64,000 nt of DNA from Mesaphorura yosii (Eukaryota; Arthropoda; Collembola; Poduromorpha; Tullbergiidae), in the NCBI GenBank assembly GCA_009869945.1, contig WIXG01000031.1:1-64000 (forward strand). The letters run 5' to 3'. Shown one piece after another: positions 1 through 64,000 of this stretch. A model generated the notes under the pieces. The model did not search any database. It saw nothing but the letters and a program-made list of their open reading frames with translations, and was not told the origin of the DNA. The position numbers were made by a program, and so were the translations under genes. Position 1 is the first letter of the stretch. Every line of letters begins with the position of its first letter.

Positions 1-10
1 TGTGAAAAAA

Positions 11-110
11 TCCGATAATTATCGGATAGTTATCAATGATAATTATCAATCGATAATTATCCGACTAGCCCTTAACATTAGGGGGTCGGATAATTATCGG
101 ATAATTATCA
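11..110. repeat. Palindromic ATAATTATC repeat cluster / hairpin
   Basis: Positions 11-26 are a perfect 16-bp palindrome (TCCGATAATTATCGGA). Positions 37-64 and 86-110 form an inverted repeat that pairs almost completely, with one 3-base indel, and the loop between them can also pair through CCCT/AGGG. This AT-rich snap-back arrangement is typical of a small non-autonomous DNA element or a satellite fragment. No family can be named from the sequence alone. Confidence 0.75.
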
Positions 111-623
111 GCGCACCCTGGTAGCAGCTCGTGTTATTAATGTTATTTCAATAAAAATTTGCCACAAAAAACTGAAGTGATAATTTTGCCAAATAAATGC
201 CAGACGATCAGATCGTGCACGCGGAGACATTGGACTCTGAGGATTTGCGTTTCTTTCTGTGCCAAGTTTTCTGTACTTGAAGCCACAATTGCTTATTTAT
301 TAAGTTTTTGACTACACGAAGACACCTACACCTTTTCACGCTATCGCTGAATTCCCGTCTACACGGATTCCATCGGCTAATCCACGCAGATCTCGCCTTC
401 TGATCCCTGTTCAATAGTCCACAGTCCGCGCTACCGTGCTGAATGCTGATGCCGTCAAAATGCGGTCGCATTGTGCATGCCATTCCATGTGCCAGGCAGA
501 ACCAGCCCTCAGTAATAAAAAAATGAGTTATTAGACACGCAGACATTTCTTGGCTAAGCCATTAAATCCTCTTCTTGAAAAAATTATAAATAAATTTCTT
601 GGTTTGATTTGTATCTTGTGCAG

Positions 624-1327
624 ATCTCCGCACCGCTTTCCGTCTCCTCGATAAGAACAGTGACGGTCGAGTGTCTACAGCCGAAATGCAATCAATGCTG
701 AAAGCGTTTGGTATTGAAATTCCGTATAAACATGTCAGACGCGTCGTAGACAATGCATCATCGGCTGGCGGTAAGTACGCCCATGAAGGTCTTAGTTTTA
801 AGGTCATGTTCAATGATCAGCACGGTGGTGAGGAATGCGAATTGCTGAATTCTTTTCATTTTGTGCACGCAGCGCTGAAAGGCCTCTCCGAATCAGATTT
901 TATTAATTGGATTAAGCCGTTATTACTGGAAACAGACCTGCAACCAGAAGAACGACCGGCTGAGCACAGTGATATTGAGCAAGATCTTTTGGCCGCATTC
1001 CAAATTTTTGATAAAGATGGAAACGGATACATTACGAAAGTAAATACAAACTGAAGATATTATCATAATTCATGAAATCCAAGTAGTTTAATCTGATCAA
1101 TTCCCTTCGCGTAGGATGAATTGAAACGCGCAATGGAACTCATCGGTGAAGATGTAACCGATGAGGAGCTCGACGAAATGCTTGACCTTGGAGACATCGA
1201 CAAAGACGGAAAAATTGACTATGGAGGTAAGGCCGGTGTTTGTGCATTTTTAACAGCGCAAAGGTCAAAGATCGTGCTAATTCTTTGGATCTCCACTTTT
1301 ACAGAATTCGCAAAAATTCTTGCCTGA
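624..1327 (+). CDS. Eip63F-1: EF-hand calcium-binding protein, E63-1-like (3' part)
   Basis: This is a calmodulin-type calcium sensor. Four exons are visible: 624-770, 873-1039, 1115-1226 and 1305-1327. All have GT-AG borders and consistent phase, and the stop is TGA at 1325. EF1 has a full loop (DKNSDGRVSTAE). EF2 is degenerate, as in the fly protein. EF3 (DKDGNGYITKDE) and EF4 (DIDKDGKIDYGE) are canonical. The opening stretch LRTAFRLLDKNSDGR and the spacing of the four hands match Drosophila E63-1, a calbindin/calmodulin-like protein induced by ecdysone. The first visible exon needs one base from an upstream exon, so the N-terminus lies further left and was not found. About 149 residues are covered. 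The orthology is inferred from remembered family resemblance. The EF-hand assignment itself is certain. Confidence 0.88.
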
Positions 1328-1595
1328 CAGCGCATAGTTTGGCAGTTCAGCTCAGCTGTCTTGGTTAATGACTTGAATGACAACCTAATCTTTCTTCTTT
1401 CTTTATCTACGTGTTACTATTACTATGTCCCTTCTTCCATCGCTCTGTGCTTCATCTTTGTTTTTTAAACTACGACTACGAGTAACGACTATCTCAGAAC
1501 TTTGTCTTAAGCTTGCCTTCTGCATCAACATGACATTAGTTGCATTTTAACTTTAACTTTATAATGCAGAAATTTGAATGCCAGAGTGTGCAATG

Positions 1596-1601
1596 AATAA
1601 A
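1596..1601 (+). terminator. Poly(A) signal of the EF-hand gene
   Basis: AATAAA lies about 270 bases after the EF-hand stop codon on the same strand and is the first canonical signal there. Confidence 0.5.
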
Positions 1602-2224
1602 CCACTCGAATGTGTATGCGAAGTCTTCATAAAATGTCAAATTATTAAAAGAATTCGCTGGCCGCGAAAACGTCTCGCCATTCACAATTCATGCGCCTTC
1701 ACATAAGCTCCTCCAGCAAGTCTTGAAAGGCAGCAAATTTTAATTCTGAACAAAACCAGCGATGTATGCGATTGATTCAGGAGATGCCTTCTGCTTTAAT
1801 GCCAATAGGAATTATTCTGAGAAAATACGGTACATTAGAACAGGTTTGAAGTGAGGGGCACAATGTGTGTTCAAAAATCAATCTTGCTAATTGCCAACAA
1901 CGCAGCGCCAATTCAACACGTCCTTTACAGTAGGTCACAGTTAAGGGCAGTGGATAATCGTGTCTCATGGACTCAAAACATAACACGGATGGAAAACTAA
2001 GCGATAAATCATTCAATCACAAGGTTGACTATAATTGACATTAAGCAAACACAAATGTGAATGGAATCGACACGAGCAATACACCACGGAGGATTTGCAT
2101 TTGTGAATGTCAACTTCCAGGTTGCGGAAACCTAATAAAAGGAGAACAATGGTTAAACAATGCGCAGTTCCCCAAAAGAATACCGGCTAATTCTTGACAA
2201 ATTGCAACGCGATCACCGATCACG
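1602..2224. other. Intergenic spacer, no feature seen
   Basis: The open frames here are short, lack splice context and show no recognisable protein. I see no repeat or RNA gene. Confidence 0.5.
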
Positions 2225-2786
2225 ATGTCTCAAGTTGTATTTGGAAGATTTTCACAGGTAAGCTTCATGCTGACTTCAAGCCATTGCATCGCCATGCTTG
2301 GCCATTGTTTAATCAACTACCATTTAACAGGTGACGGGCAAGTTTCTGGTGTTGATTTCATTTTTGAATTTTGCACTGACATCGAAAATCCCTAGCTCAT
2401 TCAAGAACCCACGTACTGACATTGAAAATGAGTCACAGTCTGACTCAAACTCACAAGCAGAGCCTTCTTGGACGTTCCTGAGTGTTTCGCTGGCAAAAAT
2501 CTGGGGTTCAAGCGCACAAAACCAAGGGCAAGAAACTACTTTACCGAAGGCTTTAATGCCAAATCCTGACAACAGCGTCGGATCAAGTGATGGTGATGAG
2601 TCTGACGGGCAGGAAAGCTGCTCACCTGATCATGATGATGTGGACTCACAACTTTGTGGCAATGAAGACACGAATGTTATTCTGGGCCCCGATGAACTCA
2701 GAAATGGACAACCATTTTTGAACTTGGAAATCACAAAGCAATTGAAATCAAAGAAGTTGTTAATTCCCGATGATTCCGAACTATAA
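2225..2786 (+). CDS. Hypothetical small acidic, possibly secreted protein
   Basis: I do not recognise this protein. Two exons are proposed, 2225-2257 (ATG) and 2331-2786 (stop TAA). They are joined by a 73-base intron with a strong donor (CAG|GTAAGC) and acceptor (TTAACAG), in phase 0. The 162-aa product has a hydrophobic stretch at about residues 15-28 (KFLVLISFLNFAL), which could be an uncleaved or late signal segment. After it comes a long Ser/Asp/Glu/Asn-rich region with no domain and three cysteines. It converges on the PGGHG-like gene: the two stop codons are only 34 bases apart, so the 3' UTRs must overlap. An open frame of 151 codons is only slightly longer than chance predicts for this window, so the splice sites carry most of the evidence. 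Confidence 0.45.
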
Positions 2787-2798
2787 ATCTCAGAGTTA

Positions 2799-2804
2799 TT
2801 TATT
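2799..2804 (-). terminator. Poly(A) signal of the PGGHG-like gene
   Basis: AATAAA on the minus strand lies 16 bases beyond the glucosidase stop. It falls just downstream of the stop of the opposing gene. Confidence 0.5.
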
Positions 2805-2820
2805 CCCAAGCAAGTTCTTT

Positions 2821-5800
2821 TTATTCGTGGACAAAGTACGCAAGAATGCACGCATAAAATACGACGCTGGATGTGCTCCATTGCGATGATAATGAAGCCA
2901 AAGCAATGTTTGGATCCGGCTTTGGAATGCGACTAATCCCGATTCGATCTTCAGGAAGGGGACAACCAGTTGTCTCATTCGCGAATACTCGAAAGATCGC
3001 ATTGCCCCCAGTAGTGTCGATAGTTACTGACTGGTTTTCATCTGAAATTATCCAAAGCATTTAACGACATTGCATTGCAAACGAGCGCTCTTGCTAATTC
3101 ACTGGACTGACTTAACGTCTCATTTCGATCATGGTGCTCCACAACAAGCTGCTGTCTCCTGTCATCCAGATATTGCACCAGGTGAATTTGAGTAGACGTC
3201 GGTGTGATTGTGATGTCGAGCAGATTCGACAAATACTTCACGCCTGAGCATAGCACAAAGCACAATAATCAGTATTCCTCGCCAAAGAGCCTCGTAATCC
3301 GGAATCATGTAAGCAATGGAAACGGAAATAAAAAGAGTTCTAACCGGCGAGCCTGAGTCTTGTGGAACTCGGTAGCACTCTGGGGTTCCTAAACACCAAC
3401 TCTTCCGGATACAATCTGAGGCCAGCGTAGCCATTGATAACCGACTGGAGGAAACCGCCCATTCCTGTTAATATTTTCGGGTTACTCGCTAAACAGTGCA
3501 TTGCTTGAGTAGCAATAATTGAACAGAAAACGAACCTGTGATGAAGTTGTGTGCACCACTGTTTGGGTAAATGGCTTCCGTCCATGTCTGTTGTATTTCG
3601 TGAGCATGAATGATAAAAGTTAGAACATGGAGTTGTAATATGAACTTCCATGTTAATAAACTCACCTTAAACGGTTGCCTCAAATAACTGGTATAACTTT
3701 TGATAAACATTGCGTCGGCATTGATGGAGTTGTTCAGATCCAACCAACCAACCGTGTGCATGGCCCAGGTCATTGCTGGCCCATCCGGACGCGTCAGGCC
3801 TTCGTAAATCCGCAGATCGTTGGCCCGAGTACTTTCGTTCATCCTGTACATGACAGGATAGCCCAACAGCACGACATCCGCCTGCTTAATCTCCTTCGCG
3901 TTCGTCAGGTTAAATGCTTCGAACTCCGGATGAAAGTCATTCTCTTCATCGTACAGGAACCGGAGCGATCGTGCAATTTCCAACCAGTGTTCGGGAATCG
4001 GAGCCGGCATGCTTGAACCGCAAAGACACTCCGCGTACCTGATAAAAAGAGAAAGAGAATGCAATACAGTGACCAGTCTTAATCAGAGATCAAGATCAGC
4101 AGTGCTTACTTGGCAAAGAAAATTGCATAGCCGGCCATGACATTCGTATATCCATTATTAGATGTGTCGTTGTAATTATCTTCATCAGGTGGCATAACGC
4201 CCTTGATATCGTAGAACCCATTTTCATTGTAACAGGTTCTGGAGGCGAAGAAATCTGCCACTTCTCTCACAAGTCCGCAAACATTTGTCACATACTGTGG
4301 ATTCTTGACGGTCAGCCAATCGATGTCTCGTGTGAACGCAATGTACTGCCGAATTGCGTACATGATATCAGCAGAAACATGGATTTGCAAGTCTCGAGTT
4401 TCCTCGCAGCAGTCAGGAGTCACTTCACGGCCAGTCAGTCCACTCTCCCACGGGAATCGAGCTCCACGATAGCCGCTCTTGACTGCACGGTCGCGTGCCG
4501 CTTCGACGTTATTCATTCGGTAGTTTAGCAAGTGTTGCGCCTTGTCCGGGTGAAAGAACAAAACCGCCGGAAACATCCACGTCTCAGTATCCCAGAAAGA
4601 ATGGCCTACAAATCCATTAGAATCGTTGCTAACATCAGAGACTTCAGACTCAGCTTCGAGTGAGTCATATTACCTTGATAGTCCATCGGGCGTTCAATCA
4701 GATCCGGTCTGCTCTCATTATGAGCTCCAAATGAAAGAGACCCAGGACTAAGGCCATAAAATTGGCCAACAGGATTCAGAGTTTCAGTTGTGATTGGCAG
4801 TGAGGACAACAGGTAGTAAAAGGCGCCGTTAATAACTTTGGATATGGCCAAATTTCCAAGCACTTCAATCCGTGATTTGTCCCACAGCTCACGCCATGCG
4901 GAAGCGTGCCTGTTGAAGAACCCCGCCGGGTCTCTGTTTATGTGCTGTTGCACTAAAACACGGGGAGGAGGATATGAGCGTCGGAATCAAGTCCCTATCA
5001 TTCAGTGCTTTCACTCACCTTCGAAGTATTCGCGCAGCCCAACGTCTCGCGTTTTGGAGTACGAAGTGAAGTACCACAACGTTGTGTTTCCAGTAACTTC
5101 AACGGCTCCCGTGGGAAGCTGAAAAGATAGATAAAATTACTACATACTGAATTCATACCTATCTGGCATGATCTGGTCATCACAACACTTGTATGTCACC
5201 AGTTTGAATATCTCTAGTTTGATCTACTTTCTTCAGTGTGAAATTACGAGTGTGAATCGACCATGAGTTCGAATCAACCAAAAGGGAAAGGTCAATTACT
5301 TCGAGTGCCCTTAAGTTCGACCCATTTCCGAAACTATTCTCTTGGAACAATTGTCGAAACAACTGTCGGAATCAATTCTCTGGAAACAATTCTCCTGGAA
5401 CAACCATTTGGGTCGAACTTAATGCTTAAGAACACTCGAACTCGCAATTGCGGACTGAAGGGAGTCGAATTTGTCAAATCGAACAGGCGACGTGAAACGA
5501 GTTTCGTTACCTTTTTGGTCAGCACGCACACACTAGGTGGACTATTAACATCCTGGTACACTTTGTCCTCAAGTTGCCACACAGCCCCCAAGTATTGGGT
5601 TGCATTCAAGTCGGGCAAATCAGTCTCTTGAAAGTCAATGTCGGAGCTTTCGTTCCCAGCATCATTTGTGATCAGAAGCGCGATGGTGCCTTGACCTAGG
5701 GAATGTTCAACGCTCGTTGGATTATTCATACTTCTCCTGGTTGGAATTAGTAAATGTAATTGCTGGTTGAACGTACTTGTGTCCCGTTCCACAACAATCT

Positions 5801-6454
5801 GCGTGACAATCACGGTATGATAATACTGATGAGCGTACGTTCTGATTTCAATGTTGTAGCCTTCGAACGAGAATCGTTCGCTGTAAAAACCTGGAAACAT
5901 AAACAGTGGTTGTTAGTGAATAGTGTGGAAGACTATAATTAATGCGGTGCTAAATTAGTCAAGCGCTGCACTTGACAATGACACAATTTCAGCGCTGAAA
6001 GCGAAGTCAGCAAATGTAACTCACCTTCTCTAACATTCAACTCATAGAAATGATTCAACGGTGTGGTTCCCAAAGCTGAAGTAACTTTGATATTGTTCCT
6101 CGTTGGAATACGAGCACGGTGGCTGAACCCTCGCTCGCCATTGTAAATGCCATTCATGAAGATGCTGTCACGGTGCATCACAGTGGCGACATGTCCATTT
6201 CCAATTGTTGCGTAAGTTTTGATGTCTGCCGGTAATCTAAGATATAAGATTAAGATTTTGAGAGAGAGTGGAAGTTTCGAAGTCTGGTCTTTTAATTTGT
6301 GAGACCGAGCTGTGGATCGGTCACTAGCCACTTACTCTGTTGATCTAAATATCCATTCGTCAGTGCTTATGTCTTCAGCCTGACCACGTACGTCCACTGC
6401 GCCGAGAAAAATTACTATCACAAGCGCGACGATGTTGAATAGCAAGCGTGCCAT
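2821..6454 (-). CDS. PGGHG: GH65 glucosidase, PGGHG / acid-trehalase-like
   Basis: The family hydrolyses alpha-linked glucose. PGGHG removes glucose from glucosyl-galactosyl-hydroxylysine of collagen, and its fungal relatives are acid trehalases. Eleven exons on the minus strand: 6336-6454, 6025-6236, 5511-5890, 5019-5118, 4674-4952, 4110-4605, 3666-4038, 3536-3587, 3345-3464, 3103-3243 and 2821-3041. They sum to 2493 bases (830 aa plus stop) with every junction in phase. Residues 1-25 form a signal peptide (ARLLFNIVALVIVIFLGAV). GH65 landmarks are FWDTETW near 367-373 and GVMPPDED near 499-506, where Glu505 is the expected general acid. The C-terminus ends in a hydrophobic run (VVFYACILAYF) after a Ser/Thr-rich stretch, as in a GPI signal or tail anchor. 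I infer a surface or secreted enzyme. The choice between PGGHG and trehalase activity rests on overall resemblance (PWES, PPDE context) and is not proven. Confidence 0.88.
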
Positions 6455-9139
6455 TTTGAAATGCGGAAGACCCGAATAATTGCGCTGCCCGCCGTGCTCT
6501 CAACAAACTGGAGCAGCTCATTTGTAAATCTCAACATAAAATATCAATGTTAAAATCTAAAAATATGATAACAGACTCAAGTATTTAAATTGCTGTACAA
6601 TGTAACGTACTTTCGGAATGAGGGCTGTTATTATCAAAGTCCAGCGATGCAACAAACCCATTTCATCGAGCCGCAATTTTATGTGACAATTTTCTGCAAA
6701 TTACATAGCATTCAAGGGCAGACAGATATTTTTCGTACTTAGCTTTGATTGTACCATAATGATTAGCTTTTGCCCTGTTAAGTGGAATCTGGTTGTTGAA
6801 CGAGCCGACAATGGAAAGATTCCTTTATCAAAGAAGTTACAACTCATATCTATAAACGATAAAAATCATTGCTGTTAAATTACAAGGTACTTGACAACTG
6901 CTTGAAATGCGTGCCTCATGTGCCGAACTCCATCCCATCAAATGGGATACAATTAGCTATTAACATGAACGTTTATGGCTACACTCGCCCTCACACCTGC
7001 ACACGCAACTGCAACTCTTCCTGCGATTGGTAACATGAATCCCAAATTGCGGCATCTGACTGACTGGAATATATGACTGAATATCTTTATCTTGATTGCC
7101 AATTGCTTGGAATCCAGGCCAGATTTCGGACAACCTCGAACTCTTAAATATAATGCCATGTTAAAATTGAAGCTTTAATTTCATGCACAGTTGACAGGGC
7201 TGGGGACGAAAAGCACACTGTTTCTGTTGCTGCCACTTTCTCAATGCCGTGCTTCAGTTTTCAGCAGCACAGTAGTCAGAACCAAAGAATGCGTCTGTAA
7301 TTAATTCAACAGGCACCAATTTAATACCTGATTAACATCAAGATCAGTGTTTCACACACTGCATACTGGCTTCGAGTCAATGAGCAAGCCCTTGGGTAAT
7401 TTGGTAAGACAATGGCTTGCATAATGATAATTCAAAAGCAAGTCGTCGCTGCTGCTGTGCAAGCGTGCAAGGTCGTTCATTGTCAATACATCATTGCATT
7501 GGTGTTGAAGGCATGGAGTGTGATTTTGGGACCTAATTTTGATTAATTATCATATGCTCACAGTGCTCGGCGCGTACAATTTAATTCACCTTTAATTATT
7601 AACGAGGTGAGCTATGTTATAATCATGTTGACGACAAACACGAGTGCGAGTACTGCGGGGAGTACATTTTTGTTTTTCGAAGGTTCAATACTTAACTTAG
7701 CGTGAGAATCGCTGCCCTTGATATTACTTCTGTTGTCGAGTTTTGTGGGCGATCTAGCCGGGTTCAGCGTTTGGTCCTACTTGGTCATTGTTACGCGGAT
7801 CACGACTCACTCTCGAAGTTTCGTTCACTGCCAAGGTTAATAGCGAATTTTAAATAGCAAAATTGAGTACATGACAAGATTGACAAGCATATTTTTATTT
7901 CTGTTTGCCCAAACTTCGCAAATTAAAAAGGAAATTATTTCAAGTACTAAAATTATATGAATTTGCAAAATGCTTGTGGATTTAAGCGCCTGTGTAAACA
8001 CCGCGACCTGCGAATGAGATCATTAACATGTAGTTAATTAGAAAAGTCTGGCACGTATTTGAACATCTTTGCGAAATGAATGCTTCAGCCTGCATTGCAA
8101 TAAAAACGAAGCTCTCAACACTCAAGAACGAAGCACGATTGATAGTTATGATTACATCAGTATTCAGCCAGCGAACCATCAGATCACTATCACATTAAGT
8201 TCCATGTTGTCCCAGTCAACTACAGCCAAATAATATGCTGAATGATGAATATAGGCTGGGGCTGGGCATGGATTTTTGGCCCCGAGACCGAGTACGTCAC
8301 CGCCGTCAAAGGAAATCGTTCTGCAGTCAACAAGCCAAGCCCGTCTTTACTTTTGCGTTTACACTGTCGGAAACTGAATAGAATAGACAATGAAGTGAAT
8401 GAAGTCATATTGAAACAGATTTTAATGCAGAATCATGCTTGTACTTTAAAAGCAGAAAATTTTTGCATGCTATTATGAACTACATATACACTAATTGTTT
8501 GCCGTGTTTTTTGCACGGCGCATATAATGGCAAATAGTAAATAGCTTTCAGGCGTTCTGCGTCTTGTGCCTGGGAATAGAAATGCCGATTTAACATTAAT
8601 ATAATACACTTGAAGCAGGAGAACAATGCACAATTTTCTTTTTGATTAATTCCTGCTGCATTACAAGTTACAAGTACAACAGCCCAAAGCGAGAACAATC
8701 AACGTCGCAAGTCCACAATATCCTCGGAGGAGGGTTTGCATTGCATTGCAATTCACTGCACGGTGGTGGTACAATTTATTGATCGAATACGGAATAAAAT
8801 CGAAATTACCAAACTGTAGTACAATTACATTACAAGCAACCGTAATTACAATGTGTCCATTATATCAGCAATCAGCAACACAGCTCGGCCAGCCAAGCCT
8901 AGCCGGCAAGGCAAGCAAAGCAAGTAACGCTGCTGCTGCGTTCCTGAGTAATTGTGAATTGTGTTGATGAATGATGATATGCAGAAATGGTAGAAAAGGG
9001 TTGTGATGAGATGACATGAACCAAATGTCTCACATCATCCCCACGCAGGCTATGCTGTAAGCTGGCATCCGTTTCTTGGTCTTGGTCTTGTGTGAACCAA
9101 CGCTTACCAGCGCAGCCAGCGTACGAGCTGTACGTGGAC
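6455..9139. other. Intergenic region, 2.7 kb
   Basis: It contains the 5' flank of the glucosidase gene on the minus strand and, on the plus strand, possibly further 5' exons of the 207-aa gene that follows. I found no coding segment with convincing splice sites. There is no RNA gene or clear repeat. Confidence 0.4.
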
Positions 9140-10047
9140 ATGAATAGATATTTTTTGCCAAGTACGTAATCACTCTTATTCTCAACCGATTTGCAAATCT
9201 AATTCTTGCAGAAAAGTACAAGAACGTTTTCATTCGCAAGTTGGCCCTTGAGCTGTTGTGTTCTTGATTGTTTCATTGTGCGCACTTTGTTGTCTGCTCG
9301 TAATTGACATGCCTCTTGTGGTTCTCCGCAGTTGGAGCGACGGAAGCCCACCCGTCGTCCGACGCATTGCAAAGGACTCGGATCACAAGGAATCACAGCT
9401 GATTGTGATCCCGGACCACAATGGAACTTTCATTACACAGGAAGTGCCGGTTGGGAAGGAACTACCGGACGAACTGGTGAACATCGCTCCGAGTAATGAT
9501 CGAATGAAGTTTGTGACTAAGAAGTCAAAGTTCGATTCACGACAGATTCAGTCTTCCATCCATTCCGGGCAAGTCAACGGCAACGGCAGTCCAAGTCCGC
9601 TGCAGAGGAGTTTCTCGACAATGTCGCCACAACCCTTCCGTAATCGCAATCACAGTCAAGATGCAAACTTGATAAGAAGTCGGAGCAGCTTAAGCATTGG
9701 TGAGCGAGTTACTGTTGGCATATACATGCTATCGGGATAAGGAATACAGATGACATATTTTTACTGTCCACAGATTCTGGCGGAAGCCCGGGCTCACCAA
9801 ACACGTCAATCCCATCATCGCCCAACCCGAACAGTCGCTACAAGTCGCTTGGGCCGGAGTTCGAGGCCACAGTTCCGAAGAGGCTGATTATCAACAGATC
9901 ATCTTGGATTCGTCATGATAGTAACCGCCTTTCCAGGTGAGGCGAAGCAAGCCGTTGAATTGTATTGACATTACTGCCCGTATAAATAATTCTAATCGAC
10001 ATCTCTTTCGTAAATATTTCAGAGTGTCTGACGATGACGACTGGTAA
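9140..10047 (+). CDS. Unrecognised Ser-rich protein with acidic DDDDW tail
   Basis: I cannot assign a family. Five exons are proposed: 9140-9161, 9212-9257, 9332-9699, 9774-9936 and 10023-10047. The total is 624 bases (207 aa plus stop), with GT-AG borders and phase kept at all four junctions. The N-terminal part (KKYKNVFIRKLALELFWSDG) looks like an ordered amphipathic helix. The middle and C-terminal parts are rich in Ser, Pro, Asn and Arg, with SP motifs and basic stretches such as RSRSSLS that could be phosphorylated. The protein ends RVSDDDDW. The ATG at 9140 is the first in frame after the nearest acceptor, but the open frame continues upstream toward a possible acceptor (CTTACCAG), so more N-terminal exons may exist. 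The phase-consistent structure makes a real gene likely; the function is unknown. Confidence 0.68.
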
Positions 10048-10116
10048 AATAAGTGCTCCAAAGCATCGCCTACATCCTTGGATACATTAATTACGTATTA
10101 CCATTGATGCGCCTGC

Positions 10117-10122
10117 AATAAA
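10117..10122 (+). terminator. Poly(A) signal of the 207-aa gene
   Basis: AATAAA lies 70 bases after the stop codon, on the same strand. Confidence 0.55.
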
Positions 10123-11151
10123 TGAGTTGACGTTAATTACATCGAAAACGATGCGTACCCAAAAGGCACTGACTTTATTCACACGTCGTGGGTTTTTACT
10201 TCCAATTTTAGTAAAACTTTGAACAGAGTCTTGCAAGAGCATTTCTCCCAAGTTGACAGAAGTTGAGAGTGGAGATTTCATCAAACACGACCAATACGCA
10301 TGTGGTGGCATGGTTGGTAGACTACAGCAAAGCTTACCAAGTCAAGTCACATCACTTTCAGAGAGTCTCTGCTGGAAAGCAACGCAACTTAGAACATAGA
10401 ACTTAATACGAAAATCGGTATTGGTGCATTTCACCTGAAGTGAAGTACGGTGGTGCTGCTAGCACGCAGTTGATGAGATGATCTCCAACAGACAATGCTG
10501 TCTGCGCTCTCTACCAATTGCATAGGCCAGGCTTGCCTTATTAGCCTTCGTATTCTTACAATTGTTTTGCCTCCATCCCACAACGCGGTCAGTCGATTCG
10601 TGCGGGTCAGAGTGGTTGCGTCTTTTGTTCCAGCTTCGACCTTGAATTTAGTTTATTTTAGAGATTTTACTACTTTTTAAAGCTCCATGATTTAATTTTA
10701 AAACACTCGACCTGGAAATTGGAATAACACTAGGACCCCGATAACAGTGGCCAGAATCTCGTCCTGCTTGTCATCTGTTTATGGGAATCATCTTACCATC
10801 CCGTCTTACGCTCGCCAACTGCCAACTGGGCCAAATCTCAACGCAAGTAAAGTCGTCAGTCTACTGGCGTCTCAAACACAAGAAACTAGCCAAGCAAAGC
10901 TGTAAGTTTGAGACAATTGTCAGATTTTAGTTTAGTCATTTTAGCTTGTCCATGACTTGTTCTGTACCGTCGGTGGTATTTGTCTACAAGATGATCATCA
11001 TGGAATTTACGAGATTTTTGACTGTTCGAACATTTTACTTGGATGACCTGATAGTCTTTGGAAAGTGGCTAATTTCTGTGCCACGAAAACAATAAGATCC
11101 AGTTGGCACCATTTTTTATCCATTATTGCAGACTGTGATCCGTTATTAAAG
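10123..11151. other. Intergenic / 5' flank of trihelix gene
   Basis: No coding segment or repeat is supported here. The last part is the 5' UTR or promoter of the trihelix gene. Confidence 0.4.
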
Positions 11152-12771
11152 ATGGCGCCGCGTCGAAGCAGAGCGCAGAAGGATGCTGGCGAGAGTAACA
11201 ATATTGAGAATGAAGGAGAAAAAGAGCCATTAAATCTCACAATATCGACATCAACAAAAAAGGCTACAAACGATGCCGCCATTTCTTTTCTCAATACCGA
11301 TCTTACCAACAATGACATCACAATAACGGCTGTTTTGCCCGTCAGAAAAGTTTCACACAAGCGGAGCAAGAATTTTAGCTCAGAGGAATCTCTCAGATTA
11401 GTCCAGCTTTGGACCACTTTGTCAAATCAAGAACCCGTTGGCAAATCTCAAGCAAAGGGGAGAGGCGCGGCCTTGTGGAACAACCTGACCGATGAAATGA
11501 AGAAAGCAGGCTTCGATCGCACTTCAGCACAATTTAAGAACCGAATTTATCGACTCAGACAGGATTATTACAAAGCGAAAAAGGAAGGAAAACAACATGA
11601 ATGTCCGTACTACGCACCTTTCGCCGCATTTTACAAGGACGAGGACGACGCGAAAGATATCAAGCCTAACATTAAGGTCTTGGAGGCAGCACTAAACAAA
11701 CCGACTGCTACTGCTAAGGACATGAACATGAAAAAGAAGCTTGAAGTGTCCACCGCTAAAACTACGCACGATGATGATCAAGATCGTAACAAAAAGAAGC
11801 CGGAGTTAAAGCATGACTTGCATGACATAAACAAGTGAGGACAGTTACATATAAGATAAAATATGGTACTTCCTATCCTAAAATTTTAATTATATCAACA
11901 GAAAAATCAAACTGGACACCAAAGATCAGGGCCACGACCAAATGCACACGGGAGATAGACCAGCTAATCTCAAGAACGAGACACCTGGACCTGGTTTTGA
12001 TCAATTGGCAAAAAATAATCTTCCTCAAATGGATGTGAAGCAGTTCATCAAGAAGAGCTCAGGCAAAAGCGACGTCCATGATGGCAGCAAGGCCAAGGCC
12101 AATGTCAAGAGTGTAGTTGTCGCGAAGCCTGACTTGATTCCGACGGCCGCCAACTTGAAACCTGAACCACGTGGTCTAAAGGGAGGTGGCATGTAAGTTG
12201 TGTCACGGTTCCTGTGTCCTGCCAACTCGTGTTTGTAGCTTCCGCTTATTGTCCGCACTTGTGAACTTCTTAAAGGGCTTGATTCTTATTAATTCAATTC
12301 TGTTTCAGGGACTTATCACTCCCGCCACCCTTGGCCGAATCTCCAAAGCTTATGATGAGTCTGTTGAAACCGACCACTAAAACTGAAGCGGTCAGACAGC
12401 CAAAACCATTATCTTCTAAGTCTTCTATGATGCGGTCTGCTGGTGGCGACAGAGTGTTGCCAAAGTTTGCCCCACTCAAACCTGGACCAGCTCAACCAGG
12501 ACAACGTACAGTGCATTTTCCCGGGCCGACACATGGCCCATCGGGTACATATCCGTTGCCTCTGCCTCCATTGTTGTTTCGTCCAAGGGCTGAGAGAAGA
12601 GCTGTAGATGCTGAAAGAATTAGGGTATTGGGCGCTGAACATCATCGGCTTCGCTTGGAACGCCTGGAGGTTGCAAGGCAAAGGAACAAAGATGAAGCGC
12701 TCAAAAATTACTGCACGTCGCAAATAATTCAAATAGTGGCTTCACGTTCTTCTGAGGTTAATAGACGCTAA
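11152..12771 (+). CDS. Trihelix (Myb/SANT-like) DNA-binding protein
   Basis: This is a probable sequence-specific nuclear DNA-binding protein. Three exons, 11152-11834, 11902-12192 and 12309-12771, give 1437 bases (478 aa plus stop) in phase. The ATG at 11152 was chosen because the open frame upstream of it starts only with GTG. Residues about 73-160 form a Myb/SANT-like domain: helix 1 with LRLVQLW, helix 2 with ALWNNLTDEM, and helix 3 with SAQFKNRIYRLRQDYY, followed by basic KAKKEGK. The N-terminus is basic (APRRSRAQK). The middle is Lys/Asp-rich and then Pro-rich. The C-terminus (about 420-478) is a charged helix with many Arg and Glu (ERRAVDAERIRVLGAEHHR), probably a coiled coil for dimerisation, a layout common in trihelix proteins and in domesticated transposase-derived regulators. 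Its targets are unknown. Confidence 0.82.
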
Positions 12772-13017
12772 GTTGATCATCCCCTTTATAAAATTAACGC
12801 TATGCTATGCTTTTGCTGTTTACTAACGTTTGCATCAAAGTTCATGCACACTAGTGAATTGTACAATTTACAATTTCGTCGAGAAACTTTGGTTTGCATC
12901 TTCTAGATCTTTTGCTTGAATTTGTTTTTCTATCGCTACATTAATTATTATCTTCTTCATAAATCTGAGATTTACTTTCTTCATTCTCTAAGATTTTTAC
13001 TGCTATAGTTGAGAGAC

Positions 13018-13314
13018 TGTTAACATGTTGAAGATCGCGAATCGCGAAATACCTTCCATTTTCTTTTTTAGGTTTTAGCTAAGTACTTTATTGTTTATTG
13101 CTATTTTGGAGCTAAGGATTCAGCTGAATGCATTCACAAGCTGTTCTCAATGCTTCCAGTAAAGAATATTAAGATTATGATGTTACTGTTTTACTCTTAC
13201 TATTATCGTGATGTGGTGAGTCAATTATATAAGTTTACTGTTATAAATGGTTAGCTTCAATAAAGGACCTCTGCTCCTTCTTACATTCTTGCCCCTCGCG
13301 CCAGAGACCTTACA
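13018..13314 (+). mobile_element. Possible solo LTR in the 3' UTR (weak)
   Basis: The segment begins TGTTAAC and ends CTTACA. It contains a TATATAAG box about 40 bases before an AATAAAGG signal and a T/C-rich tail, the order found in retrotransposon LTRs. The 5-base flanks (GAGAC and ACGAC) do not match exactly, and no second copy is in the window. The AATAAA at 13259-13264 may simply be the poly(A) signal of the trihelix gene. Confidence 0.22.
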
Positions 13315-13596
13315 ACGACGATCGATAGTGTCTGTAGATAAGGCATTTATTGAAGTATCCATGGTGTCATTACTACTTGGCGGGGCTACCACTGACTCTG
13401 ACTGGTGAGTTTTAGCACGCCTTCACCCAAAGTTAATGGACAATAGCAAATTCACCTTGAGGAACATTCACAGCCCTAAGTCATACCATCTCGGTATCTA
13501 GTCAAACGTCAAGTGTCCTCAACCTGGCCCTGCCTGAGTTCAAAATTCTAAGCACAATTCAGTCAAAAGCTTCTCCATTCAAATTCCCATGAAACA

Positions 13597-14856
13597 ATGC
13601 AGGAGTTGTTGGACTGGTTTACGGATCCGGTGTGTGGTCCAGCAGAAGCCTCGGTTTCGGGCAATGGTTGCCCCATCTCGCTGTTAAGTCCTGGTTTGTT
13701 GATGATCCTTGATTGACCATGCCCTACTACATGTAAAATGGCAAACGAATGTTCATGTAATTTAGAGATCTGGACATACGTCGCCTCTTTCAAGTATCCT
13801 GTGACTGTGGTGCTTGTCTATTTGCTGGTGACCACTATATTTGGACCATGGCTCATGGCGAATCTGTGCCCGATCCGGCTACCTAATTTTCTTGCGCTTT
13901 ACAACATAGTTCTCAGTGCAGCGTACTTTGTCATTGGATGTGTGGTAAATTTCAAGCATTATTCGCCTTGAACTTACTGCGCATTGTCTTACATAAGCAC
14001 TAAACTTCAATCGCCTTTCTATTCCTAGCTACTTTATTACATCAAGTCCTCTAACTACTCAATGTGGTGTCAGCCGCCCAGTTTCAGGCCATGCAGAAGT
14101 TCATGCATGCAGAACGAGATCGTCTATTCTTATGAAGACATGGTAGCACTTTCTTCCGCGATTCTGTTGACATCCGAGGTCAAGTTATTCAACTGACTGT
14201 CATTTGTACAGATCGCAATGTTGATCGGAATCTTCCACGTCATAAAATTATTTCATTTGCTTGAAGTTTTGTTCCTCATATTCGACAAGCGTCGAGTCCC
14301 GTCTGTGTACATCGTTCACCAAGTCTTGATGGTGGTGCTGAGTTGGGGAGCCGCAAATTTTGTACCAGGCGGCACAAGTGAGTCAATTTTTCTGTATTCC
14401 TCATTTTGTCGTATCTTATTTTACTGCTTCGAGTGGAATTTAATGATTTCATAGGTGCTGTGCTGGTTGCTGCCTGTTGTGCGACGTTCCCCATGCTATT
14501 AGTCTACAGAAAGATATGCGGCAATTGTTGGCCAACTTACAACCTGCTTGGATCATGGGTTCAAATTGTAATTCATACAGTTTAGTCAAATTTACTGATC
14601 ATGATGTCCACAATTTTATGTTCTACAGGCTCAACTTGTGTTTCTAGCAGTGGTTTCCGCTTCATCTATCGTTTCTGGCTGTGGTTTTCCCACCTGGGCG
14701 TCGCTGGCAGTACTTGGATTTGTGGGCTTGTTCATAATTATGGTGGTACAAGAATTGTGCTGGATTGACGGGGAATTTTCAGCATCCATCTCGCTGAAAG
14801 AGACAGGACTCGGGTCGCCTTGGTTCGCAGGCGCTGGGGATCAGAATCATAGATAA
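13597..14856 (+). CDS. Diverged ELO-family (ELOVL-like) membrane protein
   Basis: ELO proteins are ER condensing enzymes of very-long-chain fatty acid synthesis. Well-supported exons are 13766-13944, 14029-14142, 14212-14377, 14455-14567 and 14629-14856. A first exon at 13597-13693 is phase-compatible and would give 298 aa, but its donor is weak. Family features are TM1 with GPWLMAN and a YN motif (LALYNIVLSA), the K-x(5)-E block (KLFHLLEVLFLIFDKRR), LSWGAANFVPGG, the YNLLGSWVQIAQL segment and a Lys/His-poor C-terminus. The catalytic HxxHH box is replaced by YIVHQ, so two of three histidines are gone. The acidic residues before it are also changed (E to H, D to E). This protein is probably not a working elongase. 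It has intact splice sites and no stop codons, so it does not look like a pseudogene. Confidence 0.75.
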
Positions 14857-14862
14857 AAATGG

Positions 14863-14868
14863 AATAAA
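14863..14868 (+). terminator. Poly(A) signal of the ELO-like gene
   Basis: AATAAA begins only seven bases after the stop codon, which implies a very short 3' UTR. Confidence 0.55.
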
Positions 14869-16722
14869 CCACAGTAGAATTACGACCTGCGTTTGTGCTG
14901 TTTTGTTGGCTGACTTGCTCGCTAAGATGTTTAAACTTTTTGCATTGGTCGCCTAAAAATTAGGAATGATTTACACTCAGTAATAAGTTAAAGCGATTAT
15001 TCATCTTGCTTACTAAGACAAATACAAAGTCAGCAACGTGGTTGGCAAAACTCCAGAAACGACTCTTGAAACTCGTAGTTTTACAGTTTTAGAGTCCGCT
15101 TTAACCGTATGGCTCCATCCTCGTAAAACAAAAATTCCTACGCGACTACGAAGAGGCTTTCACAACATCGCACTGCAGAGGCATGAGAGTGAGGCAAGGA
15201 GAAAGTTGCGGACGGAGACGCAAACGCTGTCTTAAAAATGACAGGATTCATAAAAGTTATGGTAATGTAACAGTAATTTTTAATATGCAAAGTCGTTCGT
15301 GGCCGCGTGCTGCTTGGTTCGTGGATGCAAAAAATGCGGACGTGGAAGTGAAGGAGTAAAAGCTATTAGCGAGCAACCCAGTTTGTTTTAGTAGTCTTCG
15401 TATCTCGTCTTGTCGCGACACACGCAGCACGAGTTCTTCATTATCATTGCTTTCGTTGCTGGCGTTGTATGACAAATTATCGCCTCTGACAAATAAGAGC
15501 AAATACACAAGAAAGGAGTAATTAATGGCTTGTTTTCTTATGCACCAGTTGTCCTGGCGGGGCAAAAAAATATTCGTGCTGTCTCCTTTGGGCGTGCAGT
15601 CCGTGAAGAAAGTCTCGTTGTCCTCGGCTTCGGGTAGTGAAAGGTGAAAGTTCCTATGTCTTATATGCCGTGTAAATTGCATCATCTGGTAATAGTATCG
15701 AATTTAAATTGACTAAAATATTATAGCTCTAACATGGATTCAGCCTCAAGAATCTCCAGAGCCAGTAAACTCGCACTTGAGAAATTAGTCGCACTACTGA
15801 GAATAGTGTTCACGTTCATTCAATTTGCTTCAAGGGACAAAGGCCGTCATTTTTGCCTCATAAATTGTCTCTAATGCTTCATGTTGTACAAACGGTTTGT
15901 TGGCGGATAGTATCTTTTGGAATGAAGGTATGTGATCAGAGTTTAGGTACTTATCAAGGTAATTGATTCCTCTTCCTGAGATTATAGTTACTAGTTTTAT
16001 GATCCCAGCAGGACCGGGACAGGTTAATCGGTATCAAAACCAAACGAACCGAACCGAACGAACGGTTCGATGGCGAAACCAAACTATTCTAAGCATTATT
16101 GTGCTGCTTGTACATTTACACTTATAATCAATTCCAGGACATCCAGGCTGCTGCAGAGCTCGTAATCGAATAGAGTAATGTAATGAAATGACTGCCGGCG
16201 ACATAATCTGCCATGTTTATTGTACGAACAACCATACAAGCACGAGAGTGTAATAATACTTTCACTCCCGTCGTTATTGCATTCACAATGGTTAATTGAT
16301 TCAGTAATACTTCACGTAAGCAATAATGAGCACTGCGGCACAAGCTTGTTCACTGGGCCCGTGTTTATGTTTACGCGTAGGTCGATGGCAACAACATTCG
16401 ACTCCAGTAAAATGACCCCTGGAATGGAGGCACAAGAACTGCAGAGTAGAAAAGTGGGACTGAAACTGCAATAAAGAGGTTTATGACGTCGGATTGTATC
16501 GAATTGGCAATAAACCCTCCAGCCCCATTTTATTTTACTGTTCACACACAATAAAAACACTTCAAATGATATATTAATCTAGCTTCAACGGGCCGCGCGT
16601 GTATGTAACTTTCTTTGATCATAAATCTAACATGAACTACAACCGTATGCCATTTGTATTCTTGTGTATGGTCCTGAACCTGGTTTCCATGTGAAGTGTT
16701 ATGCAGTTCACAAGATCGTTTT
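14869..16722. other. Gene-poor stretch
   Basis: A 143-codon open frame on the minus strand (15257-15685) is within chance length and has no recognisable domain or start context. Around 16040-16070 there is a short run of CGAAC-type repeats. Nothing else is supported. Confidence 0.4.
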
Positions 16723-16965
16723 TCAAGTAAATGTCTTTTTTAATCGTGCCTTTGAAGTTTGAATGAATACTTTGAGCCATGAGTCGTGCCTGGCCACCCA
16801 TTCACTCATTTGAAATTCGAAACGAAGGTGGATTAAAGGAAGCAGGATATACAAGTGTGCAAAAATAAGAATACCAATGCCAGCATCTACGAATAACGGC
16901 ATCCAGTTGAACATCGACTGACTCAGCATCGTCGTATTCTGTTTCAGTTGTGGTGGTATTTGCAT
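16723..16965 (-). CDS. Possible 80-aa single-pass membrane microprotein
   Basis: I do not recognise the product. The ATG at 16965 sits in an ideal vertebrate-style Kozak context (GCCACCATGC). The 80-aa frame has one clear hydrophobic helix at about residues 24-47 (MPLFVDAGIGILIFAHLYIL), flanked by polar and basic ends (SKARLKKTFT), like small integral membrane proteins. There is no neighbour in an operon-like sense and no splice evidence. The length alone is not significant. Confidence 0.3.
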   Translation of the reverse strand: MQIPPQLKQNTTMLSQSMFNWMPLFVDAGIGILIFAHLYILLPLIHLRFEFQMSEWVARHDSWLKVFIQTSKARLKKTFT

Positions 16966-19900
16966 GGTGGCCGGCTTCCTTATGCGGTTCAACAAGTAGA
17001 TAATCCCTTCTCGAAGCTCAGATCAAAGGCAGAATATACTTAAATGAACGTCAGATGACGTAATAAATTTTTATAAAGATACAACGTGTAGGTAGACGGT
17101 ATAAATTACTAATGCGTGAAATACGACTAACGTGGCAGGCCAGAGCCGCAATGATTCTCATACGACGACCGCATCAGGTGGAGTTGTCACATTCTTTCTA
17201 GTTATGGGCAAACAACATGGCCGGCCGGGGCCACAGTCCGCGTCGCGGCATGGCGTTTTGATCATAATAAATTTTAATTTAGCCTGCACACCTGCCAGCA
17301 ACATTTTAATGAAATAGTCATAACTTTTGCTCGCAAATCCTCATCTGCGTTCATTCATGTATTTGCATGCATTCTTATCTGTTGTTTAGCTAAATATTCA
17401 CAAACAGCTCATACCAGCAAATGTTCGTCCTTTAAACTTATTACGCGCCTGAAGCCCAAAAGGTGCCAAGTGTGGAATGGACTAATGGACAGTGGTGGCA
17501 ATCCACATTGCAAAAGTTGCGAAAAAATTGTGGCAACGAGCAGGAGCAACGATAGCTGGGAACAAAGTTCCGGTCGCAGTCACCAGAAAACTGGAGTACC
17601 TGTGATGTCTGCATTCTTTCGGATATTCCGAACCCACTTTACTCGCCTCTCGGGCTAGTATGAAAGCACTCAAACGCATTTCCTCTCTAGGTTTAAATTT
17701 TAAATTTATGACCTGTCGTTAGAATAATGTGAACGATTTATTATAATATTTCTTATATCGTTCCACTCCTCTCCTCTCAGCCTACAAGAGTTATGTATCA
17801 GCTCACACATTATACTGGAACTGAGTGTTTCAATAATTCCAACCACCGGGTTTGTTTACCTTCATTTTGTAAGCCGTCATCTCAGATATCGGCACTCTCA
17901 GGACATTCACCTGGCTAGACGGCTCTTGATTTGTTGCCTAAACTCTTGTTAAGCGTCTAGACATTAAATTTAAACATGATTTGAGTCAGAACATAACAAG
18001 CATGTTTACGCAACTTTCTCAGATTCTTAACTCCTTAATATGGTTCATATTTCACCATTCCCCAACTTTGCAACGGCAATTTTTCCAGAATGGCAACGTC
18101 CATGAATCTGATTCAATATGTAAACTCGACTCTTGTCTTGTCGCGTTTGCTATTGCAAATTACAATGCGAACTCGAATTTATGTTGCAAAGAAGTAATTT
18201 GGTGAGGGAATTGGAACCAGCTCAGGCCAGCGCGAGATATCAACCTCCACCTTCGCTGTGGATCCACGCAGGATGCCACAGCAGAAACAACGAGAGGCGA
18301 AAGGATTCGACTGAATTTAGATTTACATTTATTTCTCAGGTCCTCGAGTCGATATCTACGATGAAGAGAATGCATTTCTATCGGATTTGCCATGTCGTTG
18401 TCCCACGGCCTCATTCTAGAAAATAACAATACTCCAAAGACCAGTCCAATGTTTGGCCAATTTATTCATCTCATGTCGATTTTGACGCTGCCTCCAGCCT
18501 GACAAATGGAGGACGAGACGAATGAAGAAAGGTGTGAATTCTGAGTGCAGACCTCGACAGCTCCAATTTACTACTCTGTATTGGAATACCAATTCGTGGT
18601 CTAGTTCACTGCAGTGCTGTTTCATGAAAAGTCATTTATTATTTGTGGTCGTTGTCATCATTGCGTTTGGATTCGGATTTTTGTCATTTTCTGTTGTTGA
18701 TTCAGGAGTCTTGATTTTAAATAAACCCGGATCTGGAATTGAATTGTATGGCATGGCGTACAACAAAAACTAACTGTACACGAAAAGGGATGAGATGGAA
18801 CGTGAGTCTGTCCGACTCCTGTTCATTCAAACCGATGAACCGGGCTTCCTCTTTGCTCTCGGGCTACGAAAAGCAGAATATGAACGTGTTCAGTGCTCAT
18901 TCTTCTTCTGAGCGAACGGACTATGGACAAGGAAGTAATTTGGAGCTTAGGCTCCCTTCAGCCGGATTACGAAATGATGTAGAAAACTTTAGGCTTCGTA
19001 TAGTCAAACACGACAGCGGAAGACGATGTAAATTAAAACCATCGGGGAAAGTGGTTCCTGAGGGCATTCCATTAATTTCTGAAATGAACATGATAGCAAG
19101 AAAGTGGAGAGTAAGCATTGTGAGCAAACATGAGCGCAGATTCGCGGCTATACTAAGTGCGAGTCCAGACTTTTATTTTTTTTTTCATTTTTTACTCAAT
19201 TTGGCTGGCAAGCAGCTCGGCAGCTGTACAGAACAAAATTTTCAAGGCACTATGTGCTGATTTAATACATTTCGTGTGCTGAACGCACTAAAACCTAAAG
19301 TGTATCTTAATTTAATTATTTTACAGTCTACACACTGACGACTGCTTCACATAGCACAGCATTTTGCGAGTCACAATGCTCAAACGTGGATGGTACAGGC
19401 GAGACGACTTGAAGAAAACTTGCATTTTAGTCGTCCTGCAAAACGATTCAAACGACTCCAAGCCCGAATTTCAGGATGTCAAGTTGATGTTGGTTTAATT
19501 GCAGTTAACAGAATCCCAAATAAAAAGAAATTGCCCACAGCGTCAGAACCGTTTTGAATGTAGCCTGAGCCCATGAGACTGCACTGCGATCAAGATGGAG
19601 AATCATCTTGCCTTTGCATTTACTGTTACTACTGTAACTTACTACTGTCTGTGAGGCTCAGGTACAAGCTTGTAATTGTCTTTTATGTGAAAGCTGATCA
19701 TTTTCTCTTCTCCTTGAATCCCGAATTCGTGTTCCTCTTGTCTTCTGGTATGCTTTGCAGGGAAACACGTCAAGCAGCAAGACGCGGGCAGCAGCAAAGC
19801 AATGACAATGATGGTTGTCGTATTCACAATTTGAGAGTGATGCCATAATAAAAATGAATTTGACGATTACGTGCGGTTTCATTATTTGAACATTGTGCCA

Positions 19901-22900
19901 GCGCCACCGGCACTTCTTCACTATGACCAAGGCGAATAATATGAAAGAGCCACGGCGATTTCGCTATTTCTCCAAGCACCCCTGAGGCGACGTGTTCTCT
20001 CTCCTCCGAGATCTGTGTGTATTTCCTTGTTTCTCGTGCCGCTGTACAACGTGTACATTGTTCATGTCATTTTCCTCGCCATTTCCAAAATTTCCATCTT
20101 CGAATACATAATTTTATGGTTATCATTCGAGCGAGATTAGGCTGACAATATTGTCCCATGGTTTGGTAGTGAGAGAGATGAGACACAATGGCGTAGTTTA
20201 CACAAAGCATTTTAGCTGGATGGTACGGCACGATCACGATCACGGCCGTGGCGAGGTGCCAAATGCGCTGCACAGAATGTTCTTTGAAAAGGGATCATTA
20301 CCGAATGCATATGAAGTAAGAATGTGGTTATGACCATGATATGGGGATAAATGGTAGCAGCAGTCGCATATCGAGCTTTTAAGCATTAGTGTCAATTTGC
20401 AATTCGGGAGTGAATGCATCCAAAATCCAAACTGCATCCAAATTCATTCCAGTTCTTTGGCTACAATCTTTGGTGCACGGCTGTTGCTTCACGTGTCCTG
20501 TCGACACCTCTAAGCCAAAAGATTGCTTCTAATCTCCATAAATAATTTCATATTCTAACAGAATTTGGTAATAAAATGCGGACGAACGCAAGACATACGA
20601 TACACAAAACAATGGATAAACGATGTTTGTTAAATACTAATGCTGTTTATATGTCCGAACAAGATGTATCCAAGAATTAAGATCGTATCGCAGGGAAGTC
20701 TTTGTTGTTTCAACTGCAACTTTGTAAAATGAACACTCTGACTCCATCCTACCTGCTGTGCTTTTTTGTTACGAATAAATTTCAATCCAGTCGGAGTGGA
20801 ACTTAACATCGGGTGGGTTGCTGTAATTCCAGTGCACCTTCACCGTAATGGATAATACGGGTATATAATTCTACAACTAAATCTAAATTAGCTTTGAAAT
20901 AACTTGAAATTAGTTGCATTTCCTTAGGCGAGGTGATGAAAATTCTGGAATCCTCTTAAATGGTAGGACCACTTTTCTTCTCCCTTGTGTGAAAAAACTT
21001 CACAGCTTTTGAGTATTCTTGTCAAGAGCTTTCGCCTGAAGTTCTTTCTCAACTTTAATCGATTTCTAATCATTTTATAAATGTGTTACTTTACAATCTT
21101 GTTCTGTAATAATTTTCACACTGGTTTAGCAAAACTTTTTTGATATCCAGCCAAAGTCGTCGGCTGCTGTTGCTATATCCTCGTCACAGCGATTGAGTCT
21201 TGAGTTTGGGCTGATTGGCGCTTGGTGCTAAGTGAAATTGAAAAGTGTCGATTAAATTTGTTTCTCTTCAGTTGATTTAAATTGATGGAGAGCAGGAGCA
21301 AAGGCAAGATGCAGGCAGCAAAAACTTTCATTTTATCAAAGTGAGAGAAATCGAAGAACAACATCTTTTATTCTCCAACATCCAACTTCGAAAGTGAGTC
21401 TCTAGTCGGTTGGCAGTGCATCGATAAATGTTTTTCTTTCAGAGAAAGCAAAGAATAATATAATGGAACTTCTTTGAGGCAAAGCCAGCACCAGCGGAGC
21501 CTTCAGCTAGTGATCTTGCTTGTGTACTCTACAATGCAATGCATTTTTGGCGCCGAAACGACGACCTAAAGTTGAGACAACCTTCTTCATTCTTGCAAGA
21601 TTCGCAAAGAACTCTTCCTACCTTTTATGCATCCTGTTCCTGCTCCTCTCCACGTGCGACAACGAATCTTGACGCTGTGTTTTCTTTTTGTTAACTTGGG
21701 ATTTTTTCGCCATAAATTTTTCATTCAAAATTCATACAATTTCATATTTCTTTCCTGTAGTGCGAAAACTTTTGCGCTGTGTGCCAAAGTAAAGCACTTT
21801 CCTGTCTCCTCCACTCTGCAGCACAACATGACTGGAACAGATGTGGCGGTAATTCATCAGAGTGAAAGCAATTTGAAAGAGTAAGAATTTGGTGTGGTAC
21901 CTGGCTTATGAAACGGGCATGAAATGCGCGTTTATGCATGCGCAGGCGGTGTTATGCGACCTGGCGGCCTAGTTCACCTTTTTTAATTTTAAATTTGTAT
22001 GTGCCACCGTGCAACCTCAACCTGTCAGCCAGCCTGCTTTGTTTACGACCGGGTTTAATTAAAAGGAACAGGCTCGGAATCGACTTGCTCTGTGGAGCAT
22101 TCAAATTTAGATTTATTGGGCCGTTCCGCGTTCTGCCGCCGCCATCGAGTGTGGGTGAGTACGTTGCCCTGTAATTGAATTCGTGGGTACCTGCGCCAGC
22201 ACACCAGCAACAGCATCAAGCAACAAAGCACATTGCTAACAACTTCAAACTATGATTAAATCACCTCCGAATTGTGCATTGCACTCACTTTTCACCCTTC
22301 ATTCGCAGATTCAGTTGTTGATGACGGAGATATTTCAAAAGGAATGCAATCCTTTGTTCCGTGCTCGACTCACATTGTCTGCTGTGCGCTGCTGTGCCAT
22401 ATTTTAGGCGTAATAAATAATAAACTCAATTGTTCTTGGATTCCAGCCCCGACTCGGATGAAAACATTCAACCTCGCTTCCTCTCCTCCTGCTTCTGCTT
22501 CTACTGCCGGTGCTACGCTACACTGGTACAAAGGAAAAATCGCATCTCGTTAGTCATGTTTGTTTCTTGTTCGTCTGCGTTGTACATTCTTAGCGTGAAA
22601 GTGTTCAAGAAAAATACGCGTAAGTGCACAAAGGGAAATATTGCACAGGAGAAAAATGTTTTCTCAAAAATTTGAATTTCAAACAGAAGGAATCTTTAAC
22701 TTGCATCCACTTTTCCACGTTCTCTTCTCAAAATGCCCAGACCTTCACAAGGGACTGTGTCTGTGATCATTATGCGCGGCTTCATCATCTCATCTCCCTC
22801 CGCTCCGTCTGAATTCCTTCTTCTTTCAAGACCAGGCAATGTTTTATCTTATTTCATGAAGATGTCGAATTCGTACGCAGCACTCACAACAGCGAGTCGG

Positions 22901-24422
22901 ATGAACTCACGCTATGAACGGTTAAGTGTGTATAAAATATCGATTTGCTTTAAAAAAACGAAGGAATGCGAATGCCATTTTTTAGTTTCCTATTCAAAAG
23001 ACAAAATTCGGAATGATAATTTTTCCAACTGCTTGAAATCTTCCTGAAGCGCGCGGTGATTTCACGTAAGGCGACTGCACGAAGATGAACCGGTTGCTGC
23101 AAGAAGGATGCTTTTTCCTCTCTGATGCCCTTTCAACTCGAAATCTTCCACTTTCACTTTGTCATTCTCACTGTCAAACGCGTTTTACGAGGCGAACTCC
23201 ACCGTTCTCCGATGGCTATGATAATGCGCCGAGCAGTACGTTTCGTTTCCTGATGGTCAGTCGCGTGACTGTAAGGAACGAAAGCGGAGCATGGCCAAAA
23301 GTTGGTCGGGCCGTCTGGTCCAAATGTAATAAGAAAATGTGATTTTTCATTCGTTTACTCCATACTTGAGTGGACAGGCGCTGGAAGCATGAAAGAATGA
23401 ACACCAATTTTTCATGACTTCTCATTCTGCCTCTCGGTGCAAGTACTTTTAGGACCAATCCCCGATATCTGGAGATCTGCTTGCATTATCCAGGTTACGA
23501 TCAAACTGCAAGAATGAACGATGAGGTTACGACTTGGTACTGGAGAAAATAACATTTGAAGCCCAGAGCTATATTAAACACTGTCAGAGTGCCACTGGAA
23601 GACATTGTCCCTTGAACTGGAACTGTGCGTAGCGAACACGGGTACACGAGGTCCATGGGTCTCCGTCCTGCAGCTGTGTGAACTGTGCTCAAGCTCGACT
23701 GAATCCAATAAGGTGATGTGGATGCATGGAGTATGGACCAACGTTATTTATAATGCTTCTAATACGTGAGATGTTCGTACGATGCAGTGCCAAGATAAGA
23801 TGGAGGGAAATAGTTCATTGTGAGATAAAAAATCATTCAAGGAGAAATTCAATAGGATCACAACATCAAAAACTAAAGAAGAGAAAGAATTACACGGTTA
23901 AGACTCACGCTAAGCGCAACGTTGCGCCTGCTGCCTTGCTCTAAAGTTTAAGATAAGCGTTCTTCCTCCAGTACTCTTTTGTCCTTGCCACGCGTCTGTC
24001 TTGCGAGTCTTTTCAATAAATTGAGTCTTTCGTCTTCGTCATGTTATATTTCTAAACCCATGAATTTACGGTCAGAAGGAACTGAAAAATTAATCAACTT
24101 CTCCTATTGTTTCTGCCATGCGTCATTTGCCACTTCCCTACGCACTATGATTATGTTCCGCCTGCTGAACATTGCTGGCTCGATTCAATGACTGCTTCTC
24201 CTAAGAAATAACCACTTGACCGGCACTGGTTTCTTCTTATGTTCCGTCCGAAGCAGTTGTACCCGCTCCATTGAACCTTAGACTAAAATTGCTTGCGGGA
24301 TAAACAAAAGTTTTATTGTTTCTTGTACCCAGTTTCAAGCTTTCCTCGACATCGAGCATTTGAGTGAAAAAGTACAAAAATTTTCTAACAATTATTAGTT
24401 GTATCACTCGCATCAGGCGCGG
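16966..24422. other. 7.5-kb region without a supported gene
   Basis: Many short open frames occur on both strands but none is joined by coherent splice sites. Fragments that look protein-like (18340-18419 and 22447-22560 on the plus strand) are too short to call. There is a GC-rich patch near 17215-17255 and a T-run near 19170. I see no tRNA, rRNA or clear repeat family. Confidence 0.35.
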
Positions 24423-25056
24423 TTATGACTTCCCCAGTCCACATATTTTAGTCAAATTTTCCGCCACCATTGCAATCTCCTTCACAGCCTCCAATACCTC
24501 ATCACTTTCGTTCGGGTCTGAAACTGAACTAGCCTGGCGATTTTTCGGGATTGATGATGGGCCTCCGAAAGCAGTGGCATGCAACTGAGTGAAGTTAGCA
24601 ACGCTTTTTGGAAGTCGTTTGGCTAATCTTTCCAACTCAAGACTTGACTTGTTGTATTGCTCCTGTCAAGGGTCAAATATCAATTAGTGTAAAAAACGAT
24701 ACCACACTTAGGTAAAAGTCCAAACACTTAAATACTCACCAGTTTCTGCTCCTCTGTTGGACTTTTGACATCCTCTTCTAGATTAGTCTGTCCTTTCCTA
24801 ATTAAATTTTTCAGTACTTGCTCCGCCGCTTTTTCTCCATGAACTTCGTTCACTCCTTTCATCAGATTCTGTCAATATCACATAATTCAGCCGCAATTAT
24901 ATTATGGCCATTAATATTGGGGTTCTGACTTTAGTTTTATTTAGCAAGTAACTTGCACAGTGAGCCACCTACCTCAACTATTCGATTACTCAGGACCAGT
25001 TCATGAAAGAGGTTGGCCCGTTGATCATCAAGGACAGGAATCTCTCGTGCCGACAT
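24423..25056 (-). CDS. Unrecognised 150-aa helical protein
   Basis: The family is not recognised. Three exons on the minus strand, 24973-25056, 24740-24868 and 24423-24662, are all phase 0 with good sites (GAG|GTAGG, CTG|GTGAG, acceptors TTGACAG). They give 150 aa plus stop. The sequence is mostly helical and charged, without signal or membrane segment: an N-terminal helix (RANLFHELVLSNRIVENLM), a Lys/Glu-rich centre, a second helix (SSLELERLAKRLPKSVANF), a Ser/Pro-rich linker and a final helix ending CGLGKS. The layout resembles small coiled-coil subunits of larger complexes (BLOC, Mediator or kinetochore type), but I could not match it to any one. It lies downstream of the SLC16 gene on the same strand. 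Confidence 0.65.
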
Positions 25057-26340
25057 CGTTCCTGGAGTCTTGAACTCGTTGCTATTAAATCAAACTACAG
25101 TTTTCGTACGATTCACACAGTTGATTATTAATTTCAAAGGTACAGGCGGAAGAGGAGCAGTTCAGAGTGAGAGTTTTTGTTTTGATGGTTGATGTTCAGC
25201 AGTTGTTAAACCGGGCAATTTTTTGACTCTCGTCTATCCTTGATGCGTCTTTGCTCAAGTTGTTTAATTCATGTCTGGTTCGACTTGACCTTTCTATTAC
25301 TAGTTGTACTTTTATGTTGGAACACCACATCTGCGACCATGTTTGGAGCTGGAGAGAAGTGTGAGATGACATAGGTTATGGGCATGGCATACGGAACATC
25401 GTGAGACGATGGAGTGAGTTAATTGAATAATTGATCGCCCGTGCTGATACTGAGAACCCGGCTCACGATGCACCAGTTGCTTTTGTCATTGCTATTATAC
25501 GTACATAGCCATCGCTTTGTCGTTCTTCCAACGAGAGTTTACTTCCAATTTCGTGATAGATCCAGAGGAGCCATAAAAAAGAAATCGTACACATGGTACT
25601 TTAGTTTATGTGTTATGCTTGGCTATTTTCATTCTCAATGTGTACTCAAGCCAATAAACACAATTAGCAGATGGTTTAGATAAGCTAGCTCGCGTCGGAC
25701 GCTGCTGACTTCTTCCTCTGAGAACCAAGGAGAGAATTCAGGACCCAAGATGTGTCACACATGTACTTATTCGATGCACGCGTGTGTACAGTGCTCATCT
25801 TGGCGTAAAGCTTCTAATTTTTCTCCAGCATGGCTCCATTTAATCCAATTTCACCGAAAATGTCAATTCCACTCACCAATTAGCTTAATTTCTCTGTGAA
25901 GCACGTGCAAGTGAGTTGTGCTGTAAAGTGTGTTCTGCCAAATGCGATCGGAAATGACTGGCGCATGCTGCATAAGGACGCCACAGTGTCGCATAATTTG
26001 TGCCAATTTTCGCAGTCTTGCTAATCGAAAGTGCGAATTTTAATTAAATAATGAGCGTTCTGCATTGCTGATGCAAAAAATTCGGGCATGAGTTTTATTA
26101 GCACTTACTTTAAGTTTTGTCTTTTTGAGTATTTCGAATCAACTTAACAAATAACAGTACGAACATAAGCACGAAGTTTCTAGTTACACGTTGTTGTGTG
26201 AGCACCGAAGTATGCACATTAAGGTGTCTTGTATCTTGTAATTTGCAGTTTATCAACAAGAAAATGCACAAAGTACGAAAGTATCCTTACAAATTAAAAA
26301 CGCCTGAATGACGCAACGACTTCATGAATGTATAAAAAGG
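25057..26340. other. Spacer between the 150-aa gene and the SLC16 gene
   Basis: No gene is seen. It should contain the promoter of the 150-aa gene and the 3' UTR of the transporter (a minus-strand AATAAA lies at 26094-26099). Confidence 0.4.
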
Positions 26341-29300
26341 TTACGTATCAAATTCACGATCTCTACTCGGAATTGTAAATCCAATTGGACCTCTTGCCCC
26401 TTGCAGTTGCAGCGGCTGCTGCATGGATTGGTGATGCGCAATTTGAAACACATTACAACCACCCGCACTCACACCGGGCCCACCATCACGATCAATATAA
26501 TAGTATGGAGCCACCCGAACAGCCTCGGAACCATTTCCGCCACCACGACCGCCGCCGTAATCCCCAAATGAATGGTTTACTGCAGAAATTGTGCTCACAA
26601 GCTGCTGCTGCTGCTCCTGTCGCTGCTGCTGTTGATGGGAGGATGATGATGACGGTTTGCGAAGTGAATGAAATTTCGGTTCTTCAATGTCAAACTCGTA
26701 ACTGGAAACCTTCTTCAGTTTTTGGTGCGACTTTTGCGCATTGAAACTGTTTCTGCGCTGAAAATTCGTGCTGCTGCTCGCGGGGGTGGTAACCGTGTCA
26801 TTCTGGTAATGATGGTGATGTGATGATCTGACACCCGGCTGTTGGCTGTTGGTGTACTGGTAATAGTACGGCTGTGGCTGTTCATTGGACTGTGAATAAT
26901 GTGGCTGGGAGAGTGGATTGATCATGTGATTACTGCCCGAAGAGGATCGCTGGTGCTGGTAGTGTGGGTGCGGTGGCTGGTGCATAATTGGATTTTGAGT
27001 CAAAACTAATTTATTTGGATTCAGGATCGACGAAGTCGGATCTTGATTTGCGGCTGATGATGGATTGGGGTAGTGATGCTGCTGTTGCTGCCTCGACTGG
27101 TGTGGACTATGACTACGCGCCGTCATCGACGACGAAGTTGCTGGCAGTGTTACGTTACTTTGTTGTTGATGAGAAGGCAACTTTGTTTGCTGGCTGTGTT
27201 GTTGCTGCTGCTGCTGTCGTTGCTGAATCTGTTGCTGCTGCAATAATTTCTCTTGCCTTTTGTGCGGTGGAAGCATTTGCGAAGAGTCGAAATAATGACG
27301 TGTGAAAGCAGGTGCTTCATTTTGATGTGGTGCATAATGACCAAACTGTGGTTCGATTGGAATGTCAGGGAAGCGTTCTGTGGAGCTTCGCGTGCTCGAC
27401 GTGGCGCTCTTCGCACGCACATCCGGCTGCTGCTGGAGCTTGTTACTCAGAATGCTCGCCACAACGGCGGCTGCCTGCTGCTTCTGCTTTTGTTTCTGAT
27501 TCTGGTGAGTCGGTGGAATGTGAACGTGCTCAGGAAATAATTGCGGATTAGAAGCAAACATAACGGAATACTTCTGTGAAGACTTGCCCAGAGTGCCCGC
27601 CGTCCCTGGCTGCTGTAGCCAAGCCTGAGATCCTTGATTGCTTGTCGGCTGCGATGCAGCATGATGAAAGTGATGATTCGCAGTCACTACAGGTATTTGA
27701 TCAAAGCTAGACGAAGACTGCGAAGTGAAGCCCTGGCCCCGACGTCCTCGTTGTGGCTGTCTTTCTGGAGTATTTGGATTTGTTTGGGTTCCAGTGTTCT
27801 TGAACTGTGGTTGAGAGAAAGACCGCACCATTTGTGGAGGATAGAACGTGCTTGGTGTGTGATGACCTCCAGGCATGGCAGCCGATGGATTACAATCAGG
27901 ACAAAATGGTGAGTACACAAAAGGAGAATGTTCAGCAGCGAGATTTTCATTGTAGCTTGGATACATGGGTTGTTGTAAGCTCAAAGATCTGCGAAGTGGA
28001 TGGAATCCAGCCGCACTTGTTGGGAGCACAGTCGAGGCCGGAGGATTAATAGCATTACTAATCAAAGTCGGCTTGATTGCTTGTCCGTATTTATTTGGCT
28101 GGATTAACGGTGGAGCTGGGGGAATGGGACTCTCGTTGTCGGAACTGAGCTGAGGAGACCCACATTTACTTAAGTCTATTAGTTCCATGCCGATGATCCC
28201 AGAACCCAGCAGAACACACGTGGCACAGGCATAGAAACTCGACTTGCCAAGGTAGGAGGTCAGCCCGGTTCCAATTAGACAGCCCGGACCCATTAATGAC
28301 TGCACACACGACCATATTCGCTCCCAGTGCTTCGTTCTTGTCAGGTCCATACAAAGTATCTTCAGTGAGTAAATATAAGACCCTGAGGAAGGCAAACAAT
28401 GCATGCTTCATTTTAAGTGCCTTATTAAACTAGTTTTTTGTTTGCATTCGTCTTTCTCTCACACGGAAAAGAAGTTGGCAAGAATTTGGCAAAATGACGG
28501 AATCTGACCTTAAGCAGGAAATTGAAGTTTGCGAAACGCGAACGTGATTTGTAACAAGATTCCAAAGCTTATGATTACATTTCCGGTTTTGAAAGGAAAA
28601 GAACTCTTCACGGTGCAGGCCTCTCAATGGAGACGAACCAAGTTAACTTGCCGGGCGCACTGGCGACGCATAGGCAGTGAAAAGAAAGTATTAGCGTTAA
28701 AAGGTTATGCCTTGATTTATTAGGTTCATGCGAGAGATAAGTCTTGTCGTATCATCATTTTGAAAAAATTGCACACATTGTTACTGTGCCTGTCGGCAGA
28801 AAAGAAGACTTGGCTTGACTGGGGCTGGGCCATTACGCTTCATGAGAAAAACAACACAATGGAGACGAGACACTTTTAAACGACCGTCGGTCAGGCAGAC
28901 ACGAAGCGTATGCCAGCGACCTTTTGTCTGGCCTTTAGTCAGTCGCATTCCATCGTCATTGCCATTTCACGAGACATCGTAAGATTGCAAACTGCGAGTG
29001 TCTGCTCGCACGCATCTTGCGCCCTCGCTTTCACTCTTGCTTCTTGGCTTGGCTTGGCTCTCGCCAGCAGCGCCAAGATGTTCGCGTCTGCATGTGTATA
29101 CACGAAGGTGAATTTATTGAGTCATTTATTACATACCACATCCTATTCCGTAAATCCATGCTGACAGTGAATATCCATAGTATCCTTTCACCGATGAGAT
29201 TGCAATCATTGAGAGACCTGCAGGAGCACAGTACAGAAGAAAGCACATGTAGTACAAGTACAAGGCAGTAATAGCCTGGCTCCTGCTGGAGATTATGTAA

Positions 29301-32300
29301 CAACCCAGTGCAATGTGTTCATCCTGTGTGTCGAGTCTGCCGAGCAAACTGCCGCACTGCAAATGCATGCAATGCATGTGTGCGAATAAAAATAAGAAAG
29401 TTGATTCGATCCATCGTCTCAGGAGCAGGAAGATTTTAAAAGTTTTCAATGTTGCTTCTCGTTACTGAAGCCGGCTTCTTAAAATTACCTTTCCTTTGTA
29501 AACTTTCTTCCTCCTTTGCCTTTATTGAATTAGCTATCAAACTCAGATGTGTTGCAGAAGAAATGTGAACGCAATACAAAATACACACGAGAGGTAAGTA
29601 ATCTTGGCATGGATTCATTGCGTGTGTACAGACGATATTTTTCTTTTCCCCTTCCTTCGTGCTAATCGCCAGACATTTATTAAGACCTGCTAAGCTTATT
29701 TTGTTAGGAGAATTACGAGTTTCTAATTTCGTTATGAGGTTCAAACCTAAAGTTGAACCCCGACTTGCTTCAGGGGGAAAGAAATCATGAATAGTTGGCC
29801 AACATGGAAGGCAGCATTTGCAGGTCTTTGTTAGGTTCCCACCAAAATGCAATGCTCTGAACTAAACAGCAAGCGAACTTTAATACGGATGAATGACCAG
29901 GCTTTTCGTACATCATTCACATTGCATTGAGTTGGCTTGACTTTCTGAGTCAGAATCGGGCTAACCTGTTAGGATTCCTGTGGAACAGCAGAGCATTCTT
30001 GGAGAGACATGACAGCACCGGAATTTCTTCAGCGTGAGTATAGCACCTACGGAACAGAACGCACAAACACGTACACATACGTATCACATTAACATTAAGA
30101 AATTCATTTCATTTCAGCTCCCGAATGCGCGGAATACGAAAAGAAGTGCAGCAACGACGACGAGGACGACTCACCAAGAATGACTCCAAGCGAGAGTCCC
30201 AGCCCCAAGTGCGTCTGGAGCAGAAGCAGCGAGCCTCCCGTAAGACCTTCACTTTTCCCAAAGTCTGACTTGAATTTATAAAATATTTGCAAAATACGAG
30301 CCGGCAGGCGAGACGACGACAGCGTAATGGTCCCAGAAGAAGAACGCACGGGAGACAAGATAGATAAAAAGAGAATGGAAAAATTTATATTTAGATGATG
30401 ATACAAAAATGGAAAAGATAAAGATAAACTTTTCCATTGCAGTGCGATGCATAAAGTACAAGTATAAAGTTTCCGAGTACACCGCTTCAATATGGGTGTC
30501 AATTTTTCGATCTTAGAATAGTTTCTTTTTGCATGAAAAAAGTTTTCATAAAAATAATTCTTTTTTCATGAGATTATTGAATCTGAACATAAGAAATAAG
30601 TAAACCTTTGCATGAAATCAATTTATTAAAACATAATTCAAATTTTCATGAGAATATTCAAAAATTTAATGAAATTTGATTGTCCGAAGACTCTTCAGTA
30701 AGCAAGTGTGGCTTGCTCATCGATCACTGATATGCATAAAGTATGACCACCGTACCATGCTGACTTGATTCAAACCATTATTGGTCTCTAAAATATAAGA
30801 CGAATTGTGCGATCCCTTATTCTCATCCACTCGTCCCGACAGCCGGTGGAATTCAACTAGATTTAGTAACAATTCTTGGGCCATTGATTCAGGAGCACTT
30901 AATCCTTAACCACTAATAATGGGTTAAGGAAAATTTTCCTGTGTCTCACGAGTTATCTCATGCAACTTGTGATTATGAAATTAAAAATATTCATATGCAA
31001 AGTAGAATATTTTTTATGCAAGGGTTATCCTTATGCAAAAAGACATCATACATGGAAAGAACATGTAAAATTACTTTTATGCAAACAAGGAGTATTTTCA
31101 TGATCGAAAAAATGTTAACTCCTTAATATTATGTAAAGTCGGCACTCGCCAAATGGTCGGGATGGGCCGGCAAAAATTGAGCAGGAAATTGTCAAACTTT
31201 TTAACTCCACTTTCCGTTCACTCATGCTCAGCCTTTCAGCGCTGGTCATGGATTTGCTTGTGGGAACGAACCGCATGTGCCTGTGCCTATTTCCTACTCG
31301 GTTAAGTCAACTTTCGCCCTCGTCCATCAATCACGTTTAAGTACACAGCCCTTTTTCGGCACATACAAACGACGAATTCACGACGATAAAGCCATGACTC
31401 AACGTTAACAATTGCGAGGATTCCTCTCCTTTCTCAGCGGGTCCGAGGAATGATGGATTCACAATTCATCCTTCATCCTCTACTGCCTAAAGTTAACTGC
31501 CTGGCATAAGCGTAGCCATATGCTTGCTTTTTAGTCGAGGCCGGAGAAACTGGAGAGTGAGAGCTGAAGAAAGGAGTGAGGCGACGACATTTTTGCGGTA
31601 TTGGCCCGTTTGTGCCTCGCAATTTCACGCACGGTGGTTTTACGCTCACTGGTCTAATCATGTCTTTACACTGGGCGTAAGAATGATGAATGAGATGAGC
31701 GCAACATGTACAGAGGTGCTCAAGGCGTTTCAAAAGTTGACTGCTGTTAAGCTAAATAGCGTGCCTAAGTAATGTTGCATGTCACATGTCCTCTTGATCC
31801 TCCGAAAATTACGTGTAACAAATGGTTCATTCATACCATAAGGAAGGCAGGAGCGTAGAGACCGAAGCTTGAGATCCCAGCTGACCACAGAACAGGCTTT
31901 AATGATGGGATACAAAACAGTTTGAGACTTTTCAAAATGTCGCCGGTTAGTGGTATCAAAAATTGAGAACACGTTGGTGGTCGTTGAGCCTTTTGATGCT
32001 GCAGGCCAGAACAGAAGGGCTTGATTAGTTAAACAGCCTAAATCCGATAGAATGATGGATTTCATGCTTGCTTACTTGTAATTGTTGAATGATGGCGCGC
32101 TGAGGGTGATAATAAGCTGCAGCTCGGTAGAAGGCCGGAAGCTGAAAATTAAAGTGAAAAGTCTAAACTCTAAAAATCTCGATATAAGTAAAGGGAAAGC
32201 ACGTACCACGACAGATATGAGCGAGAGACCAGCCCCGATTTGGAACCCTTGTGACCATTCGATGTGTCTACTAAGGCTAAGGTACAGCAGTGAAAATAGC

Positions 32301-35300
32301 GTGACTCCAACTCCTGTGCCGGCCAGTACGACTTGCTCGGCGAATTGACGACGCCTTCGAAAATATTCACCCAGCACAACTGTTGAACTCTCTCGAACCA
32401 AGCACGACCCGATGCCTCCCATTAGGCCAAAACTATAAGCAATACAAGCAGAACTCACGGTGCGAAATGCTTCTCGGGAATAAAGAACAATGAAAACTCA
32501 TATCATGTCATCATCTCTATTTCGCCATCTCATCGCCTCATCTTCTTGGCACACATATTACACGGCATGCTGATGCTGCGTAGCTGCAATACATTATTAT
32601 TACGCACTTCCTAGAACACGACGAAGAACATTACACAATACAACTTACATGGAAAATGCATTAAATTCAAATAAAAAACTTCTCATCTTGAAATAAAATG
32701 CGAAACTTTCACATCGTATCGCGACTTTAACACTTTTTCTCCCCGACTTTGCCGTGTCCGCTGCTCATTTTATCTTGTCTGCTTTTGACTCGGCGTACGG
32801 GGAGATTTCACCGCTACACTACACTGCTTGAAAAGAGAAATTCCTCATTACAAGGAATAAATCCTAATTCTAAGGCCATATCGCCGTCTAGTCTTTGGAA
32901 AAGCTAAATTATTCGCGTCCCCATTCCGGCTGACGACAACGACGACAAATGTTGGCATCCATTTTATGACATGGAATGAAACCTGAGCCATGTTGTTGCC
33001 TATTGCGCCGTCAGCATGAAAACCACACATCATATGTTGGGAACGATAATTATGCCAAATCGCCACGCTGGTATAAAATTGAAAGAGCGAATAAGCGCTG
33101 AAAGCGGGAGCCAGTAGACAGCGCCGCGGTTTAAATAATCATGCATCATGCTAAAGTGTTTTCGGAAATTGTTATGTTTTCCTGACTTCAACGAGACACC
33201 CATTCCGCAAGCCGCATTGTGTTTTTGTGTTACAAAGGCACTCGCTTGGCTGCCATTTTCCGTCAACAGTTTTATGTGCATGAATTAGAATTTTAATTTA
33301 TGCAAATGCTATACGCGATTCGGGCATGAGCACAATACAAGGCTCATTCATAACAAAGTCTGAGATATCTTAGACTGGGTTTCGGAATGTTGCTTTATGT
33401 TGGGCGTTATTAGTTATTTTGGGTTTATTGAAAATAATAAATTCTGCGCATAATTTTACAAATGTGACAGTGAAACTGTACCTAGCATCGAGCATTTTCA
33501 TTATCCATGAAGTACCACGCCGCATTAGAATTTAGTAATCATATGGCTTTAACCAACATAACAATGAACAGTTTGAATTTCTGGAACTGGCAGCTGTTGG
33601 AAATGCACCATGCCAAGCCGTTAATGTAATGCAGCTATGTGAAAAGCAAAGGACCGTAAAACCGCGCATGCACAATTAGGGATTGCATTTGAAATTCACG
33701 TCACAACTTCTGGTTAATTTTAATTGTCGTTAACATGGTTAACATTTCCGTCCCCGCACTATTCGATGTCATTAACTCGCACTCGCCTAATTCACTCTGC
33801 ATCGCTTTTGATGCAGGAGCGGGGTTCGTTAACAGCGAGGAGCAAAGGCTTGTCATTGTCATTCCTGCGTGAAAGCACAGCAAAACAAGGCCCATAATAA
33901 ACTTTTCACTTTACAGCACACACGTGCCAGTGTACGTCGCACTCTTCCATTTGTTGTCAACTCTCTTTAGGAGAAAGCAATGAGAGACAGCGAGATGGAG
34001 ACGACGACGGCGTTGCGTGAGAGAATGCATTGCCATTGGTGATACTTACCAGAAGAAGAATTGATGAATTTCTGTTGCGAAAGACGTGCAGAGAAGTGAA
34101 AGTGGGAAAAGACATCCACCCACGAGAGACACGTATCGCACGTTCTAAAATGGAGAAATGAGAATGCTATTTTGTATTTGGAAATTTGGTAGACGAATAG
34201 ATTATTCGGGAATAACAGCAATAAAACGAAATGCATATTACTTCACTGCATTTATACAAAAAAGAGCAATAATTAATGCGACCCAAATGCTTTCCCTACA
34301 CCAACAACAAACATATTATATTGGCGGTAACATTAATTTTGTTCTTCGTCTTCATGAAATGAAACGACCTGAGTTGTGCCCAGTATATGCACAAGCGAAA
34401 CGACTCCATTTTTAAGTACCAAAAAAGATTACAAATTTCATCTGAAATTCTACAAGTTACGATAAATCTTTCTACTAGAAATTAAAACATGCTCTTTTAG
34501 TGTGAAGGCTAATTAATTATATTGCATTTAGCATTTTATGAAAAATTTTCGTCGATTAAAGCTTAAAGTTTCAATCATCTTTTGAAGGTTGCAACGAATT
34601 TCATTCAATATATTTTCAATTAAAACTAGAAATGAAACCAATAAGTGCGTCGTCATCAAAAGAGCTGGGAGGTAAGCAGGGAAGTAACGGAATTCATTTT
34701 ACAATAACTACTGTCTTAAACCTCAGATTGTGTTAATTCCAGGGAGCTCAAACAAGACCAATAACGAGGAAGCTCCACATGTAATTATTCCTAATCATGG
34801 TCAGGTTGATCAGTAGGCAAAATTACTTGCAAATTAAGTCGTTCCACCAGAAATACAGAACCAATCGGCACAATCGTTGTTTAAGCATCATTAGGGTTAA
34901 TGTCTTTTGTTTATAGAACCACAAGGCTCCAAAGGTTAAGATTCATTACTTGAACCATGGTAGCGCCATGCTCTCATGTAAAAAGTGCGGAACACGTATC
35001 ACTGATAGCAAGAAAGGGTTCCCCAAAATACAAACTACCGATAATGCTACTCTGAATTACGAGAGGAACATTCATCATCAAAAAGGCAAACCAGAAAGCG
35101 TAAACCTGAATTGTACTCCGCACTACACAACGAACGCTACAGAAAATCAGTGAATGTCGAGAATGAAGGTCGTAAATCAGAAAATGAAAACCCCACACAA
35201 GTGCACTTTCATTGGATGTGGATCGTCATTCCACAGTCTTCAATTATTTCAAATCCACATAAGTTAGCATAGCCAGTAAGTCCTGATGAAATGCCTTTGT

Positions 35301-38300
35301 TTAAGTTCATTTGTTTCATGTTGATTATTTCATTATAGGCCAGGGGTATTTAATTATTTCTCAAATTTTGAGTGACAATTTCCTCGTAAACAAGCAAAGG
35401 ATTCTCAAGAATCCTCTCAAAACAGCAATACTTCTACCGAGTTAACCAAAACAATAGCACTACAGCAGTATCTGCAAACTGAACGCGAGGTTTCTTATTG
35501 CACCTACTTCGTTATTGTCGTTGACAAAGACACTGAAGAATATGATGGGCTTATTGAATATATTCGCCAGAACTTAACCGTTGCAACAAAATCAATTTCT
35601 GTTTACATTGGAAAGAAGACTTTCTGCAAAAATGGACATGACATAGCTAAAGATCATCAGAGAAGAGGAGATCCAGTACCATTTACACAATCTGCAAGGC
35701 AGAGAAAGTTTCGTACGAAGTATTCAGGCACTATCATGATACAGCAAAGGACATGGAAACTGAGGAAGCATTTTGGCAGGTAACATGATTAACTCTTTTG
35801 TAGTGAATTAGCTATGATTAGCCGGGATTATTTCATGCATACAATAGAAAGACTTTTCTATTTTCAGATCGTAGGAAGCTATCGCCGCAACGTAGAAGAT
35901 TCTCCAAATTCTATCCATTGGAAAATCTGTAACGAAAGAGCCGAACCAGCTGCAGTCAACCTTTCAACAAAAGCGTTAACCGATGCACAGACATTGGCTA
36001 AAGAAAACCATCATCTGTTATGTGTCACATTAGATTGCCCTATCAAGCACAATGCAAAGAAAAATCTAGAATTTTATGGGAAGATTCATGTAAAGAAAGA
36101 AAATATAAAATAACTGGAGTTTTCGTTTCATGAATAGATGTTCATAATCTTAGTTAGCTCCTAAGTATGTGAGTCGTTAAGTACAATCTTTCTGTTACTC
36201 GTCACCCTTTGTCGAAGTTGTCAATAAAACAAAATTTTGAAACATTGAAGCTGAAACTTACCTTACGACGACATAAATTGACCACCAGTGGTGAACACAT
36301 ACTAGAAACAGACCATGAGAATGGACCCAACCAATCTGTAAGGGCAAATAAAACACGCGTATAAATACATAGGTAGAGGGCATATAAAGTTCTTGCTTGT
36401 AGTACATGTGCATTGTGTGTAGCCATGTGGCTGAACTTGGACTAGGTCTCGTGTACGCGCACAAGTGATGCGATGGAGAGATTACACGAGTACCACGCAC
36501 GGAAGAAAGAAAATTAGTTGGAAATAAATCCTGTACAAAACACATACCCAAACTTAGATTTATTTACACGGGATCATGAGCGAGTCCTGAGTCTGTCGCG
36601 TCCAGTCTCGTATTATGTTATTGTGTTAGACCAACCTTGCTTTATGTACTGCGTGCGTGTTCATGTCTCACAATTTATTATTGCAGCAGATCACAACGCT
36701 GCCGTAGATATAGAACTAGGGTAAGAATCAAGATACCAAATTTTAATGCCAATTTATCTACATTGGGCATTACTGCATTACGACGCGGGAGAAAGCCGAA
36801 AACAAGAGAGAGAATTCGAGTGAGAACCAACGTGAAAGCAGGACACACGTTCGGCCAGAGAGCGAAATGCGAAATATTATTTACACATCACTGATTTGAT
36901 ATTTATTGTGTTGTATTCTTACGAGTTACGAGTCTCTGCTCTGCTGCCTTGCCTTGGTCGTGCCTGGAGTGAAGATGATAGAGTCTGCGGCTAAGCAAGT
37001 ACTCGGCCTGAGTCTGCGTCACTTTTGCCGTGCCGTGCCGTAATGAATAACCTATAACACTACGACAATAATTTATTCCGAGTGCTCTCTCGCACTAAAC
37101 AGACTCAGTTGCATTGATACAGCTGCTTTCTCTGTACGTAAGCTGACGTGGTTTTTAGTGCCAGGGCGTTGCTCGTGCTTTATCACGTCCAAAATGCATC
37201 CACCAGGTTGAGCGAGGCTTGCAGGGTTTATAAAGGATTTCAATAAGAACAAAGAGACGAGTCAACCTTCCTTTGTCAACCCTGCCGTGTTGTTGCTCTA
37301 CGCGAAATATAATAATAGTTTTATATTCCTTCTAATCCCCTTTAATTCTTCGTTCAGGAGACACAATTGCTGCTAGTGTGTCAGAAACTATATCGCCATC
37401 GTCTTTGAATGACAAAAGGTTTTGAATTTTGAAATCTTGTGTTTCACTTTCGTCTCGGCTCAGACTGGACTCCTTTGCTTGTTCTCTGAAATCTAAATTC
37501 TGCTTCCGCCTTTCAAAGATGGTTCCGAGTTGTGATCTCTGCTTGTACGTGTGCTTTGATAAAGGCATTCACGCAGAGAAAGTCAGACTCAGATTCAGAT
37601 TTTACTTGTATAACGCATTCATTCGCTTAACTCCTTCCTCTTCTTCAGTCTTTGTTGGCATAAAATCATACACAAAATTCATGGTTGTGATGAAGCTTTT
37701 CGTTTCGCATGTTTCTAATCTTTGCAAGCACTTTCTCCTTTCATTGTAAGACTTCTGCTCCTGAAACTTTTCCTTTTTCATGCACAGCCTCCTAACCCAC
37801 TTTCAGTTCAAACTCATGCTGTGCGCGCGATGGAATCGTCTAACATGCTTTCAATTTCATTAATGCCTGCCATTCATCGAACAAATGCATTCATCCAAGC
37901 TGAAGCTGTGAAATTCAAAAAACTAATTTGATTAAGGAATGTGAAAAGCGAGTGCTGCTGCCGTGAAGGCATTCGCCAGACTGGCTATGTTCAAATTCAC
38001 CGTGCACCGTCTTTGTCGTCTTGCCTTTCGCCGTCAAAGCTAGTCCCACTCTTCCAAGTGCATAACGCTTTCTACCTGCTCTGCTTTGCCAGTGCACTTT
38101 GGAGATTAACCTTCTTTATCTTGAAGTATAATACAGGTAAAAATAAAGGAAATTTTAATTTTCTACTTCAGTCTAATTTCCTCTTTCATGTTTCGACTTA
38201 ATAAAATTTAATGAGAATATCCGACTATAAAATCATCCTTCCCTGTTGATTCCCTTACGCATTCCAAGTTCCATTAAAATGGGCGATTATCTGTGCCTTG

Positions 38301-41025
38301 ATCTTACTGAGAATGGATGCGTGCTCTAAGATTTATACATTACTCAATGGTGGCCCTAACTTTGGTTCTTGCGTTCACGGCGAACTTCGATAGCCAGTAG
38401 CCTGCTAACCGCTGTCACGACTTGGGTTTTCATTGTCTTTGTCCTTTGTCTTTACCTTTACTTTCTCACCATTACTAGTCAAATAATCACAAAGCCGCAT
38501 GCGGTAATTTGTTCCGGTTATTAATTGGTTTTATGCCCGACTTTCTACGTCAAAGTTTTTTTCCTCTAAACCTATTATGGAGACCAAAACCAATATAATA
38601 AATGTTGCAGTGACAGCCGAAATGAAGCCGAAGACCAGGTTACCGAAGTCACCACAGGTTCGCCGTAGAAGTCGGCGCAGACCGACCGACCGGCATACGA
38701 GAATACTACGAATAGTAAATATACTGGCTCGTATTTTACTACTCGTCAACCGGGACCAGGAGCGGGACAGGAAAAGTGCTACTCTGTTTTATGTACTGCG
38801 AACTTAATTCAAGCTATGCTGGAAGCGCTAATGAAGAACAAGTCTTAGGCTGTCATAAATCTTATCCAGGCGTCTGCCTAGCCCGGCCTGCATTGTTGCG
38901 TCAATCCAAGCTCCTAACACAGAAATCGTATAGGAGTCTTACTGAAAGCTGCGGTATAGGGTTTCTCTAATTTATAAAATGTTGACTTTAATACATTTGA
39001 CAAGTTGACATTAAAGAAATTTAAACCGACAAGTACAACCACAGCAGCGCACGCACTGCGGGAGTTAGAATTCACAAGACAAAGAAGAGCACAAAGTAAT
39101 ACTAAACTAACTTTGTGCAACAGCAACCACGTTAGCGTCAAGCGAGTAAGACGAGAATAAGTGGCTGTCCAACCTCCTCTACTCATTCCACTGACTCGAC
39201 TCAGACACAGGCGACAGAACACAGACTACAATGTGCAAGACAAAGGCTCTTCATAGATACACATTTAATTATTTCTCCGGGGAAAAGTTTTGCTAAAGTG
39301 AATTACGACATAACGAATCTCAAAAATGACAAGCTTGATGAAACCAGAGGAGGCAGTCGAGGCGAAAACAGTGCACCGAAAAGTAACTATGATGGAGTTA
39401 ATTCGCAAGTCGTTTAATGTACCACAACAAAAAGAGCAAGACGTTTGGGATTAAAACTGGGTATTTCCCAGTTATTCTCTACATCGCGTCGGATATTACA
39501 ACGTAACACTTTCCAAAGAATCTGAATATTCTAAACTAATAATGCGAAACAATAACCGATATGTCAGTGCTGATCAATTGTCTTTACTGAAATTCATTCA
39601 CGCACACATTGCTATACGGGACTAGTGTTTGCCAGAACTCTAGATTTATCTCCACGGTCAGAATAACGGGCATGAAGCTTTCAAAGAGAACCCATGCACA
39701 GTCGCTTGCTGACCTCATCACGATACAACCAACGAAGGATAATAAAACCTCAATCTAGAAGACGAATTGAAATGTGAATTGAGATTTCTCTCAGAACGCA
39801 TGAAAAAACTCGTTTATACATTTTGTTCCAGGAGAGGCAATTGAGCCTGTTGTATTGTAAAATGTGTTACGGGTTTAAAGAGATGAAAGTAAAGCATGTA
39901 CAAGTGCAATCGAAGCAAATCCGCCATGCAAGTACAAGTAGTTGAGCAAGACGGGACGGGGACGGAAAAGTAGACTGTCGCTTTATCTTTGCTAAAAGCC
40001 TCCTTAACTCCCTCGCTTGCTACCGTGCCGCCGCTTTCTCAGCACCAGCATAAGCGCCATGTTAAAGCATGTGCACAAGAAGTGCATTTTTGTCTTTAGA
40101 AGTTAGCACGCTGCACATAAACCACTTCAACAAATTCTGAAGATTTGCCCCTTCTTCAACTTTCTCCAGGACAATGCAAGCGATGAACGCAGCGTAGTAG
40201 TGAGAGGAGTACGTAAAGTATTCAAATAAACTTAAAACTTGTGTACTTGAGTATAAAAAGCCAGGGACGGCACGAGCCTCCTGAACTCCATTGTGCTCAA
40301 ATGAGTCAACCCTTAAATAATATAATCAACACTCACGCAAAGTAGAGCAGGAAGACAGAATTTCATTTTAAAATTTCACGGAAGAATTTAGCTCTTCTAT
40401 TCAGCAATAATAAGACGAATTCTCGTATCCCATCCAGACTTGCTCTCTGCCTCGTTTGCTTTTGGTTAGCCAACAAAGGAAAGGACGTGACTATCAAAAA
40501 TAGATTAGAAAATTCTTTCTCAACTTTGTTTGCGATTGTATTGCATTTTTAATACCAACTCAAACCCAGGCCAGGCGAGCAGGCGGCGGCTGCAATCCGT
40601 TTAATTTGGATGCTAACAAGACAAGGCAGGAGAAACGAGTGGAATAAAGAAAAGTTTCTCAAACAAGTTCAACAAGTCACGGAACGTGCAGTCACGTCAA
40701 GGCGTAGAAACAAGAAAGCTGTGTGGAAAGTATTGGAAGATTTAGTGAGCAGTGAGGCACGGGGCTTAAAATTCATTACGTGCTTTATACGAGAACACAG
40801 CTGTGTCGGAACCGCATTTTCTGTGTCTAGATTTGACTTACTTGCGTTATGATTGTCTTGGAATTTATTTGCCACTACGATATGCAATGCACCAGCAGAA
40901 AGTTGAGCACCAGAAGTCGTCACGTGCGCCAGAAATGCACATGCACACACAATCCAACCCCAACCACCTTCCGGATAGAAATGCGTGCGAACTGTCGCCG
41001 AGTCCAGTCTCCGAAGGCCACCCAT
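26341..41025 (-). CDS. SLC16/MCT-type transporter with long Q-rich tail
   Basis: This is a 12-TM major-facilitator transporter of the monocarboxylate family. Eight minus-strand exons: 40842-41025, 36262-36335, 34050-34144, 32207-32432, 32076-32141, 31837-31998, 29137-29356 and 26341-28382. They total 3069 bases (1022 aa) in phase. Family marks are YPEGGWGW at the start of TM1, the TM4-5 block EYFRRRRQFAEQVVLAGTG, YYHPQRA before the central loop, and the TM10-12 block through YGYSLSAW and LMGPGCLIGTGL. The lysine expected in TM1 of proton-coupled MCTs is absent. A short exon between TM7 and TM8 is probably missing from my model (about 25 residues too few), within 29357-31836. Residues about 400-1022 are a disordered tail rich in Gln, His, Pro and Ser, all in one 2-kb exon. 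The first exon follows an acceptor-like TTTCAG, so a 5' non-coding exon is likely. The substrate is unknown. Confidence 0.85.
27199..27243. repeat. CAG/CTG trinucleotide tract encoding poly-Gln
   Basis: Interrupted CTG units on the plus strand encode glutamine runs on the minus strand in the transporter tail. A second cluster lies near 26603-26635. Such tracts vary in length and could differ between alleles. Confidence 0.8.
29971..30239 (+). CDS. Candidate exon pair nested in the SLC16 intron
   Basis: Two plus-strand segments, about 29971-30029 and 30118-30239, join in phase through a good donor (CAGC|GTGAGT) and a good acceptor (TTCATTTCAG). The second also ends at a donor-like CCC|GTAAGA. 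The joined frame includes ATG-TAPEFLQPPECAEYEKK, then an acidic NDDEDD stretch and Ser/Pro-rich sequence. The family is not recognised, and neither an upstream nor a downstream partner exon was found. The region lies in the 2.5-kb intron of the opposite-strand transporter. The opposite strand is also open here, so the call is tentative. Confidence 0.33.
30500..31114. mobile_element. MITE-like element with terminal inverted repeats
   Basis: The left end (30500-30539) and the reverse complement of the right end (31114-31075) share CA-N-TTTTTCGATC and, further in, TTGCAT-R-AAAA, with about 70 percent identity over 40 bases. The 615-bp interior is AT-rich, non-coding and full of TTATGCAA and TTTTCATGA motifs. 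It also carries a perfect CCTTAACC/GGTTAAGG hairpin near 30904-30930. No transposase frame is present. The target duplication is unclear. It sits inside an intron of the transporter gene. Confidence 0.6.
34632..36113 (+). pseudogene. Interrupted zinc-finger-like sequence nested in the SLC16 intron
   Basis: The plus-strand pieces look like one former gene. Exons 34632-34671 (ATG), 34743-34804 and about 34921-35150 join in phase and encode a Lys-rich product with a CKKCGT pair. The frame stops at TGA (35151-35153), then continues in the same frame into a C2H2-like finger start (KCTFIGCGSSFHSLQLFQIH). A further open stretch of about 128 codons (near 35396-35780) holds protein-like sequence in one frame (YFVIVVDKDTEEYDGLIEYI). 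It must shift frame near 35650 to reach EVFRHYHDTAKDMETEEAFWQ, which joins exon 35869-36113 (IVGSYRRNVEDSPNSIHWK, stop TAA). The in-frame stop and the frame change suggest decay, or introns I have not placed. The family is not recognised. Confidence 0.4.
36336..40841 (-). other. Large first intron of the SLC16 gene
   Basis: This is 4.5 kb of non-coding sequence between transporter exons 1 and 2. I found no convincing gene on either strand. It may hold enhancers, but none can be shown from sequence alone. Confidence 0.4.
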
Positions 41026-44000
41026 CTGAAACAAAACAAGAGATTGAACTTAGCGCACAAAATCTTAAAGGTCTGTCCAGTCTCCAAACTCGCACTGATT
41101 TATTGCAATGTTAAAAGCGTGCCTTTATGGGAAACCCTCCAGGCCTCTGGCTATTGTCATCAGAAATCGATTAAAATGTTATGAGTTCAATTACAGAAGT
41201 TCTTCATTCTTGACTCTAAACAAGAAATAGTTCGGGTCGCAATAAGGTTTTGCGCATGCATTCCATCAAGAAATGATATGCAGGGCAATGCTTGTAACTG
41301 CAAAATATTCTGGTATCCCAATTTTTGGTTTTGTCGATAAAACACACGCTAGTTAAGACTAACCACACCGCAAATGTGTTGTGGCCGTCCAAATTTAGCT
41401 CACTTTTCACAAGAAGAATTTTCAGTATTGCCACTGCCGCTGGGGCGGACAAACCAAATTGCAAATTCATATTTGCATGCATGCACATGTTTTCGTTATG
41501 CCTGTGTCTATGTGGTGGAGATGGAATTTCCCATTTCGAGACTCGTCTGGAGCCTGAACTGCTGGGACACGGATGCAAAATAAGCCTTTCTGACTCTCTT
41601 GGAAATGTGAAATCTCAACAACAATCTTTAGCCCGGCAATAATAATAAATATTGCGTACATTACATTACGTACACGCTGAACATCCCATCACATATCCGC
41701 AATCCACATATGGTTTTTCAGCTCAGTGCAGCACCGTGCCGACACGGACATCATGGCAACCACACGAGACACACAAATAAAAATTGTGTAACTCGAATCT
41801 CGCAGAGAAAATGAGAAAAGTGAGATTTTCTGGTCCATGTCCTCGTACGTACACCGTACAGGCGCTCAGTCCATTCTCCTCGCTCAGGACGGGGAAATTG
41901 CTTTCTCTCACCGTTGTTCAACCTCATCAATTTTCACAATGATAAAGTAGACACGGAGATGTACATGGACAACTCTCATCTCTGTCCCTTCGCAATACGA
42001 TTCGAGATTTTGGCTTGGCCCGACCGGGTTGCATTGCCGGCAGATTATACATTATGCATTATGTACACTTTATGGTTTCCTGGTATTTTCGACCGTGTAC
42101 GAATTTTTCTTGTGTCGCTGCTCTATCCAGAGTCCAAACAGGGTTTTGAATTGAGATTCTGTACCGTTGACTTTGCGAGCACGAAAATTTCGGCGGAGTG
42201 GATACAAATTGGACGGGAAAATGAAATACACGAGTCCGTGGGGGTCTCCGAGAGAAAATAGAAATACAAAATCATTGCACTGTGCGTTGGTGCGACCTTC
42301 CTTTACTGTTTATGGCTTCTGGAGAGTGTGTCTGGTGAGTGCGATGCGTGTGTGAGTGTGAATGAAGGGAGCTGAACTGGAAATCTGGAAATGGAAGTCA
42401 AAACACATTCAAAATACAAATCACGGATGTGTCTGCATTGCACTTCCTACTCACAGCATATGAAGACAAGTGTGAAGTCGCTGAACACGGAGCAATAATA
42501 ATGTCCGGTGTACAGAGCACAGCTGCTGAGCTGCCGCATGCACGGCGGTTGTGGAGCGAAAACTTTTCCAGTTAGGATGGACCACCTACTGTCTATTGCC
42601 TCCGCTGACTTGTGCTTTGGTGAATGTACAGGAATTTTGTGGGAGTGAAAGCTAAACTTCAGGCACACGTTATTATAATGAACGACTACTTATATCATGC
42701 ACACAATGGGAATGGCGAATGCGAACGCCTGTGAATTGTGACATGGCGTGGCCGTGGTCTGAAGTTGAACTTTGCCACAGGGCACACAGCAGCAAGCCAC
42801 GGCTTGATGAGTGAGAATTTTCATTTCCTTCCTCCGGGTAATGTTCGCCTGACCCCAAGTATCTTTCGATTAATTTTTTTCGGCACATTGAAGCGGCGGC
42901 CCGATGCGCTTCATGAAACTCACGGCTGTTTTAGACTCAACCATTCTTATGTGCTTCGGTTAATCCGCCGCTGCCATACTTTCGTAGCACTGTTCTGGGG
43001 CTGCTTCGGAATTTTATTAAGCCACTCATTTCTCTCGATGCTCTCCACAGTATAAAGCGGAAAACTTTACCGCATTGCGCGTTAAAAACTTTGGATAATA
43101 ATGTTTACTCCCTTGGCAGAATAAAACCTTTATTACTGATCTTCAGGGCACGAGATCTACTAATCGAAAGTAAAAAGTAAAGCATTACCCACAAGGCGCA
43201 TTTTCCATGCGCTCTGAGTTTATTAAGCCTTTGTGAAGCGAATGTAAAGGTTTTCCAAGTTTGAAGCGTTTGAAACGGCTTAAATGCATGTATTCGCATT
43301 CACAGTCTAATTCATCCATTTTCATTTTCACAACGTCAGTTGTAGCTCGCTCCAGTTTTCAAGTCATTAGGCAATTAGACTCGTTTTGCACTCATGGCTT
43401 ATGATGCCATCAGGAAGCCGATAGAGATCACGGGATTATTCCAATTAAAATTCATATTCAGTCGTTCACTCACATTCTTTCATAATAATCGAGGCTCATA
43501 AGCCTCTCTGTAACTTTTCACTATCGACAAACAATGAAAAATCCAATACAAATAGCGATTGCTCGGTAGCATAGTTAAGGATTTTCATATCTCAGGTGAG
43601 CTAAGCTGGTTCGGCTCAGCTGAGACTTGGTTTGAATTTGTATTTTTATCATATAGCTTGTCTCAGTTCTTTTCCATTCCAGTGCGTAAGTTTACATGTT
43701 TCAGTATCTAAATCTTTCCTTTTAGTGTAGTCTTGACCGTCGTACAATAAGCATTAAACATATTTCAGTCTGAGTTGATGTAAGTCTTATTCGCTAAAGC
43801 ATTCAATAAATTAATCAAAGTAAAGTTGAACCGTCCATCTGTTCTGTGCAATTAATCAGTTGTTCAATTAATCTGGGTTATCCACGTCGTTGTCGTGCAT
43901 CGTTCGAGTTCGGAGTCGGTTGCCGTGTCAGTGATTGGGCATCAGCATTCGTCATTTGTGTTGGTGATTCTTCATCATTCGTTGGTCACAGCGTCCTCCG

Positions 44001-47000
44001 ACATCTCCCAAAGCCAACTCTCAACTAAATCATGGCTTCTGGCTTCTAACAATAGAATGATTAGTGGCGTTGTTTGCGGTTGCCATCTGACTTCAGGCCA
44101 CGAAGCCACCGCTTCATTGGCTAAGCTTTAGCTACTTTCGTTCGTAATGTACAGTAAATAGTAAATATTTTCATTTCAAATTTGTTATTGCTGGTATCAT
44201 TTTAGTGGTAGTAGAAGGACTTGGCCTAGTTTCCGTCTCCTTTCCATTTCCATGCAACTGCTGACTGTAGATGTAATAATCCTTGATCCACAGTATTTTC
44301 TTTTTATTTGGCTCATATCACTCTAATGTGATTTAGCATTACTTCACTGGCAATGTAGCAGTAATGGGGCATCAGTCCTACCAGCCTACGAGCCATGTCA
44401 TACAGCGGTAAGGCCGCTTAGGAAGGGAAAGCCAGCCATTGCTATTATGTTGCGTTAAACCTATTATTACCATTACGATGAGTACGACATCAGTTCAACT
44501 CGTCATTATCCCCTCACACTCGCATTCGTCTCGCGTCTCGCATCCCGCCAGCAAACAACCACGCTGGTGGGCTGCCGCTTGAAACGTTGTAATACATGTA
44601 CATATAGCATATTACGGCTTCTTTCTCATTTTCAAAGTTCATTTCCTCGATCCACATCTACTTTTATTTAAGAAAATAAGTTTCTCTCGCTGTGCTGCTG
44701 CTGCGAGACTGCTCGCTGAGTGAAAGTATTCGAAACTAAACTTCTTTTTGTTTCTTTCTTCTACGAGGTTCGAATTGCATTGTGGTACTTCAAAAGCAAG
44801 TGCGAGCACAAATATGTGAGTGCGCGTGCTTGCCTGCCACGTACGCTCTTCAATTTCTATCGTCAGTTACATTCAATGGATGAATGATCTTCAATAGAGG
44901 CACAAACCGGATATACTCGTGTTCACGTTTCAGTATAACGACGGAGGCATGCCTCTCCGCACTTGTTTTTGTTGGCAGAGGCCTGAAGAACTTCTTTCAG
45001 GCGTTCAGTCAGTGAGCAGTCTTTGTACTTTTCTGTTTTCACTTTAGCCATTGTAACGTTTGGTGGAGATGTGGGCAATTATAAGATGATGAGAGAAGAA
45101 ACGGGATAGAGCCAAAGTAAAGAAATAGAAAGCAAATATTTATGAAATTGTATCTCTCCGTCTCGCGTTTGCTTCTGCAATTGTGCTTATTACTCGTTTC
45201 ATTCCTTTATGGCCATTTCCAGACCACAAAGAGCAACTGAACACCGATTGCGATCTTTCATAACGTCCATTTCGGCGGGCTTTATTATGAGGCATTTAGA
45301 CCAGCGTGGTTTGTTGGGCAGTATTAAGTAATACCAATTGTAAAATTAGGCATTTGCAGAGGCGGCTTGACTCAAAAAGACAAATCCAGTCTCAACAAAA
45401 TTCTGTATTCTTGGATTTCCAGACGCTAACTTTTCTTCTTTCCTTTGAAATTTATATTTTACTTTGAAGGCGCCTTTCTCCTCTTCTTCTCATATCACTT
45501 TTGGACTGAATTGAATATATCGAGAAACTCTCGATACAACAAAATCTGTTTCGATCCGGGACGAATACGAGACTGGCTTTGATCACAGCGCAGGGAACTG
45601 ATTTCGAAATTTGATCTTCTGGTTAGCCAAAGGATCAAAATTCAAGCTGAAATCAAAAATGGGCCTTATGCGATAGTACAAATATATGCATTTATGTGCT
45701 TATGTTTTATCCATAAAGTGAAACCACACAGACAGTCAAAGTACGAGACAGCGAACAATGTGGACAAAACTCAGTTTCTGCTTTCTATGCATTGGAATGG
45801 CATTCATGAGAGGCTGTCTTGGTTCGTTGGCTCCTGTGCCTGCGCTTTCGCCTTGCAACTTTATTTTTTTCGCTTGCAGTGTCACGTCTCGAAATTGCTT
45901 CCCCGAGCCTTGATTCTATCGATGAGTGACAGATGAAAGGCACCCGGAGAAAAGGCAAACAAGAAACTTGGGTTATGTAATGCATTTATTGGCTCGCCTT
46001 TGGATTTAGTTCGTGTGTTTATTCTGCGTGTTCAGAGAGCAGTGTTTTTTAAGAGCCTTTGAAATGAAAAGTCAACAAGTCTTTGAAGTGCACGTCAATG
46101 ATCTCAAGTGAATTTCATTTTTAGGAAGTTTCAACATGAATTAGCTTTTAATGGTGTGTTTTCAGAAGAGCTGTGTGTTCTAATTATGTTTGTGTCGCGT
46201 TCTTGTCTTTGAATTGCGACAAACTTAATTCATGCCGACAGAAAATAAATACAACACGGCACAATTCTCTTCATTCTTCTATTGCAAGTGCAACTGTATT
46301 TTTTTATTCGGCCAGTTCGTTGGAAGTGGGTACGAAAAATGAGATTACATAAAAATATATCAAGAAACATGATTCCGACTCTCGTTTTCAGTGATGCGAA
46401 ATATTGTTGTTATTTGTAACTTCGTTGCCTTGCTAATTTGCTTTGATCACTGAATCTGATTTCTTATCGTGTTTCGGGTTGAGCTCTGTCGGAATGAAAC
46501 CAATCGCTCAACGCTGATGGAATAATTTGTAAGAAGTTTCCTCTGTAATTGTAATTTGTCATGTAATGCAATCTAACAGACGGCAGTTATGACGGCACGG
46601 CAGACAGAGCATTTGTGATTGTGATTGGCAATAACACGATTTTTCTCCGAAAAGAAAACAGAACAGAAAGATGAAAGGATAGCAGTACAGTAGAGATAGA
46701 TAATATTGATAGACTCTATTTAATTGTTCGATTCCATTGAATGCTATCTTCTGGAGCCTCCAAAAGAGCCCACCTCACATCAAAAGCAGTTCAAAGTTCA
46801 GAAGCTTCGAAACTGTTTACCAAGCGCATTTCGTCAATGAAAAGTTCAAAGCCTTGATATTTGCTCTTTGGCTTCAGTGCTTTGTGGTTTGACTCTTGAC
46901 TCCTCAACGTCTTCGTGAAAGTTACTTTTTATTAATTCAGATTATGTTGACTGTGAGAAAGGTAGAAAGTAATATTAAATTCCAATACAAACGGACTGTG

Positions 47001-50000
47001 GGTGCTGCACACAGCTTTAACTTGTGCGAATCCTCGAATTTATGGTTATGAAACAGTGCCGTCCCATTTTATGCTGACTTGCTTAAACTAAAGGCATTAA
47101 AACCTCAACCTCAATTATCGCATCACAGAGCGGTGCGGTGCGGGAAGAAAGCAAGATCGTAAGTCTCTCATGATTGCATAAAGCGATAATAATCGATGAG
47201 AACGAGTGCAGAACGTCAGCAACAAATCTTGAGAGTACAGGATCTTGCCATCTTATTTCAGGAAGCTTCCTTTGTCTTCCGACTATTCCAACTGTGAAAC
47301 TGCCGCAAACTAAATGCTAAAATAAAGTCGAAGTGAGCAGCGCAGCGTCGTCTTCCTGTGAACTGGAACGGCAACTGCGATAATAAACGGGAAGGCTGGA
47401 GAGAGTTCATAACGGGAAGAGATGAAGGGGGATGACGGAGGTAGGATTATTATTTCGCATTGTCTTTAGCAGTAGGAGCTCGTTTTACTCCTCCCGTGCT
47501 CTCATTCATTCGGTTTCTTTACGATGAGCTCTTAGCGAACATGAAGTTTAAAGAAAATTGTCTTATACATAAATAATGAGTCCAGAAATTGTAGGTTCTC
47601 AAAAGTCTTTAGCATTTTATGCCCTTTCGGTCGTCTTCCTTTTAGGCCAAGCTCCACTAAAATAAATCTCTTTTCCCAAAACTTTCATCCTCTGCCATTC
47701 AATGCAAAGAAATGTGAAGAAAGACACAAATGTACAAGCAAATACAAGATCTTTTCTTGGAACACGAAAAGAACACTGCTCACTAGCTCGTTGCCTTTTT
47801 GCGATACAAATGAGAGATAGCTGTAACAAATTTAAAATGACATTCATTCACTATTTACATGCCCCAGCCTTGTTTCCAGTCTCGACTCTCCTTGTAAATC
47901 TTTTAGAGCGAAAGAAGGCAGTTACCGAGTTGTAGTAATGCAATATTTCAGCGAATCGTGCTCAAGTAAGTGCTCGCGTAATCATGAAACGATAAAAATT
48001 CTGTAAGGGGACAGAAAGATTACTCTCATTTGTCTTTTCTCGGCAGTAAGGTGAGATTGGAACAAGGTGTCATCTACAGAGATGCGTCAGAAGACAGATC
48101 AAGCATACACTCGACTGCGTTCTTAAATTATAGACCTGAGAGGTCTCATCAAAGTTTGATGCTTGAATTACGATTTCCAGAACTCGAATAGCTTTATAAA
48201 CACAGTATTTTATTCAGCTTGAATCTAATCCGCAGCCTTGCATTTGGCAACAAATTAAAAATGCAGCTTGCGACGGTAAAGCATTCACAGAATCGCAGCC
48301 TAGCTTTACTGATCGATGATCACCAATTCCTTGCCACGCAGTTTTTGAGCTGAGCAACAATACGTATATGCTTGGATTCATGCAAAAAGAAGCCATTCCA
48401 TTCTAAATACGGGCGCAAGTCGTATTGGATCGGGCCTCTTCCATGATTCTACGCCAATACAATTCCTGATGGTGCCTCCACCATCTTCACGTGCCGTATC
48501 GCCCCATCTCTGACGAGTGAAGCAGCACGAATCGAGCTGATTCTTTTTTACATAATTTCAAAGGTAAATACGGAGACCAGAGAGAAAAATAGATAGCGAA
48601 AGAATGGGTTTTCATTCTTCCGCCGCGTCAAGCTTAAAGGCACACACGAAATAATAACATTTCGCATGATGAAATGTTTGAGGCGTTAGATTTTCAATGC
48701 AAATAACGCTCGGCTCGGCTGGCTTTGGATTTACGCTTTAGCTTATGGATTTTCCTTGCATAACTTGACTCCGCTTTGCGCCTTGACTTGGCTTACGAGA
48801 TGCAATGCGAGGCTTCCTGCGTATCATATTTCCTTTGCTTTGCTTTGCCAGCAAGTGCGAGGTTGAGATTTAATAAAAACGCTGGAGCAGAAGGGAGAGC
48901 TGAGAGCGGACTTCTCGCACTTGGAAAAGTGTGCAGACTTTACGCTCAGGCAACTGCAAAGCGTTGCGCAACTGCTGGAATTCGAAATTGTTAATAAGCT
49001 CCGAAAGCCATGGGAAAAGATGAATGTGCAAAGTCGTGGCACGGCACCACCCAAGCTGTATTCCACGGACGCAGGCTGAAGTCAAGAGCGCTTGGAGCTG
49101 GCGTGCGAATAAAGTCATTTACATTTTCGCTTAAAATATAATCAATCAAGAACTTCACAGCAGAGAAAATTAGAAAAAGAGCGCTAACACTGAAAGGTTG
49201 TAACGAGAATGAGTCTAACTTTGGAAGAGAGACTCTGAGACTTGATTCTTGAACATCTCATCCCATCACAACAACCGAATACGTCAGGAAATAACCGAAC
49301 ACATCCTTCAAGTCTGAAGCTGCCGTGTTCCGTGGAAAATGAGCCTTCTGTCTGCTCGTCTGGCCTCACCGTGTAAGCATTGTGCTGAGTGAATGATTTA
49401 TTACACAGTTTTACTCTCATTTAAAGTCAGGGCGCAGAAATGAGCAGGGTTATTAGCAACTTCAATGCTACGCTACGAGCAGTGAAGAAAGCGAACGCAG
49501 GCCAGGAACCGAGACCCAAAACGTTGTCGGGTTTATGTGTGTAATAATTACTTTTTTATGGGGTGTAATTTATTTTTCTGGAATCCCAAACTTTCCTCTT
49601 ATTACAAGTATGTGGTGCGTGTTCTTTTCGTTGTTCTCCGCTCCCTCGCTCAGTCATGATAAATTGCAGTGCGCTGAGCCCCTTCTGATCTCATCTCGCT
49701 AATGTGCAAAAGTTCAACCTGATTAAACCCAAACTTCTTACATACGACTATTCTTTTTGAGCTTCTGTACTCTGCTCCTTTTCTAATTGCTGATTGGCTG
49801 TGCCAAAAAGCTGACCCTTTTTTTGCACAAAGCCTTGCATGATGCAATATGATAAACCTTACGATGTTATCTTTTTCTCCGTTCAGTACCTGTTGACGTT
49901 CCATTGCGCCGCTGCCAACTCCGACTGCAGGGCCTTGGGTTGCCCTTTCGAACCCGGTGTTTGTTGCTTGTTTCGATGGTGGGCCATAACTGTTGTAATA

Positions 50001-51945
50001 GCTCATTTCAACAGGGCATTAAATACGGTAACGAAGGTTAAGCCACACAAGACCGAATAAGCACAGGACTAAGCTGGTATTTTATTACCACATTTATGCA
50101 TTGCCTTTCGCCACACCGCGGCTGAAGTCCCTTGGAGTTTGGCATGCCACCATCACTGCACTTTCTTACTACATGTTTTGTAATGGATTGGATTTATTCA
50201 TACTTTTGTGGAATGGAATCGTAAATGTTCGACATCATACTTAAAGATATTTATGACCTGGATTACCGACAGACAGACTCACAATGGTTGTCCGCGTCAG
50301 TGCAGGAGAAACATATTCTCTTCCTTTGTTCGCACAGCACTGCACTTCGAATTGGAATTGCAAATTGGGACTCAGATTACATGAACACGGCAAGTTTCTG
50401 TTTTCACCGCTCACATTCTTAAAAACACGTCAAGTGCAAACCTCCAACAGCATCGCAATCCAAAACTGCTATAATCAGTCAGAGCACAAACAGTTCATTT
50501 TCGACAGCAAGCAGCACACACAGATTCTTACTCAAGTTAAGCGTCCAAATTTGTTCTGCCCACTTGAGACCCTCAAACATCAACTCATGCTTTTCGCCCG
50601 AAGCACAAAAAGTCACTAAACAGAGTCGTCTTGAATGGCGACTAGAAGCCAAAATGCAAGAGTGTGAATGTCGCAGTCGTAGTCGTGCATTTTGTATTCC
50701 ACATAATGAATGAATAAACGGACTATTTATTACGGCTGCTGGTTCCAAGAAGTTGTGCGGTCGGATCTGGCGTGCGAAGTGCTGGTTGTATCGCGTAACG
50801 TGTTATTTGAGTGGTTGGATAAAGATCACTGACACTTTACTGAGGAATGAGTCTTGTGCAGTGCGAAAAGCGAAGGACTTTCTCCAATCCAATCCAACTC
50901 AACTCTCACTCTTCTCTCCTCCAACGCCAGCAATAGACAGCCAGCAAAAGTATGGAGCTGCTGAGTGTGTGCGTGTGCATGCGGGCGGCTGGTGGATGAA
51001 CGCAGTGCTTAGCATTGAGAGTCCCACTGATGTAGTGTACCACTGCCTGCCTTTCATTTTACCTCTTCCTCGTTATGTGCTTATGCTCGTCGCTCTCTGT
51101 CTTGCCCTGCGAGTGAAGTCTTCCTTCACTTCACTCCTTCTCAGCCACCAGCATACCGCACCAACTTTCTCCACAACAACTCCGCGTCTTCGTCTTGGCC
51201 CAGTCACTGCACTCGCTTTCACTTCGTTTATTGTATTATTGTATAAACATTTCTGTACATGCGTTCTAGATTTCCTCTTAATCCAAGCCCAGGACGAGCC
51301 AGCAATCGGCTCCCTATTTGTTTGAGCTGGAAGTGGCGCAAGCTATTAATTTTTAAATGGCACCCGTCGCACAGCTTATAAATTGGCTGTTTAGTTGTCA
51401 GTTGAGAAGTGGTGCTCAGACAGTCAAGACCACGATCATTCGCCATTGCAACTGATCAAACAGTTGAGCCTTGCAGACGCTAAGCCCTTCGCCATTTCGC
51501 CAGCATGCGTGAGAAATCTTTTGTATTGCGTGCGCATTTTGACAAATTGTGTGCACTGAACTGTTCCCAGCCATCAAAGTTAATGCCTTCTCTAAAGACG
51601 TGATTGGCGACTGGCACTCGGTAATAACTTAAGACGAAGCGCGAGTCAGCAAAAACTGACTCGAAGTTACTGTTATTGTTTTATTGGGGCATAATTCCGT
51701 CAATCTAAATTTATGAAATGCTTGCTGCTCGTGTCACGATCGCGGCTCGAAAGTCGCTGAATTTATTATATGAGTGATAAACTTCAAAATGCGACTTACA
51801 TTAAATGAGTCAAAGGCAAGCCGTAATCTACGTAAAAGGTTTATTTGAAGAGTAAGCAGGATTGTTTGGGCATGCCTTCCAATTCGCGTTAGTAAATGTT
51901 GGAATAAAGCCCTTTACTTAGCTAAATTATTCATCCTGGATCGTC
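41026..51945. other. 11-kb gene-desert stretch
   Basis: It holds only short, unsupported open frames on both strands. Around 43730-44480 the sequence ends in an ACCTATTATTACCATTAC-like tail that may be the 3' end of a degraded non-LTR element. The rest may be intergenic DNA upstream of the SLC16 gene or a long intron of the gene carrying the duplicated exons at 54-57 kb. Confidence 0.35.
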
Positions 51946-52230
51946 TTATTTCGATAAGATGCCAAGAATGTTCGTGAAAAGGAGTATCGCCAAGAAATCA
52001 AGCAGCAGAACATAAATCTCGTAAATTTGAAATCGCGCAGCATCATTTTTCCGACGTTTATCCTCGTCTTGTAGCACCAGTGATTTGTTCGACTTAATTT
52101 CATTCATGTCATAGTCGTACGGCTGTCCGTTTCGCAGCCGACGCTCAGCAACAGGAAGTTTGTAAAGTCCAACTTTTGTTGTTCGTGATTCAATAATGTA
52201 ATATTTTCCCTCGCGTTGTCGATTCCATGT
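51946..52230 (-). CDS. Possible tail-anchored ORF or last exon
   Basis: A minus-strand frame of 95 codons with no clear acceptor encodes a charged stretch (RRKNDAARFQIYEIY) followed by a C-terminal hydrophobic helix (VLLLDFLAILLFTNILGI) and stop TAA at 51946-51948. Read from its only ATG (52107) it would be a 53-aa tail-anchored microprotein. Read from a weak acceptor at 52210, in phase 0, it could follow either of the duplicated exons at 54-57 kb. Length alone is compatible with chance, so this rests on composition. Confidence 0.25.
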   Translation of the reverse strand, partial: TWNRQREGKYYIIESRTTKVGLYKLPVAERRLRNGQPYDYDMNEIKSNKSLVLQDEDKRRKNDAARFQIYEIYVLLLDFLAILLFTNILGILSK

Positions 52231-53966
52231 TCAGCACTCTCAGAAATCCTCTGTACACAATTTTGTTAAGTTTCACACGTACAATTTCCGGCGTTTCTTG
52301 CCGGCTCTGTGAAAGGGGACGGGAACGTGCCATGCAGCCGCCATCGCCACTGCCTTCTAACGAGCAGACGGCACACGTTGTGATGATCCTGGAATGTACG
52401 ATCTGTAGCCTGAGCTACACGATACGAGACGCGAAGCGGTTTCAGATCTTTCTTCCACGTCTTTCCAACTTTCACCGTTCGCTCTCCTCCAGCAGACATT
52501 CAGACACATGAAATGTCGTGTCATGTGGATATTTCATATACTCTCGCCAAGATAACGTCTAAAAGAGCCACGAGCAAAGGAAGAAGTAAAACTTTTATAA
52601 TTTTTCTCCGTGTGTTTTCTTTCATTGCTTTATTCATTCGAAGGAGATCATTTTCGCCAAATACTTTACTACTCAGCAGAGAGCAGAGCACTGCTTTGCT
52701 GCTCGTACCGGCGTCAGCGCCAAAGAGGTAAAGTTTTGAGTGAATCGACACAAAATATATAAATGAGGCTCTTCTCATAATGCACTCTCGCAATAATGGT
52801 GAGCCTTTTAGTTTCACCATCATCATCAGCAACAACTCAAGTATTGGGCCACATACTCACTCAGTACACAGCAACGTAACGGCAAAGCAAACGGAAACTG
52901 AAGGCCGTAAACTCTGTAAGGCCTTCATATCATATCGGGAGAAAAATAATGAGTATAACTCGTTGATGTCTTTTTATTGATCCTAAGAGACTCCTTCAAT
53001 CTCCGACTGAGTTTCTTTTTTTACTTTTACTACTCCTGCCGAAGCCTTTATCTTTTATTTCGAGAGCTGAGAAAATATATATAAACACTACGAACCTGCA
53101 TGTCTACATGTGTGGGCATCGTATGGTCTGCCTGCATTAAGAAATTTCTGTCTGCCCTTATTAATATAACATTGTGTAGCAACTCGAGCGAGTATTTATT
53201 TTATGAACCAATTTCTCTAATACGAAATCCCTCCAATGCCATTGCATTGCCTTTGCCAACTTTTTTGCGTTTTAGCTTTTCCTCCTGCAAGAGGCCTTCG
53301 TTGTACTCTTGGGCTCGCTATCTTCAGATTCACGTAAAGCTTTCTTTCTCCTAATTTTCTAGCAATTAATCACACTCCAGAGAATAACCAACGTTTTGGG
53401 CCAAGTTTCAATTTGATACAAGAACGTAAGCAGGAAGTAAGCGCAACTCTCCCTCCTTCTTTTGCCTTTCGTAATTTAAAAGATTCGTTAGCTGTAATTT
53501 AGAATTCGTCTTCCCACTCGCATTCGCATTCGTCCTTAATGGAAGCAATTGCAATTTGCGGCCTCAGCCATTGCATGGCATAGGTTGGATAGGTAAAGAA
53601 ACTATAGAAGTATAGTTAATATTGCCATTAATCTTTCTTTCTTTTGACTTGAGAGCACAAAGAGGAGTCTTTATGGTTTATGATCTACTAATTTGTCTAA
53701 CCGAGTTATTCCGCATGATCAACCAAGCTCAGCTGAACTCGAAGTGAAGCAGGTCATAATTGAAGCATCACAACTCAAGCAGGATGAAAGAAAAAGTCAA
53801 CTACTGGAACTGAATGCTGAATGGTGAAAGCACATGTAGTAATGACAGTGTGGAGAGTAAAAGACCAATGTGGCTAACAACTTTTGCTATTGTTCTTCGC
53901 GCTCCTGCCATAAACCCGTGTTTACTGGAATTCTATTGTTATGATTATTACCATATTGTTCTTTAC

Positions 53967-54141
53967 CTGGTGATAGCTTTCGCCTATGAGTGTCGGATTA
54001 TAGTACGAGGTTCCATAGTTCTGTACTACCGTGTAAGGAGCACCAATCATCGGCCCTCCGGGGTGCCGACTACGAGCACTCATTTCCTCTCGTGAACTCC
54101 ACTTCCTTAAATTTTCCCACAAATATAAACAAAGTACCATG
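53967..54141 (-). CDS. Alternative exon B of a membrane-protein gene
   Basis: The exon runs from acceptor CCCCACCTGAG| to donor CACCAG|GTAAAG. It starts with one base of a split codon and ends in phase 0 (58 complete codons). The product begins MVLCLYLWENLRKWSSREEM, the end of a membrane helix followed by a charged cytoplasmic turn. It continues with a Tyr/Gly/Pro-rich region ending NPTLIGESYHQ. The acceptor has a good pyrimidine tract. It is nearly identical over the first 60 bases to exon A 3 kb upstream and related at the end. The flanking constant exons were not identified, so the gene is unnamed. Confidence 0.6.
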
Positions 54142-56915
54142 CTCAGGTGGGGAAAGTAATCTGGATGGAGGAAGGAGCTTAGCACTCAACACCTGAGCCT
54201 TGCACAAAGCCCGAGCCTACAGTGAAAAGCCATTTTGCACTGATTCGAGATCAGATTTCCACTCTGAGTCTCAAAAGCTACAAATCCAGCCACTTGATAT
54301 TCGGTACGAAACCAAAGTCAATAAACACTAAACACGCAATTAAGGTAATTGATACTATGAAACTATAACTACATTGAGCTTGTGTTCCCAGCACGGTTTT
54401 CACTTCACGTCGTTTCAAATTAACATGAACAGGAGCACTCGTTCACTCTTGCAAATCTGAAGCAGAATGAGCAACAAGCAACGGCAGTCACAGTCTCAGT
54501 CGTTAGCCGCACGAGAGACTGCGAAGGAATTGCTTTCACGCACCACAACCTGCTTGGGTAAACTGATTCTTCTCGCATTACTTGCGTCGAGTCAGGTCTC
54601 TCTCGTGATTTCAGTTCAGTATCCATTTCCAAGCAATATCAGCCCCTGCCAGGCAGCGAGCCAGCCGACCGCCAATGCCCGTGAGTACGAAATACACATC
54701 GTGCATGGTTTGAGAAAGGTAGCACTAGAAAGAACTAACAGTTAACAGCCTGAACATCAACGTAGGCGTGAGTCGAGTCGAACAACGAACCATGCTCAAA
54801 TTGTTTTCTGAAACCTGAGCTGCTTTCGTACTCCTTTTATTAATACGATATCTGAGGGAATATGCTGTGATTCCGCGGCTGCTCATGCATAAGTCAATGA
54901 ACATGCAGAGTCTGGGTTGAAAGAATGCGAATAAATCTTGACAAAGGGACTCTTTTAATAATACCAGCTCTTTCAGCAATAATCGGATTGAGTCTGCGTG
55001 GCGCAAGTCCAATGTCCAGAGCCGTGATGGAGTCTGAGCCTCCTTCGCTAGAGGAAAAGAATTCGATCAATTGTTGCAGTTGTCGTTGTCGTGCCGTTTG
55101 CACTAAAATGTAACGCAAATATAAGACATGATGCTGAATGCTGTTCTCGGACAGTGACTTGAAGCATTAAACGAAACGAACGAAGGATTCAAAGAAGACA
55201 CAATTGAATTGCATGGTTCCTGCTTGCCTGCGCGCTGACAATGAATGCGGCCATTTCATGCCAAGAGTCTCGACTCCGAACTCGGACCAGTTTGTTGATG
55301 TTGAAAAGAAAACACTTTGCGTGTGACATTAAAATGTCCAAATAAAAGGATTTTGACAAAAAGAAAGGGAAAATAGAATCCCATTCACGTGAATGAATGA
55401 CACTCGCTGGTTGGCTCCCTGGATTGTATACAAAAGACGACACTACGTGAGTCGTTGTCGCGAGGCTGATGACTGTTGTCGTGACTGTCACTGCGACGAC
55501 TGCTCACTGTTCCGGTCCTGGCCACGCTCGCTCTTGAAGCTTTCTTCAACTGCTCCGTTTCCTGCCTGCCTGCCAGCTTTGCCCTAAATCCTTGTTTTCT
55601 TGGGGGATTTGCAGTTTGATTGTTTTGGTTTTGCAAATTGCATGGGAATTACTTTGTTTTCAGTTTTGTGTATCAGGAATGATGGCAAGATGACTTGAGC
55701 CTGGCCAGAGAAAGTGCTTTTGCGCAATTTGAGTGCCTCCTGCCGCTGCCGGCGACGTGAAAGTTTTGGTTCAATGTCAAAGAAAGTCAGCACTAATATG
55801 CGGGCCTACGAGAGAGTGAGCCCAGACCTGCATTGCGCGGACTGTGCATGTAGACGTAATAAACGAAATCATAACTGTGCTAGACATAGATTTTATCGCC
55901 GCCAGCGTTTTTCAATCAATATCTCAATTCCGCTGAGTAGCTGGACGACCTGAGTAAACAAAAGTAGTTTGGACGCAGGGAACTGGAAATTATTTATCGT
56001 TTGCTCAAAAATTCAACTGCTATCTGCTACTCTGTACCAAAACACGAAATTCGAACGTTGTTGCTTAATTAAAGTGGACTTCTAAACGGACGAGATAAAT
56101 ACGGCGGATTTAGTATTAAAATTGAGTGATTACTTGAACAAATCCCAACGGATTTGCTCGACAGATTAAAACTGTAGGACAGTCTTGAATTGACGTAATA
56201 TTCTGAAGAATTCAAACGGCTATAAATCCGTTCTCGAATATTCTTCGTAGAATTTTGGCAAATTGAACTTTTTCCCTATCAAATTTCATGGCTGAGATAA
56301 TTCTCGCTCTCGCGCCTAATTAAAATCCAATATTTTCAAACACTGCTAAAATGGAAAACTTTTCAGAAGCGATAAAAACTTGGACCAATTAATTTCGTTA
56401 TATTTACCATCTCCGTGCTACCACCATCGTACTCGCACAATTCCGATTTTTATCCAAATCAAAGTTGAATCACTTTATTTTTGTTCTTCCTTCCTGCCAC
56501 TGCCGCTAGCTGAGATCCCGTCTCAGTAAACTCGACCATCTCACTTTCATTCAAGCTACTTGCGGAATATCGCAATAATTGCCACCAGACGAGAGAAAAG
56601 TTTTATCAGGAAGTTTCTTGAGATCGAGAGCAGAGAGATGAACAAAAGACAGCTGCAGGGTGAATTGGCTGCTTCTCTCTTGCTTGTGAACTGCACAATC
56701 TGCTTCCTACACATTTCGTATGAAAGACAGCCGAGTGCAGAGCAGAGTTCGGTGTCTTTTATGGCGAGCTCCAGACACGAGAGTTTAGTCCAGAGTCTGG
56801 CTGCCAAACGCCATGCCGAGTGAATAATTAAATGATTACTTCAAACTTTCTCCAATCACTCTGGTCTTGGGCACGGACCTTACGCTTTATGCGCATTTAA
56901 TAATCGTGTGCTTAC
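54142..56915. other. Interval between the duplicated exons
   Basis: This is 2.8 kb without a supported exon, presumably intron of the gene carrying exons A and B. No third copy of the shared exon sequence was seen here. Confidence 0.4.
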
Positions 56916-57150
56916 CTCCTGATAATCCTCCCCTACTATTGAACCTTCATACGGGGCAGGTGCATACGATTGTTTTGTCGTTTGTACCATCGCCGCCGCC
57001 GCAAAGGGCGCCGCATCCGGGCCTGGACCCACGATGTAGCTCGTGCTGTTGCTATTTGGATTCATTCGCGTCGAATTTTGCCGACTGTGCATCTCCTCGC
57101 GTGAACTCCACTTCCTGAGATTTTCCCACAAGTACAGGCAAAGTACCATG
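56916..57150 (-). CDS. Alternative exon A of the same membrane-protein gene
   Basis: The exon ends at a strong donor (CAGGAG|GTAAGC) and opens with the same 20 residues as exon B, after an acceptor (CGAGGAG|) with a poor pyrimidine tract. It has one base plus 78 codons, so its start and end phases equal those of exon B. After the shared part it diverges: Asn/Ser-rich sequence, an alanine run (PFAAAAMV), then YAPAPYEGSIVGEDYQE, which parallels the YYNPTLIGESYHQ end of exon B. The matched phases and the conserved ends suggest exon duplication with mutually exclusive use. The weak acceptor may mean regulated or reduced inclusion. Confidence 0.6.
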
Positions 57151-59607
57151 CTCCTCGGGTTGCGACGAGGTCAGCTCGCGTCTCTGTATGTGGGTTCAGA
57201 GAAAGCTCAACTAAATCACCTCCATCGGACGGTGCAAATAGGCACGGGCTTGGGCACGAATGATGGATTCAAAATGACACCTCATGAGGATTGTCCGACG
57301 CAACTTTGATTACTTAATCCTCGAGATAGCTCGCAAAAGTGCGAACTGGACATCATCACAATCACTCTCACACACTCGACTGACCACGCCAGGCCGAGCT
57401 TACGTTGTCTATTTTGAAACTATTGCGTGATAAATTCGTTCTCGTCACATTCACACTTGCACGCGTAGGAAGCATTGTCCATCTCTCACGACTTTATTGC
57501 TGAGAACGCGAAAAAAAACTGAGCACGTATCATCATGGAGACGTGAAGCAGCCAACTGAGCGGCTGTGAGTTTGGTCTGACTACAATCTACAATGCTCGG
57601 AGGAAAGGAAGAGATTCACTTTCACCACCATCGCGGCATGGTAGAGCACAACAGCAGCCAGCACGGCAAACTCAACTTATAAACTGATTCTCTTGGCACC
57701 GAGAATCTCTTTTTTGATTTTAGTATCGTATCAACTACCTTGTAAACGCAAACTGTACCATTACATGTACGAGCAGGGAGTATTTTAATACAGTTTTTAA
57801 GAACATAAAGCCTTGCCGTCGTGGTGGTGGTGAACCATGCGCAAATTGTTTCACGGCGCAAGAACCCCTTTCATGTACATTACGTGCCTGCATTTTTTGG
57901 CTTCTTTAATCCACTCGCTCGCTAGTCACTACTCACTTGCGTCTTAACTCCTCCGCATTTCGCTGTCGAGTCGACTCTCAGTTAATCTTGGCCTGCCCTT
58001 GCCTTTCCCGTACCGTAAATGTGAGTCTAAATTAATTTGTAATTACCGTAATGTAATGCTTAATGCCTGCCATAGTGAAATTGTCAACGGTGGGCTTCCG
58101 TTGAGAGAGAAAATTGTACTGGGAATGGGTTGAATAAGCTGTAATTCTGATGGTGACATATTACAGCATTACAGAAGCATTGAATAGATTAACATATCTT
58201 ATGAGGCGCGGCAGCGCAGAACCGAACCGAGGCCCAACCCACCAAACAACAACCCATAAACAGAAGAACAAGAGATGATAGAATCTCTTGAAGCTGAAGG
58301 AATTCTATAACCAGAGCTATTTAAAATTCATGCCACGTAACACGTTTCAACTTCATTCGCTCGCCTTTCGCGTATTCGCGGCGTGCTTTCTCCGTGAATA
58401 CTCACGCACATTTCAGCTCCATCATGTCTCATTTGTGTAAATGGCAGATCTTAAACTTTCAAAGGATAACTATTTACTAAATGGTGATATTATGCAAATC
58501 TAATGTTCACTGCCGTAAATGAGTTCCAAGTGGAGTTCAAGAACATTAGTGGCGAATGAGCGCACAAAGTCGCGAGGTCTGCAGGTAAATAGTTCACTGG
58601 GGATTCCAGAAATTAACATAACGGAGTCGCTGAATTTATTCAAACCAGTTTACTCGCGACCCGATCAACATTTGCTTTCGCAAATTGAGTGCAGCGCCAA
58701 TTTTACGCATGATTGACTGACAGGTCGTGTTTTAAGCATACTGAGCTTCAAACCACGATCATTCATCAAGCGGGATTATCCACTCAACGTCTCCATTCTC
58801 TCCACATTTCCGAATTTGTAATTACTCATTTCCTCATTTCACATTGAAGTGTCTACTCCCACTTCAAAACGAAACTACAAAACATGGCCACACATGAAAA
58901 AGTAAATATGAGCCGAATTTACTGAATAATGGATTAGTGTCAGGCGAGTCAGGCTATAGCCACAGCCATGGTGTGCTTAATTACTATTTTGCATCTGACA
59001 ATGGCATGAAAGTTCTCAGTTCTGGAAGTGGAATTTGTAATGTCAAATTAAATTCATGCACCAGACACCAAGTATACATATGCATGGATGAATGACAAAG
59101 TTCAAATTAATTAAACCTGCTTACTAAAAGGGAGAACACGCAGTGCAGACCACCATGCAAGCGAAAATATTGCAGTGACGATGCGAATCAAGTTAAATGA
59201 AGATGCACGCGAAACAATTGCGATTTATCCTAGAAACGGTGATGTACCAATTCTACAGAAGCCGCACTGCACGAGTGACTCGACCTGAGATAGTCTTTTA
59301 GGTAGGCGAATTGGACGTAACCAGCGGCGTGGTCGAAGTGCTAGCAGTAAATGTATGCACAAAACCATGAAAGCATGAATTCAAGATGAGACCGCATCGG
59401 GGCCATAAAATATTTAAAGACTTGTACAGAAGTTACGACACGGAACTTTCATCATTTTGCTTGTTTTTTTCTGCCACCATTCATATTTCCATTTCCTATC
59501 TCCACGGCACGTATCGCGCCGGTAGAAAGATTGTTAGCTTTACGTTGCCCCTGTGCATGAGTAACCACAGTCGACGAGAGTTAAGGCCTTTGGCTCGAAT
59601 TTGAGGA
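57151..59607. other. Non-coding stretch
   Basis: No gene or repeat is supported. It may be upstream intron of the gene with the duplicated exons. One candidate short segment ending at a donor-like ACAAG|GTAGTT (near 57738, minus strand) is too weak to call. Confidence 0.35.
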
Positions 59608-59623
59608 ATGGTCAATTTTAATT

Positions 59624-59723
59624 ATTAATATTGTAAATTGTACATGTTGAGAATTCATGTCACTCGCCCCATGGCTTGCCGACGGGGGCGAGTATAAATA
59701 AAACTTCTATTATAATTATTATT
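59624..59723 (+). mobile_element. 5'-truncated non-LTR retrotransposon insert
   Basis: A 100-bp insert is flanked by an exact 16-bp direct repeat (ATGGTCAATTTTAATT at 59608-59623 and 59724-59739). It contains a CTCGCCCC/GGGGCGAG-type hairpin, an AATAAAA signal and a TTATTATAATTATTATTA-like microsatellite tail. A long exact target duplication plus a 3' tail and 5' truncation is the mark of target-primed reverse transcription. Only the 3' end of the element is present, so the clade cannot be named. Confidence 0.72.
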
Positions 59724-59739
59724 ATGGTCAATTTTAATT

Positions 59740-62062
59740 TTAATGAACATTATAAAATCAGACGGGTTAAATAAATGAGAATCTTGCCGTGGCTGGGATC
59801 ATCCAGAACACATTGCGTCAACTGATTATCAGATCCACAGAACCAAAATAATCCTCTCTTCCTGATAAATGCTGAAAATGTCGCTGGGAATTGCCTTGTG
59901 TTTCTTGATGAAAAGTTCTTGAGCAGTCATGCAGCAGTAATATTTGATGCAAGCAAGACGTGGGGGTCCGTCTTCTTGCTGGTTTATGGTGCTGACGGTT
60001 TTCATCAGAATTAAATTTGTTTGTAACTTTATTTATCAACCAAAGTTTCCTTCATCAAATAGAAATGCTCGTTGGGTAAGAACAAAGCTCGTGGAAGGCT
60101 GGACTGAACACTGGTGTGAACTCAGGCGGCCACGCAAAAGGTCGTTAACCAATTCAGACGTGTTTAACGGACCGGTTTATGTGGTTAATAAAAATATAAT
60201 TAAACACGTGGTTCGTGGTTTCTTTCAACCAGCAGTGAAATGGGTTTTTGTGTTTTCTGTCTCCGATCTTGGGTATTTGTTTTTTCCTTATCCTTATTTC
60301 TAATTTTTGAGTTCCACTCGCATCTCGCCTCGTTGTGTCGTGTTCAATAACACTTATGGGATTACAATAATCCTCTGCATGCTCCACTCACATTCGCATT
60401 CTCTGTGTTTGTACACTTGAATTGGAAACACCTTAAATCCTTCCGCCGTCTAACCATTTTATTTTTACTGCCACACTTTTGTCCGACTGCTTCCCGTTTA
60501 TTCTCTTCTCAGCCACGTCTTGTTCGTGCCACGCAATCGAAATGCTTCTGCGATCCCGCAATTTCTCAGAATCTCAGCGTGGGGCATTTTACAACTAAAC
60601 GAAAGCGGAGAAAATAGCGACTGTGCACAGGCATCAGAGTGAAAGCCTTCAAGTTTATGTTACGTGCACCATTTGCCGTGTCTCCGTCTTCGTCTCGGTG
60701 TCAGGCAGCAAGCACACGCTCGAATGTCGAGCAGCGCAGAAACTTTTATGCCTCGATTTCCTTCCATATTCTATTTCCCATTTTATTTCATTGCTCAATT
60801 CTACTGACGTGAATGACCATCTTTGGTCTCTACTTCCCACTCCCCTACTAAGAACGCAAAGTGCTGGCGCGTGTGACCAACGCATTGAGCGGAGAAAGGT
60901 TTTACTTATATTTATTTGACTCTGATCGCCGCTTTTTAGGTGACCATTTAGGTCTTTAAATTATTGTCCTCAAGCTGGTCAGTGGCCGGATTAGGAAGTC
61001 TCCAAGAAACGTGAGCCCTTAAGCTCAGACCAAAGTAACTTCATACCAAAATTAGCTGGAAACTGTCTCGCGCATATTAAAGATAAGAGATGGACTCGAA
61101 GCACGAGATCCGTCGTGGAATATGAATCCAGGTGTGCATGACAAATGCGACCGTGATGATCATTGATTTAGACGCGGTGATAAGTTACACAACCAACAAC
61201 TGGAAACCAACAAGGCGAAATTGTTCAAAGAAAGAAAGTAGCAAGCATAAGAAGCAAGGATGTGTCCAACACAATGAACCGACGGAACAAACCAACCGAC
61301 CAATTCCATTCTAATGCTCCCAGCCGTGCCAGTATTCCAAGTTCCGAGAAAATTCAGTTTCACGCATACTTGAACTTTAAAAATAACAACATAATTGTAA
61401 ACCATAACTATATCGAGCATGTCTTCCACTTCCTCTACACTCAACTCCAACTCCAGCGCAGTGCGAAGCAGCCAGCCGCGCTGTGCTTGTGCTGCAAGTT
61501 TTTTAATTCAAACCCAGACCACGCTTCTTGTTCATGGTTAGTCAAACAATTTGTACCACTGCAACGACCAGAATTTAGATTTGATATTTTCATTCGGAGT
61601 TTTTCAAAGGAGCTACTCAGGCTGAAGTGCCGCAGAGGATTCTGGCGTTGGGTAAAGTAATGAGATGAAGATGACGACCGAAGTGTGGGCGAGTTGACCA
61701 AAGTGAAGTGCGTATATTGCAGTGCGCCCAAAGACCAGAAAAATACGAGCGTGAAGTGGAGTCGGGGCTCGCCGAAGATGGTTCACCAGGGAAATTCGTC
61801 TAAGAACTGTCTAAATAATACTAATACTCGCTTCGCTTGTGTGTCTGGAAATATTCTGCCAGCTTCTGGCAAAGAAAATAAGAACACGCCAACAAACTTC
61901 TAAATGGATGAAATGCTTCCCTCATCTTCATGCGTGAGAGACCTGACAGGCTTAACTCTAATTCACATTGTTCATTTAGTGCTACAAATTGACTCCTAAC
62001 TCCCACCCACCCGAACACACACTCATAATAGACCCACTGACCAACAAATTCCAAAACACAGA
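59740..62062. other. Non-coding stretch upstream of the Syp 3' end
   Basis: Several open frames of 60-130 codons occur on both strands (for example 61262-61660 plus) but they have no splice context or recognisable domain. Nothing else is supported. Confidence 0.35.
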
Positions 62063-62068
62063 TTTATT
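62063..62068 (-). terminator. Poly(A) signal of Syp
   Basis: AATAAA on the minus strand lies about 175 bases beyond the Syp stop codon. Confidence 0.45.
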
Positions 62069-62243
62069 GTACCAAAATATTGGTGAGATCTTTAGGTTTC
62101 CTACAATTTTAAAGATATTGATGGGTTTTAACTTATCTGAGTTCACAAGTACCATAAATATAACATTTCGAGTATCAGCCATGAAAAGAGGTTCAGTAAC
62201 TTGATTTGGGTCGGCGCTGGGGAAGACGGACGAGACGCTCAAT

Positions 62244-63935
62244 TCAATTTCTTCGTCTCCAACTCCTACTGCGGCGATCGTTTCCATCGCCAGGTGGTCT
62301 TGTGCTTGCAATGCTTGATTGCTCCACCATTCCTCGCCCAGCATTTCCTCTCCAATTGTCATCATGGTCAACTAACTCGGATCGCCCAAACTCCTTCTGT
62401 AATAATAAAAGCAGACAAGTAGCTTGAAGTCTTGAAGTGCTTGGCAAGTCTTACTCCTTGTTGGAATGAACCCCGACATTGGTGGCGACTATTGTGAGCG
62501 GTGTTCCTGCCCAATGGAACTGACGGACGACCCATTCCGCGTCCCGATCTTCTCACTGTCCTTGCTTGTGGATGAAATTGCTGATGTCCAAGGCCATACG
62601 AATCGTCAATTATCAGAGATGCATGCATCGCAGAGTATTCACTCAAATTCTCGCTTCCATAGAAGGCCATTTCTTCACTTGCTGAATAACGCGCTGGTGG
62701 TAGATGAGGATAATAGCTGTGATCGTACTCATAATCGTAATCGTACGGTGATACTTCTTCTAAGCACATCCAAGATTGACACATTTTATAGTTTGAGGCT
62801 TATGTTATGGTCGTTGGTCAATGAAATACAGAAGTCTTACCATATTCGAATGGGAGGTCGGCATAAATGGGAACAGGAGCAGCGGACGCAAATCTCAACT
62901 GAATTGGTGGACACAGAAATAGACTTTGTGAGTTCTGCATACGCTGCATTTCGGTCATTCGACGTTCTCGAGCACGAAGCACTTCCTCCTTCCGCTGATT
63001 ATCCACTGGAGGTTTCGCCCAAGTAACCTCCATCTTGGCTCCATGAAATTCTTTATTATTGAGCTCTCCCAGCGCCTTTTCGGCATTTTCTCTTTGGTCA
63101 AAGTGAACGAACGCGAAGTCCTGCCGAATTAACGATTCATTCTTTAAAATTGCCAACGGTGTCATGAAGCACAGAATGCCACGAACCTTAATTCGTTTTA
63201 CTCGTTCGACGGTGCCATAAGTTGCGAAGAGGTCTCTGAGCGTGTCTTCATGCACACGTGACGTAAGATTCCTCACGTAGAGGACTTTGACTTGTTCCAT
63301 GACCTCACCCTCTGGCTCCTCAATCGGATCAGCCCAATCCACAATGATTTCACATCCCCACACCTTGGCGAACGGAATTCCCAGCAGCTTCTTAGCACTG
63401 AAGGCATTGGTATGATTGTCATATTCCAAGAAGCAGAATCCGCGGTTTTTCTTCTTGTCTTCAGGGGCTTTGTAAATTATGACATCCTTTAGGCCTCCTG
63501 CATCACAAGCAACACAGTTAAAGCAAACCAGTGAAAACTAAAAGTGAGGGCAAAAGTTACTTGTTCTTCTTGAAAATTCTGCGAACAGTTCTTCTTTGCT
63601 CTTGGCCTTGGGAATATTTCCGATGAAGAGCCTGACCCTTGGTTTACAAAACTCAAGCTGCATTCCTTTCGTACCAGGGCGTAGGGCATGATTATTAAGC
63701 TGAAAAAAAATACGATTGTCATAATTATGCGAGGTCACTTCTGAAGGCTGTTACTTACAGCTGCCAATGCATTTTTGGCACTTTCGGGATTTGTAAACTT
63801 TACAAAGGCGTAGCCACGGTTTTTGAAAGATGACGCGTTCATCAGAAGTCTCAGATCCCATATTCCTCCAAATTCACCAAACAATGGAATCAATTCATTT
63901 TCCAGTACGTCTTTGGGTAGTCGACCAACATAAAG
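62244..63935 (-). CDS. Syp: SYNCRIP / hnRNP R-type RNA-binding protein (3' part)
   Basis: This protein binds mRNA and controls its localisation, stability and translation. Six minus-strand exons are visible: 63759-63935, 63561-63699, 63187-63497, 62841-63120, 62455-62759 and 62244-62396. Together they give 454 aa plus stop in phase. RRM1 begins at LYVGRLPKDVLENELIPLF and has RNP1-like RGYAFVKF. RRM2 begins RLFIGNIPKAKSKEELF and has RGFCFLEY. RRM3 begins VKVLYVRNLTSRVHEDTL and has DFAFVHF. Then come WAKPP, an Arg/Glu-rich linker, a Tyr/Asp-rich stretch (YDYDYEYDHSYYP) and an Arg/Gly-rich C-terminus. That order and the WADPIEEPE motif between RRM2 and RRM3 are specific for SYNCRIP/hnRNP R rather than A1CF or RBM47. 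The acidic N-terminal domain lies beyond the right edge. The C-terminal tail is short compared with vertebrate SYNCRIP. Confidence 0.9.
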
Positions 63936-64000
63936 CTGTGGAGATAAATACTCACTCTAGCGTAACGTTCCATGACGGTGAGTGTTAATGTCGTACCTCG

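Follow-up and report, generated by a model that had tools for sequence, protein, structure and literature searches.

Two related exons on the minus strand of a Mesaphorura yosii contig, called A and B here, appear to be duplicated alternative first coding exons of a gene that resembles the SLC16 transporters, probably with duplicated promoters. We give this reading a probability of roughly 0.68. It proposes a tandem duplication that copied not only the first coding exon but also about 700 nt or more of the sequence before it, probably the promoter. A and B would each have their own transcription start and start codon, with separate promoters and regulation, and either would be spliced in phase 0 onto a common exon at 41025, the TM1 exon. 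Both protein forms would begin with the same 20 residues and end with the same transporter, and between these parts would lie a cytoplasmic linker that differs between the forms (58 residues in A, 38 in B). Exclusivity would be set by promoter choice at the start of transcription and not by mutually exclusive splicing of internal exons, which an earlier note on this DNA had proposed. Positions are those of the window, the whole stretch of 64,000 nt that was analyzed.

Exons A and B open with the same protein segment

The two exons and the block that they share are as follows.

56916..57149, minus strand: exon A, candidate alternative first coding exon (ATG at 57149, 78 codons, exit phase 0)
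53967..54140, minus strand: exon B, candidate alternative first coding exon (ATG at 54140, 58 codons, exit phase 0)
57090..57153, minus strand: exon A copy of the shared 64-nt block, GAGC followed by 20 codons for MVLCLYLWENLRKWSSREEM, 88% identical to the copy in B
54081..54144, minus strand: shared 64-nt block in B, 88% identical to the copy in A

The coordinates, the strand, and the near-identical opening given in the earlier note were borne out. Both exons leave in phase 0, as it had also claimed, and either can be used in the same frame. Among all minus-strand GTs of the window, the donor of A (GAG/GTAAGC) ranks in the top 0.2% and that of B (CAG/GTAAAG) in the top 1.2%.

The first 20 codons of A and B encode the identical protein segment. 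All 8 nucleotide differences between them are silent, with 6 of the 20 codons differing, and when 8 substitutions were drawn at random 200,000 times, no draw was silent throughout. This supports protein-level constraint on both exon copies. With 8 changes across 10.0 silent sites, a small sample, these sites have reached saturation. This points to a duplication that is probably old and of which both copies have probably been retained. A recent copying event was ruled out by the 6 differing codons, the saturated silent sites, and downstream introns that do not align. The 8 silent differences all run in one direction, with G or C in copy A and A or T in copy B, and the G+C content is 53% in exon A and 47% in exon B.

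Searching the 93-Mb assembly with the shared block at the DNA level (E = 1.5e-14) returned the A and B loci alone among the best-scoring candidates, and so did a protein search (E up to 10). Neither search found a third copy among those candidates. Dispersed repeats were rejected as an explanation by this occurrence at only two places among the candidates scored. Codon usage was scored with weights from 5,302 codons in 28 segments of the genome, which included parts of the SLC16-like gene and left out A, B, the TM1 exon, and a weak further candidate, exon C (see below). Exon A scored 2.3 in frame, versus −13.5 and −7.0 in the other frames. Exon B as a whole was slightly negative in frame (−1.99) but far above its other frames (−14.5 and −10.3).

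Other searches gave little. Exon A had no match in the PDB, a Pfam search with the exons returned nothing useful, and an NCBIfam search with them returned one chance-level match (E = 0.21), to candidate C. No relative was found in the viral contigs searched, three peptides did not occur in a text search of papers, and a tRNA scan returned 0.

Similarity between A and B begins just before a likely start codon

The similarity between A and B starts 4 nt before an ATG (GAGC ATGG). Both copies read GAGCATGG, where position −3 is an A and position +4 a G. Each exon thus has its own start codon in a good context, as a variable first exon would. The context of the ATG is conserved between the copies, whereas the sequence just before this context is not. 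The earlier note had both exons enter with one base of a split codon. That base is present, but it reads equally well as the base before the start codon. Similarly, the hydrophobic residues said to precede the shared segment begin at a likely initiator methionine and not at the end of a membrane helix.

An internal exon would begin with a working 3′ splice site, and the scores give no credible one at A and a borderline one at B. With splice-site and start-codon weights taken from the generic metazoan consensus, the acceptor at the edge of the shared block scored −6.5 in A, a value that 81% of minus-strand AGs in the window equal or exceed. The acceptor that had been assumed for A is not credible. 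The corresponding site in B is mediocre (−0.5, with 14% of AGs at least as good).

On the same strand, upstream of A and B, lies a gene for an RNA-binding protein (RRM; PF00076, E = 2e-20). Its stop codon is at 62246 (last exon read by eye), and there is an AATAAA at 62068. Therefore, A and B are not exons of this gene. In a scan of 62240-57200, no coding exon with the exit phase (2) needed to supply the assumed split codon scored above the opposite-strand control. The best internal exon in that interval scored 2.0, versus 3.3 in the control, and the best first exon scored −2.2, versus −1.0. Of the flanking constant exons for which the earlier note suggested a search, an upstream coding exon thus has no candidate above the control in this interval, and the downstream one has its best phase-0 candidate in the TM1 exon.

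Splicing A onto B, whether at 54141 or at 54160, puts the reading frame out and leads to a stop. The two are not jointly productive, and a transcript that begins with A must skip B because including it would lead to this frameshift.

The earlier proposal was that A and B are internal coding exons, chosen by mutually exclusive splicing and flanked on both sides by constant coding exons. They are duplicated, have the same exit phase and similar ends, and the block-edge acceptor of B could function, all of which would be compatible with that arrangement. However, the acceptor of A is worse than four fifths of all AGs, the upstream gene has already ended at 62246, no upstream coding exon of fitting phase rises above the control, and it is the ATG context, not the sequence just before it, that is conserved. 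The good-context ATG and a duplication found on the upstream side only (see below) further argue against internal cassettes, and we regard them as very improbable.

The duplication seems to include upstream sequence

A second duplicated sequence lies upstream of each exon.

57832..57851, minus strand: 20-mer copy upstream of exon A (AAACAATTTGCGCATGGTTC), 683 nt ahead of its ATG
54787..54806, minus strand: 20-mer copy upstream of exon B (AAACAATTTGAGCATGGTTC), 647 nt ahead of its ATG

The 20-mers are identical at 19 of 20 positions, and they are offset by 3,045 nt, versus 3,009 for the exons. We compared the upstream sequences with dinucleotide shuffles in four runs (1,000 or 1,700 nt, two band widths). 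The in-register 20-mer scored 18, whereas the shuffle maxima were 14 to 17, and none of 300 shuffles reached its score in any of the four runs. Therefore, it seems that sequence upstream of the exon was duplicated as well and that one element of it has been retained. After removal of one self-match that came from overlapping inputs, 11 local matches between the A and B regions were left, and 5 of these, including the exon block and the 20-mer, have offsets of 2,956 to 3,121. A genome-wide search with the 20-mer pattern, allowing up to 2 mismatches, found the A and B sites and one site on another contig (2 mismatches).

Once the 20-mer was masked, what similarity was left upstream was at chance in a band of 60 (238 of 400 simulations reached the top score) and modest in a band of 150 (13 of 400 reached the top score, and 3 of 400 reached the sum of the top two). 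In the introns downstream of A and B, similarity was at chance, with 212 to 300 of 300 shuffles reaching the best score. Retention of an upstream element is the pattern expected of a promoter or enhancer, and the 20-mer may be part of one. In the 900 nt upstream of the exons there is no TATAWA, and there are 6 initiator-like TCAKTY sequences before A, 2 before B, and 2 before C. No clear DPE was seen by eye in the upstream sequence.

Better acceptors than those at the block edges occur farther upstream, at 20 nt (3.6) and 316 nt (3.2) before the ATG of B and at 350 nt (3.8) before that of A. Therefore, a 5′ untranslated exon and intron, shared or separate, is possible ahead of A and B. These acceptors also lend some plausibility to a different arrangement, in which one promoter and an untranslated first exon upstream of A would feed a regulated splice to an acceptor before either A or B, making them mutually exclusive 5′ cassettes that each carry an ATG. 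Duplicated exons, also in untranslated regions and among initial exons, have been linked with mutually exclusive choice in one study (PMC9013439). However, the shared block starts at the ATG with no credible acceptor in A, and the duplicated 20-mer lies upstream of the candidate acceptors, as a promoter element would. Among inverted repeats of 20 nt or more in the region of 52 to 60 kb, candidates for the intronic docking sequences that the earlier note suggested testing, there were only two weak pairs (22 to 23 nt, 73 to 78% identity), and neither was convincing. We consider 5′ cassettes unlikely.

A first-exon scan ranks A and B highest

We scanned the minus strand from 62000 to 41030 for first exons, defined by an ATG, at least 20 codons, and a phase-0 donor. 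A ranked first (8.3), B second (5.9, scored from an inner ATG at 54083), and exon C third (4.1, taken to 49863), whereas the best score on the plus-strand control was 1.5. A minus-strand control region at 26 to 13 kb, for which the gene content is not known, gave 5.8, 4.8, and 4.1, which is close to B and equal to C.

49890..50006, minus strand: exon C, a weak candidate for a third first exon (MSYYNSYGPPSKQATNTGFERATQGPAVGVGSGAMERQQ; opens MSYYNSYGPPSKQ), phase-0 exit after 49890 or 49863

The two donors of C are weak (0.97 and 0.61), and its coding score is 2.1 in frame, versus 0.3 in another frame. C is unrelated to A and B and is only a candidate.

The proposed common exon belongs to an SLC16-like gene

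Downstream of A and B, on the same strand, are exons of a predicted transporter gene.

40842..41025, minus strand: TM1 exon, proposed common second exon (acceptor TTTGTTTCAG/ATGGGTGGC, entry phase 0, starts MGGLRRLDSATVRTHFYPEGGWGWIVC)
36262..36335, minus strand: probable SLC16-like exon of the TM2 region (WLGPFSWSVSSMCSPLVVNLCRRK; entry phase 1, score 5.3; TM2 and phase assigned by eye)
32432-32207, 32141-32076, and 31998-31837, minus strand: SLC16-like exons, about TM4 to TM7 (boundaries and TM numbers by eye)
26341..28382, minus strand: SLC16-like terminal exon, encoding the final membrane helices and, after them, a long C-terminal tail rich in Q, H, and S (boundaries by eye)

This gene model is incomplete in the TM3 region and around 30 kb. 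When the exons were joined and compared with solved sequences by phmmer, all 12 matches at E up to 1 were monocarboxylate transporters. The nearest solved structures were MCT8 (9.6e-7) and MCT10 (3.4e-5), with weak matches to MCT1 (0.0049) and MCT2 (0.025). The joined, incomplete exons matched Pfam MFS_1 at 34.2 bits, just over the cut-off of 33.4, whereas single exons were all under the Pfam cut-off. SLC16 proteins carry the signature [D/E]G[G/S][F/W/Y]GW before TM1, and the motif YPEGGWGW is found at the start of the TM1 exon. The downstream gene is, as predicted from its sequence, SLC16/monocarboxylate-transporter-like.

The acceptor of the TM1 exon scored 4.23, in the top 0.2% of AGs. In a scan of 53960-41000 for phase-0 internal exons, the TM1 exon was best (8.0), the next scored 4.2, and the best on the plus-strand control was 4.7. 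When the scan was widened to 26300, the exon at 36335-36262, read in phase 0, tied with the TM1 exon at 8.0, and the plus strand gave one exon at 7.3 that looks like a chance hit. The proposed splice to the TM1 exon would span an intron of 16 kb from A or 13 kb from B.

The first codon of the TM1 exon after its acceptor is an ATG. Therefore, the transporter could also start there, after a noncoding first exon, as a short form with neither A nor B. The same ATG, together with the length of the intron that would otherwise have to be spliced, fits an alternative in which A and B belong to one or two small, separate minus-strand genes between the RRM gene and the SLC16-like gene, the latter beginning at its own ATG at 41025. 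However, among the other phase-0 acceptor exons from B down to 41025, the highest score was 4.2, which is under the best of the plus-strand control. We judge separate genes to be quite unlikely.

The terminal exon has about 680 codons, and after the last membrane helices it continues as a Q/H/S/P-rich, low-complexity tail of about 600 codons. A tail of this length is unusual for a monocarboxylate transporter. A search of the assembly with the transporter gave 13 further matches outside the window. Nine were on one contig, C1, within about 32 kb (C1:919925-951592), which suggests a cluster of SLC16 paralogues, and the other four were on C902, C98, and C32. The TM1 motif was found at two of three paralogous loci. 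At these two (L014 and L016), the region before the motif was unlike the head of A and B, and at the third (L018) the motif was not found.

The tails differ but end alike

Beyond the shared head, the tails of A and B have diverged and yet are related. Their local alignment score was reached by 1 of 2,000 shuffled tails. The related end motifs pointed out in the earlier note, GEDYQE in A and GESYHQ in B, stood up as well, with a score reached by 2 of 20,000 random hexamers drawn from tail B. MCT N-termini are cytoplasmic. Therefore, the N-terminal linker that distinguishes the A and B forms would lie on the cytoplasmic side. The two cytoplasmic tails of the earlier note may thus be rightly placed with respect to the membrane, but they would be N-terminal tails.

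When spliced to the TM1 exon, the ends of A and B would read YQE/M and YHQ/M, a YxxM/Yxx-phi pattern that is suggestive only. Motifs of this type are sorting or SH2-type signals. One could imagine that duplication of a promoter and first exon created two separately controlled N-termini with a fixed 20-residue head and a tyrosine motif rebuilt at the junction, so that promoter choice would alter only the linker between the head and a sorting or SH2-type signal. We find this extension of the model doubtful.

Other features of the window and the assembly

The window also encodes a glycosyl hydrolase family 65 protein on the minus strand at 3708-5912 (PF03632, E = 2.4e-38 for 4109-4669). Minus-strand stretches adjoining this match have coding-like codon use and probably belong to the same gene. 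Among the matches listed, several on small contigs were to kinases in long uninterrupted frames, an impression and not a count. A second organism may have contributed DNA to the assembly. No COX1 match at E up to 0.001 was found in the assembly, which may therefore lack the mitochondrial genome.

Discussion

In multiple-variable-first-exon clusters, each transcript carries one variable exon, which is joined to common downstream exons. Such clusters, as in UGT1 and GCNT2, contain a tandem array of variable first exons (PMC1885805). The A/B locus is like these clusters in its proposed variable first exons in tandem. It differs in having just two related copies and one weak, unrelated candidate, in that the variable part is a short cytoplasmic N-terminal segment, and in that its promoters are putative.

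Tandem-duplicated mutually exclusive internal exons, such as those of arthropod Mhc (PMC2257972), resemble A and B in being adjacent and homologous, in sharing an exit phase, and in being unproductive when both are included. In contrast to these, exon A has no credible acceptor, A and B carry a start codon within the exon, and their similarity is kept upstream and not in the downstream introns.

Tandem duplicated exons have been described in both coding and untranslated regions, as has mutually exclusive choice among duplicated initial exons (PMC9013439). The A/B pair is a further example of the kind described there. Among the open-licence papers listed for duplicated first exons and for SLC16 isoforms or promoters, none dealt with a case like A and B, judging by title.

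The downstream gene is like the SLC16 transporters MCT8 and MCT10 in its sequence match, in MFS_1, and in the EGGWGW motif. It differs from them in its terminal exon of about 680 codons, most of which is Q/H/S-rich tail, and in its candidate alternative N-terminal exons. That its product is a transporter is a prediction from the sequence.

The case of A and B would not change what is known of gene architecture. If they are indeed alternative first exons, one transporter gene would make two N-terminal forms with the same 20-residue head despite heavily diverged silent sites, and the keeping of this head would mark it as functionally important. The locus would then be a clean case for the study of how duplicated promoters divide the expression of an SLC16-like transporter.
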